IMG/VR virus record: IMGVR_UViG_3300017605_000759
Span: 1-56,101 of that record
DNA from: a virus
Strand: one strand, 5' to 3'
Length of the DNA: 56,101 bases
Part shown: positions 1 through 56,101 of the stretch, one piece after another
How the letters are laid out: each line of letters starts with the position of its first letter
Position numbering within the stretch: position 1 is the stretch's first letter
Made by a program: the position numbers and the translations under genes
The notes under the pieces: generated by a model
What the model was told of the DNA's origin: nothing
Database searches by the model: none
What the model saw: only the letters and a program-made list of their open reading frames with translations

Positions 1-1347
1 CCGGACCTGGAGAGCTTGGTCCCACTCGTACTTGCAGATGCGGCACGAGAAGACGGTGCTCTGCTCGCCGACTTGGATGGGAAACACCGGCAGGCCCTGT
101 TCCTTCGCCCGGTCCACGACGCCACGGCCGACGCCGATGTAATCGACTTTCGCGCAGCTCGCGCCGAGCTCCAGATTGTGCAGCGCCTGGATGAGGCGTC
201 CAGTCGTCTTCATCGTGTCCGGCTCGCGCATCTCCCAGACGACTCGGAAGACCGGACCGCGCCGGTGGCCGAGACAGCTCGGGTCGCCGTCCTTTGAGGC
301 GCCGACGTCCAAACCCAACTCGTTCGGGCCGACCGGCTCGAGGGTGCGCTCCTGCGCCGCCCGGATCCAGGTGAGCGGGATCAGCGAGCCGGCGGCAGAC
401 TGGACCGGGAACTGGCCGAGGACCTTGCTCTGCCAGAAAGGGTGTGTGTCCTCGAGCTTACCGTCGTCCGGCATCACGCACTTCACGCCGTCGACCGGCG
501 GCTCGACACCCTTCTGAACTGGCTCGACCTTCGTGCCCGCGGCGTTAACCCAGTACCAGGACGGCGCCCACTTGGTTCGGCGCTCCTCCACGTACCGGCC
601 GCCGACGAGCTGGTCCCGGACCGCGGCAGGCAGTTCCTCGCCGGTGAAGTTCGGCGAGTCAAACGCCGAGATGCTCACCACATTAAAGCCGCTGCCAGAC
701 TTGCAAGCCTCGTAGAACTCACCGGCTGGCTCGTCCGGGTTGCCGATCATCAGTAGCTTGCTGGCGTTGTTCGCGATCAGCGAGTCAAGCGCGTCATGCA
801 GCCGGCCTCGGACGCCGTTCGCCTCGTCGATGATGACCAGGACGAACGGCGCGTGGACGCCCTGAAAGGCCGAGGGGGAGTAGTCGTTCGGCTTGCGGCC
901 GAGGCCGACCGTCTCCTCGCGCTCCCCGACCTTGAGCATCCACTCCGTCTGGTTGATGCGGCCGGGGAGGTTGCCTGCGCCGTGCGCACGACCGATCTCC
1001 TTCCACAAGATGACCTTGACCTGCGGGCCGGTCGGCGCGGTCGTGACGACGAACGCCTCACCAGGCTTGTGCACGTCGATCCACCAGGCGGCGAGGCGGC
1101 CGGCGCTGAAGCTCTTGCCGACCTCGTGGCAGGTCGGGACGGCCGTCTTACGGAAGTCGCGGACCGAGTCAAATATCGCGCGCTGCCTGGACCAGAGCCG
1201 GTCGCCGAGCTTCTCTGCGGCCCACAGTCCTGGGTCAGCCGCCCATCGCCGGCGGTTGATTTCCGCCTCGATAAGCGCGAGGCCGATCATGCGCTCGCGC
1301 TTGGTCTGCGGCGCGTCGAGTAGCTGGACGCCGGTGACGACGCTCAT
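1..1347 (-). CDS. terL: Terminase large subunit, partial (C-terminus outside window)
   Basis: ATP-driven DNA packaging motor and headful nuclease. Read from ATG at 1347, 449 codons stay open to the left edge, so the C-terminus is missing. The ATPase domain has a Walker A variant CHEVGKS at residues 73-79, Walker B VLVIIDEA at 169-176 and a coupling motif IGNPDEPAG at about 201-209. The RNase H-like nuclease domain starts near LGLDVGASKDGD, with Asp347 as the likely first metal ligand and VDY at 401-403 as a probable second acidic site. The start overlaps the stop of the upstream small ORF (ATGA). Gene order with the small terminase supports the call. The next gene beyond the edge is expected to be the portal. 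Confidence 0.93.
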   Translation of the reverse strand, partial: MSVVTGVQLLDAPQTKRERMIGLALIEAEINRRRWAADPGLWAAEKLGDRLWSRQRAIFDSVRDFRKTAVPTCHEVGKSFSAGRLAAWWIDVHKPGEAFVVTTAPTGPQVKVILWKEIGRAHGAGNLPGRINQTEWMLKVGEREETVGLGRKPNDYSPSAFQGVHAPFVLVIIDEANGVRGRLHDALDSLIANNASKLLMIGNPDEPAGEFYEACKSGSGFNVVSISAFDSPNFTGEELPAAVRDQLVGGRYVEERRTKWAPSWYWVNAAGTKVEPVQKGVEPPVDGVKCVMPDDGKLEDTHPFWQSKVLGQFPVQSAAGSLIPLTWIRAAQERTLEPVGPNELGLDVGASKDGDPSCLGHRRGPVFRVVWEMREPDTMKTTGRLIQALHNLELGASCAKVDYIGVGRGVVDRAKEQGLPVFPIQVGEQSTVFSCRICKYEWDQALQVR

Positions 1348-1574
1348 CGCTTCGCCTCCGCGTCGCGCCAGCCGAAGTAGCAGTCGTTGACCTTGAGGAC
1401 CTTGCCAGACCTGGGCGCGAAGTATCGGCCCGAGAGCGAGCACGCCTCGAGCCAGCGCTCAGCCATATCCAGGTCGTAGTTACAGTCCTTGATGACCGTC
1501 TGAACGAATTCAGCAGGAACCGGGAACCGGGCCACGATCTGGTCGGCGGCGAAGTTCGCTTGCGCCGGCGTCAC
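1344..1574 (-). CDS. Small hypothetical protein between TerS and TerL
   Basis: A 76-residue protein starting at GTG and coupled to both neighbours (GTGA with the TerS stop, ATGA with the TerL start). It is mostly helical with charged segments and has no motif I recognise. Its position inside the terminase unit suggests a packaging accessory role or simply an operon passenger. The function is unknown. Confidence 0.75.
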   Translation of the reverse strand: MTPAQANFAADQIVARFPVPAEFVQTVIKDCNYDLDMAERWLEACSLSGRYFAPRSGKVLKVNDCYFGWRDAEAKR

Positions 1575-2311
1575 GCGACCTTCTCCGGAGGCACTTCGTT
1601 GAACTCCCCTTCAACCGGCGCTTGCTCAGCGAGCTCGAGCATCTTCTGCTTCAGCGCTTCGATGGGAAGCTCGGCAAGCCGCGTGGCCGCAATCTCGATG
1701 GGTCCGCCGTCTTTGCCGGTGACTTCGAGGCGGTCGATAAACGAGGAGATGCCCACATGCTTGCCGAGCTGCTTGAGCGACGACGTCTTCTCCCAGAGCT
1801 TCAGCTTCACGTTGTACGTGCGCGTGATCTCGCCGCTCTTGGGGTCGATCTTCTCAGTCGTCGTCTTGTCGATCGCTTGGACTGCGGCCATCGCGTTCGG
1901 CGGCGCGCCAGGAGCCAGGCTGACTTCGCCTTCATCGGTGATCTTGTAGTGATTCACGTTTGAGAGGGCGAGCGTAGCCAGCTCGCGAACGATCACGTCC
2001 TGCTTAAGATTGTTTCGAGAAATGAGCTCCGCTTCGCCACGGGCAACAGCCGCAGCTATGCCCGGCTTCGCCAGGTACTCACTTGCGATCGATCTTGCTG
2101 TATGAGGAGAGAAGCCGACACGGATTGCGGCTTGAGTCCCGTTGTGATCGAGGAGAAATTCGCGTACAAAGGCGCGTTGTCGAGGAGGAAGATCTTCTGC
2201 CGCGTCTGCTTCAGCCTCAGCGAGCTCAGCTCTAAGCTTGATTATCTCTTCAGACAGCGATGCGGTTTGCACTTCGACTTGCTGGGTTGAAGCGTCAACC
2301 GATTCGGACAT
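1571..2311 (-). CDS. terS: Terminase small subunit
   Basis: DNA-recognition subunit of the packaging terminase, 246 residues. A coiled-coil-prone acidic N-terminus (about residues 18-40) precedes the Terminase_2-type helix-turn-helix region. That region contains LPPRQRAFVREFLLDHNG followed by TQAAIRVGFSP and a second helix with EYLAKPGI. The C-terminal part is longer than the minimal family. It lies first in the terminase unit, downstream of the promoter at 2378-2405 and of a 22-bp inverted repeat in its leader. The Shine-Dalgarno is weak (GGAG about 14 nt upstream). Confidence 0.88.
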   Translation of the reverse strand: MSESVDASTQQVEVQTASLSEEIIKLRAELAEAEADAAEDLPPRQRAFVREFLLDHNGTQAAIRVGFSPHTARSIASEYLAKPGIAAAVARGEAELISRNNLKQDVIVRELATLALSNVNHYKITDEGEVSLAPGAPPNAMAAVQAIDKTTTEKIDPKSGEITRTYNVKLKLWEKTSSLKQLGKHVGISSFIDRLEVTGKDGGPIEIAATRLAELPIEALKQKMLELAEQAPVEGEFNEVPPEKVA

Positions 2312-2328
2312 CGCGAGATTCAGACTCC

Positions 2329-2350
2329 GCTAACACTCTGTATTGTTAGC
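2329..2350. promoter_or_regulatory. Inverted-repeat operator candidate in the terS leader
   Basis: Arms GCTAACA (2329-2335) and TGTTAGC (2344-2350) form a perfect 7-bp inverted repeat with an 8-bp spacer. It sits between the predicted terS transcription start and the ATG at 2311. The arm matches the GTTAGCGG motif found at other promoters of this phage. It could be a dimeric protein binding site or an RNA hairpin in the leader. Confidence 0.55.
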
Positions 2351-2377
2351 AAAATGGGAACCAGAGAAATTTTTTCT

Positions 2378-2405
2378 ATTATGCACCAAATTGAACATCT
2401 TTCAA
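2378..2405 (-). promoter_or_regulatory. Promoter for the terminase/late unit
   Basis: On the minus strand TTGAAA (2405-2400), a 16-bp spacer and CATAAT (2383-2378) match sigma-70 hexamers at 5/6 positions each. The surrounding 2312-2545 is an AT-rich gene-free stretch in an otherwise GC-rich genome. A weaker second pair, TTGGGT/TATAGT, lies further upstream. It fits the start of the leftward late unit. Confidence 0.6.
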
Positions 2406-2545
2406 AATTATTTTTCATGCCAAGTCCGAGGTAGCCTACTATAACCTCTGTCCTATCATCACCCAACATTTCGGTTCTTTCTCCCATAGAATCTCTTCGC
2501 GTGGTAAAACCGTTTCGTTAGGTCTTAATAGGAAAAAATAACCTA

Positions 2546-2902
2546 TTATTGCCCACCCCCTTCCGCGAAAACCTCGCTAACTCCGACTTTCGGCACCACT
2601 CCCACGTAGAAAATAATTCTTCCAGGTCCTTTCTTCACCGAGTAGAATCGTCGAATCTGAAGCCCAAAGGCACGCTGACTCATGACCGAGCCTCCGCGTT
2701 CCGTCTCCCACTTCACATATGCCGCGTACATTTTGTTGGCACGCGTGCGCGAAGTCCCGTCCTCAACGAGACCGGTCCGCTGAAACTCGGCGAACGACTC
2801 ACGCGCCGCAGTGAACTTAGCTTTCGCTACAACACCGCGTTTTAGCGCGTTCTTCCTCTCCCGCCATTCTGGTGGTGGCTTTTCTCCTGCTTTGATAATC
2901 AT
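2546..2902 (-). CDS. Winged-helix protein resembling the primase C-terminal domain
   Basis: A 118-residue basic protein whose start (ATG at 2902) overlaps the primase-helicase stop. Residues from about 50 to 105 (TSRTRANKMYAAYVKWE, later SQRAFGLQIRRFYSVKK and a beta hairpin) parallel the last 70 residues of the upstream primase. That primase segment reads QIYSTYLHWHQRLG, then SAPFYNRMRKQFDVEE and a hairpin. This is the winged-helix module usually fused to D5/P4-type helicases. Here it exists both fused and as a separate protein, probably as a DNA-binding replication accessory or regulator (inference). Confidence 0.7.
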   Translation of the reverse strand: MIIKAGEKPPPEWRERKNALKRGVVAKAKFTAARESFAEFQRTGLVEDGTSRTRANKMYAAYVKWETERGGSVMSQRAFGLQIRRFYSVKKGPGRIIFYVGVVPKVGVSEVFAEGGGQ

Positions 2903-5097
2903 ATCTGCGGCCCTTCGTTCTCCCTATCATCTTCCCGATATTTGTCCTCTCGCAGCGCTAATCCGATGTAATAGCGACGAGTCGGCGTTTCCTCGACGTC
3001 AAACTGTTTGCGCATGCGGTTGTAGAACGGCGCGCTCCCGAGCGGCTTCTCTCGACTCCCGAGTCGCTGATGCCAGTGCAGATACGTCGAGTAGATCTGG
3101 CTGGTCTGCGTCTTCACGCTCTCTTTGCGCATGCACATCTCTTCGATGAACGGCGTCAGCACGTCGCTCTCGTGCCGCCACTTGCCGGTCGCCGCCACGA
3201 CCTTCTGCGGTTGGTCGAGGCCGTGCTCGAGCCACATTTTCACGCCGCGCACGGCTCGAGCGAGGATTCCCGGCATCTCGGCCTTGAGCTGATTCTTCAA
3301 GTCCTTGTTCTCGCGGCCGACGAACGACTGCTCGAACGGGATCAGTCGCAGTCGACGCCAGAAGCCCGCTGAGTCGTCCTGGACGTCTGGCTTGTGGTTG
3401 GTGGCTAGCCAAAACTTCGCGACTGGCTGGAAGGTGAAGAATTCTTTGTGCAGGAATCTGGCCGTGATCGGGTCGCGGCCAGTGAGCGCCTTGATCCTCG
3501 CCTCGTTCAGTCTGACGGTCTCCGCCGTCTCCGAGGAGGTCACGAACCGTTTGCCGACGATCTTGGCGATGTCGTTCGGGATGCCGGACCGAGTGTTCAG
3601 CTCGAACGCCGAGAACGGTAGGTCGTCGGCGTAGTCGCCCAGGACTAGGCCGATCGTGTTCATTAGCGTGCCCTTGCCGTTCGCGCCGTCGCCGTAGCAC
3701 ACTGCCAGGACTTCCTCGCGACAGTCGCCAGTCAACGAGTAACCGATGAATCGATCGAAGAACCCGATCAGCTCCTTGTCATGCCCAAACACATCTGCCA
3801 CTGTTTGGTCCCAGAGTGGACAGCGAGCATCAACGTCCCAGTGTGCACGTGTGCGCATCGTAATTCGGTCGTCAATTCGTCCTGGTCGACTTTCACCTGT
3901 ACGCAGATCGATGACGGCGTTTGGAGTCCCAAGTAGGAAGTCATTCTCATCCCAATGATCTCCAGCGTCGGCGAGGGGCCGTTGACTCCTTGCAAGATCA
4001 AGGAGATTCGCACGTCTCGCCCGCGCCTCTCCAGCGATCGCCCACTTGAGCGCTGCGCGTCTCGCTTCATCGTTGCCGAGAGCGATGGCTTCTGTCTGTC
4101 GCGTGCGGGTCGCGATGAGGGTGAGTCGCTCCATCTCACCGTCAGTTTGTGGTCGCCAACCTTGACCATCGAATAGCAACCACCGTCCTCTGCGCCAGTC
4201 ATACCGCACTCCTTCTGCGTTCAGCTCTGCGAACCGCTCAGCGTCGCCGCTTTCCGTCAGCGGCGGTATTCCCTCGGGAAACACGGACTCACGCGACTCG
4301 GCGCCCAGCCACTTAGCGATCGCAGCGACGCGCTCCTTGCCGATTCGCTTGATGAGCGACGCGCCGCCGGAGACCTTCTTGCCGTCGGTCGCTAGTCGCT
4401 GCGCCGTGCTCTTTACGACGATCGGCACATCGTCGGTCTCGGTGTTCTCAGTCGGCCTAGAGACCGCGAGACCGATCGCTATCGCCTCTTCTTCGGTGAC
4501 CTTGTGTCTGAGGAGAAAGCCCGCGACGTCTAGTCGCGCCTCATGCCCAAACCCATGGCGACCGAGCCCGCGAGCGAGGAGACACGAGATTGCCAACAAG
4601 GCCGCTCGACGCCGAAGAGCTTGACCATCTGTCGTCGCAGGTTCAGATCGGCCAGCTGCCCATGCGGATTTCTCTGATGGAAATCCCCTTGCTGCCGGCA
4701 ATGTGGATGGCGGTACCACGGTGTAATGACCTGAACCAGTCCGGAGCTCAAGAAGAGTACCTCCCGCGGGATCGTCGAATTTTTCATAGCTCAATCCCTC
4801 AGTGACAGTATAGAACCAGTGCGAAGGCCCACTCGCCGACGGTCGACCTGATCGAGACGCGGTCATCGGCAACAGGTGCGGCGCCATCTCGATCGCCTCG
4901 AGGCAGTCGAGATCGATGTCCGCCAGCCCGTCGAGTCGCCACGCAACGTTGGCTCCCTCGGGCACTTGAAATGATTTTCGCTGTGGATCAGACCATCCAG
5001 GTTCGAGGGTCTTCTTCGATCCTGCTGGAACTGGTAAGACGACGCGACCCGACTCTCGGTAGCGCTCGATGGACGGATCTTCGCCGCTAGGCCACAT
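2899..5097 (-). CDS. Primase-helicase (primase-polymerase + D5/P4-type SF3 helicase)
   Basis: Replicative primase-helicase of 732 residues. The N-terminal part resembles archaeo-eukaryotic primase-polymerase domains: LADIDLDC near residues 57-64 gives the metal-binding DxD and PSHWFY near 91-96 the His motif. A D5_N-like linker follows. The SF3 helicase has Walker A CYGDGANGKGT at about 465-475, then ITARFLHKEFF and FWLATNHKPDV (sensor/motif C region). A winged helix closes the protein and is repeated by the downstream gene. The gene has its own promoter at about 5146. The start ATG lacks a strong Shine-Dalgarno. It probably initiates replication together with the family-A polymerase on the other strand. 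Confidence 0.88.
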   Translation of the reverse strand: MWPSGEDPSIERYRESGRVVLPVPAGSKKTLEPGWSDPQRKSFQVPEGANVAWRLDGLADIDLDCLEAIEMAPHLLPMTASRSGRPSASGPSHWFYTVTEGLSYEKFDDPAGGTLLELRTGSGHYTVVPPSTLPAARGFPSEKSAWAAGRSEPATTDGQALRRRAALLAISCLLARGLGRHGFGHEARLDVAGFLLRHKVTEEEAIAIGLAVSRPTENTETDDVPIVVKSTAQRLATDGKKVSGGASLIKRIGKERVAAIAKWLGAESRESVFPEGIPPLTESGDAERFAELNAEGVRYDWRRGRWLLFDGQGWRPQTDGEMERLTLIATRTRQTEAIALGNDEARRAALKWAIAGEARARRANLLDLARSQRPLADAGDHWDENDFLLGTPNAVIDLRTGESRPGRIDDRITMRTRAHWDVDARCPLWDQTVADVFGHDKELIGFFDRFIGYSLTGDCREEVLAVCYGDGANGKGTLMNTIGLVLGDYADDLPFSAFELNTRSGIPNDIAKIVGKRFVTSSETAETVRLNEARIKALTGRDPITARFLHKEFFTFQPVAKFWLATNHKPDVQDDSAGFWRRLRLIPFEQSFVGRENKDLKNQLKAEMPGILARAVRGVKMWLEHGLDQPQKVVAATGKWRHESDVLTPFIEEMCMRKESVKTQTSQIYSTYLHWHQRLGSREKPLGSAPFYNRMRKQFDVEETPTRRYYIGLALREDKYREDDRENEGPQI

Positions 5098-5140
5098 AGT
5101 AAGTGCTTTTCATATAGATGGAGTGGGTGTGTGAAGTCCT

Positions 5141-5160
5141 ATTATACCCAACTAAAACGA
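5141..5160 (-). promoter_or_regulatory. Promoter of the primase unit
   Basis: The minus strand carries a consensus -10 TATAAT (5146-5141) preceded by CGTTTTAGTTGGG. No clear -35 is visible. The block CGTTTTAG-N5-TAYAAT is shared with the candidate promoter near 27371-27387 on the plus strand, which suggests a phage-specific upstream element. Confidence 0.5.
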
Positions 5161-5179
5161 TTTGTGTGGAAAATGCGGA

Positions 5180-5220
5180 CCGCTAACATGAAAATGTTCA
5201 TGTACTTTTTCGTTTTAGCG
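5180..5220. promoter_or_regulatory. Nested inverted repeats upstream of the primase promoter
   Basis: CCGCTAACA (5180-5188) carries the GTTAGCGG motif in reverse. ACATGAA / TTCATGT (5186-5203, 4-nt loop) forms a 7-bp hairpin. TTTTAGCG (5213-5220) adds a further motif half. The block overlaps the 3' end of the preceding gene and lies about 35-75 bp upstream of the primase -10. It may be an operator or a terminator-like hairpin, but no U-tract follows. Confidence 0.4.
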
Positions 5221-5416
5221 TGGTATTAGGGAGGCATGCTTTGATGGCAATGAGGAACGTGCAGGCTTCACGCCACGCCTCAGCAACCGTCAAGTCGTCC
5301 ATGGCATTTAGCCCGCACTCACTGATGCGGCCGCGTCTGTTCAAGAATTTCAGGCACCACTGTCGCCGCGAATCGCCGGAATAACCAGTGTGCTCGAGGG
5401 TGAGCCGCGGTCTCAC
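5198..5416 (-). CDS. Small hypothetical protein
   Basis: Starts at GTG 5416, whose GTGA overlaps the upstream stop; 72 codons plus stop. Features are a basic Trp/Cys-containing middle (GDSRRQWCLKFLNRRG) and a helical C-terminus (LTVAEAWREACTFLIAIKAC). No family is recognised. It is the last gene of the leftward small-gene operon. Confidence 0.55.
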   Translation of the reverse strand: MRPRLTLEHTGYSGDSRRQWCLKFLNRRGRISECGLNAMDDLTVAEAWREACTFLIAIKACLPNTTLKRKST

Positions 5417-5553
5417 CACGGCCAGAACCCATATACGAGGCGGTAGTACAATGCCGCCCACTTGCGGGCAACGATGACGGCGCACGGCGTCCAGATGAAG
5501 ACGAGCGCGAGGAGGAGGTTGGTCTGGATCGGGTCTTTGAATTCGAACTTCAC
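5413..5553 (-). CDS. Small membrane protein
   Basis: A 46-residue protein starting at GTG 5553 behind a strong AGGAGG. Its start overlaps the previous stop (GTGA). Residues 12-28 (LLLALVFIWTPCAVIVA) form one transmembrane helix, followed by a basic-aromatic tail. The function is unknown. It resembles the tiny membrane proteins phages use to alter the host envelope (inference). Confidence 0.65.
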   Translation of the reverse strand: MKFEFKDPIQTNLLLALVFIWTPCAVIVARKWAALYYRLVYGFWPW

Positions 5554-5843
5554 AGACGCCTCCTGTTCTGGACCGTCCACCAGAGGATTGCTGCGAGCTC
5601 GGCGTCTGAGACTTGCCGGCTGCTCATCCTGTTCGCCGCCTCTTTGAAGATCGGCTTGTCGTCCGGGTGGACGATAACGACCTGGCCGACGTCCGGCGTC
5701 TTGATCTTGCTCGTGTCCATCGCGAACCCGGTGCCGCGAGTGCAGAAACGCGACTCGTGCAGCGTAATGAGTCCGATGAACGCTGACCACGGTCGCTCGA
5801 GTTCTTCTTGAGCGGCCAGCGTTTCCACTAAGTAATTGTTCAT
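5550..5843 (-). CDS. Hypothetical protein
   Basis: A 97-residue soluble protein. The start at ATG 5843 was chosen because it overlaps the stop of the preceding mini-gene (TGATG). It contains VGQVVIVHPDDKPIF and an amphipathic C-terminal helix. No known domain is recognised. Confidence 0.65.
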   Translation of the reverse strand: MNNYLVETLAAQEELERPWSAFIGLITLHESRFCTRGTGFAMDTSKIKTPDVGQVVIVHPDDKPIFKEAANRMSSRQVSDAELAAILWWTVQNRRRL

Positions 5844-5923
5844 CACCGCCACCCCCGCAAGTGTCCGTACACCATCCACAGTCCCTTGAGACCCATCGCG
5901 ACGCAGAAGATGCGCCAGATCAT
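5843..5923 (-). CDS. 26-residue membrane micropeptide
   Basis: ATG 5923 overlaps the upstream stop (ATGA) with GGAGAGA just before it. The stop overlaps the next start (TGATG). The product (MIWRIFCVAMGLKGLWMVYG...) is hydrophobic with basic flanks. Coupling at both ends is the main support for reality; composition alone would not be enough. Confidence 0.5.
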   Translation of the reverse strand: MIWRIFCVAMGLKGLWMVYGHLRGWR

Positions 5924-6105
5924 TCTCTCCACGTCTTCGATCTCCTCATGAAGAACACCATGTGCCAGTCGTCGTGCGCGTGCGCCGCGGAGTCCCGGTC
6001 TCGAGCCTCCTGGTACGCGGCCTGCTGCGCCGGCGGCCAGGACAGAAACACCTCCTGAGGCGCCTCCTTCCAGTCTGAGTCGCCGATCCAGAGCTCGTCC
6101 TCCAC
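5920..6105 (-). CDS. Hypothetical protein, start uncertain
   Basis: From GTG 6105 it encodes 61 residues, rich in Trp, Ala and Asp. The frame stays open upstream and reads naturally (PLFDDPPPPK). A CTG at 6165 overlaps the upstream stop as CTGA, with GAGGGA before it. Translation may therefore start at CTG 6165, giving about 81 residues, in line with the coupling used by its neighbours. The function is unknown. Confidence 0.55.
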   Translation of the reverse strand: MEDELWIGDSDWKEAPQEVFLSWPPAQQAAYQEARDRDSAAHAHDDWHMVFFMRRSKTWRE

Positions 6106-6161
6106 CTTGGGTGGGGGCGGGTCGTCGAAGAGCGGGAGCGGCCGCTGACTCTTGAGGAAGC

Positions 6162-6446
6162 TCAGTAGTCCCTCTGCAAGCTCGCGACGCCCTTCTGGAT
6201 GATCGTGGCGACCAGTTCGTCGGTGATTTGTTCGGCCACCTTCGCTTTGAGCTCTTCTCGTCTGGCCGCGATCGCCTCGCGGATGAGGGAGTTGATCTCC
6301 TGGTTTATCACGACCTTGATCTCGTGCTCGAACGTGTAGCTGCTGACCTTCGCGGCCGCCTCGCTGACGGCCTTCTTCAGCTGCTCGCCGATAACCGACT
6401 TCAAGATCGCGTCGGCGATAAATTTGTTGACGTCTTGAGCTTCCAT
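6162..6446 (-). CDS. Helical hypothetical protein
   Basis: A 94-residue, almost entirely helical protein with heptad-like Ala/Leu/Ile spacing (IADAILKSVIGEQLKKAVSE; REAIAARREELKAKVAEQI). It probably forms a coiled-coil oligomer. It starts at ATG 6446 directly after the preceding stop. No recognised family. Confidence 0.65.
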   Translation of the reverse strand: MEAQDVNKFIADAILKSVIGEQLKKAVSEAAAKVSSYTFEHEIKVVINQEINSLIREAIAARREELKAKVAEQITDELVATIIQKGVASLQRDY

Positions 6447-6632
6447 TTATCGGTTCCTCTTTCTCGCCGCCTTGGCCCGTTTCTTCTTGGAGTCGCGGCT
6501 CTTGCGGTAATTGGCGAGAGAGGCATTGTTTTGCCAGATGCCGTCGCCGTGGCCGCTGGGCTTCTTTTTGTTGTTCTGATTCGTCCCACGCTTGTATTTT
6601 TCTCGGTCGAGTATTTCTGTCACGCTTGGCAT
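6447..6632 (-). CDS. Small basic hypothetical protein
   Basis: A 61-residue protein from ATG 6632 with AGGAGGAG upstream. Its C-terminal half is Lys/Arg-rich (SRDSKKKRAKAARKRNR), suggesting nucleic acid binding. It overlaps the preceding gene by 13 nt. The function is unknown. Confidence 0.65.
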   Translation of the reverse strand: MPSVTEILDREKYKRGTNQNNKKKPSGHGDGIWQNNASLANYRKSRDSKKKRAKAARKRNR

Positions 6633-6805
6633 CGCTTCTCCTCCTGGAACAGTTCGTAGTACTTCAGTTGCTTCTGGCAGTTCGGGCACCAGAACCTGGG
6701 CCGCGTGCAGACGACTTCGGTGCCGCAGCGACACCAGAACCGCTCTGCCGCTTCGCTCGGCTCGTCGAAGAGCGAGGGGCCGTCGTAGGCCGGCTTTTTA
6801 GACAT
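6620..6805 (-). CDS. Zinc-ribbon mini-protein
   Basis: A 61-residue protein with Cys pairs WCRCG (about 24-27) and FWCPNC (about 39-43), the spacing of a rubredoxin-like zinc ribbon. It could contact RNA, RNA polymerase or other proteins. It overlaps its neighbours by a few bases in the coupled operon. Confidence 0.65.
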   Translation of the reverse strand: MSKKPAYDGPSLFDEPSEAAERFWCRCGTEVVCTRPRFWCPNCQKQLKYYELFQEEKRCQA

Positions 6806-7058
6806 GGATCTTGTGGTCGCGGTGGTACTCGCAGTGCCTGCACCAGACGTCGTTTACGCGCGACTCAAATTTGTGGGGGGTCATTTCCTCATCATTAGCT
6901 TCGAGCTCCCACTTCACGCAGACTATTTTTGTCGAGTCCTCGATCCAACTGACGACTCGAGTCCCGATCGGCAGCGAGCAATGACAGTCGCCGTCGAAGT
7001 GGACGCAGTTCGAGCAGCTGACGGCTTTGAGGATGAGTTCGAGTGGGTTAGACGCCAT
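6798..7058 (-). CDS. Cys-rich hypothetical protein
   Basis: An 86-residue protein with seven cysteines, including CSNCVHFDGDCHC near the N-terminus and WCRHCEYH near the C-terminus. It is probably a two-site zinc-binding protein. The start at ATG 7058 overlaps the preceding gene by 11 nt. The function is unknown. Confidence 0.6.
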   Translation of the reverse strand: MASNPLELILKAVSCSNCVHFDGDCHCSLPIGTRVVSWIEDSTKIVCVKWELEANDEEMTPHKFESRVNDVWCRHCEYHRDHKIHV

Positions 7059-7221
7059 GACCGTATCCAGGTTCTTCTTCTTCAGGTTTTTGGTATAGAC
7101 CAGCGAGGAGTCGGCGGAGCGCCTCCTGCCTCTGTTTGATGGTCTGGTGGAAGCGGCATACGCCGATAAGGACGCAGCTCGGCAGGTTGCATGGCTTGCC
7201 GCCGTAGTCTGGGCAGTTCAC
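7048..7221 (-). CDS. Small Cys-containing hypothetical protein
   Basis: A 57-residue protein from GTG 7221 (GTGA overlap). Cysteines at CPDYGGKPC, SC and GVC-RFH suggest a compact metal site. The C-terminus is helical and acidic. The function is unknown. Confidence 0.55.
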   Translation of the reverse strand: MNCPDYGGKPCNLPSCVLIGVCRFHQTIKQRQEALRRLLAGLYQKPEEEEPGYGHGV

Positions 7222-7460
7222 CGGCAGTCCTCCCGTCGCAGCGGCACGTACGTGATCGAGACAACGGTCCCGAAGTGGCCGTTCATGGAGTTGACCTGGG
7301 CGAAGCACAGCTCGTGCGCAAGGTCCCACTTGTAGGCGACGTCCCTGAGCACAGCGCTCGATTCCCGAGGCTTGACTGTCTGCTCGCAGGCGATTAGCGT
7401 CACGAAGAACGCGACCATCGCGAAGACGGTGATCGCCGGCCCGTACTCGTAATCTCTCAT
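7218..7460 (-). CDS. Small lipoprotein candidate
   Basis: An 80-residue protein from ATG 7460. Residues 8-24 are hydrophobic and end in LIAC at 22-25, which fits a lipobox with Cys25 as the lipidated residue. About 55 residues would be exposed in the periplasm. Being early-type and membrane-anchored, it is a candidate for superinfection exclusion or envelope modification (inference). The N-region has only one Arg, so the signal is imperfect. Confidence 0.55.
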   Translation of the reverse strand: MRDYEYGPAITVFAMVAFFVTLIACEQTVKPRESSAVLRDVAYKWDLAHELCFAQVNSMNGHFGTVVSITYVPLRREDCR

Positions 7461-7467
7461 AAGATTT

Positions 7468-7758
7468 TTAGCAGTCGTTGACCTGGAGCACAGCCCCGAG
7501 GCGCGCGACCTCCTCCTTGAAGTCTTTGTGATAGTGCTCACGAATCGGGTTGGGTGGGACGCCGACGATCAACTCGTGGCCACACCCTTTGCATTCCCAG
7601 ATGTCGCCGACCCAGAGCTTGTACGGCGACCACGCATCCGGGTTTGCTAACCCAGGCGGTGAAGACTCGTAGCGCCCGTTCGGCATCCCCTCGATGAAGT
7701 AAGTACCGTTCTGCTTGGGGCGGTAAAATCGCTGGCACTTAACGCAGACTGGCTTCAT
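7468..7758 (-). CDS. Zinc-ribbon hypothetical protein
   Basis: A 96-residue protein from ATG 7758, preceded by GGGGGAG. CVKC at residues 5-8 and CKGC near 55-58 form a typical two-knuckle zinc ribbon around an aromatic-rich core. The C-terminus is helical. The function is unknown. Confidence 0.65.
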   Translation of the reverse strand: MKPVCVKCQRFYRPKQNGTYFIEGMPNGRYESSPPGLANPDAWSPYKLWVGDIWECKGCGHELIVGVPPNPIREHYHKDFKEEVARLGAVLQVNDC

Positions 7759-7975
7759 GGCAGCTCCCCCAGTCGCTCGGCGGATGAGCACCAGGGCGCG
7801 GCCGCACCGCGCCGGACCCGTCCTCCCTGACCTGGCCGCCGATGGCGAACATCAGGTCGTCGTCGGTCGCGAGGGTCTGGAGGCAGAACGCCAGCGACTC
7901 GACCGGCGACAAGTTTTCGTTCGCGAGGTTGATGAAATCGCAGGCCTCGTCCCTGGTCCTGGTGAGGCTGTTCAC
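7739..7975 (-). CDS. Hypothetical protein
   Basis: A 78-residue protein from GTG 7975, overlapping the stop of the HTH gene (GTGA). The N-terminal 45 residues are helical (RTRDEACDFINLANENL...). The C-terminus is disordered and Pro/Gly-rich. No recognised family. Confidence 0.55.
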   Translation of the reverse strand: MNSLTRTRDEACDFINLANENLSPVESLAFCLQTLATDDDLMFAIGGQVREDGSGAVRPRPGAHPPSDWGSCHEASLR

Positions 7976-8166
7976 GCGACCCCCTTGTCGACCCGGTGCT
8001 TCGTCCCGTCCGGCTCGCGCCACAGTGTATCGACGAAGATCCGGATGCGACCGCCGGCAGTCCGCAGGTACTCGACCTTATTTGCCGCGATCCAGTTGTA
8101 GATCGTGCGGCGGCTGACACCGACCCTGCTGCACGCTTCCATGATACTGACCGTTTGTCGGTCCAT
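7972..8166 (-). CDS. Excisionase/MerR-like helix-turn-helix protein
   Basis: A 64-residue DNA-binding protein. The HTH reads SIMEACSRVGVSRRTIYNWI followed by a wing (YLRTAGGRIRIF), as in HTH_17 excisionase-type domains. ATG 8166 is favoured over GTG 8169 because the GGAG spacing is better. No integrase is present, so a regulator role on phage promoters is more likely than excision. It is a candidate reader of the GTTAGCGG sites. Confidence 0.75.
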   Translation of the reverse strand: MDRQTVSIMEACSRVGVSRRTIYNWIAANKVEYLRTAGGRIRIFVDTLWREPDGTKHRVDKGVA

Positions 8167-8264
8167 CACCGTCTCCTCGCTGTCAAGACAACAATTACCA
8201 ACGCGACCACCAACAAGGTGACGCGCACGACGATCTCGGCGCTCGGGCCGTAGATGGGCTCCAT
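8166..8264 (-). CDS. 32-residue membrane protein
   Basis: MEPIYG precedes one transmembrane helix (IVVRVTLLVVALVIVVLTA) and a basic RRR end, giving N-out/C-in topology by the positive-inside rule. The start overlaps the upstream stop (ATGA). The function is unknown. Confidence 0.6.
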   Translation of the reverse strand: MEPIYGPSAEIVVRVTLLVVALVIVVLTARRR

Positions 8265-8425
8265 CACCGCACTCTTAGTTTCACGATCGGGCGAAGCATG
8301 CCTAGTTCGCGGAGCTGTTCCCACTCTGCCGCCGTGGTTCGCTTGCAACGGTGGTCGCGGTCCACGAGTCGACCACACTTGGGGCAGTGGTCCTTCACGC
8401 GAATCCTGAGTGGCCGCTTAGACAT
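8264..8425 (-). CDS. Zinc-finger mini-protein
   Basis: A 53-residue basic protein. CPKCGRLVDRDHRC (residues 14-27) looks like a small zinc finger. ATG 8425 overlaps the previous stop by 8 nt and its own stop overlaps the next ATG. The function is unknown. Confidence 0.6.
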   Translation of the reverse strand: MSKRPLRIRVKDHCPKCGRLVDRDHRCKRTTAAEWEQLRELGMLRPIVKLRVR

Positions 8426-8687
8426 CAAACTTCTCCTGAACATCCAGCAGCCAGTCGACTTCCGCCTCGGTCAGTGCGATCGCGACCTCGTAGTCGCCGA
8501 GGGCTTCACTGTTGTCGATGACGCACGCAAGAGAGCCGGAGCCCACCTCGCGGCCGTAGCGCCACACAACCACGTTGAACTGGTGGTCGCCGACGTCGGT
8601 GTCGTGATATACGAACAACCGGCCCTTGCAGGCGATCTGTTTGCCCCAGCGCTTGGACTTCGCCTCCGGGACCTTGAAGGTCGTCAC
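8418..8687 (-). CDS. Hypothetical protein
   Basis: An 89-residue protein from GTG 8687 (GTGA overlap), mixed alpha/beta with LFVYHDTDVG and VVVWRYGREVG strands and an acidic C-terminal helix. No recognised family. Confidence 0.65.
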   Translation of the reverse strand: MTTFKVPEAKSKRWGKQIACKGRLFVYHDTDVGDHQFNVVVWRYGREVGSGSLACVIDNSEALGDYEVAIALTEAEVDWLLDVQEKFDV

Positions 8688-8851
8688 AGTTTCACCTCCT
8701 CAAAGCACGCCTTGCAGTAGATCGTGCTATCTTGGTCGCAGCTTATCGGCGCGCCGCAGCACGGCGACTCGTCGAAGTTGTCGGCCAGCAGCGGCGGCAG
8801 CTCGGGCTCTTGACCCTCTGCCTCGAAGTAATCTCTCAACTCATCGTTCAT
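8684..8851 (-). CDS. Acidic Cys-containing mini-protein with the conserved leader
   Basis: A 55-residue protein from ATG 8851. Its leader GAGGAGACGAACGAATG matches the recurrent 17-mer at 16 of 17 positions. The N-terminus is acidic; Cys residues at 31, 32, 38, 46 and 49 (CCGAPISC, YCKAC) suggest zinc binding. It is the first gene after the structured region 8886-9016. Confidence 0.6.
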   Translation of the reverse strand: MNDELRDYFEAEGQEPELPPLLADNFDESPCCGAPISCDQDSTIYCKACFEEVKL

Positions 8852-9041
8852 TCGTTCGTCTCCTCTGAGTTTCTTTTTTGGAAGACCGCCTCCGAACTGC
8901 GCTCGCGCGAACCGTGCTGCACCACCCGCCCCGTGGCCAAGGGCCGTGGCCGCTATCGGCCTCTAACGGAGTCCACTCGCTATCACGCCGAGCGCAGATC
9001 GGAGGCGGCCTCCGATTTGAAGACCGCCTCGCCGGCTCACT
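8852..9041 (-). other. Gene-free structured leader (candidate cis-acting RNA)
   Basis: No ORF is convincing here. 8886-8905 and 8989-9008 are inverted repeats matching at 19 of 20 positions around an 83-nt GC-rich interior. That interior holds a further hairpin (GGCCA / TGGCC type). The right arm is also part of a separate perfect palindrome, 8998-9016 (ATCGGAGGC, 1-nt centre, mirrored). Two mutually exclusive hairpins are therefore possible. In the direction of transcription the element ends in CCAAAAAAGAAA just before the mini-protein leader. Confidence 0.45.
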
Positions 9042-9182
9042 TTACGCCAGCTTCGCGAGACGGAACGCCTTGGTGCCGTTACCAGCGCCCAGGCTCTTCG
9101 GGAACATCGCTTCGATCGCGCGGAAGCTAACGCCCGACTTGCGGAGTTCCTTGACGCGCTTGACCAGTTTCGCCTTGCTCAT
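9042..9182 (-). CDS. Small HTH-like protein
   Basis: A 46-residue basic protein from ATG 9182 with GGAGG upstream. Its core VKRVKELRKSGVSFRAIEAM is one of three copies in this window of a helix-turn-helix-like module. The others are at the C-termini of the proteins at 11257-11883 and 13965-14594. Here it stands alone. It probably binds DNA. Confidence 0.65.
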   Translation of the reverse strand: MSKAKLVKRVKELRKSGVSFRAIEAMFPKSLGAGNGTKAFRLAKLA

Positions 9183-9231
9183 TCTCTTACCCTCCTTCGT
9201 TCCGCGAGCACCATGCCCGCTCAACAAGAAC

Positions 9232-9270
9232 ATTCTATCACGAAACAGCCTCGCGTACACGTTTATTTTG
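9232..9270 (-). promoter_or_regulatory. Internal promoter of the leftward small-gene operon
   Basis: The minus strand reads GCAAAATAAACGTGTACG and then, after a gap, TAGAAT (9237-9232). The first block closely matches GCGAAAATAAACGTATACG at 27346-27364 on the plus strand, where a TACAAT follows at similar distance. The shared layout in unrelated gaps supports a promoter. TTTTTAGCGG lies just upstream. Confidence 0.45.
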
Positions 9271-9293
9271 CAACCGAAAACCGCTAAAAACGC

Positions 9294-9563
9294 TTAACTT
9301 TTTGAGCGATTCAGGCTAGCGCGGAAGTCTTCGAACGCTCGCCCGACTTGGTCCGTCGCCCAGGCCAGGTTCCCGAACGCCGCGATCGTTGGTCGGATCG
9401 CGTCCGCGAACCGCTGGAACGGAGTCCGGCGCAGGAGCGGGTTCTCGATCAGCGTCACGATCTCCTCGGCGACGAACTTTCCTCTGACCAGTTTCCTGCC
9501 GACGCAGACGAACGCCGATGTCGGGTGGACGTCGCACGGCTTGGGGTAGTGTGGGTCGATCAT
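9294..9563 (-). CDS. Hypothetical protein
   Basis: An 89-residue protein; ATG 9563 overlaps the previous stop. The N-terminus has HYPKPCDVHPTSAFVCVGRK, a possible metal-binding Cys/His cluster. The rest is helical. No recognised family. Confidence 0.65.
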   Translation of the reverse strand: MIDPHYPKPCDVHPTSAFVCVGRKLVRGKFVAEEIVTLIENPLLRRTPFQRFADAIRPTIAAFGNLAWATDQVGRAFEDFRASLNRSKS

Positions 9564-9751
9564 ACCAGTTCGTCCAGGAGCTTGGCGTCAGCGTCGACTT
9601 CAGCGAGGAGTTGCCGCCGCTCCACGTCCATCTGCGCCACACGGTTTGCGATGCGTTCAGATTCACGGCAAAGCTCGTCTAACCGGAGGCCACGTACCTC
9701 AGCCCTGTTCTTGATTGCAAGGACTAGCGCCGCTCGCTCTTCGCGGGTCAT
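9560..9751 (-). CDS. Coiled-coil hypothetical protein
   Basis: A 63-residue protein from ATG 9751 (ATGA overlap). It is one continuous amphipathic helix (ALVLAIKNRAEVRGLRL...; VAQMDVERRQLLAEVDAD) and probably a coiled coil. The function is unknown. Confidence 0.65.
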   Translation of the reverse strand: MTREERAALVLAIKNRAEVRGLRLDELCRESERIANRVAQMDVERRQLLAEVDADAKLLDELV

Positions 9752-10026
9752 ACTTCCTCCATCGCGGCGCATCGCTCGAGGAACTCCTCGCAGATCGTGC
9801 GCAGGAACGGCTCCAGGAACGACATCGACTCTTCTCGCCGCTTGCCGGTGCACAGCGTGATGATACCGCTGGTCAGGTCGTTGCCGAGCGCCTTAATGGT
9901 CAGCAGCTCGCAGAACGCGTTGAACTGCAGCTCGATCTCTCGCTCGCGGTACGAGGTCTTCCCCTCGAACGAGACGAGCGGCTTCGGCGCCGGCCTCGGC
10001 GTGCTGACGCGTCTCTTGATTTCCAT
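9748..10026 (-). CDS. Hypothetical protein
   Basis: A 92-residue protein, basic at the N-terminus (MEIKRRVSTPRPAPKP) and helical with acidic patches toward the C-terminus. It is coupled to the next gene by ATGA. No recognised family. Confidence 0.65.
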   Translation of the reverse strand: MEIKRRVSTPRPAPKPLVSFEGKTSYREREIELQFNAFCELLTIKALGNDLTSGIITLCTGKRREESMSFLEPFLRTICEEFLERCAAMEEV

Positions 10027-10029
10027 GTG

Positions 10030-10386
10030 TCAGTCTCCCGAGTCCATGACTCGCAGGACGGTGTACCGCGTGTAGTCGTACTCAACCTCCCGACCGGCGT
10101 AGGCCTCCGGGAGTTGTCCAGGAACTTCCTCGCCGGTGCGGCGGCTGACCAGCGTCGCGACGCCCTTGTCCTTGAAGGATTCCGTCTTCTCGATGTAGTA
10201 GGCTTGGCCCATGCCGATGAGGCCCACGGCGTCGAGGCACTTCCAGCCGGACTGGTCGATCAGTCGCCGGCTGACCACTTCGAAGCGCGTCTCGTGATAG
10301 CCGCGTTCAGTCGAGGTGGACCGCAGGACCTTGATGGAAAAGTCTGGCCGCACGGGTTTGTATACGATCTGCGTCGGTTCGTTCAT
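10030..10386 (-). CDS. Hypothetical protein
   Basis: A 118-residue mostly beta protein from ATG 10386. Its leader AAGGAGTCAGACGAATG is a diverged copy of the recurrent leader. There are no catalytic motifs and no recognised family. Confidence 0.7.
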   Translation of the reverse strand: MNEPTQIVYKPVRPDFSIKVLRSTSTERGYHETRFEVVSRRLIDQSGWKCLDAVGLIGMGQAYYIEKTESFKDKGVATLVSRRTGEEVPGQLPEAYAGREVEYDYTRYTVLRVMDSGD

Positions 10387-10400
10387 TCGTCTGACTCCTT

Positions 10401-10568
10401 CTAAACTTTCCTAATCGCGTCAGCGATCTGCTCGAGGACCGCGCAGACCGCGCGAGCAATGAGTAGGATGATGCTCCACTTGCACTTCTCTGCGACGCTT
10501 ACATCCTCGAGACCCTTGAGATATTCGAGGGTCTCGTCAGCGATGCGAAGGTGTGGTTGCGGGTTCAT
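10401..10568 (-). CDS. Small hypothetical protein
   Basis: A 55-residue protein; ATG 10568 overlaps the previous stop (ATGA). It has a helical C-terminal half with a hydrophobic face (WSIILLIARAVCAVLEQIAD), perhaps peripherally membrane-bound. The function is unknown. Confidence 0.6.
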   Translation of the reverse strand: MNPQPHLRIADETLEYLKGLEDVSVAEKCKWSIILLIARAVCAVLEQIADAIRKV

Positions 10569-10702
10569 CGCCGCACCTCGATTGTGACCGATTCGGCCGT
10601 CCGCAGATGTTTTTGCAACGACTGGAGCAGCGCGTAGTCCTCACCTGTCAGGGTCGTCGGCGCTTTGTGGAGGTTCGCGAGACCGATCGAGTCGAGGTGC
10701 AT
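10565..10702 (-). CDS. Small protein, possibly the 3' part of a frameshifted gene
   Basis: From ATG 10702 it encodes 45 residues (MHLDSIGLANLHKAPTTLTG...), coupled to the next gene. Directly upstream another frame opens at ATG 10752 with perfect ATGA coupling to the preceding gene. It reads MIELNAVDTHRLKVLLK before diverging into Arg/Ser-rich sequence. Re-reading one A at TTGAAATGC would join the two into a natural 62-residue protein. Options are a sequencing indel in the A run, a recent frameshift or a -1 recoding event. Confidence 0.5.
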   Translation of the reverse strand: MHLDSIGLANLHKAPTTLTGEDYALLQSLQKHLRTAESVTIEVRR

Positions 10703-10748
10703 TTCAACAGGACCTTCAAGCGGTGCGTGTCGACTGCATTAAGCTCGA

Positions 10749-11093
10749 TCATCGCCGCACCACACTCGAGCCACTCATCAGCGCGACTCCAGGACGTCCG
10801 CCCAACATCACTTCTCGCAGTTCAGCGGGAGGGTGGGCGAGGATGCGGCGGCGGACGATGAAGTTGTTCGCCCGCAATACGACTCGCCATGGACGTGTCA
10901 TCAGCCACGCGCGAGCTTTTCCATCGTCCCACCCACGAGTCTTGGTGAGGTGTTTGTAGACCACGAGGTAGAAGTTGCGGAAGCGCTTGGGCTCGAGCAT
11001 CCCGAGGCAGTCGACGCAGAGCCCCTCGCGAGAGATTTGCCAACTCCAGTTGCGGAGCACGCCGCACTTCACGCACTTGAGGGCGGGCTTCAT
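10749..11093 (-). CDS. Zinc-finger hypothetical protein
   Basis: A 114-residue basic protein from ATG 11093 (ATGA overlap). CVKCG (residues 7-11) and CVDCLG (about 26-31) form a zinc ribbon. A basic helical domain rich in Arg and Trp follows, suggesting nucleic acid binding. Confidence 0.65.
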   Translation of the reverse strand: MKPALKCVKCGVLRNWSWQISREGLCVDCLGMLEPKRFRNFYLVVYKHLTKTRGWDDGKARAWLMTRPWRVVLRANNFIVRRRILAHPPAELREVMLGGRPGVALMSGSSVVRR

Positions 11094-11260
11094 GCGGCCT
11101 CCTTCTTCAAGAGCTGCAGGCAGTACTTGCAGGAAACCGCCAAGTTCGAGGGTGAGTAGCGCTTCCCGCTCCCAGGCCCGCAAAGCGGCTTGAAGGCCTT
11201 GCCCACCTTGACTGCAGCGTGTGCTTTGGTGATGAACGCGCCAGTGGTGATGGACTTCAC
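11090..11260 (-). CDS. Small Cys-containing hypothetical protein
   Basis: A 56-residue protein from GTG 11260 (GTGA overlap, GGAGG upstream). It is basic and Ser/Gly-rich with LAVSCKYCLQLL near the C-terminus, half of a metal-binding pair. The function is unknown. Confidence 0.6.
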   Translation of the reverse strand: MKSITTGAFITKAHAAVKVGKAFKPLCGPGSGKRYSPSNLAVSCKYCLQLLKKEAA

Positions 11261-11883
11261 TTCGCCACCTCCTTCGCCAAGAGCTTGCCCGTCACGATGC
11301 GCCACGGGCGGTTGCCGTGACCTTCAGGCCAGCCCATCGCCTGCTCGATCGCGATGTAGGAATTGCCCGCCGCGCGGAGCTCCTTGACCTTCGCGACGTC
11401 CTCGGCGGTTGGTGCCCACTTACCAGTTGAGCGCGGCTTCTTGGGCTCGCCGTTCTCTGCGGGCTTCGCCGCTTCAGCGTCGAGCCGCTTGACGAGTGCC
11501 ACGAATTCCTCCGTGGTGAACACCCTCGCGATCGCGTTGGGCGAAATCGCTTGGAACTGGCCCTTGACGTGATTGGAGCCCGCAATCACGCACTTCACCC
11601 GCGCGCTGCTCTTCGACTTCTCGAGGACTTCCCACGCGGAGCCGTCCTGATACTCGATGTAGTCGCCGATCTTGAAGGGTTGGTCAGAGCGTTCACCGTC
11701 AGGAACTTTCTCTGCGCGGAGTGCCTTGCGGCATTCGAGGCAGTCTGTCTTGCGGGCCTTCGAGGGGTGGACTGTCGTGAGACCTGTGCGGTCCATGCCG
11801 CACAGGGTTACTGCTGACGCACCAACCGCGAGGTGACGCACTGTGGGCGTCACGACTTCTTGCGGAACGGATTCAGTCATCAT
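11257..11883 (-). CDS. Hypothetical protein with C-terminal HTH-like module
   Basis: A 208-residue protein from ATG 11883 behind AAGGAGAATGAACGAATG. The N-terminal part has TLCGMDRTG and CLECRKAL (possible zinc site). The middle resembles a small beta-barrel (FKIGDYIEYQDGSAWEVLEK). The last 45 residues (AEDVAKVKELRAAGNSYIAI...) share the LR-x2-G-x-SY-x2-IE module with the proteins at 9042 and 13965. It is likely a DNA-associated regulator or accessory. Confidence 0.7.
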   Translation of the reverse strand: MMTESVPQEVVTPTVRHLAVGASAVTLCGMDRTGLTTVHPSKARKTDCLECRKALRAEKVPDGERSDQPFKIGDYIEYQDGSAWEVLEKSKSSARVKCVIAGSNHVKGQFQAISPNAIARVFTTEEFVALVKRLDAEAAKPAENGEPKKPRSTGKWAPTAEDVAKVKELRAAGNSYIAIEQAMGWPEGHGNRPWRIVTGKLLAKEVAK

Positions 11884-11908
11884 TCGTTCATTCTCCTTGT
11901 TGGACTCA

Positions 11909-12649
11909 TTATATCGCGTTCGCGGACGTCATGCCGAAGTTCCGTCCGAGCTCGACGTTGGCCGCGAAGAACGTCGCCGGCGCCAGTCCCTTCATCGCGC
12001 GGGTGAAGGCGTTGTGCAGCCCCCACTCGGTCCTGGGTTGGCAGTCGAGCATTTCGTCGCTGGGGTTGAAGTAGAACCCGCGGACGTCGTCGAAGAGGTT
12101 GACAGGCAACACGCGGTTCGCGAAGACGTCGAAGATCTTCGCCTTGGCCGCGATGTCGGTGATGTTCGTCGCCTGCATCCGCATGATGTGCAGGTCGAGG
12201 GTGCTCGCGTGCTGCAGGAACTTGTCGAAGCCCTCAGCGAGGACCGCGTCGAGGTCCAGTCCGCCGAGGTTCTTCTGAAGCACGGCGATCAGGTCGCCGA
12301 GCATCGCGAGGTTGTCGCAGACCATCACGCGGTTACCCGCGACCATCTTGATGGACAGCGAGCTGTTCGTGCTGTTGCGGAAGCCGATCGACATCCCACG
12401 CTCCGTCACGTCCACCACTCCAGGTGGAATCAAGTCCATGACGCCGAAGAGCTTCGTGCCGGCGGCGTTGATCGAGAGTTGGGAGCGCTTAACGCTGTAG
12501 CCGCGGCTCATCGCCTCGACCTCGAGGCTGTCGACGAGCAGGTAGTGCGGGACGGGCTCGTGTCGCGAACCGCGCGACTCGGGGAACGGCAGCTCGCGGA
12601 GCTGCTCGATGGTGGTGATGCTCGACTTCTTGTTCAACAGAGTGCTCAT
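11909..12649 (-). CDS. DUF932-like protein
   Basis: A 246-residue protein from ATG 12649 behind AAGGAGAAACGAACGAATG, a variant of the recurrent leader. The GMSIGFRNSTNSSLSIKMV, NRVMVCDN and TEWGLHNAFTRAM segments follow the pattern of DUF932/phage-plasmid-like proteins. These are common in mobile elements and of unknown biochemical role. It is the largest and presumably best-expressed product of the leftward early operon. Confidence 0.7.
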   Translation of the reverse strand: MSTLLNKKSSITTIEQLRELPFPESRGSRHEPVPHYLLVDSLEVEAMSRGYSVKRSQLSINAAGTKLFGVMDLIPPGVVDVTERGMSIGFRNSTNSSLSIKMVAGNRVMVCDNLAMLGDLIAVLQKNLGGLDLDAVLAEGFDKFLQHASTLDLHIMRMQATNITDIAAKAKIFDVFANRVLPVNLFDDVRGFYFNPSDEMLDCQPRTEWGLHNAFTRAMKGLAPATFFAANVELGRNFGMTSANAI

Positions 12650-12672
12650 TCGTTCGTTTCTCCTTGAAGAGA

Positions 12673-12855
12673 TTATAGCGCAGTCGGTCCAAATGGTTCG
12701 CAGTATTCGCAATGCGAGCAAGAGTAGAAGCTCAAGAGCTTCCAGTCCGGATTTTTGAAGTCACCGCCGTTTCTCGTCAGCTCGCTGCCGTCATTCGGAC
12801 AAAACTTCGACGCCGGCTTGATCGGACTCAGGAGCGCTGACCGCTTGATCCACAC
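12673..12855 (-). CDS. Zinc-ribbon mini-protein, first gene of the leftward operon
   Basis: From GTG 12855 (VWIKRSALLS) it encodes 60 residues. CPNDGS and CSHCEYCEP form a zinc ribbon, and the N-terminus is basic. GTG 12885 is an alternative start but would sit at the predicted transcription start. It probably acts early. The function is unknown. Confidence 0.55.
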   Translation of the reverse strand: MWIKRSALLSPIKPASKFCPNDGSELTRNGGDFKNPDWKLLSFYSCSHCEYCEPFGPTAL

Positions 12856-12892
12856 TGTTCTCTCACTCGCTTGCTTGCTAACCACGAGACAT

Positions 12893-13055
12893 ATAATATC
12901 GTGAATTGGGCCATTATGGCCAAAAATTTTCAGAAATAATATAGCCACTTAAGTGATTGAAAACAAAGGACTTAATGGGCCTTGCTGCCTGGACAGGGCG
13001 GGTTGCAAAGAATTGCAAAGAATGTGGCTGAAAGCCCGCTAACATGCGGTACAAT
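12893..13055. promoter_or_regulatory. Divergent early control region
   Basis: The region separates the leftward and rightward operons. Leftward -10: TATTAT on the minus strand (12898-12893). A 13-bp perfect palindrome GGCCATTATGGCC (12909-12921) lies between its -10 and -35 positions, as for a classic operator. CACTTAAGTG is a second palindrome near 12946-12955. Rightward: TTGCAAAGAA is repeated near 13005-13025, the CCGCTAACA motif occupies 13036-13044 and a -10 TACAAT lies at 13050-13055. No long ORF is present. Confidence 0.55.
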
Positions 13056-13079
13056 CTTCTCGTAGGGGGGGTAAGCGAG

Positions 13080-13283
13080 ATGGAAGATTGGGTCACGAGA
13101 GGCAGGAGAATCAAGTTGATGCGGGCCAGAGACGTGGCCGTCGCGAACCGGGATTGGGCCAAGATGAACGAGATCACGAAGCGGCTCGCGAAGTTGCCGG
13201 TGCCGGTCCCGACCGTCGTCGGCGGACTGCTGGTCGTCGCGAAGCACTGGCCGACCGACGCTGAGATCAAGGAGGCGAAGTGA
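13080..13283 (+). CDS. Small basic hypothetical protein, first rightward gene
   Basis: A 67-residue basic helical protein from ATG 13080 (MEDWVTRGRRIKLMRARDVA...), preceded by a G-rich stretch. It starts about 18 nt after the likely transcription start. No recognised family. Confidence 0.6.
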   Translation: MEDWVTRGRRIKLMRARDVAVANRDWAKMNEITKRLAKLPVPVPTVVGGLLVVAKHWPTDAEIKEAK

Positions 13284-13489
13284 ACGAGATTCTGGAAGCA
13301 CTAACACGCGAGTTGACCTACGAGAAGGAACGCCAAAACAGTTCGATCCGCGAAGCGGAGGATCTACTCAAGGGCTCGAAAACGCACCTCGCCCACAACC
13401 TTTCAGCGCGAGCCGTCGCGATCGGCGAAAGCCAAGCGAAGATCGAGCTCCTGGAATCGTTGATTCGCGACAAAAGAATTTCGTCGTAA
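13280..13489 (+). CDS. Coiled-coil hypothetical protein
   Basis: A 69-residue protein from GTG 13280 (GTGA overlap). It is nearly all helix with heptad pattern (LTRELTYEKERQNSSIREAE; IELLESLIRDK). The function is unknown. Confidence 0.6.
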   Translation: MNEILEALTRELTYEKERQNSSIREAEDLLKGSKTHLAHNLSARAVAIGESQAKIELLESLIRDKRISS

Positions 13490-13506
13490 GAACTCCGGTT
13501 CCGCGC

Positions 13507-13537
13507 TATAATGACTTTGTAAGGAGACGAACGAATG
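13507..13537 (+). promoter_or_regulatory. Promoter -10 and recurrent 17-nt translation leader
   Basis: TATAAT at 13507-13512 is followed by the exact 17-mer AAGGAGACGAACGAATG at 13521-13537, whose ATG starts the next gene. Exact copies occur at 15422, 22123 and 27406, and a one-mismatch copy at 8865-8849 on the minus strand. Confidence 0.6.
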
Positions 13538-13729
13538 ACCAAGTTGACTGTTAAGAAAATGCCCGGTTCCAAGCGCTTCGGAATCTACGCGCCAGACGGC
13601 ACGTTGCTCGAGGGCGGTTTCTTCTACAAGACTAACGCAGAGGAAGCCAAGGAAAACTGGGAAAAGGACTTGCTCAACGACGAAGTCGAGAAGGCCGAAA
13701 GAGCCGCGGGTTGGGACCCCAACCCATGA
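13535..13729 (+). CDS. Hypothetical protein with the recurrent leader
   Basis: A 64-residue alpha/beta protein (MTKLTVKKMPGSKRFGIYAP...). Its own promoter and the optimal leader suggest strong early expression. No recognised family. Confidence 0.65.
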   Translation: MTKLTVKKMPGSKRFGIYAPDGTLLEGGFFYKTNAEEAKENWEKDLLNDEVEKAERAAGWDPNP

Positions 13730-13968
13730 CCTTCACCCTTGACTACATCGTCAAGTCCGCGGCCCGAGTCCACGCGAACGGCGCCAAGCGCCGGAAGATC
13801 GTCGAGACGAAAGCTGCCTTCAAGTCGGCCGTGTTGGCCAGTCTCGACATGGACGCGAAGTCGGCGAACGGCGTTTTCTACGCTGAGACGAGGCAAGAAC
13901 TGCGCGAAGCGTGGTTGGCGTTGACGCCAGCTGGTCGCAAGAAGATCATCGCAGAGGTGCTTGGATGA
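13726..13968 (+). CDS. Basic helical hypothetical protein
   Basis: An 80-residue protein from ATG 13726 (ATGA overlap). It is helical and Lys/Ala-rich and ends ALTPAGRKKIIAEVLG. No recognised family. Confidence 0.65.
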   Translation: MTFTLDYIVKSAARVHANGAKRRKIVETKAAFKSAVLASLDMDAKSANGVFYAETRQELREAWLALTPAGRKKIIAEVLG

Positions 13969-14594
13969 CTCAACCAGAAGCCCGCGAGCTGTTCAGCAAG
14001 ATCGCCCTCGAGCTCAAGCTGCCGTCGTACTGGAAGCTGGCGTTCGACAAGTCCAAGCGCCGGTTCGGTGTGTGCAGACACTCTTCTCGCGAGATCGGTC
14101 TTAGCGCCGCGATCGTCGCGCTGAACGGCGAGAAGGAAGTCGGCGCGACCATCCGGCACGAGATCGCCCACGCGTTGGTCGGCCCAGGACATGGGCACGA
14201 CGAAGTCTGGCGCGCGATGGCGATCAAGTGCGGCGACGACGGTCGGCGGTGCTATGACAGCGACGTAGTCAAGGCTCCGCCCGCACCCTATGTCGCGACT
14301 TGCCCGAAGTGTAAGAAGGAATACGGAATGCACCGCAACACACACAACCGCCCGCGGTGGTGTAAGTGCGCCGTGTGGCACGAGGGCAAGCGGTTCAACC
14401 CGGACGTCGCCTTGCGGTTCGCGCCGAATCCTGAGATCGTCGTCGAGCCGAAGATTCCGGCAACCGACCCGCAGGTGCTGAAGGTCCTGGAACTGCGGAA
14501 GCAGGGCTGGGGCTACGTGAAGATCGACGCGCACTTCGGAGTGTTCGGCAAAAAGGGTTGGTGGTCCTGGAAGATCGTCAAGACTTTTGGTTAG
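13965..14594 (+). CDS. SprT-like zinc metalloprotease with C-terminal HTH-like module
   Basis: A 209-residue protein from ATG 13965 (ATGA overlap). A metallopeptidase core carries HEIAHALVGPGHGH (HExxH at about 65-69 plus a third His). A zinc ribbon follows (CPKCKKEYGM, later WCKCAVWH), as in SprT/Spartan-like proteins, which cleave DNA-protein crosslinks. The last 40 residues (VLKVLELRKQGWGYVKIDAH) carry the module seen at 9042 and 11257. Position in the replication region fits a role at stalled forks (inference). Confidence 0.8.
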   Translation: MTQPEARELFSKIALELKLPSYWKLAFDKSKRRFGVCRHSSREIGLSAAIVALNGEKEVGATIRHEIAHALVGPGHGHDEVWRAMAIKCGDDGRRCYDSDVVKAPPAPYVATCPKCKKEYGMHRNTHNRPRWCKCAVWHEGKRFNPDVALRFAPNPEIVVEPKIPATDPQVLKVLELRKQGWGYVKIDAHFGVFGKKGWWSWKIVKTFG

Positions 14595-14672
14595 CGGACC
14601 GGATGTTAGCGAAAAAAAAAGGAGGTTAGCGAAAAATAGTTCGTCACGAAGTCAAAAACGTGGTATCATAGG
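14589..14672 (+). promoter_or_regulatory. Triple GTTAGCG repeat and promoter
   Basis: GTTAGCG occurs at 14590, 14605 and 14625 as direct repeats, two followed by A tracts. Downstream GTCAAAAACGTGGTATCATAGG spans 14651-14672, with TATCAT (14664-14669) as a -10. It drives the gene at 14743. The repeats look like activator or repressor sites. Confidence 0.5.
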
Positions 14673-14742
14673 TTCAGTTCAAACGCGAACTCGTTGTTTA
14701 AGCGATTCGGCGCTACCCGAAGTGTTAGAGGAGAAGAAGAAG

Positions 14743-15084
14743 ATGGCTCAGAACGTCACGTTCACGAAGGTCCACACTGCAAACCGCGGTTACTCGACGT
14801 ATCGCGCGGATGGTTTCCCCGGCGTCATCCTGCTCGCCAAGCCCGCCTTCAACGGCGCGCACCCCGATTCGATCACGGTCGGCGAAGTGCCTGATCCGAC
14901 TGAAAAGGTCTCGAAGGCGAAGATGACTCCGGAAGAGCGCAAGGCCAAGCAGGCCGAAGAGCGCGCGCGTCTCGCGGGCCTCACGCCGAAGCAGCGCGCC
15001 GAAGAGAAGGCCGCGAAGCTCCGCGCGAAGCTCGCCGAGGCCGAGGCCAAGGCCGCGAAGGTCGACGAACAGCCGGCGCAGTAG
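14743..15084 (+). CDS. Hypothetical protein with Ala/Lys/Glu-rich coiled-coil tail
   Basis: A 113-residue protein from ATG 14743 (GAGGAG upstream). The N-terminal 50 residues are probably globular (TKVHTANRGYSTYRADGFPG). From about residue 65 it is a charged helix (PEERKAKQAEERARLAGLTP...; AKLAEAEAKAAK). It is monocistronic, between its own promoter and a terminator, so probably abundant. No recognised family. Confidence 0.65.
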   Translation: MAQNVTFTKVHTANRGYSTYRADGFPGVILLAKPAFNGAHPDSITVGEVPDPTEKVSKAKMTPEERKAKQAEERARLAGLTPKQRAEEKAAKLRAKLAEAEAKAAKVDEQPAQ

Positions 15085-15102
15085 TTCCGGCGGAACAAGA
15101 CG

Positions 15103-15153
15103 GCCGCGCGTCGACGGGGGTATGCTCCGCGGCGCGCGTCGTTTTCTTTTTTG
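15103..15153 (+). terminator. Intrinsic terminator after the 14743 gene
   Basis: A GC-rich stem (GACG, 2-nt bulge, CGCG pairing with CGCGCGTC) is followed by GTTTTCTTTTTT. The T tract is shared with the left arm of the long inverted repeat 15139-15292. Confidence 0.5.
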
Positions 15154-15292
15154 AGCGGCGCGAAACACCCGCTAGGCCCGAGGTGCTGTGCGGATGATCG
15201 CGGTGCAGAGCTGAAAGCTCCTCGACACTGCGACTTAATAAGTTTCGGGCAAAGAGCACTCGCCAGTTCGCGCCGCTCAAAAAAGAAAACGA
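15139..15292 (+). ncRNA. Candidate structured RNA with 26-bp perfect terminal stem
   Basis: 15139-15164 and 15267-15292 are perfect 26-bp inverted repeats (left arm begins TCGTTTTCTTTTTTGAGCGG). They enclose a 102-nt interior rich in small hairpins: GAGCT/AGCTC with a GAA loop, and ACTTA/TAAGT. The whole gene-free gap 15085-15435 (351 bp) has no convincing ORF. After the element comes another hairpin (CTGGGT, CGC loop, ACCCAG), a GGGGG/CCCCC pair and the recurrent leader of the kinase gene. It could be a stand-alone RNA, a leader switch or a mobile hairpin element. No known class is recognised. Confidence 0.45.
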
Positions 15293-15421
15293 AAAGCGCG
15301 AGACTGGGTCGCACCCAGCGCAGGTTGGAATAACGCCGAAGTCCTGGCGACATCAACAGCGGATGTCGTAGAAAAACAGGCCGTGGAAGGGGGGTCGCGT
15401 CAGTGTCCCCCGCCAACTTTT

Positions 15422-15438
15422 AAGGAGACGAACGAATG
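15422..15438 (+). promoter_or_regulatory. Recurrent translation leader (exact copy)
   Basis: AAGGAGACGAACGAATG, exact copy; the ATG is the start of the dNMP kinase-like gene. Confidence 0.6.
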
Positions 15439-15930
15439 ACACCGACTCTGCTCGAAGGCCCAGATGGCGGCGGCAAGACCGCGCTCGCCGAGTTTCTGGC
15501 CGCGCGATACGACCTCCACCGCATCAAGAACGGCGCACCGAAGCCGGACGAGAACCTCGTCCGAACCTACCTCGCCCAACTCAACGAGAACACCGTCATC
15601 GACCGCGCGTGGCCGAGCGAGATGATCTACGCGCCGCTGATGAAGCGGCGGCGGCTCGTCTCCCTCCACGACGACTCGGCCTTGTTCGGCGAGCTCAAGC
15701 GCGTCGGCGGCCGGATGGTGATCTGCCTCCCTCCGTTCGGGGACTGCGAGCGGGCGTGGAAGGGCCGCGAGGGCGAGTTGTTCCAGGACCGCAAGATCCT
15801 TGAGTCAGCGTGGGACGCCTACGCTGACCTTGCGGAGTCCTTCCGGTCTGAGCCTGAGTTCTGCTACCTGCACGACTGGACGCTCGACTCCAACAACGCG
15901 AAGCTCTGCCAATGGCTGGAGGCGAAGTGA
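15436..15930 (+). CDS. Deoxynucleoside monophosphate (thymidylate-type) kinase-like protein
   Basis: A 164-residue P-loop kinase. Walker A EGPDGGGKTALAEFLA lies at residues 7-22, and NTVIDRAWPSEMIYAPLM resembles the thymidylate kinase DR(x)-type substrate motif. A LID-like acidic/Arg region follows. It is shorter than cellular Tmk. With ThyX and dCMP deaminase next to it, it would complete dTTP supply from dCMP (inference). Confidence 0.75.
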   Translation: MTPTLLEGPDGGGKTALAEFLAARYDLHRIKNGAPKPDENLVRTYLAQLNENTVIDRAWPSEMIYAPLMKRRRLVSLHDDSALFGELKRVGGRMVICLPPFGDCERAWKGREGELFQDRKILESAWDAYADLAESFRSEPEFCYLHDWTLDSNNAKLCQWLEAK

Positions 15931-16103
15931 ATCTCCAAAACCGCGCTATTGAGCTGCTTCGAGCGCTGAAGAGTGCTCGCAACGAGATGCTATTCACGAA
16001 CAAATCCGACTTGTCAGGTTACCGCAAGGCGTCGCTGAACTGGGATGACGCAGAGCGTGAGCTCGTCAAAACGCTCCACTCGATTCCGCCGGAGATTCCA
16101 TGA
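15927..16103 (+). CDS. Small hypothetical protein
   Basis: A 58-residue helical protein from GTG 15927 (GTGA), ATGA-coupled to thyX. Amphipathic helices only. No recognised family. Confidence 0.6.
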   Translation: MNLQNRAIELLRALKSARNEMLFTNKSDLSGYRKASLNWDDAERELVKTLHSIPPEIP

Positions 16104-16900
16104 AAATCTACGACCGCCCGAAAGTGATCCTCGTCACGCGTCCCTCGATCAACCTGGAAGGCGTCACCGAACTGCTCGCCGAGTACAGCCTCACTGGCAT
16201 CGACGAGGGTTGGCAGCAGGACCTGTCTGACGCCGAGGGCGACAGCGTGCCCGAGCTGATGGGCCGCCTCTGCTACGGAAGCTTCGGCCCACGTCAAGGT
16301 CGGATCGGCGCGACGGCCTACCTCGAGAACATCCTCAAGGGCGGACACGGCTCGGTCCTCGAGCATGCGTGCTGGGGATTCGTCGTCTGCCGAGCGTCAC
16401 GCGGGTTCACGCACCAGATGGTGCGACACCGAGCCGGCTTCGCCTTCTCGCAGGAGAGCCAGCACTTCATCCGCTACTCGACGGAGGGCGAGAAGAACGC
16501 GCCCGAAGCCGCGGCGTGCGCGACCGGGATTCCTGAGCAGCTACGTCCGCAGTTCTTCGCCGGCTGTCAGGACGCCGTAGAGCGGTACGCTCGCCTCTGG
16601 CAAGACATCCGCGCGCAGTTTCCCGAAGACGCCAAGGTCAAGAAGGTCGTCAGCGGGACCGCTCGCGGGCTGTTGCCGAACGCGCTCGAGAGTCGACTCG
16701 GCTTCACGGCGAACGCCCGGGCGCTCCGCCACTTCTGCGAGCTCCGGGGCACGCCCGACAACATCCTCGAGATCCGGCTCGTAGCGTGCGACGTCGCCGA
16801 AATCATGATCGCCGAAGCGCCGGCGATCTTCCAGGACTTCAACGTTCACGACGGTGATGACGGCTATCCAGTCGTTGTGTCAGTGCATAGAAAGGTGTAA
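16100..16900 (+). CDS. thyX: Flavin-dependent thymidylate synthase
   Basis: Methylates dUMP to dTMP using methylene-tetrahydrofolate and FAD. It has 266 residues; the ThyX signature RHRAGFAFSQESQHFIRYS starts at about residue 109. NALESRLGFTANARALRHF supplies the second conserved Arg/His block. It is coupled by ATGA to the upstream ORF and lies in a dTMP-supply cluster with the dNMP kinase-like protein and dCMP deaminase. Confidence 0.92.
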   Translation: MKIYDRPKVILVTRPSINLEGVTELLAEYSLTGIDEGWQQDLSDAEGDSVPELMGRLCYGSFGPRQGRIGATAYLENILKGGHGSVLEHACWGFVVCRASRGFTHQMVRHRAGFAFSQESQHFIRYSTEGEKNAPEAAACATGIPEQLRPQFFAGCQDAVERYARLWQDIRAQFPEDAKVKKVVSGTARGLLPNALESRLGFTANARALRHFCELRGTPDNILEIRLVACDVAEIMIAEAPAIFQDFNVHDGDDGYPVVVSVHRKV

Positions 16901-17098
16901 TTGAAACTTGAACTCGTTCACAGTCGGGACGGAAAATGCAAATCCTGTTGGCCTGGTTACCCGAGGCCATGTAAGCAGGAAGGCTGCTCCGGTCGCGTAC
17001 ACGCCGAGTTCGGTGAGGAGTTATACAACCACGAGAGTGGCGAAGAGAGCTATTGGATCAAGACAGTTTGTGACACATGCGGGAAATCAGATGATTGA
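16901..17098 (+). CDS. Zinc-ribbon hypothetical protein
   Basis: A 65-residue protein starting at TTG directly after the thyX stop. CKSCWPGYPRPC plus C-x4-C, and CDTCGKS at the C-terminus, suggest one or two zinc sites. The function is unknown. Confidence 0.6.
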   Translation: MKLELVHSRDGKCKSCWPGYPRPCKQEGCSGRVHAEFGEELYNHESGEESYWIKTVCDTCGKSDD

Positions 17099-17153
17099 TA
17101 AATTCACCGCAACCGAAGCAGACCTAGAGATTGTCAAACGTAGGGAGTCGTCG

Positions 17154-17612
17154 ATGATTTTCGGTTTCACCGGCACCGAGCACGGTATGGCGCCGCGACA
17201 AAAGAAGACTGTGCGTCAGTTGCTTTACAACTGCACGGTCCTCCACCTGGGTGACTGCGTCGGCGCCGATCGTGAGGCGTTCGTCATCGCCGCTGATACC
17301 GGGATCTTTCGCATCGGCCACCCGCCGAGCAATGGCCGGAAGCGCGCCTACCTCAGGTACGAGGAGGAGCGGCCAGCGAAGCCGTACCTGGACCGCAACC
17401 TCGACATTGCCCAGGAGGGCGTTGACGGACTGATCGCGGCACCAGACAGTTGGGTCGAGGTCGTGCGAGACGGGACCTGGACCACGGTGCGTCGCGCTCG
17501 CTCGCTTGGCCGCAAGATCTGGATCGTGAGACCTGACGGCAGCGTCGTGGTGGAGAATGACGGCAGCGTCGTGGTGGAGGATGGAAATGAGCCATCGCAC
17601 GGACTCTTCTGA
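17154..17612 (+). CDS. SLOG/DUF-type nucleotide-binding protein
   Basis: ATG 17154 has GGGAG at ideal spacing; the frame also allows ATG 17091. The 152-residue form begins MIFGFTGTEHGMAPRQKKTV, with LHLGDCVGADREAF near residues 34-47. These are the Rossmann-type Gly and GADR features of SLOG-superfamily phage proteins, which bind or process nucleotides. The C-terminus has a short tandem repeat GSVVVENDGSVVVEDG. Placement among nucleotide genes supports a dNTP-related role. Confidence 0.65.
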   Translation: MIFGFTGTEHGMAPRQKKTVRQLLYNCTVLHLGDCVGADREAFVIAADTGIFRIGHPPSNGRKRAYLRYEEERPAKPYLDRNLDIAQEGVDGLIAAPDSWVEVVRDGTWTTVRRARSLGRKIWIVRPDGSVVVENDGSVVVEDGNEPSHGLF

Positions 17613-18207
17613 GCGCCCGTCGCTCGCCGACACGTTCCTAGCGGTCGCGCGCGTGTTTGCCGAGCGGTCTACCTGTCCGGGGGGAGCGAGGCACGGCTGC
17701 GTCATCACGGTCGACGACCGCGTGATCGCGACTGGTTACGGCTCGCCGCCGATCGGCGCGCCGGCCTGCCCGACCTGCTACCTGCGGGACGAGTTCGCTC
17801 GCACCGGCAAGAAGGACTGGTCGGTCTGCCCGTCGATCCACGCCGAGGCGAACGCCGTCGCGTGCGCGGCCAGGAACGGCGTCTCGACCAAAGGTGCGAC
17901 GGCGTGGGTCACGCGTGAGCCGTGCGAGAGGTGCTACGCGCTCCTCCGAGCAGCTGGAATTATCAAAGTTTACTGGTCGCAGGGCGCTAACATGGATGGA
18001 AAGAGAATAGATACCCCTTCCAAAGAATTCCAGGTTCCTGTTAGTGGACCGAGTGGAGTGCCATCGCCAACCCAGGATCTCAGCTTCCACGCCTACACGC
18101 GCGTGCCCGGCCGGCAGTGCGGCCACTGCAGCGGAGACCTCGCGAAGTCGAGGGTTCCCGGCTACTTGTACTGCACACGCTGCGGCGTGGGGAGCATCCC
18201 CGAGTGA
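17587..18207 (+). CDS. dCMP deaminase with C-terminal zinc ribbon
   Basis: Converts dCMP to dUMP, the ThyX substrate. It has 206 residues from ATG 17587 (GGAGG upstream). Catalytic zinc motifs are HAEANAV at about 82-88 and PCERC at about 111-115. CPTCYLRDEF resembles the usual family insert. A C-terminal extension adds CGHCSGDL and YCTRCGVG, a zinc ribbon not present in standard dCMP deaminases. Its stop overlaps the polymerase start. Confidence 0.85.
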   Translation: MSHRTDSSERPSLADTFLAVARVFAERSTCPGGARHGCVITVDDRVIATGYGSPPIGAPACPTCYLRDEFARTGKKDWSVCPSIHAEANAVACAARNGVSTKGATAWVTREPCERCYALLRAAGIIKVYWSQGANMDGKRIDTPSKEFQVPVSGPSGVPSPTQDLSFHAYTRVPGRQCGHCSGDLAKSRVPGYLYCTRCGVGSIPE

Positions 18208-20273
18208 ACCTCGACGACGTCCGCATGCAGATGGCAATGGCACGCGAGAAGAAGATCTCCGTGCCGCCCATCGCTGCGTTCCACACGCACGAGCCCGACG
18301 CGTTCGTCGAGCCGCCGGACCCGTCTCAATTGCCGCGTGAGATCGAGCTCGACTTCGAGACGAACGGCGTGCGGTGGTGGAAGGGCGACCGTCCAGGTGG
18401 CGTCGGCATTGGCTGGGAAAACGGCAAGTTCACCCGATACGTCGCATGGGGACACCACGGCGGCGGCAACACGATCTCCAAAGAGAACGCGATCGAGTGG
18501 TTGAAGAAGGTCGCCAAGAGTCGCCGCATTACCAACCTGTCAACAGGATTCGAAGTTCAAATGGCTCGCGCTATTGATGTGTCCTTCGAGGACCTCGGCG
18601 CAGAGGTCAGTGACGTCGCCCACTGGGCTGGGATCGCCGACGATCAGCGTGGCTCAATGGGTGGCTCGCAGTTCAGCCTCGCCGCGCTGTGTCGAGACTT
18701 CCTGCCGGAGAACGAGCGCAAAGTCACGAGCGTCCACGGCATCGAGCTCGACCCGTCCAGGATGATGGACTATCCGGCGTCGATCGTCGCCGTTCGCGCT
18801 GAGGCCGACGTTCGGCAGGTCGGCATGTTGAAGCCGATCCTCTGGAAGCGGCTCGACGATCTGGACCTCCAACGCGTGAGAGCACTCGAGGACGCGGTCA
18901 TGTACGCCTCGTGCGAGATGGAGTGGAACGGCCTGCCGATCGATGTCGAGAAGCTCGAGCGCTGGCTGGTCGAGATCGACGAAGACCTGGAAGTCTCTCA
19001 GCGCGAAGTCGCGGCGCTGACTGGCGACAGTTTCCAAGAGGGTCTGTTCGAGGGGATGGCTGGCGGGTTCTTGAACCCCGACTCGAATAAAGATATGGCG
19101 GCACTGTTCAAGAAGCTCGGTCTGCCGATCGTCTACACCGAGAAGGGGTCGCCGAGTTTTACGACTGAGGTTCTCGATAACATCGACCACCCAATTATCA
19201 AGAAGCTCGCGCGTCAGGGTAAGATGCGCGACCTGAAGTCAAAATACCTCGAGCCCTGGTCCAAGTCAGTCCGCGAAAACGACGGCATCCTCCGCTTCCG
19301 CCTGCACCAGTGCCGAGGTGACGAAGCCGGCACAGTTCGCGGCAGGTTCTCGGCGACGGCCGAGGGCGGCGGCATGAGTCCCCACCAGGTGATGAAGCCC
19401 TCGAAACAGAAGAAGAACATGGGGCCGAGACACATCATTCGGGAGTTGATAATCCCTGGCAAAGATGACGGGCTGCTGGTATCTGCCGACGCGATGCAGA
19501 TCGAGTATCGGATCTTCGCGACCTACACTCGATCGGCGAAGTTGAAGGCGGCTTACGCGAAGAACCCGATGCTTCAGTTTCACGAAGAGACTCGCGCGTT
19601 GATTGAGTACTATAAACCTGACATCGACTACGACGGCGCCAAGACCTGCAACTTCCTCTCGATCTACGGCGGCGGTTTGGCGAAGCTCGCGCTGCAGTTG
19701 AAGAACATCACCAAGGCGCAGTTCAGTGAGCTCTACCGACAGTATCCGATGGATCCGTCGCGGGACCTGTGGGGTCCGCCGAAAGATCACCCATTGTTAG
19801 CAAGCACGTTAGCGGTCAAAACGGCGTATGATAAGGCTTTGCCGGAAGTCAAGCCGCTTGCTAAACTGGCCACCGAGAAAGCGAAGAGCCGCGGATACGT
19901 CCTGGACTTCCTCGGTCGGCGGGCGACGTTTCCAGGCGGTGAGGGCGCGCATTCTGCGTTGAACGCGGTGATCCAGCCGTCTGCGGCTGAGATCATGAAG
20001 ACGAAGATGGTTGAGGTGCACGCGAGACGGCGGGAACTCGGACTCGTACCGAGGTTGACGCTGCACGACGAGTGGCTGGGAGGGTGCAAGAGCGTTGAGT
20101 CTGCGAACGGGCTCCGCGAGATCCTCAACCGCCAGTCATTCGAGATCTTCAAGGACATCCCGATCTTGTGGGACGTCAAAGCGGGCAAGAACTGGGCGAG
20201 CTGCACGTCAGAACTCGAGGCGCAGTTCGAGGACACGGTCGCAGATGCGACGAGGGGCGGGAGGGACAGATGA
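18204..20273 (+). CDS. Family-A DNA polymerase with 3'-5' exonuclease
   Basis: Replicative polymerase of 689 residues from GTG 18204 (GTGA overlap; GGGGAG upstream). The exonuclease domain starts with LDFETNG (DxE) near residue 48. Palm motif A is SADAMQIEYRIFA near 428, a variant of DYSQIELR. Motif B is AKTCNFLSIYGGG near 478 and motif C is LTLHDEW near 620. It lacks the 5' nuclease of cellular Pol I. It probably copies DNA opened by the primase-helicase of the opposite operon. Confidence 0.92.
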   Translation: MNLDDVRMQMAMAREKKISVPPIAAFHTHEPDAFVEPPDPSQLPREIELDFETNGVRWWKGDRPGGVGIGWENGKFTRYVAWGHHGGGNTISKENAIEWLKKVAKSRRITNLSTGFEVQMARAIDVSFEDLGAEVSDVAHWAGIADDQRGSMGGSQFSLAALCRDFLPENERKVTSVHGIELDPSRMMDYPASIVAVRAEADVRQVGMLKPILWKRLDDLDLQRVRALEDAVMYASCEMEWNGLPIDVEKLERWLVEIDEDLEVSQREVAALTGDSFQEGLFEGMAGGFLNPDSNKDMAALFKKLGLPIVYTEKGSPSFTTEVLDNIDHPIIKKLARQGKMRDLKSKYLEPWSKSVRENDGILRFRLHQCRGDEAGTVRGRFSATAEGGGMSPHQVMKPSKQKKNMGPRHIIRELIIPGKDDGLLVSADAMQIEYRIFATYTRSAKLKAAYAKNPMLQFHEETRALIEYYKPDIDYDGAKTCNFLSIYGGGLAKLALQLKNITKAQFSELYRQYPMDPSRDLWGPPKDHPLLASTLAVKTAYDKALPEVKPLAKLATEKAKSRGYVLDFLGRRATFPGGEGAHSALNAVIQPSAAEIMKTKMVEVHARRRELGLVPRLTLHDEWLGGCKSVESANGLREILNRQSFEIFKDIPILWDVKAGKNWASCTSELEAQFEDTVADATRGGRDR

Positions 20274-20473
20274 TAACGTTCGAAGAAGTCGAGACGCTGC
20301 GACGCGCGGTCCGCCCACTAGACTGCGGCACGCACTACTGCCGCTACTGCGACGCCAAGAGCGTCACCGGATGGAAGCACGTCGACTCGTGCCCCTACCA
20401 GCAGAGCGTGCGAGACGTCCGCGAGGCGAAGGAGATCATCAACCGACTCGAGCGAGAAAGCGCGGAGGTATGA
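20270..20473 (+). CDS. Small Cys/His-containing hypothetical protein
   Basis: A 67-residue protein (ATGA overlap). CGTHYCRYCDAKS-x-W and later H-x3-SCPYQ form a compact zinc-finger-like motif, followed by a helix. The function is unknown. Confidence 0.6.
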   Translation: MITFEEVETLRRAVRPLDCGTHYCRYCDAKSVTGWKHVDSCPYQQSVRDVREAKEIINRLERESAEV

Positions 20474-20730
20474 AAAACATCGAAGTCGAGACTGAACCGA
20501 ATTGGGAGATCTTCATCCCGAAGAAGGCGCTCTGGAAGGACAACACGCTGCACCTTGAGAAGGTCAGTGTCGTCTTTCCGGTGCAGCCATGTGAGATCAT
20601 GGAGTTGGAACTCTATCACGGCAACGACGAGGTTTTAGGCGTCAAGCTCTACGTCAAGAAGTTTCACCTCACGTGGAGAGATGTCTGGTACAGTTGTTGG
20701 CGGATCTTCAAGACAAAATGGACCAAATGA
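20470..20730 (+). CDS. Hypothetical protein
   Basis: An 86-residue beta-rich protein with an aromatic, basic C-terminus (WRDVWYSCWRIFKTKWTK). It is ATGA-coupled on both sides. No recognised family. Confidence 0.65.
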   Translation: MKNIEVETEPNWEIFIPKKALWKDNTLHLEKVSVVFPVQPCEIMELELYHGNDEVLGVKLYVKKFHLTWRDVWYSCWRIFKTKWTK

Positions 20731-21122
20731 AAAAGATTGAGGGTGAACTGAAGCGGCAGTTCACCGAGGAGTTGCGACGACTCGCCCCAGGCTTCCTCGT
20801 GCTCCAGTACTCGACCGCTGGCGCGCCTGATCGCTCGATCGTCGGCATTGGGCGGCAGACGAACTGGGAGTTCAAGCACGCGACGCCGTCGTTCGATAGC
20901 CCCGGTAACCAGGAGCTCGAGTGCACGCGGATCGCTGCAGCTGGCCACTGTCGATACGTACTCTGGCACCAAGTCGGCGACGCGAAGAAGACGTTGATCG
21001 TTCACCCGAAGGACGTGCTTCGGCGCGACCACGGCGACTGGAATATTCCGTCAATGGCGATGTGTGTCGGGCACGACATGAGGTGGCTGGTGGAGTACGT
21101 CATGAAGGAGCATGGATTATGA
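20727..21122 (+). CDS. VRR-NUC-like nuclease
   Basis: A 131-residue protein from ATG 20727 (ATGA overlap). The PD-(D/E)XK core reads STAGAPDRSIVG, WEFKHA and NQELECTRIAAAG, the pattern of VRR-NUC domains often found next to phage polymerases and helicases. It probably cleaves branched DNA or replication intermediates. Confidence 0.75.
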   Translation: MKKIEGELKRQFTEELRRLAPGFLVLQYSTAGAPDRSIVGIGRQTNWEFKHATPSFDSPGNQELECTRIAAAGHCRYVLWHQVGDAKKTLIVHPKDVLRRDHGDWNIPSMAMCVGHDMRWLVEYVMKEHGL

Positions 21123-21760
21123 GCAAACGAATGAATTTCGATGCAGTGGGCGATTTTCATCACAAGTTCGACTTGACGAGCGTCACGCACGAGGGCGCGA
21201 GGCCGCGTCCCATCGGCACCGAGCTTCGAGACTTCCGGCTGAAGTTCATCCTCGAGGAACTCCAGGAACTGTGCGAGGGGTACGGCCTCGAACTCGAGTT
21301 CGCTCTCAAAGAGAAGGAAATTCCTGGCGTCGAAGCTGGAGGCTGTCCACGGTGCAGTTACAACGGTCAGAACTATTATGATCCGCGGAATCATGCATGC
21401 ATGAACTACGGCAATCAAGATCTCGTTAAGATCGCCGACGCGCTCGTCGACCTCAACTACGTCACCCTCGGGGCGGCGCACGTCCACGGCTTGCCGTGGC
21501 AGGCGCTCTTCGACGAGGTCCAGCGCGCGAATATCACGAAGGAGCGATGCGGGATCGACCACCGGTACATCGGCAACGGTGTCGAAGCCTGCCAACATCA
21601 GAATCCAGACGGACTGTGCGGAGCAGATCGCAAGGCACACTCGCTCCGCGGCTCGGCGTATGACGTCATCAAGCCGGAAGGTTGGCAAGCGCCAGACATT
21701 ATCGGTGTATTGATGGCTGCTGGCTGGCCGGGTCCGCCATTGCCATTAAAGGAGGAATAA
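21119..21760 (+). CDS. MazG-like nucleotide pyrophosphohydrolase with Cys insertion
   Basis: A 213-residue protein from ATG 21119. The helical core carries LKFILEELQELCEG, KIADALVDLNYVTLGAAHVH and LFDEVQRANITK, as in phage MazG/PRA-PH-like proteins that hydrolyse (d)NTPs or ppGpp-like molecules. A loop of about 35 residues with CPRCSYNG and HACMNYG is inserted between the first two helices, possibly a zinc site. The C-terminal extension is unusual. Confidence 0.75.
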   Translation: MSKRMNFDAVGDFHHKFDLTSVTHEGARPRPIGTELRDFRLKFILEELQELCEGYGLELEFALKEKEIPGVEAGGCPRCSYNGQNYYDPRNHACMNYGNQDLVKIADALVDLNYVTLGAAHVHGLPWQALFDEVQRANITKERCGIDHRYIGNGVEACQHQNPDGLCGADRKAHSLRGSAYDVIKPEGWQAPDIIGVLMAAGWPGPPLPLKEE

Positions 21761-21973
21761 ATGAAGGGAACGATCAAGCGAGTGTTCCTGCCACGCGGCT
21801 TCGCGTTCGTGACCGGCGAAGACGGCGAGGATTACTTCTTCCAAGCCGATCAGCTGCGAGACGCGCAGTGGGACGGCCGGACGATCAGAGAGAACGTCCG
21901 CCTGGAATTCGTGCCGCAAGACGGTGGACCTGGAGGTAATGGGCTTCGCGCGACCGAGGTGCGGCTGTGCTAG
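21761..21973 (+). CDS. Cold-shock-domain-like protein
   Basis: A 70-residue OB-fold protein with AAAGGAGGAATAA upstream. GTIKRVFLPRGFAFVTGEDG and DYFFQADQLRD correspond to RNP1- and RNP2-like strands of CspA. It probably binds single-stranded RNA or DNA. Confidence 0.75.
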   Translation: MKGTIKRVFLPRGFAFVTGEDGEDYFFQADQLRDAQWDGRTIRENVRLEFVPQDGGPGGNGLRATEVRLC

Positions 21974-22140
21974 CACTAATCACGGTCGCCACAGTAATAG
22001 TAGTAACTATCTTTGTCGTCGACAGACTCCTCGAGCGATGGATCGCTCATGAGGAGAGGAAGAACTCGCGCGTCAGCACTACACTTTCCGCGGGACCGGA
22101 GAACGTAGGAGCGCGATTCACAAAGGAGACGAACGAATGA
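21967..22140 (+). CDS. Small membrane protein whose 3' end is the next gene's leader
   Basis: From GTG 21967 it encodes 57 residues. An N-terminal transmembrane helix (ALITVATVIVVTIFVVD) is followed by a basic amphipathic stretch. The final codons (KETNE) are formed by the exact leader AAGGAGACGAACGAATG (22123-22139) of the next gene, so coding and leader constraints coincide. The function is unknown. Confidence 0.6.
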   Translation: MLALITVATVIVVTIFVVDRLLERWIAHEERKNSRVSTTLSAGPENVGARFTKETNE

Positions 22141-22397
22141 GAGCGATCAGCCTCCGCATTGAACCACCCCAGTTGGCGATGATAAAGTCGACTGGGCTCA
22201 AGCCGTTCCTGCGGCGACTCCGCCGACGCGTCCGCTCTTTCTGGTGCGTTCTCTACAATGGCAAGCACGAGTTCTACCGAGCGCACTCAGACACGAGGCT
22301 GTACCGGCAGTGCCTGCTCTGTGGCCACGAGACGGCCGGCTGGACGATCGACCGGCGGGACAGGAAGCTCCACCTAGTCAAGAAGGAGGACGAGTGA
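22137..22397 (+). CDS. Basic hypothetical protein
   Basis: An 86-residue Arg-rich protein with the recurrent leader. RLYRQCLLCGHETAGW gives a possible Cys pair. No recognised family. Confidence 0.6.
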   Translation: MRAISLRIEPPQLAMIKSTGLKPFLRRLRRRVRSFWCVLYNGKHEFYRAHSDTRLYRQCLLCGHETAGWTIDRRDRKLHLVKKEDE

Positions 22398-22398
22398 C

Positions 22399-22593
22399 AT
22401 GGAGGTGAAACTCACCCGCATCACCGACGACGCGATGAAGTTCGACGTCACCGTCTCGTCCAAGAACAACCACGCGCACGGCGCGCTGACGCGCTCGGAC
22501 AAGCAGAGGGTCACCGCGATCCTCGCGGAGACCGCCGACAGGCTGGAGAAATACTTGCGAGAGGTCGAGGAAGGAGACCCGCGCCGTGGGTGA
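22399..22593 (+). CDS. Hypothetical protein
   Basis: A 64-residue alpha/beta protein (MEVKLTRITDDAMKFDVTVS...), preceded by a short spacer. It overlaps the next gene by 8 nt. No recognised family. Confidence 0.6.
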   Translation: MEVKLTRITDDAMKFDVTVSSKNNHAHGALTRSDKQRVTAILAETADRLEKYLREVEEGDPRRG

Positions 22594-22888
22594 CATGGCC
22601 GACTACTACAAGGAGCAGCAGATCGGCGAAGAGTTCGCGCGACCGGAGATAACGCGCGAGTCCCTCTGGCACACCGCCGATGGTCGAGTGATAAAGATCA
22701 AGGACCTCGAAGATCAGCACTTGCTGAATATCATCCGATGTTTTCGCAACATGTCTCCAGAAGGTACGAGAGTTTATCCAGAAAGTCCGACGGCTCGGCG
22801 AAACTGGGTCAACGCCCTGGCTAATGAGGCGTACAGGCGAGGCCTGAAGGTCGACGACCTCGCGGAAGGCGAGCCGGTGCACGAATGA
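22586..22888 (+). CDS. Hypothetical protein
   Basis: A 100-residue protein from GTG 22586 (ATG 22595 is possible), helical and charged, with LWHTADGRVIKIKDLEDQHL. ATGA-coupled downstream. Its structure resembles small phage proteins of the replication region. The function is unknown. Confidence 0.6.
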   Translation: MGDMADYYKEQQIGEEFARPEITRESLWHTADGRVIKIKDLEDQHLLNIIRCFRNMSPEGTRVYPESPTARRNWVNALANEAYRRGLKVDDLAEGEPVHE

Positions 22889-23148
22889 AACTCAGCCACT
22901 ACATTGTCGCGCTGAAGCGCTTGGCGAAGTCAATGCCAGGAGAGGATCCTGACGTCGTGATTCGACGCTACAGCGACTATACGACTGAAATCAGTCGACA
23001 AGGAGGTAGTGATGAATTCCCGAGGGTCGTCGAACTCGCAGATGTTACTGGTGCCGCCGGTGCGTGGTTGATGCGGGCTGATGAAATGGCGCCAGCCGGA
23101 ACAAAATCAACTGTTAAGAAATACGTCGAACTTGCGAGGGGAAATTGA
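22885..23148 (+). CDS. Hypothetical protein
   Basis: An 87-residue protein with HYIVALKRLAKSMPGEDPDV at the N-terminus. Its stop overlaps the TTG start of the exonuclease. No recognised family. Confidence 0.6.
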   Translation: MKLSHYIVALKRLAKSMPGEDPDVVIRRYSDYTTEISRQGGSDEFPRVVELADVTGAAGAWLMRADEMAPAGTKSTVKKYVELARGN

Positions 23149-24113
23149 TAAATCAGATCTTTCAACTCGAGCGCCCGCTCTTCGTCGTCGACTGCGAGAC
23201 GACTGGCACTGACGTCCAGGTCGACCGCATCATCAGCCTCGGCATCCAGCGGTGGGAAGCCCTCGGCATGACGTTGGAATGGAAAACACTCGTCGATCCA
23301 GGGGTTCCAATTCCACCGGAGTCGACTGAAGTCCACGGTATCACGGATGCGATGGTCCAGGGGTGCAGGCAGTGCGGGCAGAGCGGCACGGTCCACGCGA
23401 TGGGCGCGGCTGGCCACGACTTCGACCCTTGGCCGCGGTTCGCCTCGCTGGCCAAGTCAATCGCCGGCGGGTTCCAGCAATGCGACTTCGCCGGCAAGAA
23501 CGTTCGATTCGACCTCCGCATCATCGCCGCCGAGATGCTGCGAGCGGGAGCTGAGTGGAGTTACGCCGATGCCCGAGTCATCGACGCCGAGCGAATAGAG
23601 CAGGTCGCGGTGCCGAGGACGCTCTCAGACTTGTATCGGAAGTATGTTCGAAAAATCTGCCCAGAGTGTGAGGGAAAGGGAAAATTCCTCGATGCGCCAG
23701 ACAAAGTACTCACCGGCAGGACGTATTGGGTGGATTGCGAGACCTGTAAGGGCGTGGGCTCAATTGGTGAGGAGTTCGACGAAGCACACGACGCGCTCGC
23801 CGACGTGAAGGCGTCGGCGATCGTCATCATCAAGCAACTCGAAACGCATTCAATCTTGCCGCGGACGCTCCAGGAGCTACACGACGTGCTGTGGCCAGGG
23901 TGGATCGATCCTGACGGCAAGTTCCGGTTCATCAAGGGCGTCGCGTGCTTTAGCAACTGGGGCAAGTACGCCGGCAAGCCGATGAAGAGCGCTGAGAAGG
24001 GATACTGGGATTGGATTCTGAAGGCCGACTTCCCGGCAGACGTCAAACGAATCGCGGCCGAGGCGAAACTCGGCAAGTTTCCGGAGCAACGAACGAATGT
24101 GGATCTTCGCTAA
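23145..24113 (+). CDS. DnaQ-type 3'-5' exonuclease with DnaJ-like zinc finger
   Basis: A 322-residue protein from TTG 23145 (TTGA overlap). The DEDDh fold has VDCETTG (DxE) at about 15-21, NVRFDLRI near 116 and HDALADV near 217. Between them lies a DnaJ-type zinc finger of two CxxCxGxG-like repeats (CPECEGKG, CETCKGVG). The C-terminus (WGKYAGKPMKSAEKGYWDWI) matches the ExoX-like C-terminal domain. It is a second proofreading or repair exonuclease besides the polymerase's own. Confidence 0.8.
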   Translation: MINQIFQLERPLFVVDCETTGTDVQVDRIISLGIQRWEALGMTLEWKTLVDPGVPIPPESTEVHGITDAMVQGCRQCGQSGTVHAMGAAGHDFDPWPRFASLAKSIAGGFQQCDFAGKNVRFDLRIIAAEMLRAGAEWSYADARVIDAERIEQVAVPRTLSDLYRKYVRKICPECEGKGKFLDAPDKVLTGRTYWVDCETCKGVGSIGEEFDEAHDALADVKASAIVIIKQLETHSILPRTLQELHDVLWPGWIDPDGKFRFIKGVACFSNWGKYAGKPMKSAEKGYWDWILKADFPADVKRIAAEAKLGKFPEQRTNVDLR

Positions 24114-24531
24114 AGAGGGTTTTTTCAGCGTCATCGAAGATGCGACAGACAAGACTAAGGTGTTTGTCCGCGCGCGTGAGCGTGAGGATCTTGCGGCGTT
24201 GCGGCTTGGCGTCAAGATTCACGAGACACCGGACGCTGATTACGGCTTCCGGTCTCGTGTGACGAAGCGGCGATGGGCTGACAAGATGTTCAACCTCACC
24301 CTAGCGATTGACTACCCGAACTTCAAGAACGCCGCGCCGATCGAGCGCAAGAAGCTGTACGAAGAAGTCTGGATGACAATGAGTCGACTCCAGAAGATCA
24401 TCTCACCATATGGCACGAAAGGCTTCGAAGTACGAGACCAAGTCGCCAAGACCTGGTTCAACATGACACCGCTGAAGAAGCGGTTGAAGCGCGGGAAGTC
24501 GATCAAGTTCCACCCGAACAGGTTGCGATGA
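24097..24531 (+). CDS. Hypothetical protein
   Basis: A 144-residue basic alpha/beta protein. The start ATG 24097 has GGAGCAACGAACGAATG, a diverged recurrent leader inside the exonuclease 3' end. No recognised family. Confidence 0.65.
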   Translation: MWIFAKEGFFSVIEDATDKTKVFVRAREREDLAALRLGVKIHETPDADYGFRSRVTKRRWADKMFNLTLAIDYPNFKNAAPIERKKLYEEVWMTMSRLQKIISPYGTKGFEVRDQVAKTWFNMTPLKKRLKRGKSIKFHPNRLR

Positions 24532-24704
24532 AAAATTTCACTGACGAAGAAGTCGTCCAGATCCTCAAGAACGTCGGCGTCGACGTCGACTGCGGCGCGT
24601 GCATGGAGGTCGCCTTCACCGGGACGACGACCAACACGCACACGTGCGAACCCAAGCGGCCGCCATACGTGCCGCATCTCGTCGGACCGACGATCAAAGA
24701 ATGA
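24528..24704 (+). CDS. Small hypothetical protein
   Basis: A 58-residue protein, ATGA-coupled on both sides. DCGACMEVAF plus HTC suggest a small metal site. The N-terminal helix begins MKNFTDEEVVQILKNVGV. The function is unknown. Confidence 0.6.
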   Translation: MKNFTDEEVVQILKNVGVDVDCGACMEVAFTGTTTNTHTCEPKRPPYVPHLVGPTIKE

Positions 24705-26551
24705 ATCTAGACTTCTCTCGCTGCCGCAACGTCTGGGTGCCGCCGGATCCTGTAACTGGGAAGGACGGCTTCTGGAGTCCACCGCCGCCGCACGTTCGCG
24801 CTGGTGTGAAGTGGATTCTCGCCAACCCGTTCGCGCTGCTCGCCGACGACATGGGTGGAATGAAAACTGCACAGGCGATCATCTCTGCGCAGTTCCTTCA
24901 TGACCACCAGGCGATCGACCGCGTAATCGTCGTGGCGCCAGCGGCCGTGCGGCCGAAGGTCTGGTTCGATCAGGACCTCGGCCAACTCCGCGAGCAGGTG
25001 TTCGAGGACAAGCGCAACCGCATCACTGAATATAGCACACGTTCGAACCCCAGTCACACGAAAATGTTATCATGGGCGTATGGTCCAGAGAACAAACCTG
25101 AGCTCAAGTGGATCATCACGAACTACGAGTTCATCCGCGACAAAGAAAATCTCGCGCCGCTTCTACAGTACTGCGGACCGAGGACGCTGCTAATCCTCGA
25201 CGAGAGCAGCGCCGTCCGCGTGCACAACTCTGCCTCAACCGAAGCCTGCATGTGGCTGAGATGGAAACCTAGTCGAACTGGTAAAACCCCGGACTTAGGA
25301 AACCCGCGGTGCGGCAGGATCCTCGAATTGAATGGCACGCCCGTGGCTGAGACGCCCAGAGACATGTTCAGCCAGGGCAACTTGCTGCACCCCGACATCT
25401 TGGAGTGTCGGTTCATCTCGCACTATGAGGCGAGGTATGCGATCAAGGCACCAGTGATCGGACCTGGTGGTAAGCCGCTCGTGTCGCCGTATTTGAAAAA
25501 AGTCGCGCAACCTGATGGCACTGCGAAGATGGAAGCGCAGCACATCATGCAGACCGTCGACTGGTCGAATCTCGAGGACCTCCAGAAACGGTTCGAGCCG
25601 TATGTCCTCAGGCGTGAGGCGAAGGAGCTCGGCATCGACTTCGCGCTCCCGCCGGTCCCTCTCGAGGTTACGCTGACGCCGACGACGTGGAAACACTACA
25701 TCAGCATGCGCGACCACCTGGTCTCGTGGCTCGAGACTGGCGTCGCGACAGCATCGCAAGCCGGCGTGAAGTCGATCCGCCTTGCACAGATCACGAGTGG
25801 ATTCCTCGGCGGCATCCAGGATCCGCTAATTCCAGAAGAATGGCAAATAACTAGTCCAGATCAAAAGGTCGGTTTAGCGACCAGAGACGAGATTGACTGG
25901 TCCAAAGAGCCTGAGGTCGAGTACACTTGCCCCGAATGCGGCAGCGACATCCACCCGTGTTCGTGCGAGATGCTGGCAGAGTTGAAAAAGAGCACGCCAA
26001 TTCCTCAGATCCAGGAAATCGGTCGGGAGAAGCTCGACTTCGCGCTCGAGTGGCACAAGGAACTGCTCCGCCAGAACCCGAACCTCAAGCTCTTGGTCTG
26101 GTGCCGGTTCGTGCCGGAACTCCGGCGCTATCTCAAAGAAGTGCAGAAGCTCGGCCACCCGGTCGGTGCGGCGTGCGGTGAGTCGGTGTTGGGGCAGTCT
26201 AAGAAGAAGGAGCGGGAGTTCGCGCTGCGGCTACTGCACCCGAAGACCGCGCCTCCTGGACCAGCGACCGTCGGCGCGACCGCTGGCACTGGTGCGATCG
26301 GCCTGAACTTCACGGCCTGTCGGACCGTGCTCGACATGAGCTACGACTTCTCGGCGTACAAGAAGAAGCAGGGCGATGCGCGCGTGAACCGTCCCGGTCA
26401 GACTGGTCCAGTTTCATTCACACATCTCGTCGCCGTCGGACCGAAAGGACAGAAGACGATCGACCATCACATTATGCTCGAGCGACTCGGTAAGATCAAA
26501 ACAGCAGAGTGGACGGTCGCGGCGTGGGTGAAAGCGTTGAAGGAGGAATAA
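24701..26551 (+). CDS. SNF2-type superfamily 2 helicase/translocase
   Basis: A 616-residue protein from ATG 24701 (ATGA). Walker A is DDMGGMKTAQA near residue 48 (usual DEMGLGKT) and Walker B is LILDESSAVR near 163. The C-terminal helicase lobe has KLLVWCRFVPELRR, ATAGTGAIGLNF and an arginine finger QGDARVNRPGQTG, typical of SNF2-like phage helicases. A zinc cluster CPECGSDIHPCSC sits in the insert between lobes. It probably remodels DNA or strips proteins during replication or recombination. Confidence 0.88.
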   Translation: MNLDFSRCRNVWVPPDPVTGKDGFWSPPPPHVRAGVKWILANPFALLADDMGGMKTAQAIISAQFLHDHQAIDRVIVVAPAAVRPKVWFDQDLGQLREQVFEDKRNRITEYSTRSNPSHTKMLSWAYGPENKPELKWIITNYEFIRDKENLAPLLQYCGPRTLLILDESSAVRVHNSASTEACMWLRWKPSRTGKTPDLGNPRCGRILELNGTPVAETPRDMFSQGNLLHPDILECRFISHYEARYAIKAPVIGPGGKPLVSPYLKKVAQPDGTAKMEAQHIMQTVDWSNLEDLQKRFEPYVLRREAKELGIDFALPPVPLEVTLTPTTWKHYISMRDHLVSWLETGVATASQAGVKSIRLAQITSGFLGGIQDPLIPEEWQITSPDQKVGLATRDEIDWSKEPEVEYTCPECGSDIHPCSCEMLAELKKSTPIPQIQEIGREKLDFALEWHKELLRQNPNLKLLVWCRFVPELRRYLKEVQKLGHPVGAACGESVLGQSKKKEREFALRLLHPKTAPPGPATVGATAGTGAIGLNFTACRTVLDMSYDFSAYKKKQGDARVNRPGQTGPVSFTHLVAVGPKGQKTIDHHIMLERLGKIKTAEWTVAAWVKALKEE

Positions 26552-26555
26552 CAAA

Positions 26556-27101
26556 TTGACCCATTCACATGATCGAACATTAGTCCAGGCCATCGGTGCT
26601 GACTTGGATCACAAAACACCGGACCACGACGCAGCTTGTCTATACCTTCAGTCAAAAGCCCGTGCGCTTGCCGAAACTCTTGTTGGACGTGAATCCGATT
26701 ACGGGCCAATTTTGCGAATTGATAACACGCGCACTTTTCTCGAGGTAATTGTCAGCAAAGGCGAGGGACAATATACTTCGCACATCGGGTTTTTAGATTT
26801 AGTCATTCATTGTACTTGTATCACTGACGCTCCGCCAATTACTCATCAAGTAGGCATCAACTTAGTTATTGAAGTAAAAACAACTCGGTGCCCAATAGGC
26901 GATTTGATTCGACAAATTAAGCTGTATAAAAAATACTACGACAGTTATAATATGGCGAAATGGATCGTTGCAGTAACTTATGATTTGACAGCGAATGAAG
27001 CTAAGTCGCTAAGCAATGAAGACATCGAACCCCTGAGAATTTCGAATGACTTCAAAAATGTAATGCAATCTGCTTCAGCCGCTGAGCTTCGTGTCATATA
27101 A
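26556..27101 (+). CDS. AT-rich PD-(D/E)XK-like nuclease candidate
   Basis: A 181-residue protein from TTG 26556 with AAGGAGG upstream. GFLDLVIH followed by INLVIEVKTTRCPIGDLIRQ resembles a D...ExK nuclease core with the downstream Gln/Lys helix. Base composition and codon choice (TTA, AAA, ATT) are clearly more AT-rich than neighbours, pointing to recent transfer. It could be a homing, anti-host or recombination nuclease. No close family is recognised. Confidence 0.55.
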   Translation: MTHSHDRTLVQAIGADLDHKTPDHDAACLYLQSKARALAETLVGRESDYGPILRIDNTRTFLEVIVSKGEGQYTSHIGFLDLVIHCTCITDAPPITHQVGINLVIEVKTTRCPIGDLIRQIKLYKKYYDSYNMAKWIVAVTYDLTANEAKSLSNEDIEPLRISNDFKNVMQSASAAELRVI

Positions 27102-27126
27102 AACGAGCAAGCGAAAAGGAGGAGTG

Positions 27127-27342
27127 ATGGCAACAGTACATCCGGTCGGTGGTTACGGACTCTACCAAGCGCTCAAGGACGAGGGCTATGAACTACCTGA
27201 AGAATGCGGCGACGTCGAGATGCGACTGCCGGTCGACGGCGTGATCCAGCTCGCTTACATCGTCAACCTCACCGACGGCGAGGACGGGACCCTTGCGAAA
27301 TTCGGGCGAGCGCTCGTCCGGATGGCAAAAAATAATCGCTAG
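27127..27342 (+). CDS. Hypothetical protein
   Basis: A 71-residue acidic alpha/beta protein from ATG 27127 (AGGAGG upstream). GYGLYQALKDEGYELPEECG and a strand-helix end. No recognised family. Confidence 0.65.
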   Translation: MATVHPVGGYGLYQALKDEGYELPEECGDVEMRLPVDGVIQLAYIVNLTDGEDGTLAKFGRALVRMAKNNR

Positions 27343-27345
27343 CAA

Positions 27346-27401
27346 GCGAAAATAAACGTATACGATCCCGTTTTAGCGACGTACAATCCATGGATTGTAC
27401 G
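27346..27401 (+). promoter_or_regulatory. Promoter with 22-bp perfect palindrome
   Basis: GCGAAAATAAACGTATACG (27346-27364), GTTTTAGCG (27370-27378) and a -10 TACAAT (27382-27387). A 22-bp perfect palindrome (27380-27401, half-site CGTACAATCCA) overlaps the -10 and the transcription start. It is an excellent operator or 5' hairpin candidate, followed by an exact recurrent leader at 27406-27422. Confidence 0.6.
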
Positions 27402-27419
27402 CGAAAAGGAGACGAACGA

Positions 27420-27674
27420 ATGAGGTACGATAAAGTGTTAGCAGCGCTTGAGAAAGCGCGGACTGTGTATGAAAATTCCGTCCGCGAGACTCTTGCTCAA
27501 GCTATCCGCGAAGATGCAGAGATAGAGCAAGCACTCATCAATGTCGGCCTTCTCAATGGCGTCAAAAAGGACCCCAAGGGCCGCGCGGCGAAGTCCGCGG
27601 CCTGGACGCCTGCCCGACGGCGCAAGCAGAGCCGCTTGATGAAAAAGCGAAACGCCGAGAGGCGTAAGAAGTGA
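27420..27674 (+). CDS. Basic helical hypothetical protein
   Basis: An 84-residue protein from ATG 27420 with the exact recurrent leader. The acidic-helical N-terminus is followed by a Lys/Arg-rich end (RRRKQSRLMKKRNAERRKK). Probably nucleic acid-binding. Confidence 0.65.
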   Translation: MRYDKVLAALEKARTVYENSVRETLAQAIREDAEIEQALINVGLLNGVKKDPKGRAAKSAAWTPARRRKQSRLMKKRNAERRKK

Positions 27675-27895
27675 AGCGCCGTCGCCGGAATCAACCGCGA
27701 CTCGAGGGCGGGCGAGACCCGCTCTTCAGCTGCGTGCATCCTGCGATCCGAGAAGCAGCTCATGAGATCGCGAGACAGTACAACGTCTCGCCGTCTTGGG
27801 TAGTCGCGACGAAGCTCGCGCACGCGTTCGGCATCAGTGAACAGCCAGACTACCGGCGCTTGGAGAAGAAGAATGGCAAAACGAAAGCCCGGTAA
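27671..27895 (+). CDS. Small ribbon-helix-helix/HTH-like protein
   Basis: A 74-residue protein from GTG 27671 (GTGA). The core AIREAAHEIARQYNVSPSWV looks like a DNA-binding helix-turn-helix or RHH element, with basic ends. No precise family. Confidence 0.6.
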   Translation: MKRRRRNQPRLEGGRDPLFSCVHPAIREAAHEIARQYNVSPSWVVATKLAHAFGISEQPDYRRLEKKNGKTKAR

Positions 27896-28472
27896 GTATG
27901 ACCACCTCCTCGCTGGACTGCCTGCAGCTCCACTCGAAGACGATCCGAAGCGGCAAGCGAGGATCGATACATTAAAGGTCGTCTGCAAACACTGCGGACA
28001 ACCGAAACATACTGCTGCTGAATCTCCAGATGCACACGAGTTTGAGTCATGGCAAGACCTCGACGCCGTGAAGCTCGTCACCGACTACGCGTTCATCAAG
28101 TTCGAACTCGACGCCAAGAAGGAAGAAGCCGCCGAGCTTCAGATCAAGCTCGATGCGCTCAAGCAGTTGCTCATCGCGTCCGAGGATGCGGGTCACGACC
28201 CGGCATGGGGCGCGTATGGCGCGAACGACAACGCGCTCAACTTGCCGGACGGCAGCAATTTCAGGGTCAACCGCGAGTTGACCGGCAAGATCGTCGACCC
28301 CGAGGCATTCCGTCTGTGGTGCATCGCGAACGGTTACGAAAAGAAGCTCCGCCTGCACGACGGCACCAAAGAACAGATCGTCGCCGAACGCGCGCTGGCC
28401 GCCGAGCCGATGCCAGACGGCATCGAGCTCAACTCGTGGGCGAAGGTCACGTTCACGCCGGCGAAGGACTGA
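27873..28472 (+). CDS. Hypothetical protein
   Basis: A 199-residue protein from ATG 27873 (TTGGAGAAGAAG upstream). CKHCGQPKH gives a Cys/His pair near residue 39. A coiled-coil-like helix follows (AFIKFELDAKKEEAAELQIK), then a C-terminal globular part. It may be a replication or recombination accessory. Function not recognised. Confidence 0.65.
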   Translation: MAKRKPGKYDHLLAGLPAAPLEDDPKRQARIDTLKVVCKHCGQPKHTAAESPDAHEFESWQDLDAVKLVTDYAFIKFELDAKKEEAAELQIKLDALKQLLIASEDAGHDPAWGAYGANDNALNLPDGSNFRVNRELTGKIVDPEAFRLWCIANGYEKKLRLHDGTKEQIVAERALAAEPMPDGIELNSWAKVTFTPAKD

Positions 28473-28681
28473 TGAAGACCGAACTCAAGCTCGCCGAGCA
28501 TTCGACGATCCCCAGAGCCCAGGTGGTCGAGATCTGGTGGAACGGCCGGATGGTCGGCCAGATCACCGGCGCCGACGGGCCGGGCGTCCGCGTCATCAGC
28601 AAGTACCCAGTGAACTACGAGCGCGTGGCCAATCCGCGCGTCGCGCCGGTCAACATCCTCGAGGTGAAGATCGGTGGATAA
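28472..28681 (+). CDS. Hypothetical protein
   Basis: A 69-residue beta-rich protein (VVEIWWNGRMVGQITGADGP...), coupled by TGATG. The following gap 28682-28812 (131 bp) has no gene or tRNA that I can see. Confidence 0.65.
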   Translation: MKTELKLAEHSTIPRAQVVEIWWNGRMVGQITGADGPGVRVISKYPVNYERVANPRVAPVNILEVKIGG

Positions 28682-28812
28682 AAACGCTTGCGCGTATTGC
28701 CCGACGCGGGCTAGGCGGGGTAACCTGGGTCCAAGCGCTTGTGGGTAGCATCCAGTCGCGCATAAACCGGCAGTCCCAAGGGTATCGATTAAAACGAACG
28801 AAGGAGGACATA

Positions 28813-29079
28813 GTGCAGAAGAAGAAGAAGCAGAAGCAGAAGACGGCGCCGCGGGTCAACCGGGCGCTCGTGGCGATCCGCGAGGCGTGCGAGCGGAACT
28901 ACGCGCAGACGGACGGCCGCGTCATCGGCCGCCAGCTCGGCCTGAAGATCCACGAGCAGGCGGCGTGCGAAGACCACCTCGCCGGACTCCAGGCCTCGAT
29001 CGCCGAGGTCCGGAGCAAGAAGGCGAAGGTCGAGGCCGAGATCGCTGGCCTGACGGCCGTGCTCGAGAAGCGGAAGTAA
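28813..29079 (+). CDS. Hypothetical protein with Lys-rich start
   Basis: An 88-residue protein from GTG 28813 (AAGGAGGACATA upstream). The N-terminus is built from a GAAGCAG-type repeat and reads QKKKKQKQKT. The rest is helical (ASIAEVRSKKAKVEAEIAGL). No recognised family. Confidence 0.6.
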   Translation: MQKKKKQKQKTAPRVNRALVAIREACERNYAQTDGRVIGRQLGLKIHEQAACEDHLAGLQASIAEVRSKKAKVEAEIAGLTAVLEKRK

Positions 29080-29188
29080 TCGTTGTGGCCTTGGTCAATG
29101 ACCGACAGCCGCCGCATTAAGACCGTCAGCGGGAGACGTAAAAAACGCCCGCCATCAACCGGAAACCGTGAAACCAGGAGAAGTGAAA

Positions 29189-29971
29189 ATGGCTGACGAA
29201 GTAAAGAAAGAAGAAGCCCTTGTGACGCAAGGCACGCAAGCCCTCGGACCCGCTCCGAGCTACATCCCGAAGTCACGTCGCGGCTTCGAGGACACGGTCC
29301 AGACGGACCTCACCATCCCGCGACTGGCACTCGCTCAGGCGCTCAGTCCGCAAGTGACTGAGGGTGACCCACGTCGCATCGAGGGGTTGGTCGCTGGCAT
29401 GTTGTTCAACAGCGTCACCGGCCAGAACTACGGCAAGTCGGTCCGCGTCCAGGTGCTCCGCAAGATGCCGCTTCGTGCGATGGAGTTCCGACCGATCGAC
29501 GCCGGCGGCGGCGTGATCGACCCCAATGTCCCGCTCAAGGATCCGCGCCTCAAGTGGGGCAACACTGGCGACAAAAAGAAGGACAAGCCGGTCGCGACGC
29601 TCTTCCGCGACTTCTTGGCGGTCATCCTCCCGCAGCGCGAGATCATCGCGTTATCGTTCAAGTCGTCGGGCATCAAGGCCGCGAAGGACCTCTGGGGCCT
29701 GACCACGATGGCCGGCCGCGACTGCTTCGCGGTCAACATTAAGATCACGACCGGCGTGAAGCTCGACCCGAAGCCGCACCAGATCTTCCAGGTCGCGCTC
29801 GACGGCTGGGCGAGTGAGCAGGACCTCCTGCTCGGCGCGGATCAGTACGAGGCGGTCAAGATCATCAGCGCCGAGAAGATCCACCAGGAAGAGTTCGGCG
29901 ACGACCTCGAGGGCGTGGACGAGTTCAACCCGGAGCAATACGAGAACGCGAACCGTCGACCCGAGATGTAA
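29189..29971 (+). CDS. Hypothetical protein, widespread phage type
   Basis: A 260-residue protein from ATG 29189 (AGGAG upstream). TIPRLALAQALSPQVTEGDP and GMLFNSVTGQNYGKSVRVQV resemble a common uncharacterised phage family found near replication genes. The C-terminus is acidic (FGDDLEGVDEFNPEQ), as in single-strand DNA-binding proteins, but there is no proven OB signature. A role in DNA metabolism is inferred from context only. Confidence 0.65.
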   Translation: MADEVKKEEALVTQGTQALGPAPSYIPKSRRGFEDTVQTDLTIPRLALAQALSPQVTEGDPRRIEGLVAGMLFNSVTGQNYGKSVRVQVLRKMPLRAMEFRPIDAGGGVIDPNVPLKDPRLKWGNTGDKKKDKPVATLFRDFLAVILPQREIIALSFKSSGIKAAKDLWGLTTMAGRDCFAVNIKITTGVKLDPKPHQIFQVALDGWASEQDLLLGADQYEAVKIISAEKIHQEEFGDDLEGVDEFNPEQYENANRRPEM

Positions 29972-30124
29972 CACGACATTCGCCGCGTCTCAGGTAAACA
30001 TTGAAGCCGACGCTTGCTGCGCGAGATAGGTGTATGTTGGTTGGCCATCGCATGCACGCTATCAACCAAGAGGCATCGTCCGCGGAAAGCCTGGGACGCG
30101 GCGAATTTTTTTGAGGAGATGAAA

Positions 30125-30352
30125 ATGGCAGAAGAGAAGAAGAAGCTGAGCGATGACGATCGCAAGGAACTCAGCGGAATGCTCGTGAACATAAACCGGA
30201 ACGCCAACGGCCTGGTGGCGTACGACCTCGAGTACAAGCCGTTGCCCGAAGAAAAGATGACGCCAGCGCAACGGCTGGCAATCAAGAACTTCACCGCGAT
30301 CATGTTCCCGAAAGAGGTTCCGGCGGCAGAAGAGCCCGAGTCCAAGAAGTAA
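30125..30352 (+). CDS. Small hypothetical protein, last rightward gene
   Basis: A 75-residue protein from ATG 30125 (GAGGAG 6 nt upstream; ATG 30119 is too close). A charged helix (EEKKKLSDDDRKELSGMLVN) and an acidic tail. The gap upstream (29972-30118) has a TTGGTTG/CAACCAA hairpin but no clear gene. Confidence 0.65.
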   Translation: MAEEKKKLSDDDRKELSGMLVNINRNANGLVAYDLEYKPLPEEKMTPAQRLAIKNFTAIMFPKEVPAAEEPESKK

Positions 30353-30358
30353 AAGAAA

Positions 30359-30440
30359 CGGGCTGAGGATGATAAAGTCCTCAGCCCGCTCTTCTAGCAG
30401 GAGGCATTCCACTGGGGAGTGGAGCCCACCCCTCCTGCTA
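30359..30440. terminator. Convergent terminators between early and late operons
   Basis: Hairpin 1: CGGGCTGAGGA (30359-30369) pairs with 30378-30388 (11 bp, 8-nt loop). It is followed by TTTCTTTT on the minus strand and a weaker CTCTTCT on the plus strand. Hairpin 2: TAGCAGGAGG (30395-30404) pairs with CCTCCTGCTA (30431-30440), with an inner TCCACT/AGTGGA stem. Its arm includes the stop of the last leftward gene. Together they can stop both convergent operons. Confidence 0.75.
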
Positions 30441-30641
30441 AGGCTCGGGATGCGCAGCTAGCCAAGCCGCGTCCTTTGCCAGCGAACTAGCGCAGGCGTC
30501 ATTGAACGCCTGGATCACTTCCTCACTTGTCGGTGGCGTCGCTGCCGGGTCCTTCTTCGCCAGCTGCCCGCGGATCCAGCCGACGATCGCTGGCAGTTCC
30601 TGGATCGCCACCGCGATAATCTGATCTCTGGTCGTGCTCAT
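30438..30641 (-). CDS. Small hypothetical protein at the end of the lysis block
   Basis: A 67-residue helical, Ala-rich protein with no signal or membrane helix ([20 protein letters not shown] is only moderately hydrophobic). ATGA-coupled to the lipoprotein. Possibly a lysis accessory; the function is unknown. Confidence 0.6.
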
Positions 30642-31012
30642 CGGACCACCTCCGCGAGAACCGTCTTCAAGAGCGCCGCATACGGGCCTAGTCGAGCTCG
30701 ATCAGGTGGCGACAAGTTGTTGAGCAACTCGTTCAGACCAGTGTCCACCGTCGCCTTCCATCCCGTCGGTGCCGCTTGAATGGTCTTCACGGCCGACTGA
30801 TGGTAAAGCACGACCTTGCGAGTGTCTTCCGTCGACATCAGCGGCGGCACCTGCTCGTTGGCCGTGGTCGCGGTGTCGCGGATCAAGTCCAGCACGCGGA
30901 CGGCCTGCGTCCCCTTGAACGCAGCTGAGGCGGCTGGAGTAAGTTCTGGTGGCGTGTGTTGGCACGCGACCAGTCCGACACTGAGAATGATAAACAACAC
31001 GAGATGCTTCAT
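30638..31012 (-). CDS. Lipoprotein in the lysis module (outer-membrane spanin candidate)
   Basis: A 124-residue protein with a signal peptide [17 protein letters not shown]. The lipobox LVAC puts the lipidated Cys at residue 17, followed by a Pro-rich stretch (HTPPELTPA) and helices. Next to a holin-like protein and endolysin, it may be the outer-membrane spanin component. A matching inner-membrane partner is not obvious unless it is the holin-like protein with its periplasmic coiled coil. Confidence 0.6.
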
Positions 31013-31020
31013 CGTCCCTC

Positions 31021-31380
31021 CTACGGAACCTTGTTGACTGCTTCTTTTGCTTCTTGGGCCTTATCGGCCGCAGCGTCGGTCGCGGCGGCCGCTTTGTCCA
31101 TGGCTTTCGAGGCCTCGACGACCTTCGTAGTAGCCGCGTCAGCCTGCTCAGCGTTTTTCTGCACAGCAGCTGAGCGACCTTCGGGGGAGATCGGGAGCGG
31201 TGACATGCGCGCGATGCCTGCAACTGCCGCAGTCACGACTGATGCCAGGTCGATCAACGCGTGAGCGGTCTCGTGCCAGTTGAGCGGCAACAACTGGTCG
31301 ACCAGGCTTAGGTGAGAGGCGAGCGAGGTCAAGATCGCGCCAGCAATGATCCAGTACCAGCCGTTAGAGTCTCGTGTCAT
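31021..31380 (-). CDS. Holin-like membrane protein
   Basis: A 119-residue protein. Helix 1 (WYWIIAGAILTSLASHLSL, about 8-26) and helix 2 (ALIDLASVVTAAVAGIARM, about 41-59) are followed by a long Ala-rich coiled-coil tail. Position next to the muralytic genes fits a holin. The coiled tail could instead be the i-spanin-like part. Confidence 0.6.
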   Translation of the reverse strand: MTRDSNGWYWIIAGAILTSLASHLSLVDQLLPLNWHETAHALIDLASVVTAAVAGIARMSPLPISPEGRSAAVQKNAEQADAATTKVVEASKAMDKAAAATDAAADKAQEAKEAVNKVP

Positions 31381-31386
31381 CGGTCT

Positions 31387-33039
31387 CTACTTTCTGTGCC
31401 CGAGGAGGAACCGGGCGCGACGGAAGTTGAAATTGACAATCTGTCCCTTGTTGAAAGAGATCGGCTCGATCTGGAGCGTGCCTGGGTCCATGATCGTGCC
31501 CTCGAACCCATTGATCGCCTCGATGGCGAGTGGACCAGGTGCGTCCTGGTAGACGAAGACGCCGTACTGTCCGTCGGGCCCCTGCTTGTGCTCGCACCGG
31601 TAGTTGCCCGGCTTCGCCGGTGCGCGGAGGATCCGGTCCGGCGAGAACGACTTGTCGTCGCCGCCGTGGAACTCTCGCCATGACTGAATGTCCGGCGGCA
31701 ACAGCGGGATCATCCGCGGTCCGAGAGAGAGCTGCGCGTCATACGCGTCGAACGTCTCGTTGCTCAGATAGACACCGGGACTCGACATGACAACCGGCAT
31801 CTGATGGGTGATGAGCTGCATCAGTGTGATCGCACCCATCACCTCGGGCTCCATCCACTGCGCGTAGTCGTTGACGGCCGAGACCTTTGGTCCACAGCCA
31901 GGTCCCTCGCTGTCGATCGTATAGGGGTGGACTTTACCATCCCAGTAACTGACGGTAAAGGACCGTTCCATAGCATGCCGGAACTCGCCGCGGCTGCCGT
32001 GTTTGTCGGTCACCGTCACTGGCGGACCGATCAGCGTGTTGAGTTCACCCTCGTCCGCTGCCGACGTCATCGACCGGATCGGGCACGGGCACTCTCGCAA
32101 GAATGCATCGAGCATCGCACCCATCAGGTCAGTGTCAGTGCAGCGCGTGAAGTTCCACGCCTCGTTGCCGGCGTCGACGCCGATCACGAGTTGGTCGGTG
32201 CCGCCTTTCGCCTGGAGCCGCTGACCGAGCTGAGCCATGTAGTCGAACAACTGTTGACGCGACCAACTCCGCGCGATCGTGTGGAACCACAGCAAGTCGC
32301 CCTGCGAGACGAGCCAACGGAGTCCGCGAGCGAGGAGCTCGTCGGTGAACCGGTCGATCGTCGGCCAGTGCTCGGGATCGACGGCACTGAACGTGCCTGG
32401 ACGCGGTGCCGTGCCCCACCAGTCTGGCGCCGGCAAATTCGTCCAATCGCGAATGAAGTGAAAGCCGGTCCTGTCGGCGTAGTCGATCGCGGCGAGTGGT
32501 CCGCTCCATCCGATATTCTTTGCTGTCGATAACAAGCTACCAGTGTGGAGACCGATTATCAATCGCTGGCCACTCGCATCTCGGACGCCACCGCGACCGC
32601 CGTCGACGAGTTCGACCTTACCGACGAGACGCGTCGTCGGACGGTCAGGTACCGGCTCCTTGTCGACGTGCTCGTGCACGAACTGGCTTGAGGCCGACGC
32701 CCAGATCGGCGTGCCAGCGAGAGGTCCACGCGGGTCCTCGTAGATGACAAAGTTCCCGTCATCCTGGAGTTGAACCATCGCACCAGGATGCCCGGCCGTC
32801 TTCGAGTGCGCGATGCCGCTGCCGTCCGGAGTCTGGACCACCATGTCACCGTCGGCGCGCATCTTGAGCATGCCGGCAGGTTGGCCGTCGGTATGAGACG
32901 CCCAGATCGGGTTGCCGTCAAGGTAGACGACGAGATTGCCATCACCTTGGTAGTGCAGGTGAGCGTGGTCGCCGACAGACACGAGCGTCTGTTCCGGCAA
33001 CAAACTCTGGCCACTGAAGAGTTTTCCGTCCGTCATCAT
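31387..33039 (-). CDS. Bulb-type lectin + glycoside-hydrolase-like protein
   Basis: A 550-residue protein from ATG 33039 (ATGA with the endolysin). The N-terminal 110 residues form a B-lectin (GNA-type mannose lectin) prism: QGDGNLVVY and QDDGNFVIY match QxDxNxVxY, and the third repeat RADGDMVVQ is degenerate. After a linker comes a putative TIM-barrel hydrolase (LIIGLHTGS, HFIRDWTNL, LLWFHTIARSW, IGVDAGNEAWNF with NE as a possible acid/base, IDSEGPGCG). A C-terminal beta domain ends the protein. It could degrade a capsule or glycan. The hydrolase family is not recognised. Confidence 0.65.
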   Translation of the reverse strand: MMTDGKLFSGQSLLPEQTLVSVGDHAHLHYQGDGNLVVYLDGNPIWASHTDGQPAGMLKMRADGDMVVQTPDGSGIAHSKTAGHPGAMVQLQDDGNFVIYEDPRGPLAGTPIWASASSQFVHEHVDKEPVPDRPTTRLVGKVELVDGGRGGVRDASGQRLIIGLHTGSLLSTAKNIGWSGPLAAIDYADRTGFHFIRDWTNLPAPDWWGTAPRPGTFSAVDPEHWPTIDRFTDELLARGLRWLVSQGDLLWFHTIARSWSRQQLFDYMAQLGQRLQAKGGTDQLVIGVDAGNEAWNFTRCTDTDLMGAMLDAFLRECPCPIRSMTSAADEGELNTLIGPPVTVTDKHGSRGEFRHAMERSFTVSYWDGKVHPYTIDSEGPGCGPKVSAVNDYAQWMEPEVMGAITLMQLITHQMPVVMSSPGVYLSNETFDAYDAQLSLGPRMIPLLPPDIQSWREFHGGDDKSFSPDRILRAPAKPGNYRCEHKQGPDGQYGVFVYQDAPGPLAIEAINGFEGTIMDPGTLQIEPISFNKGQIVNFNFRRARFLLGHRK

Positions 33040-33614
33040 GCCTCCGCGATCTTTCGCTGTAACTTGGTTGTCCGCTTCCACCATCCGAGCATGAAGCGGC
33101 GCTGAGTCAGGTCGCGCTCCATGATAATCTGCATGAACTCCTGGCGCTGCGTCAAGATGCTGTTCGCCAGAAGCACGTCACCGAGCGGCTTGCCGATGAT
33201 CTCGAGGTACTCACGCGTCCTTTTGCCGATGACGCCATCTGGTTCGAGGACGTTTCGGCGAAGTACCTCGTTGATCCCGACTTGAAGAGCCTTCGTAGCC
33301 CGTGGTTGGCCGCTGTGGAACCCGTAGTCAAACACGACGAGCAAGGTCCTAGGATACGGCTCGAGGACATCGTATCCCGGCTCTTTCATAAATACTATGA
33401 CCGCGACAGTCACCGCTTCGTCGAGCGTCAAGTTCTCAACGTATTGCTTGGTCGTCTCACCTTTCGGTGCGCCGAGATATTTCTCCCGGTAATAGGCGAG
33501 GGTGCGGAGCGTGATACCGAACTTCGTGGCTCCACCCTTGTCCACCGGATCGTCGGTGTACTTGAACCCTTCGAAATGCTCGATCGACCAACGGGCAGTC
33601 TCGGCAGCGGTCAT
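33036..33614 (-). CDS. Endolysin, GH108-type N-acetylmuramidase
   Basis: A 192-residue enzyme from ATG 33614 (AGGGAG upstream). EGFKYTDDPVDKGGATKFGI carries the family's EGG-like catalytic motif, with Glu15 as the catalytic residue and DxGG-T-GIT. The C-terminus (GVIGKRTREYLEIIGKPL...) is the PG_binding_3-like part. It cleaves peptidoglycan for lysis. There is no signal peptide, so it is holin-dependent. Confidence 0.85.
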   Translation of the reverse strand: MTAAETARWSIEHFEGFKYTDDPVDKGGATKFGITLRTLAYYREKYLGAPKGETTKQYVENLTLDEAVTVAVIVFMKEPGYDVLEPYPRTLLVVFDYGFHSGQPRATKALQVGINEVLRRNVLEPDGVIGKRTREYLEIIGKPLGDVLLANSILTQRQEFMQIIMERDLTQRRFMLGWWKRTTKLQRKIAEA

Positions 33615-33625
33615 GAATAATCTCC

Positions 33626-33928
33626 CTAGATGTGGCGCGCCTTGAGTAGCAGCTGCAGGCGAGAGGGGCTGCCCTGCTCCATCCACGTGATGAAGTCGGT
33701 CTCAGCCGACATGATCGCGTTGGCGAGGTAGTTCGTCGGTGGCGCTACGGTGCCGTCATCGATGGTGTCGTCGTTGTTGCTATTGCCTGGAAACTCGGCG
33801 CCCCAAACCTGTTCGGCCTGCTGGCCGCGCGCCTGCTTGATCGACCAATACAGGCTGAGGATGTTCTCGCTATGCTGACGCAGTTGCGTCATGTAGATCT
33901 TCGCTTTTGGGCTCGTGTTCTCTGCCAT
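33626..33928 (-). CDS. Hypothetical protein near tail fibre and lysis genes
   Basis: A 100-residue mostly helical protein with an acidic flexible middle (GNSNNDDTIDDGTVAPP). Perhaps a fibre chaperone or small tail protein. No recognised family. Confidence 0.65.
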   Translation of the reverse strand: MAENTSPKAKIYMTQLRQHSENILSLYWSIKQARGQQAEQVWGAEFPGNSNNDDTIDDGTVAPPTNYLANAIMSAETDFITWMEQGSPSRLQLLLKARHI

Positions 33929-33939
33929 CTCGTCTCTCC

Positions 33940-34827
33940 TTAAGCTGCTGCGATCGTTATCGAAAGGTACCCTGCGTACGTAGTAGTTGGGGCGTACACA
34001 AAGCCACCAGCTCCGCCACCGCCGGCTCCGTAGTTGCTGCCAAACGGTCCGCCGCCAGAAGCCCCGGCGCCGCCGAGACCTGCGCCTGGACTCGCTTGAC
34101 CGGTGAAGTAGGCGTTGCTGCCGCCATTCGCGTCGCTCGTGCCGCCACCGCCTCCGCCGTTTCCACCCGCGTTCTGGCCGTTCTGAGGACCGCCACCAGC
34201 GTCACCACCATTGCCACCAGCAGGTCCGTTGTTCAAGTTACTGCCAGTGACGCCGCTGACGGCGGCACCGCCGGGAAACACGGCGCCCGTGAACGCTCCG
34301 CCGCAGTTGCCGCCGGCGAGTTCCACGTAGATCGTGCTCGATGCAATGCGCACGAACGTGGATCCACCGTTTGTCGGCGCAGGACCCGTCGCGACGCCGT
34401 TCGTTCCCGCAGCGCCGACGATGAAGTTGTACGTAACGCCTGGGAACAGCGTGACCGACGTTCCTGTCGTGAAAGATCCTGCACTGCCGCCACCGCCGCC
34501 ATACGCGTCGAGGCCCGCGGTCTGGTACGTCGCGCCGCCGCCTCCCGCGATACCTGCGGCCGTGACGATGATAATCGAGTCGACGGTGACGACTTTCGTG
34601 CCAGCAGTCGTCAGCGCGATCACTACGCCGATCTTCGCGTCATAGATCGTGCCGTCGACCGTGATCTGTGGTCTCTTGCTCCCGAGGAGAGTGCTCTGCT
34701 GCGCGAGTTGGAAGAACCCCCGCTGGTCCTCGAGTAAGCGGCGGTGCCACCGGTGCCGCTCATGGAAAAACTCGAGGATCTTCGCCTCTCGTGAAGCTAA
34801 GAATCGCGCGTACTCTCTATTCGTCAT
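33940..34827 (-). CDS. Glycine-rich tail fibre / adhesin
   Basis: A 295-residue protein. The N-terminal 55 residues form a basic helix (EKIL-type coiled coil), then VDGTIYDAKIGVVIALTTAG and a large Gly-rich domain with long GGG runs from about residue 95. The last residues are FVYAPTTTYAGYL. Polyglycine sandwich domains of this type form receptor-binding tips in T-even-like adhesins, so host recognition is likely. It overlaps the previous gene by 11 nt. Confidence 0.65.
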   Translation of the reverse strand: MTNREYARFLASREAKILEFFHERHRWHRRLLEDQRGFFQLAQQSTLLGSKRPQITVDGTIYDAKIGVVIALTTAGTKVVTVDSIIIVTAAGIAGGGGATYQTAGLDAYGGGGGSAGSFTTGTSVTLFPGVTYNFIVGAAGTNGVATGPAPTNGGSTFVRIASSTIYVELAGGNCGGAFTGAVFPGGAAVSGVTGSNLNNGPAGGNGGDAGGGPQNGQNAGGNGGGGGGTSDANGGSNAYFTGQASPGAGLGGAGASGGGPFGSNYGAGGGGAGGFVYAPTTTYAGYLSITIAAA

Positions 34828-35569
34828 CGGGCGCGTCCGTGGTTAACCGAACCTTGATACCGATCAGGTACGCAGTCGCGTTGAGAGTGTCGCCAGCCGC
34901 TCCTGGTGTCCGCTCAAGATCCCAGCGGCACCAGTCATTGACCTGCGGTGATCCAGAGACCGTCGTTGCTGCCGACTCTGGTCCGATCGCTAAGTTTTTT
35001 GCAGACAAAGCGGTGTCAGTCGACGTCTGAGGTGTACCGATGGCGACGTCTAGTGTCTCGTTGTCACCGGCCGCGACGAGTGAGTGCGACCACACGACAG
35101 CGCCGGTGCCGCTCGTGACCAACCAGTACGGTTGGAACGTGAGTGTTGATCGGTTCCAGGACTTGGGGAATGGAAAACCAAACGAAGCGCCGGTCGTCGA
35201 ACCATCTGGAAAGCCACAGGCCGTGACGTACCGGCCCGATGACAAGAGGATGTCTTCAGCCGGGTTGCAGCCACCACTCGGCTTCGGCCTGAAAGCTGTG
35301 ATCGGGATCCACAAGTCTTTGATGCCGACGCCAGGATACACCATCTCCCAGGCAGTGCCTGCAGCGTTGAATCTGGGGAACTTTTTCGCGACCGCGGCAA
35401 GTCGACCGAAAGTCGTCGACGTGTCGGCGTAGACGAAGTCTTTCGCCGTCTGACTCGGGATGGCAATGCCACCGACGCGGATCTCAGCGACGTTGTCTAG
35501 CAGCGTGTTGTGGAGAGCGGCTGTCGCCAACTCTCCAGTCGAGACGTGAGAGAGCGGAGTATACGGCAT
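34817..35569 (-). CDS. Tail protein (fibre/appendage)
   Basis: A 250-residue beta-rich protein (TPLSHVSTGELATAALHNTL at the start, then FVYADTSTTFGRLAAVAKK). It is similar in style to phage tail-fibre shaft proteins with repeated small residues. It sits between the hub and adhesin genes. No enzymatic motif. Confidence 0.6.
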   Translation of the reverse strand: MPYTPLSHVSTGELATAALHNTLLDNVAEIRVGGIAIPSQTAKDFVYADTSTTFGRLAAVAKKFPRFNAAGTAWEMVYPGVGIKDLWIPITAFRPKPSGGCNPAEDILLSSGRYVTACGFPDGSTTGASFGFPFPKSWNRSTLTFQPYWLVTSGTGAVVWSHSLVAAGDNETLDVAIGTPQTSTDTALSAKNLAIGPESAATTVSGSPQVNDWCRWDLERTPGAAGDTLNATAYLIGIKVRLTTDAPDDE

Positions 35570-36030
35570 CAGCGTTCTCCCTGAACTTGCTTGACACGAT
35601 CTATCAATTCATCGGGAAACTTGTCGCCATTGTTGATGTTGTCGATGGCGGCCTGCTCGACCGTCTCAGTGTGCAGCCAGTTCCGCGTTATCTGTTTCGG
35701 GCGCATCAACATGATCTTCTCGATCATCTCGAGTTCAGATGGAAATACGATGTTCTTGTACCTCAACCCGCAGCCCGAGCAGCACGCGATCTTCCATTCC
35801 GGGTGCGTCGGTGGCGCCTCGCCGCACTCACACTTGACGCGCCAAGCGCCTGCTCCGATATACGCCACTAGAGGCTCACCGGCGTAAGGATGCGGGTCGC
35901 GCCAACTCATACTCGGCCGACGGCGCTTGTTGTAGTCGATGTTGTTCTGCTGGTACTCGCGGTACTCGTCCGGAGTCCTGACGCCGAGGCGTTGGATCGC
36001 GGTCTCAATTACGACTGGTGCTGTCGACAT
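35569..36030 (-). CDS. Zinc-ribbon protein in the tail module
   Basis: A 153-residue protein. CECGEAPP and CCSGCGLRYKN form a zinc ribbon in the middle, with basic and acidic helices on either side. It lies between the hub and fibre genes, so it is perhaps an assembly factor. The function is unknown. Confidence 0.6.
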   Translation of the reverse strand: MSTAPVVIETAIQRLGVRTPDEYREYQQNNIDYNKRRRPSMSWRDPHPYAGEPLVAYIGAGAWRVKCECGEAPPTHPEWKIACCSGCGLRYKNIVFPSELEMIEKIMLMRPKQITRNWLHTETVEQAAIDNINNGDKFPDELIDRVKQVQGER

Positions 36031-36033
36031 AAT

Positions 36034-39000
36034 TTAGAATCCGTATACTGTGTTGATGCCCCACTCGGAAGCACCAACGATGCCCCAGAGCCACACGTTC
36101 TGCGCGCTTGCCGGCTCGAGTCCCCACGTGCAATACAAGATCTTGTCCGAGTTGTAGTCCAACCGGACACTGTTGATAGAGAACGGCGAGTTGATGCCGA
36201 GCATATTCACGTTCACCGTCACCCGGTCGCCGACTTCGCGCTCGATCGCAGCTCGAATCAAGCGATACGAGATATTGGCCATAAACTTGATCGAGCGGAT
36301 GTGTGCGAGAGGTGATGAAAAAATACTCGCGAAATATGTCGCTGCGTCGGTACCGACATTGATCGAGTTCTGGTACGGCATCACGATTGGGAGCGTGCGG
36401 TCGCCATAGGCGTTCGGCACCGCCGCCTCGATAATGGCCTGATAGCGGCGAATCGCCTTGCCGATCGCTCGCAGGCGGATGACGTATCCGGGCAAGGCCC
36501 CGTTGTTCGTGATCGTCCAACGCACGCCAAGACCGGTGAACGATGGAGTCACGGTGAAGTTCGCCGTGACGTCTGTGCCGCTCCCGTCCTGGGCGGTGTT
36601 CATGATGTACGTCGTGCCGGAGATCGGTGCCTGGAGCGCAGTGCCACCGATGTTATCATTGCTGACCGGATCGCGATACGGTCCGAACAGCCGGTCGTTC
36701 GTCTCACCGGCTGAGATCAGCGTCGTGGTGGTCTGCAAATCGTACAGGATCGTCGTCGGCGTGGCGTCGACGCCAGTCGGCTTCACGAAGACCTGGATCA
36801 AGCTCACGATGTCGTCGATCGAGCCTGGTACAACGAGCATGCCTTCTTGGATGTCGGCGTCCGTGATGTCGAGGAGAGAGACCGGGTTCGATCCGCGGTT
36901 GTGGCGGTTCTCGTAGACAAACGTACCGCCCTGCGTCGAGTCGCCCTTAACGTACGAGTAGTCGAGGCCGCTCATGACAATCTGGTTGATGCCCTCTCGG
37001 ACCTTCGGGTTCTGACCAGTGACGGCGCCGTCCATCGAAATCGAGTAGGTCTCGAGTCCGACGCCCATCGAGGCAGTGATCGGCCGCTCCTTCATCGGCA
37101 GACCATCGAGAACCAACTCGATGAGTTCGTCACCACGTTTATCAGTCTGAGCATCGATACTCGGCAATGGATTCCGCGCGGCCTTGTCCATCCAGTCTCT
37201 CGACTGGCAACGCGTAACCTGCGCACCATGCGGGTCAGTCGTCGGCACGATGCCAGACAAAGATCCACGGTGCTTGTACGACATCACCGATCCAGAGTAC
37301 AGTTTCAACCGGATCCCGATGTTGAAGTCGAACGACGGCTTCTTCGACGCGTGCAGCGGCGAATAGTACGATCTCGTCGCCACGGAGTTCCGCTCGCTAT
37401 TGTCGAGTCCCCATTGAAGCGTGCCAGTGTTCGCGATGCGGTCGTTCGGCGTGTCGCCGGTGATGCCGTAGCTGCAAGAAATCGTCTCAGCGCTTCGGAC
37501 GTCTGGCAGCAAACTCCGCCAACCTGTGGCTAGGCGAAGCGCGTACAGTTCGGCGACCTCAGCCGCGGTCAGCCATTCAGTCTCAAATGAAAAATCCGAC
37601 AGGAAGCCGAGCCACGGCATCGGGGTCGAGAGGTCGTTCCCGATCTGTAGTCGGTTGTTACTCGAGCCGTACCGGATGTTACCGCTCGTCGTGTCCGTAC
37701 CGACGAGCACGCCGTCCAGGTACAGTTCCATCAAACCACCGCTGCCGTTGTTCCTGAACTGAGCGACGAACATGTGGGGCGTGTCGTTGGTAATCGCTGC
37801 GGAGCTTATCAGTCCGCCATCGCCGCTGCCATCGAAGTTGTTGACGAAGAAGTTCAACGCCCGCCCAGTGAAGCCGCCACCAGTGGTGGTCTTGATGAGC
37901 ACACCGAAGCCGTCGCTCCAGGCCGAGGTGTTCGACCGCAGGATCGCGACCTCCCAGCCAGTCGACGCGCCGATGCCGGTTCGATACAGCATTCCTGTAA
38001 TGGAAAACGTCGTCGGACTCTGCCACGACGCGTAGTTTCCGGCGTGAAAGCCTTTGGTCGTAGCGAACTCAGTCACGCTCTTCGCGTTGTCCTCGGAGAT
38101 GAGACCGAGTTGCTGGAATGATAGTCCGCTACTCGCGGTCAGAGTGTGACTCGCGCCACTCGAGTCGGCGGCGGTTGCCGAACCACTCGCGTCGTTCAGC
38201 CGCCAGTAGCCGAGAAGGTTGCCTCTGAAACGCTCCTTGATCCACTCGTACACCGACCGATCTAGGCCGTCTTCCTTGTTCTCCAGATCGATCCGCGGTT
38301 GCGGCGGGATACTCTCGCAGACAGGATGGTCCGCACTGTAGCTCGAGCTGATCGCGGTCAGACTGTACTGGAGCGGATACGGCCCGATACGGTCGTGCTC
38401 GTACGCGTCGTCCAGGTAGTTGAATGGAAAATACGAGACGAGCGCGTCTCGCGCGGGAACTGAGCCCGCGTTCCATGCGGTTGCCTCTGCGTCAGTCAGT
38501 GGCCTGTTCCACACGGCCAACTCAGCCATATAGCCATCGTAGTCACCTGCGACTTGGTAGCGAGTCATCGGCTTCGTGAACGCGCCGACGTTCGTAGTGT
38601 TGGTCGCCTTCACGCCGTCGAGGAATACGGCGCGCGACGCCGGTCCAGCAAAGACCGCCACAGCAGTGTGCCACGCGCCTGTTGAAAAAGTGTTCGAGGA
38701 CTGGGCGTTGGCGCTGGTCGTCGCTCCAGCGGCGACGGCTTGGACCTTGTTCGCCGTCGCGTTGATCTGCGCGTACTGCGTGCCATCGGTCGAGGTGATG
38801 GCGAACAGTAGACCCGCCGCTGTGGACGGTTTGAACCGGCACGCGAGCGTGAACTGCTCGTTAGTCTGGAAGGCCGCTTGATAATGCGCAGCGATCTCTG
38901 TCGCGGTCATCGCCCGGTTGTAGATGGCCGCCTCATCGAGTGAGCCGTTCAACGAGTTGACCGATGTATTGATGTACGCGCCGAGTCGCCAGGTGAACGC

Positions 39001-40284
39001 GGTCACGTTCGCTGACGCCCAGGTCGAGTCGCTCTTAATCTGGACGCCATTCTTGTAAATGCGGACAGTCGTGCCATCGTGAGTGAACACCAAGTGCGTA
39101 TACACACCGACTGTCATGCCAACGCCAGACGTGACGGCTCGGAGCGTGCCGCCACTGTCCGTGAACTGTAGGCGAATGTCCGTCGTATCGGCGTACAACG
39201 TGACCAGTGGTGTCGTCTCTCGAGCCGCGTAGACGTGCACGCCAGACGTCGACGGCTTCACCCACGCCTCAACCGACCACGCCGTCCCGAGGTCAGGGAC
39301 AGAGACCTGCGCGTAGATATTGTTCGTGACAGCCGGATTGAGCGCGTCTGTTCCAGTCGGACTGTCCGCAAGCGCACCAGTCACGCCAAGGATCATGCCG
39401 TTGAGATATTTTCCGTGATTCTGGTTACCAGCGCTGTCCTCGAGGATCGCGTTAGTCGTGGCGTCAACGTACGTCCTCGCTGCGTAAAGAGCCGTGACCT
39501 CGGACTGAGCGACCGCGCGGCCCGAGACGACGGTGATGCGCGACAACCGTCCTGCGAAATAACCGGTCGACCCGGACGCACTACGCCCAATGGTAAAAGC
39601 GTTCGCGTTCGCTGTGATCGACCCGGTGTCCGCAGTCGTCTGCTGCAAGGTACCATTGAGATACAGGCGGATGTTCGAACCATCATACGTGGCGACGATG
39701 TGGTTCCACTGACTGAGCGGAAGCGCCGCTGACGTCGTCGCGCCCTTGACGACTCCGCCGACCTGGCGCCGAATCTGAAGCTTGCCTGCCGCGCCGTCTG
39801 ATAGCGGGAAGATGGTAAAGAGCCAGCAGTCACTCGCTCCGGCATCCTTCGAGATCGGCTGGGCGTACGTCGTCGCCTGGACCGCGCTCTGCCAGATCCA
39901 GAACGAGATCGAGAACGACGCCGTCCCGGAGAACATGTAGTTGTTGCCGAACGTAAAGTAGTCGGCGGTCCCGTCGAATGAGATCGCTGTGCCGCCGTCG
40001 CTGATCGGTCCCGCGAGACCATACGTCGGCGCGCCGTTCTTGACGCCGCCGAGACCGCCAGGGCCAGAGTCCACCAAATTGCCGCTCGCCTCGCCGAACA
40101 GCCAGTGACTATTCGGCGTGAGCGCCATCGCTTGGCGGTTATAGCCGGTCTCGTTGAACCGCCAGTAGCCGATCAAGCCGCGAGTCGCGCGGACAGCGGC
40201 CTCGTAGGCGCTGAGCGGAATAGCGGTGCCACGATTGCCGTGGAGATAGATGTTCGTGCCGGTGTCGACGAAGAAACGACTCAT
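36034..40284 (-). CDS. Tail hub/tip protein with four LamG-like lectin domains
   Basis: A 1416-residue protein directly after the tape measure (ATGA). The N-terminal two-thirds contain four concanavalin A/LamG-type jelly-roll domains, roughly residues 40-270, 310-470, 475-640 and 690-910. Each has typical strands such as SISFWIW, WNHIVATYDGSNIRLYLNG, HLVFTHDGTTVRIYKNG and MELYLDGVL. Three end in an ExxALY-like helix. The last 500 residues are hub-like (GIRLKLYSGSVMSYKHRG; RVTVNVNMLG; CTWGLEP). It combines tail-tip structure with multiple carbohydrate-binding modules. Confidence 0.75.
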   Translation of the reverse strand: MSRFFVDTGTNIYLHGNRGTAIPLSAYEAAVRATRGLIGYWRFNETGYNRQAMALTPNSHWLFGEASGNLVDSGPGGLGGVKNGAPTYGLAGPISDGGTAISFDGTADYFTFGNNYMFSGTASFSISFWIWQSAVQATTYAQPISKDAGASDCWLFTIFPLSDGAAGKLQIRRQVGGVVKGATTSAALPLSQWNHIVATYDGSNIRLYLNGTLQQTTADTGSITANANAFTIGRSASGSTGYFAGRLSRITVVSGRAVAQSEVTALYAARTYVDATTNAILEDSAGNQNHGKYLNGMILGVTGALADSPTGTDALNPAVTNNIYAQVSVPDLGTAWSVEAWVKPSTSGVHVYAARETTPLVTLYADTTDIRLQFTDSGGTLRAVTSGVGMTVGVYTHLVFTHDGTTVRIYKNGVQIKSDSTWASANVTAFTWRLGAYINTSVNSLNGSLDEAAIYNRAMTATEIAAHYQAAFQTNEQFTLACRFKPSTAAGLLFAITSTDGTQYAQINATANKVQAVAAGATTSANAQSSNTFSTGAWHTAVAVFAGPASRAVFLDGVKATNTTNVGAFTKPMTRYQVAGDYDGYMAELAVWNRPLTDAEATAWNAGSVPARDALVSYFPFNYLDDAYEHDRIGPYPLQYSLTAISSSYSADHPVCESIPPQPRIDLENKEDGLDRSVYEWIKERFRGNLLGYWRLNDASGSATAADSSGASHTLTASSGLSFQQLGLISEDNAKSVTEFATTKGFHAGNYASWQSPTTFSITGMLYRTGIGASTGWEVAILRSNTSAWSDGFGVLIKTTTGGGFTGRALNFFVNNFDGSGDGGLISSAAITNDTPHMFVAQFRNNGSGGLMELYLDGVLVGTDTTSGNIRYGSSNNRLQIGNDLSTPMPWLGFLSDFSFETEWLTAAEVAELYALRLATGWRSLLPDVRSAETISCSYGITGDTPNDRIANTGTLQWGLDNSERNSVATRSYYSPLHASKKPSFDFNIGIRLKLYSGSVMSYKHRGSLSGIVPTTDPHGAQVTRCQSRDWMDKAARNPLPSIDAQTDKRGDELIELVLDGLPMKERPITASMGVGLETYSISMDGAVTGQNPKVREGINQIVMSGLDYSYVKGDSTQGGTFVYENRHNRGSNPVSLLDITDADIQEGMLVVPGSIDDIVSLIQVFVKPTGVDATPTTILYDLQTTTTLISAGETNDRLFGPYRDPVSNDNIGGTALQAPISGTTYIMNTAQDGSGTDVTANFTVTPSFTGLGVRWTITNNGALPGYVIRLRAIGKAIRRYQAIIEAAVPNAYGDRTLPIVMPYQNSINVGTDAATYFASIFSSPLAHIRSIKFMANISYRLIRAAIEREVGDRVTVNVNMLGINSPFSINSVRLDYNSDKILYCTWGLEPASAQNVWLWGIVGASEWGINTVYGF

Positions 40285-43200
40285 CGATTCACGACCTTCT
40301 GGATCTCGTCCCTCAGCAACAGGGCGAGGTTCTCGCGATCGAATTGCGCGCGCTGCTCGTCGGCCAGCCGCATGTCGCGGATCTCACGCAACAGGGCATC
40401 GTCATTTCCAATGCCCGCGCCCCTGTTGAGCGCGTTCAGTCCTTCTGCGCCGAGCTGACTCATGCCGCGGGTGTTGACGATCCCCTCGCCCGGCGTCAGC
40501 ATCGTCGGCACGGTGTCCGTCCCCCTCGGGATCATGCCGCCACTGGCCTTGTACTCCGTTTCCTCGCCGTCATACTTCTGGTTGTAGTATCGGTCGATGT
40601 GATCGACTGTTACCGTCGCATGCGCGTCCGGGAGGTTCGTGAGGGAGTCGCTCACCGCGCCGAGCCGCGTCAACAGCAGGTCGAGCTTCTCGACGATCGC
40701 GCTCATACCCTCGATGAGCTTGTCCTGCGCAGTCGCGCCGGCGTCCTTCCAGATGCCAAGGGCCTCGGACTGATCGATCAGGCGCTGGGTATTTTCATCG
40801 AGCGGGATTCCGAGGAGTTTGGCCTGGACCGACGCCTCGTGCAAGAAGCCCTGCATCGGTACGAGGGCGTTCCTCGTCTGGTCGCCCAGGTCTCCGGCCT
40901 CGATCGCGGCGTTCGCCGTCTCACCCTGGAGTCTCGTGTAGAGCTCGAGACCTGTCCTCTGCATCGCCGCGAACGTGTCGGCGTTCAGCAGGCCCATCTG
41001 AGCCATGCCCTGGAGCGCGTCCGCTTGGCCATCGATCGCCGCGACTAACTCGGGACTCGACTCGATGACCGACGACTGGATCATCAGACTCTTGAGCAGC
41101 GCGTTATCCGACTCGATGCCGAGCGCCTTGTACGCATCAGAGAGGACGTTGACAGACGGCGCGACTGCCACGATGGCTTCGTTGAACGAGCCCGTCGCCA
41201 AATACGCGGCCGAGAAAGTGGCAATCGCTTGAGTCCCGAGGTCCTCGAGCTTTTGTTTCGCGTTCTGCGACTCGGCGCCGAGCTGCATGTTCAGGGCGAG
41301 CGAGGCTTGGAACGCCTCTTCGTATGATTCCTTCAGCTTGTCGGCGTTTCCAGCCTTAGGATCGGCGAGCGCTTTCTGGTACTTGTCATAGGCCTCCATC
41401 GCCTTGCCGGTGGCTTCTTCAGCGTCGTCGCCGAGTTTCTTCCAAGGACCAGCGATAGCCTCGACCGCAGCGGTGAGACCAGTCGTCATCTTAGAGGTCG
41501 CTTCCGTCACGAGCTTGGACCGCCGCTGGAACTCGTCTTGTTGTTTCTTGAACGTCTCGAGCTGGTTCTTGGACATGTTGTCCGTATAGCTGAAGGCGAC
41601 GCCGAGACGCTCAAAAGCCTCACTGTAGTTCTCGACCGAACCGTACGTTGAGTCGATGTTCTTTTTCAACTCTTCCAGCGTCTTGGAATGTTCCTTGGCC
41701 TCTTCTTTCGCCTTCTTGTTCGCGGCGATCCAGCCCATGATGCCGCCTGCCGCTGCCCCGATGCCAGCACCGACGAAGCCGCCGAACGACGCGCCGACCG
41801 CCGCGCCGCTCAACGCGCCGGCCGCGATGCCTCCTGCTTTGCTGTCTCCGGCGAGCGTCTGCACGATCGAGGCGGCCATTGCCAGGCCGGCAGAAAGTTT
41901 TTCATTGAAGTTCTGCGCTTTCGTCAGGATGAAGCTCATGCCGTCGCCGGCGACCTTGAAGACTTGGGCGACCTTGTTGTTGACGCCCTCGAACATGTCG
42001 CCGAACGCGTCACCGATAGCGGCGATCGAGTTCCGCCACTCTGGGACGAGATGTTTCGTCGGGTTGTTCCAGATGTCGTCGGCGGAGTCGACGTCTGATT
42101 CGATCTCGAGTGCGCGCTTCTTTCGCCTCGCGAGTGCGTCGATGTCAGCAGAAGCCGTCAACCAGTTGTCGACCGTGTAGTCGAGCTTTAGCTTCTCGTG
42201 CTCAGCCCATTGGTCGATCTCGTACTTCATGAACGTGTAGCGATCAGTGTATTCCTTAAACACCATATCACTGAGTTCTTTTTGCACATTGGTCTGAATG
42301 GTGGCGTTCGACATAATCGCGGCATTGATGCGCTCAGTCGCGGTCTTCGTCTTCTCCGCAGCCTTTTCCATCATCTTGGTCATCGCTTCCCAAGACGTGG
42401 CCTTCATCAGCGCGTTGAGGTCATCCAACGTCTCCGCGTTCTTCTTTGTGGCCTTCTCGGATTCCTTCATCCCCTCGAGATAGTGTTTGATCGCGACTTG
42501 CGGGATGTCCTTGTAGACGCCGGAGATCTCCTCGAGGGTCGCGCCGAGCGCGTCGAGCTGCTTGATCGACGCCTTGGTCGCTGCGTCGATCGGCGTCATC
42601 GCGTCCGACTTCAGCTTCTTGAGCCGGTCGGCGAGCAGGTCGACGGTCTGGGCTGTCTGCTGGCCCGACTCGGCCTGCGCCTTGAGCGCCTTCGGCACGC
42701 GGTTCTCTTGCAGCCATTTCGTCGCCTCGTCCATCGTCTTGAAGCTCGTGCCGAGAGACTGGTTGACGCGGACCAGGTTGCTCGCATCGATTTCGGCCTG
42801 AACGTCAGCGTCATGTGCTCGCTGACGCGACTCTTGCCATAACTTCCAGGCTTGGTAACCAGCAGTAACCACGGCGGTGAGGCTGCCGATCACGACGACG
42901 CCAGTGCCGACCATGGCGAGGAACGGCGTGAGCGCGGTCGTCGCCCCAATGATCGCCGCCGACAAAGTCGGCATATAGCCGCCTAGTAACATGACTGCCG
43001 ACTGGATCTTGCCGAACGCCATGATCGCCGGACCAGCGGCGACGGTGATCGCGCCAATGGCGAAGGCGGTCTTCTGGACAGGCTCAGGCAAAGCGGCGAA
43101 CAGCTTGAGGACGTCTGCGCCGACCTTGACGACGTCGACGATCGCCGGCATCAAATCCCGGAAGGCCTTTATCATCTCGATGCCGATCGGCGCGAGGGCC

Positions 43201-44216
43201 AGCGTGGCCTGGTTCCGCAACTGGCCGAGGGTCTCAGTGAACGACTCGGAGTTCTTCTGGGTCGTCTCCGTGACGTTGCCGATGTGCTTGATCGAGTTCG
43301 CGAGCTCTTCGATCGAGTACGTGCCGCTGCGGATTTCTTCCGTCAACTTCGGGCCGGCCTTCATGCCGAATGCCTCGATCGACAGCCTGGACGCGTCCGC
43401 GTACGTCGGGGCGTTCTTGATCTGCTCGAGCAACTGCTTGAACGCACCAGCGAGGTCCGTGACACCCTCCTTGGCGAGGTGACCCATCGTACGGTGGAGT
43501 GATGATGTCACGTCGGTGACGTTCGCGCCGACCTTCTCGAACTGCGCGAACAGCGCGAGACTCTCGTCGAGGCTGAAGCCCATCTCGACGAACGCGAGGC
43601 CGCCCTTGATGACGCCGTCGGCGAGTTGCGTGACCGACGCGCCGCTAATCTGGGCGGCGTACGTCAGCTTGTCCATGATCCCCGAGGCGTTGCCGATCTC
43701 CTCGGCGGTCAGCTTCGTGCTCTCGCTCAGGGCGCCCATCAGGGTGCTGACGGTCCTGGTCGCCTGCGCCGCGTCGATCTGGTTGGCGTTCGCGAAGTCG
43801 AGGAACTTCTTCGTGACGGTCTGGAGCTCGGCGCCAGTCAGGCCAAGTCGCTGGTGGACGTCCGAGAGCGCGACCGCGACCTCCTGCGCGCTTTGTGGGA
43901 CCTGGCCGAACACGGTCTCGAAGTCTTTTTTCAACCCCTGCAGGGCCTCGCCGGTCTCGCCGGTCTTGCGCGCGATCGTGTTGTAGGCGCCTTCCACGGT
44001 GTAGCCGGCGGCGAGCGCGGCCGCGCCGAAGGCGGCGATCGGGATGCTGAGTGTCGTGAACGCTTTCCCGGCCTTCGCCATCGACGAGTCGACCTTGCTG
44101 GCCTGGCTCTCGGCGTTCTCGCCGAACTTCGTCAGGGCCTCGTCCGCCTTCTTCAGGACGGTCGACATCTGGTCTTCGAGTTCGATTCGACCTGTAAGGC
44201 TGCCTATATCCATCAC
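40281..44216 (-). CDS. Tail tape measure protein
   Basis: A 1311-residue protein, the longest helical protein after the chaperones. It sets tail length; about 1.5 angstrom per residue would give a tail near 200 nm (rule of thumb). N-terminal helical and coiled segments come first, then hydrophobic regions around 380-450 (FAIGAITVAAGPAIMAFGKI) and around 790-840 (GAAVGASFGGFVGAGIG). The middle is helical and the C-terminus carries RGTDTVPTMLTPGEGIV, a motif common near tape measure ends. Confidence 0.9.
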   Translation of the reverse strand: MMDIGSLTGRIELEDQMSTVLKKADEALTKFGENAESQASKVDSSMAKAGKAFTTLSIPIAAFGAAALAAGYTVEGAYNTIARKTGETGEALQGLKKDFETVFGQVPQSAQEVAVALSDVHQRLGLTGAELQTVTKKFLDFANANQIDAAQATRTVSTLMGALSESTKLTAEEIGNASGIMDKLTYAAQISGASVTQLADGVIKGGLAFVEMGFSLDESLALFAQFEKVGANVTDVTSSLHRTMGHLAKEGVTDLAGAFKQLLEQIKNAPTYADASRLSIEAFGMKAGPKLTEEIRSGTYSIEELANSIKHIGNVTETTQKNSESFTETLGQLRNQATLALAPIGIEMIKAFRDLMPAIVDVVKVGADVLKLFAALPEPVQKTAFAIGAITVAAGPAIMAFGKIQSAVMLLGGYMPTLSAAIIGATTALTPFLAMVGTGVVVIGSLTAVVTAGYQAWKLWQESRQRAHDADVQAEIDASNLVRVNQSLGTSFKTMDEATKWLQENRVPKALKAQAESGQQTAQTVDLLADRLKKLKSDAMTPIDAATKASIKQLDALGATLEEISGVYKDIPQVAIKHYLEGMKESEKATKKNAETLDDLNALMKATSWEAMTKMMEKAAEKTKTATERINAAIMSNATIQTNVQKELSDMVFKEYTDRYTFMKYEIDQWAEHEKLKLDYTVDNWLTASADIDALARRKKRALEIESDVDSADDIWNNPTKHLVPEWRNSIAAIGDAFGDMFEGVNNKVAQVFKVAGDGMSFILTKAQNFNEKLSAGLAMAASIVQTLAGDSKAGGIAAGALSGAAVGASFGGFVGAGIGAAAGGIMGWIAANKKAKEEAKEHSKTLEELKKNIDSTYGSVENYSEAFERLGVAFSYTDNMSKNQLETFKKQQDEFQRRSKLVTEATSKMTTGLTAAVEAIAGPWKKLGDDAEEATGKAMEAYDKYQKALADPKAGNADKLKESYEEAFQASLALNMQLGAESQNAKQKLEDLGTQAIATFSAAYLATGSFNEAIVAVAPSVNVLSDAYKALGIESDNALLKSLMIQSSVIESSPELVAAIDGQADALQGMAQMGLLNADTFAAMQRTGLELYTRLQGETANAAIEAGDLGDQTRNALVPMQGFLHEASVQAKLLGIPLDENTQRLIDQSEALGIWKDAGATAQDKLIEGMSAIVEKLDLLLTRLGAVSDSLTNLPDAHATVTVDHIDRYYNQKYDGEETEYKASGGMIPRGTDTVPTMLTPGEGIVNTRGMSQLGAEGLNALNRGAGIGNDDALLREIRDMRLADEQRAQFDRENLALLLRDEIQKVVNR

Positions 44217-44569
44217 TTATCCTTCGCAGGAACCGAGTGGGCGATCGCGAGCAGCTCCAGCATCTTCCACTGCTGCTCGGCCTTTTTCTTCGGGTTGACC
44301 GGCTTCTTCTCCTCAGTCTCCCACTTCAGCAAGAATTGGTCTAATGGCAATCGACTCTTTGCGTCGACGGCCATATTGAAGATCATCTGACGAATCGACG
44401 CAGAGCGATAGTCTTCGCGCATCTCGTCAAACGGCTCGAGTTGAGCGTACGCCTGCCACTCAGCAAACTTTTTTGCAGTAAGCCCTCGGCGTATGAGAGA
44501 CACGTCCCATACGCCGAGCTTGACGGCTAGTCTGTAAAGAAATCGCCGACTAGGCGAACGCTTTAATCT
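44213..44569 (-). CDS. Tail assembly chaperone, -1 frameshift extension (gpT/DUF4035-like)
   Basis: The open frame from 44569 down to 44213 has no independent start with a good Shine-Dalgarno (GTG 44503 is poor). It continues the upstream chaperone after a -1 slip. It reads RRFLYRLAVKLGVW, LTAKKFAEWQAY and LEPFDEMREDYRS, the pattern of lambda gpT/DUF4035 proteins (RFLxRLA, EWxAYxxLEPFGE). The fused product would be about 243 residues. It is needed for assembly of the tail tube around the tape measure. Confidence 0.82.
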   Translation of the reverse strand, partial: RLKRSPSRRFLYRLAVKLGVWDVSLIRRGLTAKKFAEWQAYAQLEPFDEMREDYRSASIRQMIFNMAVDAKSRLPLDQFLLKWETEEKKPVNPKKKAEQQWKMLELLAIAHSVPAKDK

Positions 44570-44943
44570 TTTTTTGCCTCAGCCTCGGCTTTCACGTTCA
44601 TGCCGTTCAGCTTGAGGATCTCCTTGACGATGCGTTCGGTTTCCTTGTGACGCATGCCGCGGAACTTCTCGATGTTTCTCGGGCTGTCGGCGTAGCGGAT
44701 GTTGTCCGGCGCCGGACCGACGAGACTCTTCGTGATGAGTCGCAGACCGGCCGTGCGCTTCGCCTCGCCTTCGTTGGCTTCCGACCACTCGATGATGTCG
44801 CCGGCGGTCACCGAACCGATGCGGACCTTCTTGCCAGGTTCCCAGCCGTCGATGACGGCGTATTCGACGTCGGCCGCGCCACCGGCCATGATCTCGTCCA
44901 TCGAGGCATAAATCTTTTCGGGAGTCTTCACATCGTTTTCCAT
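44563..44943 (-). CDS. Tail assembly chaperone (gpG-like)
   Basis: A 126-residue protein (TPEKIYASMDEIMAGGAADV... WSEANEGEAKRTAGLRLITK) typical of phage tail assembly chaperones. It ends in EAEAKKD at the slippery sequence. The GAAGCAG repeat lies just upstream of its ATG. Confidence 0.8.
   Translation of the reverse strand: MENDVKTPEKIYASMDEIMAGGAADVEYAVIDGWEPGKKVRIGSVTAGDIIEWSEANEGEAKRTAGLRLITKSLVGPAPDNIRYADSPRNIEKFRGMRHKETERIVKEILKLNGMNVKAEAEAKKD
44569..44575 (-). promoter_or_regulatory. Slippery heptamer for -1 ribosomal frameshifting
   Basis: Seven A residues on the minus strand (context GC-AAAAAAA-GAT) give A AAA AAA, read as GCA AAA AAA GAT TAA in the 0 frame. A -1 slip gives AGA TTA AAG, which is open into the gpT-like frame. 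A short stem CGCC/GGCG lies about 13 nt downstream. Confidence 0.8.
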
Positions 44944-44973
44944 TGCTTCTGCTCCTGTTGCTGCTGCTTCTGT

Positions 44974-45192
44974 TTACTTTCTGAGATTGTAGATGCCGAC
45001 CGTACGACCGAGCTCGTTCATTATGTAAGCGAGTCCGGAATTTAACCGGACAATACCGTCCTTACGGAAGGCGTTGTCCGGACCAGGCGAGTCGTATCCA
45101 GTCAGTTCGTTCTGTTTAGAATCGAAACTGCTGGACACGACTGCCATGATGGTTTCGCTGCCATCGTCTGCGACGTGCTTGATGCTGAACAT
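44974..45192 (-). CDS. Small tail-module hypothetical protein
   Basis: A 72-residue beta-rich protein (MFSIKHVADDGSETIMAVVS... LGRTVGIYNLRK) between the tail tube and chaperones. It is probably a minor tail protein. A GAAGCAGAAGCAG repeat precedes its ATG. No recognised family. Confidence 0.6.
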   Translation of the reverse strand: MFSIKHVADDGSETIMAVVSSSFDSKQNELTGYDSPGPDNAFRKDGIVRLNSGLAYIMNELGRTVGIYNLRK

Positions 45193-45225
45193 GACAATCT
45201 CTGCTTCTGCTTCTTGTTCAGCGCC

Positions 45226-45675
45226 TTACGCGCCGACGAGCACGCCGTTGACGTTCATGCGGTCGCTGAACCGAATGGAAACGTCAGCCGACGCAAGTCC
45301 GTCGACCGGCATCGAAATGTTGTTGACGGACTTCACCTGGCCGCTCGCGATCCAGAAGTTCGACCCGTCCGGCATCACGAACTTGAAGCCGTCGACCGGC
45401 ACCGGGTTCGTGATCGTTGCCTTGATGAGACCCGTGAGATGGTCGTGCGTCGGGTCCGTCGGCAGGAAGTTCAGCTTGATGGTGCACAGGTCGCGACGGA
45501 GCACGCCGAGTACGTACGCGTCGATGTTCCTGTTTTGCGTCGTCGCGTCGAACTCGTTGTGGTCGAAGCCTGGGAGTACGATGTCTCCCAGCTCAGCGAT
45601 TTCGGTGAACGTCGCGGGCGTGGCGATCGGAGCACGATATACGCGCGCTCCGTGGCCGCTGATTGCAAGTGTCAT
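45226..45675 (-). CDS. Major tail tube protein
   Basis: A 149-residue beta-rich protein (FTEIAELGDIVLPGFDHNEF, CTIKLNFLPTDPTHDHLTGL, VDGLASADVSIRFSD) with the layout of siphovirus tail tube proteins. Its position after tail-completion genes and before the chaperones supports the call. It is probably among the most abundant virion proteins and a possible glycan target. Confidence 0.8.
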   Translation of the reverse strand: MTLAISGHGARVYRAPIATPATFTEIAELGDIVLPGFDHNEFDATTQNRNIDAYVLGVLRRDLCTIKLNFLPTDPTHDHLTGLIKATITNPVPVDGFKFVMPDGSNFWIASGQVKSVNNISMPVDGLASADVSIRFSDRMNVNGVLVGA

Positions 45676-45694
45676 GCCTTTAGCTCCTTGTCTT

Positions 45695-46117
45695 TTAAGA
45701 GGGTTGCTTCATCGCGTCGATGTTAAAGACAACCACGACGCGTCCTGCTTCGTCAATTCCGAGGTCAGTAGGTTCCTGCCTCGCAGTGATCTGTTGATAA
45801 AACACTCCACTGAGAGTCTTGTTCCACGTGCCATCGAGCGCTAAGAAGATGGCCTTCGCACGCGCACGAGCCGCCGCGTACGTGGCCGCACGGGTCAAGA
45901 TCTGCGCACCAGGCTTCTGCACGTGGACGCCGGTATCGTTCTGAATGCGACCGCCGCCGCCGCGAAAGCCGCCGACTGCTGCGCCGCCAGTCTCGGTCAA
46001 CGTGGTATACGGTCCCGGCCCAGACGGGATCTTCGCCGCGCTTGACAAGAACAAGTCCCCGTTGAGCACGAGTCCCAGGTCAGTCACGAGTTTTGCTGCG
46101 ATCTCATCGAGAAACAT
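45695..46117 (-). CDS. Tail terminator-like protein
   Basis: A 140-residue protein (LDEIAAKLVTDLGLVLNGDL..., VHVQKPGAQILTRAATYAAA, GVFYQQITARQEPTDLGIDE) resembling phage minor capsid/tail terminator proteins. TGATG-coupled to the upstream tail-completion gene. Confidence 0.7.
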   Translation of the reverse strand: MFLDEIAAKLVTDLGLVLNGDLFLSSAAKIPSGPGPYTTLTETGGAAVGGFRGGGGRIQNDTGVHVQKPGAQILTRAATYAAARARAKAIFLALDGTWNKTLSGVFYQQITARQEPTDLGIDEAGRVVVVFNIDAMKQPS

Positions 46118-46518
46118 CAGAGTTTCAACCTCGCTGCTAGTCGCTCTGCCATGTACGGCTGAGACTCGTTCAGTACGCTCTCAGCAAACTTCGCCTGACC
46201 GACCGGATGGAAATTGTCAATGATCTCATGCACCCAGACAGCGTAGTCCTGCGCCGCGCCGCCAAACGACAAGATCACGAAGTACTTGTTGCCTTCTCGT
46301 TGCGGCTGATGAACTGTACCACTTGCCCGGAGTTGACCTGGATGCGGAGGTATTCGTCCACCAGCATAGTTCACATCAACTGGCGTCCGCTTTTTCATCT
46401 CTGTCATCTCAATATTTCCCTCGATGAACAGAGCTCGCACGATCTTGGTCGGCGCCTCATCTGCGACGCCCTTGACCTTTACGCGCATCGGCTTGACGCC
46501 CTTCCACGTGAAGGCCAT
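46117..46518 (-). CDS. HK97 gp10-like tail completion protein
   Basis: A 133-residue protein with KKRTPVDVNYAGGRIPPHPG, GTLR-type ASGTVHQPQR and AVWVHEIIDNFHPVGQAKFA, characteristic of HK97 gp10-like head-tail proteins. Its ATG (46518) overlaps the stop of the glycosyltransferase gene, so its translation is coupled to the glycan cassette. Confidence 0.8.
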   Translation of the reverse strand: MAFTWKGVKPMRVKVKGVADEAPTKIVRALFIEGNIEMTEMKKRTPVDVNYAGGRIPPHPGQLRASGTVHQPQREGNKYFVILSFGGAAQDYAVWVHEIIDNFHPVGQAKFAESVLNESQPYMAERLAARLKL

Positions 46519-47753
46519 CAGACTCTCACGAAACTCGCAGGTTTCGCTAACTGGTCAATCTGGCCCTTATCCTGGTCCAGACTGTCCAATACGGTTAGGT
46601 AAGCGGCGCCAATGTTCTCCCACCGGTACCTCGGGTCAGACGCGCACTTCAAAGCCAAATCCGCAAATCCGGCGCGAAACTGAGGGTCACGGTACATCAA
46701 GTTGAGGTTTCGGACGAACGACTCCTCGTCAGGCACGCCGCCGATGACGTTTACATATGGAGGTCCGACGTGCGTCGCCGTGCAGGGGATAACGCACGAG
46801 TGGTCTCCAGCCCAATCACCAAGCGCAGACCAACCAGGTAATTGTTGCGGCACGCCGCACGCCATTGACTCGAGGGTGGTCAGACCGAACCCCTCGCCGG
46901 CTGTAGTGCTGACGGCGACGTCGAAGCAGTTATACGTCTGCGCCATGACCTCTTCAGACACGCCGTAGAAGACCTCAGGTGTTACTACCGCCAGCCGGTC
47001 GACCACTCCGTAGTACCTGGCAAGTGAGACTGCGTCGATCCCCTTGTCACCAGTCGGTGCGGTGTGGAGGAAGAGGTATGCGTCACGCACACCTTCCTCA
47101 TTGATCCACTTGGCGAAATATTTGATGAGCAAGTCCCAGCGCTTTCGCGGTTGATTCCGGTTCACACTGCCGACGATGAACATGTCGCGAATTTCTTTCG
47201 GCAAACGCTTTCTAGCCTCTTCTCGCGGCATCGGATAGAAAACTTTTTCATCTACACCGAGAGGAATGACAGACGCTGGTCCTTTGTAGCCACCAGCCCG
47301 CGCCTCATCAAGTGCGAACTGCGTCCAGAAGATCGCATGCTGCACGCCATCCAACCACCGGCCATCAAAGTTTTTTCCATCGACAGCTACGATCGTCACG
47401 ATCGGAACCTGTGCATGTTCGGGGAACGCGTATTCGCCGTTCGCCTTCTTCATGCGAAGCTGTTGGACGTAGTACGGGATATTCCACCCGTCATTCTGGA
47501 TGACAATCACATCGAGACCGCCAAGCTTGTCCTTGACGTAATCGCACATCCAGATCAATCTGCCGATACCGAAGCCGTCACCACCTGCACCGGCCGAAAA
47601 GATCTCGTACGGATACGGATGAGGGTCGCCGCGATAGTTCAAGCCGAGTACCGTCACGTAGTAGTACTGCCGCAACGTCTCGAGGATGTTGTGTGTCGCT
47701 TTCGCGAAGCCTGAGGGACACGCCGCGTCTCCGATCCAGAGCATGCTCTTCAT
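46518..47753 (-). CDS. GT-B (GT4-like) glycosyltransferase
   Basis: A 411-residue enzyme. The N-terminal Rossmann domain includes IGDAACPSGFAKATHNIL. The C-terminal domain carries VGSVNRNQPRKRWDLLIKYF and the EX7E motif in GEGFGLTTLESMACGVP near residue 290. Soluble retaining glycosyltransferase; donor unknown. Last gene of the cassette; TGATG couplings at both ends. Confidence 0.82.
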   Translation of the reverse strand: MKSMLWIGDAACPSGFAKATHNILETLRQYYYVTVLGLNYRGDPHPYPYEIFSAGAGGDGFGIGRLIWMCDYVKDKLGGLDVIVIQNDGWNIPYYVQQLRMKKANGEYAFPEHAQVPIVTIVAVDGKNFDGRWLDGVQHAIFWTQFALDEARAGGYKGPASVIPLGVDEKVFYPMPREEARKRLPKEIRDMFIVGSVNRNQPRKRWDLLIKYFAKWINEEGVRDAYLFLHTAPTGDKGIDAVSLARYYGVVDRLAVVTPEVFYGVSEEVMAQTYNCFDVAVSTTAGEGFGLTTLESMACGVPQQLPGWSALGDWAGDHSCVIPCTATHVGPPYVNVIGGVPDEESFVRNLNLMYRDPQFRAGFADLALKCASDPRYRWENIGAAYLTVLDSLDQDKGQIDQLAKPASFVRV

Positions 47754-48301
47754 CAGTTATGCCCCAGAAGCGCGATGACCTCCGGCCTCCACACGTAGTC
47801 TTCTGTCAGCGACCACTTCGATGTCTCGAGGAAGTGGCAATCTCCCCCCACGAACGAGCCCCACGAGCCGAGCTTTGTCGGCTGGTTAGGAATCAAGAAC
47901 ATCGGCGTGCCTACGTTGCCGCAGCGCACGACCTCCTCACTCCACAACGTGATTCCGTTTGGATACCGCATGCGAAATAGGATCGGCTTACCCGGCGTCT
48001 TCGTGATCGCGTCCTGCATTAGGGCTCGAGTGCTTGGCGCATAAATGTCGTCGTCGTCGATGTGTGCGATGTACTTGCATCGCGCGACAGGTGTCGCAAA
48101 GTTCCGCTCTTTGTGACCCCAGTCGCCGCCGGGCTCACAGTCCAGCAGCTTGATCTCCGGTCGGGTCTTCACTAAAGAGCTGAGGTTGAGCGAGACGTGC
48201 TTGCCGACGACGAGGATCTCGTCACCAGGCAGGGTTTCGATAGACCGCAACGTCGCGTACAGTGACGGGCGGCCGACAGTTGGAACGATGAAGGAGATCA
48301 T
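47753..48301 (-). CDS. GT-A (GT2-like) glycosyltransferase
   Basis: A 182-residue protein from ATG 48301 (ATGA). FIVPTVGRPSLYATLRSIE opens a GT2 fold, and AHIDDDDIYAPST near residue 90 is the DxD-type metal/donor site. The C-terminus is short, WRPEVIALLG. Minimal compared with bacterial GT2, but the core is complete. Confidence 0.75.
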   Translation of the reverse strand: MISFIVPTVGRPSLYATLRSIETLPGDEILVVGKHVSLNLSSLVKTRPEIKLLDCEPGGDWGHKERNFATPVARCKYIAHIDDDDIYAPSTRALMQDAITKTPGKPILFRMRYPNGITLWSEEVVRCGNVGTPMFLIPNQPTKLGSWGSFVGGDCHFLETSKWSLTEDYVWRPEVIALLGHN

Positions 48302-48933
48302 TTGAAAGTCTCCTGCAGGTTCCACTTGTTGATGTAATTCGTCTGCGCGATCTTGAACAGCCGGTGGTGTTCGGCTAGTTCTTCGTGCGTCGCAGCCTTG
48401 AGTGTAGCGGAGTGAAAATGTTCGACTCCGCAGTCAACCTCTTCTGCCGTCGCGTTGCGTGGCTTCGTGCCGCGGCCATCCAGCCGTTGGAGGTAGTCGT
48501 CGTCTTCGTAGTAGCCGTAGCCTGGCGAAATCTCCTCGTCAAACAGGCCGAGCTTGTCGACGCACGCATCGCGGATGACGAAGCACGCGAAGCCGAACCC
48601 TTTGGCCCAGACGAGGTCGCACTCAGAGGCGACCAACCGTTCGATCGAGTCCGGTGCGAACTTGATGTCATCGTTCACGATGATGCGGTCGTCCTCAGTG
48701 GCATTGATAAAGCGATTCCAGGACGCCGCGACACCGATGTTCTTGCCCGGCTCGTCGATGTAGACCGGGACCGTCGCCACGGCCACGGCTTCGCGGAGCT
48801 TCTGCGGGTTCGCGCCGTTGTCGATGACGTAGACGCCGGCCGGCGTGACGGTGCTATCGCGGAGGGACAGCAAGAGCTCGACCAATTTGTCGTAGCGCCT
48901 GAGGACTGGGACGCAGATGGAGACGGGCTTCAT
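48298..48933 (-). CDS. GT-A (GT2-like) glycosyltransferase
   Basis: A 211-residue protein from ATG 48933 (ATGA). VSICVPVLRRYDKLVELLLS starts the fold. RIIVNDDIKFAPDSIERLVA contains the NDD site. GLFDEEISPGYGYYEDDDYL is typical of the acceptor region, with E-DD as the catalytic acid block. Probably adds a sugar to a growing glycan. Confidence 0.8.
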   Translation of the reverse strand: MKPVSICVPVLRRYDKLVELLLSLRDSTVTPAGVYVIDNGANPQKLREAVAVATVPVYIDEPGKNIGVAASWNRFINATEDDRIIVNDDIKFAPDSIERLVASECDLVWAKGFGFACFVIRDACVDKLGLFDEEISPGYGYYEDDDYLQRLDGRGTKPRNATAEEVDCGVEHFHSATLKAATHEELAEHHRLFKIAQTNYINKWNLQETFK

Positions 48934-49607
48934 CGGTGCATCTCCTTCAGTACCTCGATAGCGCTCGCGACTGCCCTCGGATGAACCTGATCCCAATAGA
49001 ACGGGATGTGCGCCGCAGGATCGCGGTGACTGTCTGTGAAGGTCGCATCCGGCGCGAAGCCGGCCCAATCGTGAGCGATGGACACTTGCGGCACCATCAC
49101 GCAGCGACCGAAGAACGCCATCACGTCTCGCAAGAAGATGTCGACCCAGAAGATCGTCGGGTCCGCGATGAAGCCTAGCTTCTCGACGACTGCCCTCGAC
49201 ACGCACGCGAAGGGGTAGTGGTCCTCGTTGTGCGTCGTGACGCCGAGGTCAAAGATTCCGTCAGGATACCTGTTCGCCACGGCCAGTAACTCGTTCGCCC
49301 AGTTCGGCGACTGGAACACCATGTCGTCGTTGCCGCACATGAACACGTCACCAGTCGCCCAACCCGTGAGTTCATTGAAGAACGTCGGTAGGCTCGCGTA
49401 GCCGCTGTGTCGCGGACCGACAACATGTGAGATCCCTTCAGCCGCCAATAGCTCAAAGGTGGGACGGTCGTCTTCGTCGACGCGGAACACCATCTCCGCG
49501 ACGTCTCCGTCAGCAGTCGCTCTGAACGAGTCGATGAGCGTCCTCAACCTGGGTATCCTTCGCCTCGTCGGTATCAGCACCGACACCTTCTTGAACGTCA
49601 TTGTCAT
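48930..49607 (-). CDS. GT-A (GT2-like) glycosyltransferase
   Basis: A 225-residue protein (219 if it starts at ATG 49601, which has better GGAG spacing). VSVLIPTRRRIPRLRTLIDS, GDVFMCGNDDMVFQSPNW (donor DD site) and WVDIFLRDVMAFFGRCV. Member of the same family as its two neighbours. A hexamer repeat lies just upstream. Confidence 0.78.
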   Translation of the reverse strand: MTMTFKKVSVLIPTRRRIPRLRTLIDSFRATADGDVAEMVFRVDEDDRPTFELLAAEGISHVVGPRHSGYASLPTFFNELTGWATGDVFMCGNDDMVFQSPNWANELLAVANRYPDGIFDLGVTTHNEDHYPFACVSRAVVEKLGFIADPTIFWVDIFLRDVMAFFGRCVMVPQVSIAHDWAGFAPDATFTDSHRDPAAHIPFYWDQVHPRAVASAIEVLKEMHR

Positions 49608-49618
49608 TTCTCCTTGAG

Positions 49619-49658
49619 TTCTGCTTCTGCTTCTGCTTCTGCTTCTGTTTCTGCTTCT
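49619..49658. repeat. Hexanucleotide microsatellite (TTCTGC)n
   Basis: About six near-perfect units, AGAAGC in the direction of transcription, between two cassette genes and overlapping the leader of the glycosyltransferase at 48930. Related short GAAGCAG runs precede the genes at 44943 and 45192 and appear at 28813. Confidence 0.75.
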
Positions 49659-49815
49659 ACCGGTGCTCCATGTGGAGCCTGCGCAAGTACTTCACCGCCG
49701 CCGCTACTTGCTCGTCTGTCAATTGCCCACTGTCGTCGATTAGCAGGGCGACGTTCTCCTCAAACGCCGCCTTGCACTTGGGGCACTGCAACTGCTTTTT
49801 CAACTCTTCAGTCAT
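49657..49815 (-). CDS. Zinc-knuckle mini-protein in the glycan cassette
   Basis: A 52-residue protein from ATG 49815. LQCPKCKAAF (CxxC) is followed by a helix (TDEQVAAAVKYLRRLHMEHR). It may assist the radical SAM enzyme or be a small regulator. Only two cysteines are visible, so zinc would need dimerisation. Confidence 0.55.
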   Translation of the reverse strand: MTEELKKQLQCPKCKAAFEENVALLIDDSGQLTDEQVAAAVKYLRRLHMEHR

Positions 49816-49816
49816 A

Positions 49817-51421
49817 TCAGTGTCCTGCGTAGCTCACCACACTGGCTGCGGTGAGAGTGCCGTTCGCCGCCGCCTCGTCTTGCTGCTGGCGGATGCGCTT
49901 GTCCTCGTCCCACTCCGCTTTCGCCCAACCGTTCGCGACCTGGAAGTCGAACATCTCTTTCTTGACGCGGAACATCTCCTCGACGCTCACGCCGTCCGGC
50001 TGCACGAGGATTTCGTCGCGGGCCGAGAAGCCGACGATCCACTGGTTGTCGTAGTTGTAGTCGTGGATGGTAATCCCGCTCTCACGGGGATGCGTCCACC
50101 AGCGGCTGCCGGGATACGGGATACCGACGGCGAGGTTGCAGCTGTCGAGGTATGGCTTGACCTTGAGCAGCCAGTCTTGCGTCTCCTTCATCGTGTCGAG
50201 CGTCTCGCCCGCCATCCCGATGACGAGAAACGCGATCGTGTAGAAGCCCTGCTCCTTCGCTCGGATGATCGCGTCGGTGTTCTGCTGGACCTTTGTCCCC
50301 TTCTGGTTTGCGTCGAGCACGCGTTGGCTGCCGCTCTCGATGCCGAAGCAGGTCACCTTGCAGGACATGCGGTGCAGACTCTCCGCGACGTGGTCGTCCA
50401 TCGTGTTGACGCGCGTGTGGATGCGGGCCGCGAACGCGTTGCGGCCGAATGCGCTGTCGATGCTGTCGGCCAACTCGCGGAGCTTCGTGCGGTGCAGCGT
50501 GTAGGTATCGTCCTGGAACTTGAACATCCGGACGCCCTTGTCCATCACCTGCGACATCTCGGCGATGATGTTGTGCGGCGAGCGGTAGCGCGGCTTCTGC
50601 CCGATCCACGGCGTCGAGCAGTAGGTGCACTTGTAAGGACAGCCACGTGTCCCGATGATCGACATCACCGCGCCACTGGCGTCGGGATGAAAATCATTCG
50701 GGAAGTACTTCTTCTTCATGACCGCGACGCCGTCGTTGTAAATGTGGTCCTCGGGCAACAGGTCCCACGCCGGGAACGGGATCGCATCCAGGTCCATCGC
50801 GTCGGCCTTGTCACCGTAGTAGTACGGCTGGAGCTTGCCGGCGTCCCAGTCAGTGAGCAACTGGAGGACGGCGACCTCGCCCTCCATCACCACCACGGTG
50901 TCGAACAGCCGGCGACCGTCAGCTGCTCGGTAGTCTCGGCGCTGCGCCAAGCGGCCCTTGTAGTGATAATGCTCCTGACGACCGGCTTCGTACGTCTCCT
51001 TCGGCTCGTACGAGGGGTGTGGTCCGCCTGCAACCAGCAGTGCGTCGGGGTTGCGGTCCTTGATGTAGGCCGCGAGCTCGAGCGCCTCGCCGAACTGCGG
51101 GGTGCAGAAGCCAAACATGTGGACGTCGGCCTTCATCGCCTCGTCAGGCAGGTGGATGTTGCCCTCGTACCGCTTGTCGAGCATCGAGGTCACCATGACG
51201 TCGTGACCGTGCTGCCGCAAGAGTCCGGCGATGTATAGCACGCCGAGCGGGACGTTGGTCTTGCTGTCCGCCAGCCACGGCGACGACGGCAGGATGCAGT
51301 TGATCTTCTTGCGTGGGATGGGGCGGATCGGCAAGCCGCTCGTTGTCACCGACGCGCAGCTCCCTTCTCCGCTCATCTGATACGCGCTGTTCAGCGAGTT
51401 CAGCGGGATTACCTTGCTCAT
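49817..51421 (-). CDS. B12-binding radical SAM enzyme
   Basis: A 534-residue protein. The N-terminal cobalamin-binding-like Rossmann domain (NVPLGVLYIAGLLRQHGHDV, VHMFGFCTPQFGEALELAAY, LLVAGGPHPSY) is followed by a radical SAM barrel. There GTRGCPYKCTYCST provides the CX3CX2C cluster motif near residues 259-266, with FKFQDDTYTLHRTKLRELAD and CFGIESGSQRVLDANQKGT. A C-terminal domain is present. This is the class B (methyltransferase/rearrangement) architecture. Substrate is unknown; with glycosyltransferases around it, sugar C-methylation or remodelling is likely (inference). Confidence 0.85.
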   Translation of the reverse strand: MSKVIPLNSLNSAYQMSGEGSCASVTTSGLPIRPIPRKKINCILPSSPWLADSKTNVPLGVLYIAGLLRQHGHDVMVTSMLDKRYEGNIHLPDEAMKADVHMFGFCTPQFGEALELAAYIKDRNPDALLVAGGPHPSYEPKETYEAGRQEHYHYKGRLAQRRDYRAADGRRLFDTVVVMEGEVAVLQLLTDWDAGKLQPYYYGDKADAMDLDAIPFPAWDLLPEDHIYNDGVAVMKKKYFPNDFHPDASGAVMSIIGTRGCPYKCTYCSTPWIGQKPRYRSPHNIIAEMSQVMDKGVRMFKFQDDTYTLHRTKLRELADSIDSAFGRNAFAARIHTRVNTMDDHVAESLHRMSCKVTCFGIESGSQRVLDANQKGTKVQQNTDAIIRAKEQGFYTIAFLVIGMAGETLDTMKETQDWLLKVKPYLDSCNLAVGIPYPGSRWWTHPRESGITIHDYNYDNQWIVGFSARDEILVQPDGVSVEEMFRVKKEMFDFQVANGWAKAEWDEDKRIRQQQDEAAANGTLTAASVVSYAGH

Positions 51422-52182
51422 CTTTGTGCCTTTCCGTTGTCACCGGCTTTTGCCGGAGTGGATGCCGCACGTTTACGCATGCAGAGATTCACGAACGAGT
51501 AGTTGTGTACGAAGTCGCCCTTGTATTCGAAATCCGTTCCATCGACGAATTCCAAGCCGAACCGTTCCGGCAGAGTGGCGACATACTCCGGCCGGTACGG
51601 GGTGACCTGCAAATGCTTCGAGACGCTCTGGTCGTAGTGCGCGAGGTCCCTGAAGTAATCGCTGGTTATCATTACGAGACCGCCAGGCTTCGTGATTCTG
51701 ACCATCTCACGAAACGCCGCGTCATGATTTTCGACGTGCTCGATTGATGAGATACAGAGCGTGACGTCGAACTTGTCAGTCGCTCCGCCCCATCCACGAG
51801 TCCTGCCCTCGGACATATCCATGATGTCCAGGTTCCAGCAAGGCAATGAGACGCTGTAAGCGGCGCGCTGAGCCGCTACCATCCACTCAATGTCTCCGTA
51901 CTGCATATTGTCCGTGCAGCAGAGCAATGGAAACATCGTCGCGAGGAGTGGATCGAAGAAACTCGCGCCACTCCCGAGGTCGATCATCTCGGCATCCTTC
52001 GGTACTCCGAGCATCTCGAGCTGCTGCAGGATGCTCGCGTACTCCCAGAACCGATGCGGGTGCCACTCGCGATGCGGGACTCGTCGCGCCACCATGTCGT
52101 CGAGGTGTCGATGCAGCAGCGCGTTCTCTTTCTGCAAGAAGTCATAGTCGTCCGAGTGGAGCGAGCGGTTGAACGGTCGCAT
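51418..52182 (-). CDS. SAM-dependent methyltransferase
   Basis: A 254-residue class I methyltransferase from ATG 52182 (TGATG). Motif I EMIDLGSGASFFDPLLA is near residue 65; CTDNMQYGDIEWM binds SAM ribose. DVTLCISSIEHVENHDAAF and ITKPGGLVMITSDYF are motif IV-VI. It probably methylates a sugar or nucleotide-sugar in the cassette pathway. Confidence 0.82.
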   Translation of the reverse strand: MRPFNRSLHSDDYDFLQKENALLHRHLDDMVARRVPHREWHPHRFWEYASILQQLEMLGVPKDAEMIDLGSGASFFDPLLATMFPLLCCTDNMQYGDIEWMVAAQRAAYSVSLPCWNLDIMDMSEGRTRGWGGATDKFDVTLCISSIEHVENHDAAFREMVRITKPGGLVMITSDYFRDLAHYDQSVSKHLQVTPYRPEYVATLPERFGLEFVDGTDFEYKGDFVHNYSFVNLCMRKRAASTPAKAGDNGKAQR

Positions 52183-52940
52183 CAGTACACCCTCGCTCCC
52201 TCGTGGCGAGCCCACATCTCTCTCAAATCTGCCCCCTTCGCCGCCAACTGCTGGTGCGCCAGGTCTAAGTCTCGATGACCGGCGTGCAGCGGATGATAAA
52301 ATAACGTGTCGTCGATTCGCACGAACTCGACGCCTGACTTGTGCATCCGATACTGGAAGTCAGTCTGCGCATGACCCCATGCGGTGAGCGCCTCGTCCAA
52401 GCCGCCGACTCGGTCGAACGCGTCCTTGCGCGCGAGCCACACGCCAGAGTCGACGATCGTGTAGTCGATCTCGAAGCCGCTGAACCTTGGGCCTAGCTGG
52501 CGCCACGCGGTCTTCTCGCACTCACCAATGTCCATCGACAAGTGGCAGCCCTTTGAGACAACGAAGCCGTTCCAGCCATTCGGCTTCGCCCCAGCAACTG
52601 CGATGTGCTTCTCGAGTGCGCTGAACGCCAGCAAATAATCTGCACGGGTGAAGAAGATCCAAGGCGTCGCCACGTTCCGTACCGCAGTGTTCGTCGACCA
52701 GGAGTGCGTCTTATTCGCATCACCATGTTTGAATGAGAATAACTGCACCGGTACCGTAAACGGCACCTCGTCGATGACCTGGCTGATGTCCGCCTCTGAG
52801 TCAGACGTGTCGTTGTCGACGATCACGATCGAATCGACGAGCGACATATCTTGACGCTGCAACGAGTGGAGCGCCGCCGACAAGTTGGCGAGCGCCAAAC
52901 TCTTGAAATACGTGAAGCAGACCGTCACCGGTGCGCTCAT
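52182..52940 (-). CDS. GT-A glycosyltransferase (GT2/galactosyltransferase-like)
   Basis: A 252-residue protein. VTVCFTYFKSLALANLSAAL opens the fold; PWIFFTRADYLLAFSALEK holds the metal site region (RAD replacing DxD). RVGGLDEALTAWGHAQTDFQ resembles the acceptor-binding C-terminal domain with GWGxxD. The ATG overlaps the head-closure stop (ATGA), so it is translated together with head genes. Confidence 0.78.
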   Translation of the reverse strand: MSAPVTVCFTYFKSLALANLSAALHSLQRQDMSLVDSIVIVDNDTSDSEADISQVIDEVPFTVPVQLFSFKHGDANKTHSWSTNTAVRNVATPWIFFTRADYLLAFSALEKHIAVAGAKPNGWNGFVVSKGCHLSMDIGECEKTAWRQLGPRFSGFEIDYTIVDSGVWLARKDAFDRVGGLDEALTAWGHAQTDFQYRMHKSGVEFVRIDDTLFYHPLHAGHRDLDLAHQQLAAKGADLREMWARHEGARVY

Positions 52941-53320
52941 CCGATCACCACTTCAGTCGCGATGGGGTGACCAGTCCCTGCGTCGATGAACCCTCGGATA
53001 TCGAGGATCGGTCCCGTGTCGCCGTCCGGCAGCACGAACTTGTCGTTGTTGTCGACGCCGGCACCGCCGGTCGCCGTCACGACGGCGTTGATGTCGAGGA
53101 GAGTGATAATCGCCCTCGAGACGGTGAGGATCCCCTCCTGCGTCCTGACCTGCGTGCTCTTGTAGTCGACGATCGCCTTCAACGACACGGCAGGCGCGTA
53201 CGTCGGGGCGCCGTAACCGTCGGTGCCGATGAGTCGGCTGTACAGCACCGTCGCCTGGAGCGGCTTCGTCACTTCGTCTGCGATCTTGACTGCCGAGCGG
53301 AGCGTGTCCAGCAGACTCAT
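52937..53320 (-). CDS. Head closure / connector protein
   Basis: A 127-residue beta-rich protein (LQATVLYSRLIGTDGYGAP, AIVDYKSTQVRTQEGILTVS, VLPDGDTGPILDIRGFIDAG) of the SPP1 gp16/head closure type, seen in order after the connector protein. Overlaps the first glycosyltransferase gene. Confidence 0.7.
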   Translation of the reverse strand: MSLLDTLRSAVKIADEVTKPLQATVLYSRLIGTDGYGAPTYAPAVSLKAIVDYKSTQVRTQEGILTVSRAIITLLDINAVVTATGGAGVDNNDKFVLPDGDTGPILDIRGFIDAGTGHPIATEVVIG

Positions 53321-53895
53321 GAGATCACATCGAAGAGCGCGGGTGAAGCCGGCTCAAACAGTTCGTCAGTAAACCACGACGCAGGCATGAGGTTCATCAC
53401 CGCGTCCGGGAGCACATGCGCCTCGATGTCGTCCTTGAACGTCACTGACACACTGCCAGCGCTCACTGACTTGATGCCCTGGGCGACGGCAGAATTGTCC
53501 AGGGTCGTGTCCGACATCTTCAACTGTCCAGCGAGCTCGGACTCGGCGTCCTTCAGGGCCTGCGGGATCACGTTCTCGGGGATAGGGTTTCCATTCGCGT
53601 CGAACATGCCGACGCGCGGCCAAGCGAGGCGCTGCGTCGCTGACGCCGGAGACCCGGTCCACGTCTTGCTGGTGTAGTAGCCCTTGCAGTCACCGCACTT
53701 GCGGAGAGTCTTCTTGGGCTGCGCCATCGAGTTCAACACGCGCGTCGCCATAATCAGCGCGCGTATCGCTTCGTCGCCACTGGCGACCCATGGCGTCGGG
53801 AGCGGCAGTCGCTCGTCGAAGTACGTGTTGGCTTCGGCGAGCGTCTCGTAAGAGTTGCTCGACGCGCCACCGATGGTGGCGTCTATTGTCGGCAT
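53317..53895 (-). CDS. Head-tail connector protein (DnaT-like / gp6-like)
   Basis: A 192-residue protein from ATG 53895 (GTG 53898 possible). ANTYFDERLPLPTPWVASGD and ALIMATRVLNSMAQPKKTLR are typical of DnaT-like single-strand-binding-annotated phage connector proteins. CGDCKGYYTSKTW adds a Cys pair. Its position right after the major capsid supports the adaptor role. Confidence 0.75.
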   Translation of the reverse strand: MPTIDATIGGASSNSYETLAEANTYFDERLPLPTPWVASGDEAIRALIMATRVLNSMAQPKKTLRKCGDCKGYYTSKTWTGSPASATQRLAWPRVGMFDANGNPIPENVIPQALKDAESELAGQLKMSDTTLDNSAVAQGIKSVSAGSVSVTFKDDIEAHVLPDAVMNLMPASWFTDELFEPASPALFDVIS

Positions 53896-54089
53896 CACTG
53901 CCTCTCCCTCTTCGCGACCTTGCCGTTGATCTTGGGAACTTTTCTACGAATAACGCCGGACGTGGAACGGATGTACCGCTCCCCGTCCTGCGTCCTGAAC
54001 GTCAGATCGCCGTTCGTCATTCGCTTCTCGATCGGAATGATGATCCTATGGAGGGGATCGATCGTGCCCTTGCTTTGCTGTTCAGACAT
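53895..54089 (-). CDS. Small basic head-module protein
   Basis: A 64-residue protein from ATG 54089 with GGAGGGGGTTGAAA upstream. LTFRTQDGERYIRSTSGVIR and a basic C-terminus (KINGKVAKRERQ). It lies between capsid and connector genes. The function is unknown. Confidence 0.65.
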   Translation of the reverse strand: MSEQQSKGTIDPLHRIIIPIEKRMTNGDLTFRTQDGERYIRSTSGVIRRKVPKINGKVAKRERQ

Positions 54090-54109
54090 TTTCAACCCCC
54101 TCCCTGACT

Positions 54110-55177
54110 TTAGGTCAGCGTTCCGATGCAGATGCCGCTCTTCAGGTTGTAGTCCCACTTGACGCGCGGAACCATGATGCCCATGATGAGGTTGTGGAAC
54201 GTCATGCCCGAGAGCGACGTCCACGGAATCACCGTCGGCTTCTGACCGACGACGACGTCGAGCACGTCCGAGGTCATCTGGACGAGCACGACCTTGGTCG
54301 CTGGCATGAGGTCCGCCGTGCGGATGGCCTCGATGCCCTCGAGCTTGAGCAGACGCTCGCGGATCGTGTTCTGCGGCGCCGCGGTCACGTAGTCGTTGTC
54401 GAAGTACGCGCCGACGTCGGTGTTGACGTACAAGCGATACGGGCCAAACTTCTTGTTCGCCCGCAGCTTGGACATCATTGTCATCACTTCCGAGACGATC
54501 GTCGCCGGAACCGGCGTCGAGTCCCACGCGGAAGCGGTGAGCACCTGGGTGGCCGCGTTCGGCGCGTTCACGATGCCGGGCGCCTTGTAGCCGGCGACCT
54601 GGAGGTCCTGGCCGTCGAGCGTCGTGGCGCCGTTGATGAACGCGTCCTCGAACGCCTCGTTGACCGCGCGCACGCCGGACTTGACGTTCGCGGTGTCGAG
54701 GGGCATGCCGAGGCGACGGGACATCTTGAGCGTGCGGATGTCCAGCTCGAAGCCTGCCGTGGTGAGGTAGATCGGCAGGCGGTTCGCCAGCAAGTCGGGC
54801 AGGAAGTTTTCCTGCCGCGTCTCGGGCGTCATGGTGCGCTGAGCGGTGGCGACCTTGTTCGAGGACAGCCACTCGATCTGCGTGATGCTCAGCGGATCGG
54901 TGAGGTTGAACGTCAATCCTGCGGCCATGACGTCGGCCATCAGGGTCAGGCGGTCCATGCCGACCTCGACGATCGAGTCGTCGATGATCCGCTGCGCGTT
55001 GTCCGGCAACGGGGCGAGCGTTCGAAAGCCGTCGTCAGCGAGGTGCTGCTCGAGGGCCCGGAAGCCGGGTGAGCGGAGGTTCTCGATCGTCAGACCACCG
55101 GGCATGCTCAGCGCGCGCTCGATCGCGCCGCTGAGATCGGTGCATCCGGCGCCCGTGAATCTCATTTCCTGTTTCAT
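54110..55177 (-). CDS. Major capsid protein (HK97 fold, encapsulin-like)
   Basis: A 355-residue protein. The E-loop/helix region FELDIRTLKMSRRLGMPLDT, then RAVNEAFEDAFINGATTLDG and RLLKLEGIEAIRTADLMPA are typical of HK97-fold capsids of the encapsulin/Linocin-like branch. It is followed by connector genes and preceded by decoration and scaffold-like genes. A GTG/ATG-independent strong leader (GGAGACTGAACACATG) supports ATG 55177. Confidence 0.9.
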   Translation of the reverse strand: MKQEMRFTGAGCTDLSGAIERALSMPGGLTIENLRSPGFRALEQHLADDGFRTLAPLPDNAQRIIDDSIVEVGMDRLTLMADVMAAGLTFNLTDPLSITQIEWLSSNKVATAQRTMTPETRQENFLPDLLANRLPIYLTTAGFELDIRTLKMSRRLGMPLDTANVKSGVRAVNEAFEDAFINGATTLDGQDLQVAGYKAPGIVNAPNAATQVLTASAWDSTPVPATIVSEVMTMMSKLRANKKFGPYRLYVNTDVGAYFDNDYVTAAPQNTIRERLLKLEGIEAIRTADLMPATKVVLVQMTSDVLDVVVGQKPTVIPWTSLSGMTFHNLIMGIMVPRVKWDYNLKSGICIGTLT

Positions 55178-55212
55178 GTGTTCAGTCTCCTATCTGGGGG
55201 CCGAGGCCCGGT

Positions 55213-55647
55213 TTACAGAGCCTCGACGCGGATGCGCGTCGTGACGACGACCGACGGCTTGTTCTCGAGAGCCGTGTACAGGGCCACGGTGGCGCCGGTC
55301 TTCAGCGTTCCGTCTCCCGCGTTGCCGAGCAGTGCGCCGGCTGCAACGTTCTGACCGGACGCGATGAGCATCCACGCCGTGGCGCCCTTATGCAGGATCG
55401 ACACTTCGGCAAGGTCGCCGATGGCGTACGTGTCGCTGACACCCTTGTTGAGCATCGACTGGTTGGTGATGACCGCGGGCGGGTTCGCGACGTTGTTCGT
55501 CGCCTTGCGCCAGCGGATCACGCCGCCGCTGTTGAAGCGCTCGACGCCCATGCCGGGAGTCAGCACTTCGCTGCACGCCAGGTCGTTGACCTGTTCGCGC
55601 TTGCCGCCGAGGAAGATCGTCCCCGGATCCAATCTCGTGAGTGACAT
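55213..55647 (-). CDS. Head decoration / cement protein
   Basis: A 144-residue beta-rich protein from ATG 55647 (AAGGAGAG upstream). DLAEVSILHKGATAWMLIAS and AGALLGNAGDGTLKTGATVA are typical of DUF2190-type capsid cement proteins. It stabilises the capsid after expansion and is exposed, so it is a possible glycosylation target. Confidence 0.75.
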   Translation of the reverse strand: MSLTRLDPGTIFLGGKREQVNDLACSEVLTPGMGVERFNSGGVIRWRKATNNVANPPAVITNQSMLNKGVSDTYAIGDLAEVSILHKGATAWMLIASGQNVAAGALLGNAGDGTLKTGATVALYTALENKPSVVVTTRIRVEAL

Positions 55648-55686
55648 GTTCTACTCTCCTTCTCGTGTGACGGCTTGAGCCGTCGG

Positions 55687-56101
55687 TTAGCGAGCCGCCT
55701 GCAGCGCCTTGATGCCGGCGTCGTACGGATCGGGCGGCGTGAACTGCTTGACGTCGGACGCGGCGCGCATGCCCGGGATGGGCTTGCCGCTGTAGTCCGG
55801 CACTTCAACCTTGGCGAACGACGCCAGGATCTTGAGCTCGTCGATGGTCTTCGCCTTGAGCTGGTCCTCGGTGAGCGCCGACGAAGCAGCCTTGAGCGAC
55901 GTGACGAGCGCGTCCTTCTCGGCAGCTTCGGTCGCCTTCTGCTTGTCGACGAGCGTCTTTAGCGACGCCGGCAGTTTGGCGTACGCTTCCTCTTCGGTCG
56001 GCTGCTTCTCGGCCGCGGCCTTGAGGGTCGCGACTTCCGTGGTCACCGCGGTCAGCTTCTCCTGCGCGGCCTTGAGGTCAGCCTCGCCCTGCTTCTTCTC
56101 C
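55687..56101 (-). CDS. Scaffold / prohead protease C-terminal part, partial
   Basis: Open to the right edge (137 codons visible), so the N-terminus is missing. A coiled-coil-rich segment (ADLKAAQEKLTAVTTEVATL) is followed by LPASLKTLVDKQK and LTEDQLKAKTIDELKILASF. The end PDYSGKPIPG resembles the C-terminus of DUF2213-type prohead protease/scaffold proteins. Position before the decoration and capsid genes fits. Confidence 0.7.
   Translation of the reverse strand, partial: EKKQGEADLKAAQEKLTAVTTEVATLKAAAEKQPTEEEAYAKLPASLKTLVDKQKATEAAEKDALVTSLKAASSALTEDQLKAKTIDELKILASFAKVEVPDYSGKPIPGMRAASDVKQFTPPDPYDAGIKALQAAR

Follow-up and report, generated by a model that had tools for sequence, protein, structure and literature searches.

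The window, that is, the whole 56,101-nucleotide stretch of viral DNA analyzed here, carries a glycosyltransferase cassette in the slot running from head closure to tail completion. We confirmed that it comprises four GT-A enzymes and one GT-B enzyme, a class I SAM methyltransferase, a B12-binding radical SAM enzyme (rSAM), and a small CxxC...HxxH protein, all encoded on the minus strand by open genes. Open reading frames together with Pfam and PHROG searches bore out the inventory and the position within the head-tail genes given in a preliminary description of this DNA. The features are listed below in 5′ to 3′ order, preceded by two upstream virion genes.

54110..55177, minus strand: major capsid protein (phrog_771 and phrog_264)
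53317..53895, minus strand: head-tail adaptor Ad1 (phrog_477, E 3.3e-27)
52937..53320, minus strand: head closure/connector, left slot border (phrog_3881 connector, E 4.9e-05)
52182..52940, minus strand: GT1, a GT-A glycosyltransferase of Glyco_transf_7C/GT2 type (PF02709 30.8 bits and PF00535 29.1 bits, both above cut-off)
51418..52182, minus strand: class I SAM methyltransferase (PF08241 33.9 bits; Methyltransf_11 and _23 above cut-off)
49817..51421, minus strand: rSAM, a radical SAM enzyme with a B12-binding domain (PF04055 68.5 bits; PF02310 44.3 against a cut-off of 32.1)
49657..49815, minus strand: mini-protein of 52 aa, CxxC...HxxH, possible zinc finger (motif and spacing shared with relatives)
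48930..49607, minus strand: GT2, GT-A (phrog_14945 glycosyltransferase, E 8.9e-14)
48298..48933, minus strand: GT3, GT-A with an N-D-D motif (phrog_29879 galactosyl transferase, E 6.2e-17; invariant residues)
47753..48301, minus strand: GT4, a short GT-A (PF00535 E 0.0018, under cut-off; alignment of 16 homologues)
46518..47753, minus strand: GT-B of the GT4 family (phrog_2170, E 1.8e-33; Glyco_trans_1_4 34.2 bits against a cut-off of 27)
46117..46518, minus strand: tail completion, right slot border, HK97 gp10-like by position (synteny with relatives)

The genes neighboring the cassette match adaptor, head-tail connector, major tail, and tape-measure families of PHROG; the tail completion gene had no family match in the Pfam or PHROG searches. 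ATGA junctions were found at head closure/GT1, methyltransferase/rSAM, GT2/GT3, and GT3/GT4, and TGATG junctions at GT1/methyltransferase, GT4/GT-B, and GT-B/tail completion. The overlaps described previously, which may couple translation, are present at most junctions, including both borders, but the chain is not overlapping throughout, since gaps of 1 nt and 49 nt separate the mini-protein from rSAM and GT2, respectively. GT3 was assigned a start at 48933 and GT4 at 48301, and the starts of the longest open reading frames were rejected for both.

Conserved motifs further characterized the transferases. GT1 displays an invariant R99-A-D-Y102 at the metal-motif position (residues conserved across 26 homologues), GT2 an invariant G-N-D-D (conserved in 31 sequences), and GT4 an invariant D-D-D-D in its alignment. 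Glycos_transf_2 scored just under cut-off for GT2, GT3, and GT4 in a first Pfam search and above it for GT3 in a later one, and GT1 found no match among named phages. The AF2 model of the class I methyltransferase (pTM 0.87) tied in Foldseek with many small-molecule methyltransferases, RebM and AtmM among them, and the product is probably a small-molecule or sugar O-methyltransferase. Assignment of a sub-type from the fold was dropped, as many enzymes of this kind score alike. In roughly one third of relatives, the mini-protein follows rSAM immediately on the downstream side, and it retains the same motif and spacing in L008, L009, L013, L015, L016, L021, L022, L031, and L038.

Relatives of rSAM were found in 31 viral contigs and one bacterial bin. 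GT2 and GT4 accompany it in all 30 tabulated loci, and GT1 is present within the head-tail genes in 26 of the 26 whose contig extends far enough. Wherever the contig reaches, rSAM occurs with the same transferases among head-tail genes, with the single exception of L039, in which it lies outside the head-tail block and GT1 and the methyltransferase are represented by distant relatives only. The cassette is shared by two phage lineages with unrelated capsids, one of the window type (major capsid protein phrog_771, adaptor phrog_477) and one built on major capsid protein phrog_617, portal phrog_2271, and adaptor phrog_442. Because the same gene order recurs in many divergent phages, the cassette is a conserved unit and more than a chance cluster. 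This agrees with the preliminary view of a unit tied to virion genes, and L039 apart, the comparison of related phages revealed no scattered subsets unlinked to structural genes. GT-B is a near-core gene of the phage group: of 25 distinct relatives selected solely by their capsid, 22 carry it between the capsid and tail-completion genes, and the three that lack it show that the particle can do without it.

In contrast to this retention of GT-B, the slot upstream of it varies strongly between phages. Other members of the group carry DegT/DnrJ/EryC1 sugar aminotransferases, a nucleotidyltransferase (NTP transferase), other methyltransferases, and other transferases at this place. In six cassettes on two branches, on which the swap rests, a TylC3-type sugar C-methyltransferase occupies exactly the position of rSAM, and the two enzymes were never found together in these cassettes. 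The replacing protein (L042 and others) matches D-mycarose 3-C-methyltransferase (PDB 4rv9, E 6e-40) and TcaB9, with PF08484 (Methyltransf_14) above cut-off at 98.8 bits and PF08421 (Methyltransf_13 zinc domain) just under it (30.4 against 31.3). A tree of GT2 and GT4 showed at least two switches between rSAM and the C-methyltransferase, and a one-origin tree obtained a p-AU of 0.025. The substrates of TylC3-type enzymes are nucleotide-linked 4-keto sugars. None of 16 contigs encodes a sugar dehydratase, so the substrate of such an enzyme would have to be supplied by the host. TylC3 and TcaB9 thus have a clear homologue at the rSAM position in six relatives, yet none in the window, and their fold and chemistry are unrelated to those of rSAM.

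On the basis of this swap, we propose sugar C-methylation as the function of rSAM and, for the cassette as a whole, assembly of a branched-sugar glycan for the virion. The methylated part of an earlier suggestion of a "methylated or rearranged" sugar thereby gains independent support. The B12-binding domain of rSAM, which scores above the Pfam cut-off, would fit methyl transfer; its cluster motif CxxxCxxC (C261/C265/C268) is invariant in 16 relatives, and the N-terminal part of its model is Rossmann-like. Sugar C-methylation by cobalamin-dependent radical SAM enzymes has been shown for GenK and GenD1 (PMC4340712), which combine B12-binding and radical SAM domains as rSAM does; however, rSAM was not matched to either by sequence. 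The best fold and profile match, and closest solved structure, was instead AprD4 (PDB 6fd2; profile E 2e-18, Foldseek E 4e-18), which acts on an aminoglycoside sugar but is a dehydratase, not a methylase, namely the radical SAM 1,2-diol dehydratase of paromamine. Since rSAM also falls far under the cut-offs of characterized families, the cassette could act on a virion glycan while rSAM performs another radical reaction, such as dehydration/deoxygenation, epimerization, or ring contraction. HpnJ, also among the top weak NCBIfam matches, points the same way. We nevertheless consider such a reaction unlikely: the score against the AprD4 family NF033070 is 72.4 bits for a cut-off of 500, a true sugar C-methyltransferase holds the rSAM position in relatives, and the B12-binding domain suits methyl transfer. 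The profile similarity to AprD4 is limited to the radical SAM core, and AprD4 has different gene company. No characterized NCBIfam family came near its cut-off, the best being PhpK with 109.6 bits against 600.

Divergence was also compared across genes. rSAM shows a pN of 0.14 at a pS of 0.67 and is under strong purifying selection, whereas pN reaches 0.27-0.36 in the other cassette genes (pS 0.69-0.75) and 0.32-0.42 in virion genes. Recent horizontal transfer was rejected in general as the source of the high rSAM identity because its synonymous sites are as diverged as those of its neighbors; a more recent exchange may nonetheless be part of the history of two pairs, window/L008 and window/L010 (pS 0.46). 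Search bias was rejected as well, given that searches based on GT4, GT-B, and capsid showed only rSAMs already in the set. In a scan of 84,980 genomes that detects close relatives only, the sole match lay in a Sulfuricaulis bin, on a contig that resembles a phage, and within that reach a cellular origin was likewise rejected. The genes might also be mere passengers that drift between phages and accumulate at a permissive site between connector genes. The strongly variable slot contents would suit such drift, but it appears highly improbable, as pN lies far below pS in every gene and most strongly in rSAM, catalytic motifs are intact, GT-B is retained in 22 of 25 groups, and swaps are functionally matched.

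Overall, the genes point, somewhat more than evenly, to a virion-linked glycan locus with GT-B at its center, an exchangeable slot, and an rSAM that probably C-methylates a sugar. GT-B would most likely initiate, or play a central part in, the glycosylation of an abundant virion protein within the cytosol of the infected cell, and the four GT-A enzymes would extend the chain using nucleotide sugars from the host. The class I methyltransferase and rSAM would tailor one sugar of this glycan, the latter most likely by methylating a sugar carbon with methylcobalamin. Translation of the block with the connector proteins would place its products late, alongside the particle, and exchange of the slot upstream of GT-B would give related phages different glycans, as in bacterial O-antigen loci. 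C-methylation, an acceptor on the virion, expression late and together with the particle, and a role in protection or altered recognition are our inferences. The same location with swapped parts in related phages suggests that particles across the group probably bear unusual sugars methylated on carbon. A Ser/Thr-rich tail that could serve as glycan attachment region was absent from the capsid, tail tube, and decoration proteins.

Two other targets were considered. Phage glycosyltransferases are known in serotype conversion, and the cassette might accordingly remodel glycans on the host surface, either late in infection, as the preliminary description had also envisaged, with superinfection exclusion or receptor release as the purpose, or in a lysogen. 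A host role is likewise the usual reading for pelagimyophages, in which radical SAM cassettes and glycosyltransferases of the tail-fibre hypervariable region are interpreted as host LPS genes (PMC7029224). This alternative is weakened by the lack of a membrane-spanning segment in any cassette protein (highest 19-residue hydrophobicity mean 1.4), which means that the cassette supplies no Gtr-type flippase or polyprenol-phosphate transferase; the membrane flippase and membrane-bound bactoprenol transferase that are hallmarks of Gtr serotype conversion were thus missing. With all genes also lying between connector genes in both capsid lineages, we regard host-glycan remodeling as improbable. Phage glycosyltransferases often act on DNA, and the window holds ThyX, dCMP deaminase, and DNA metabolism genes. 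Glycosylation of the DNA, of the kind known from T-even-like or TET-type phages with hypermodified bases, nonetheless seems very unlikely: the cassette adjoins virion genes and not DNA genes, and ThyA-type thymidylate synthase was found in 0/16 contigs with positive controls; TET/JBP was also found in 0/16, but there the control was silent.

Returning to the virion glycan, a broader reading, which we advance tentatively and as slightly short of an even chance, is that a large, mostly uncultured group of tailed phages keeps an O-antigen-like locus in its connector genes, made of a conserved GT-B and an exchangeable block of transferases and enzymes that tailor sugars. Each phage would bear its own virion glycan, and rSAM, conserved more strongly than any other gene in the block, would define a new family of cobalamin radical SAM sugar C-methyltransferases confined to phages. 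If this holds, a glycan coat on the particle is not peculiar to some actinophages; a widespread phage group would have it as a standing and diversifying trait, encoded by an exchangeable locus of its own and involving a radical chemistry unreported for virion modification in the literature searched. What C-branched sugars are worth for their cost could then be tested, candidate benefits being resistance to glycosidases or protists, a change in adsorption, and avoidance of host or animal recognition. The group would also offer an enzyme family that is specific to phages and highly conserved, with a natural enzyme swap indicating its probable reaction. Our literature search found no paper on radical SAM enzymes in phage glycan cassettes. 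What is new is the proposed chemistry of rSAM, its swap with another enzyme, and the variable architecture of the slot; the placement already has precedent.

Corndog carries an O-methyltransferase and several glycosyltransferases in its head gene region, where they separate portal from protease (PMC4351075), and mycobacteriophage glycosylation genes are reported to modify capsid and tail tube (PMC11600133 and PMC12363180, citing Freeman 2023). The likeness of the window to the virion glycosylation genes of Corndog (gp35-gp38), Che8, and Myrna consists of a methyltransferase and glycosyltransferases among head genes. Unlike the Corndog type, the window cassette includes a B12-type rSAM and sits between head closure and tail completion, its relatives carry exchangeable deoxysugar-type genes, and the hosts are probably proteobacterial, not mycobacterial. 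GT-B homologues of 30-34% identity also adjoin capsid or connector genes in Pontimonas phage phiPsal1, Microcystis phage Mae-JY09, and Synechococcus phage S-CBS4. The placement in itself is therefore not unusual, unlike what the preliminary description suggested, since these phages and the Corndog type all have glycosyltransferases among head genes, mostly with a methyltransferase. The three phages have few sugar genes and no radical SAM enzyme, unlike the window; beside the GT-B homologue, phiPsal1 and S-CBS4 do carry a GT-A and a methyltransferase, as the window does.

In the window, a virus record of 56,101 bases, the preliminary description placed a glycan-building cassette between the head closure and tail completion genes, and its genes, their domains and the flanks were all found there. 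Both borders are ordinary head-tail genes:

52937-53320, minus strand: head closure gene, left border
46117-46518, minus strand: tail completion gene, right border

Between them, all on the minus strand, lie GT1, a class I methyltransferase, a B12-binding radical SAM enzyme (rSAM), a 52-residue mini-protein, GT2, GT3, GT4 and GT-B. Domain searches agreed with every assignment: the Radical_SAM (68.5 bits) and B12-binding (44.3 bits) domains of rSAM both exceeded the cut-off, GT-B matched phrog_2170 (E 1.8e-33), GT2 and GT3 matched PHROG glycosyltransferases, and GT4 was the sole one resting on a sub-threshold match (Pfam), together with a DDDD motif invariant in 16 homologues. Junctions are mostly ATGA or TGATG, with exceptions at rSAM/mini-protein (1-nt gap) and mini-protein/GT2 (49-nt gap); overlapping junctions also occur in relatives, and the overlaps suggest coupled translation. 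The sole sizeable gap (49608-49656, minus strand) is an intergenic (GAAGCA)n hexanucleotide repeat, which in another frame would encode an acidic (EA)n tail.

Searching IMG/VR with rSAM gave 29 loci, and with an rSAM alignment 31; an additional locus lies on a phage-like contig in a Sulfuricaulis bin. GT2 and GT4 were present in 30/30 tabulated rSAM loci, and GT1 in all 26 whose contig reached far enough. Five tabulated loci carry no recognisable methyltransferase, rSAM there being directly preceded by GT1, and in several the GT3/GT4 order is reversed with the gene set still together. The block is common to two phage lineages. The first is related to the window and has it between the head closure and tail completion genes. 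The second, which has a phrog_617 capsid, phrog_2271 portal and phrog_442 adaptor instead of the window's phrog_771 capsid and phrog_477 adaptor, has it between portal and adaptor, enlarged by one sialyltransferase-like, one CgeB-like and one further GT2-type gene. The cassette is thus a conserved unit, with one exception, L039, whose rSAM lies outside the head-tail genes. On this 116-kb contig (6160-11620), the rSAM homologue is 73% identical, the only methyltransferase (36%) and GT1 (34%) relatives are distant and lie ~2-3 kb upstream, and downstream is an ORF resembling the mini-protein.

In nine loci besides the window, the gene right after rSAM encodes a CxxC...HxxH protein similar in length to the mini-protein; in four others (L018-L020, L035) a longer product, carrying two CxxC pairs, occupies that position. 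This recurrence shows that the mini-protein is real. It is possibly a small zinc protein and, given its frequent absence, probably an accessory one.

In five loci (L042, L043, L050, L075, L153) and two partial ones (L041, L044), a protein unrelated to rSAM stands between the methyltransferase and GT2. It exceeds the Methyltransf_14 cut-off and matches D-mycarose 3-C-methyltransferase (PDB 4rv9, E 6e-40) and TcaB9 (E 1e-30). No locus examined contained both rSAM and the sugar C-methyltransferase. On a GT2+GT4 tree of 34 cassettes, 6 with the C-methyltransferase, at least two switches are needed even counting well-supported branches alone, and a single origin was mildly rejected (p-AU 0.025). 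Repeated replacement in the same place by an unrelated enzyme is best explained by an equivalent product. On this ground we infer that the rSAM reaction is C-methylation of a sugar, the reaction carried out by GenK and GenD1 for gentamicin (PMC4340712). It is possible that rSAM instead carries out another radical reaction on the sugar, since its closest solved structure is the sugar dehydratase AprD4 and it matched no characterised family over its cut-off.

At the amino-acid level, rSAM pairs share a median identity of 81%, compared with 50-61% for the remaining cassette genes and 41-56% for genes of the virion. Synonymous divergence is about equal (pS 0.67 versus 0.56-0.78 for other genes), and the nonsynonymous proportion is 0.14 versus 0.27-0.42; rSAM is therefore under unusually strong constraint rather than recently spread. 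Searches with GT-B, capsid and GT4 turned up no further rSAM genes of greater divergence. The transferase catalytic motifs are intact in relatives.

To avoid selecting on the cassette itself, loci were also sampled by major capsid protein search, yielding 54 distinct capsid groups, 25 of which cover the capsid-to-tail-completion interval. GT-B was present in 22 of these 25. In the others (L229, L230, L231), tail completion directly follows head closure, making them natural comparators without a glycan locus. Upstream of GT-B, the slot has no gene at all in L121 and L136 and over eight genes at the other extreme. It holds a single small methyltransferase in L037, the window's closest capsid relative (80%), DegT/DnrJ/EryC1/StrS sugar aminotransferases in L111, L126 and L162, an NTP-transferase-domain protein in L125, and other glycosyltransferases elsewhere; these alternative contents are typical deoxysugar and glycan genes. 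By this comparison, GT-B is near-core and the rest of the cassette is exchanged between phages, a layout like that of a bacterial O-antigen locus. In L224 (12472-13946), the genes directly after head closure are a second, distant (28%) sugar C-methyltransferase and then a DegT aminotransferase, a pair that might make an amino-C-methyl sugar. In L028 (15619-19532), an insert of ~4 kb, with tail-fibre-like and unknown genes, separates tail completion from tail terminator; the neck region therefore accepts other cargo too.

Segments resembling membrane spans are absent from all cassette proteins, all four PF00535 transferase matches in the window fall within the cassette, and neither a ThyA-type gene nor an NDP-sugar dehydratase was found in 16 contigs including the window (controls positive for both). 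These observations favour a virion protein as the acceptor, cytosolic and synthesised alongside the cassette enzymes, and the host as the source of nucleotide sugars. A TET/JBP search gave no match, its control being silent as well, and the capsid, tail tube and decoration proteins show no Ser/Thr-rich tail that would mark a glycan site. Corndog offers a precedent: its portal and protease genes flank an O-methyltransferase (gp35) and the transferases gp36-gp38 (PMC4351075), and PMC11600133 and PMC12363180, both citing Freeman 2023, report that its capsid and tail tube are modified by these enzymes. The proposal of a modified sugar chain on virion proteins is partly supported, by the conserved association with virion genes and, for methylation, by the swap. 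The head-gene placement is not in itself new: virion-linked glycan genes within head genes are already known. In the literature searched, we found no description of a radical SAM enzyme in such a cassette, of its mutually exclusive exchange with sugar C-methyltransferases, or of a conserved GT-B next to a slot of exchangeable content in a wide phage group.

Elsewhere in the window, a nucleotide module (15436-18207, plus strand) comprises a kinase-like ORF, ThyX (PF02511, 122.6 bits), which replaces ThyA, and a dCMP-deaminase family protein. Residues 21-117 of a 565-aa protein (31387-33084, minus strand) match the lectin-like bacteriocin (putidacin L1) family (NCBIfam NF033557, E 4e-19, below the family cut-off), and two of its sites resemble the B-lectin QxDxNxVxY motif. 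A 1416-aa tail-region protein (36034-40284, minus strand) has four concanavalin-A-like (Laminin_G_3) lectin stretches (E 6e-60).
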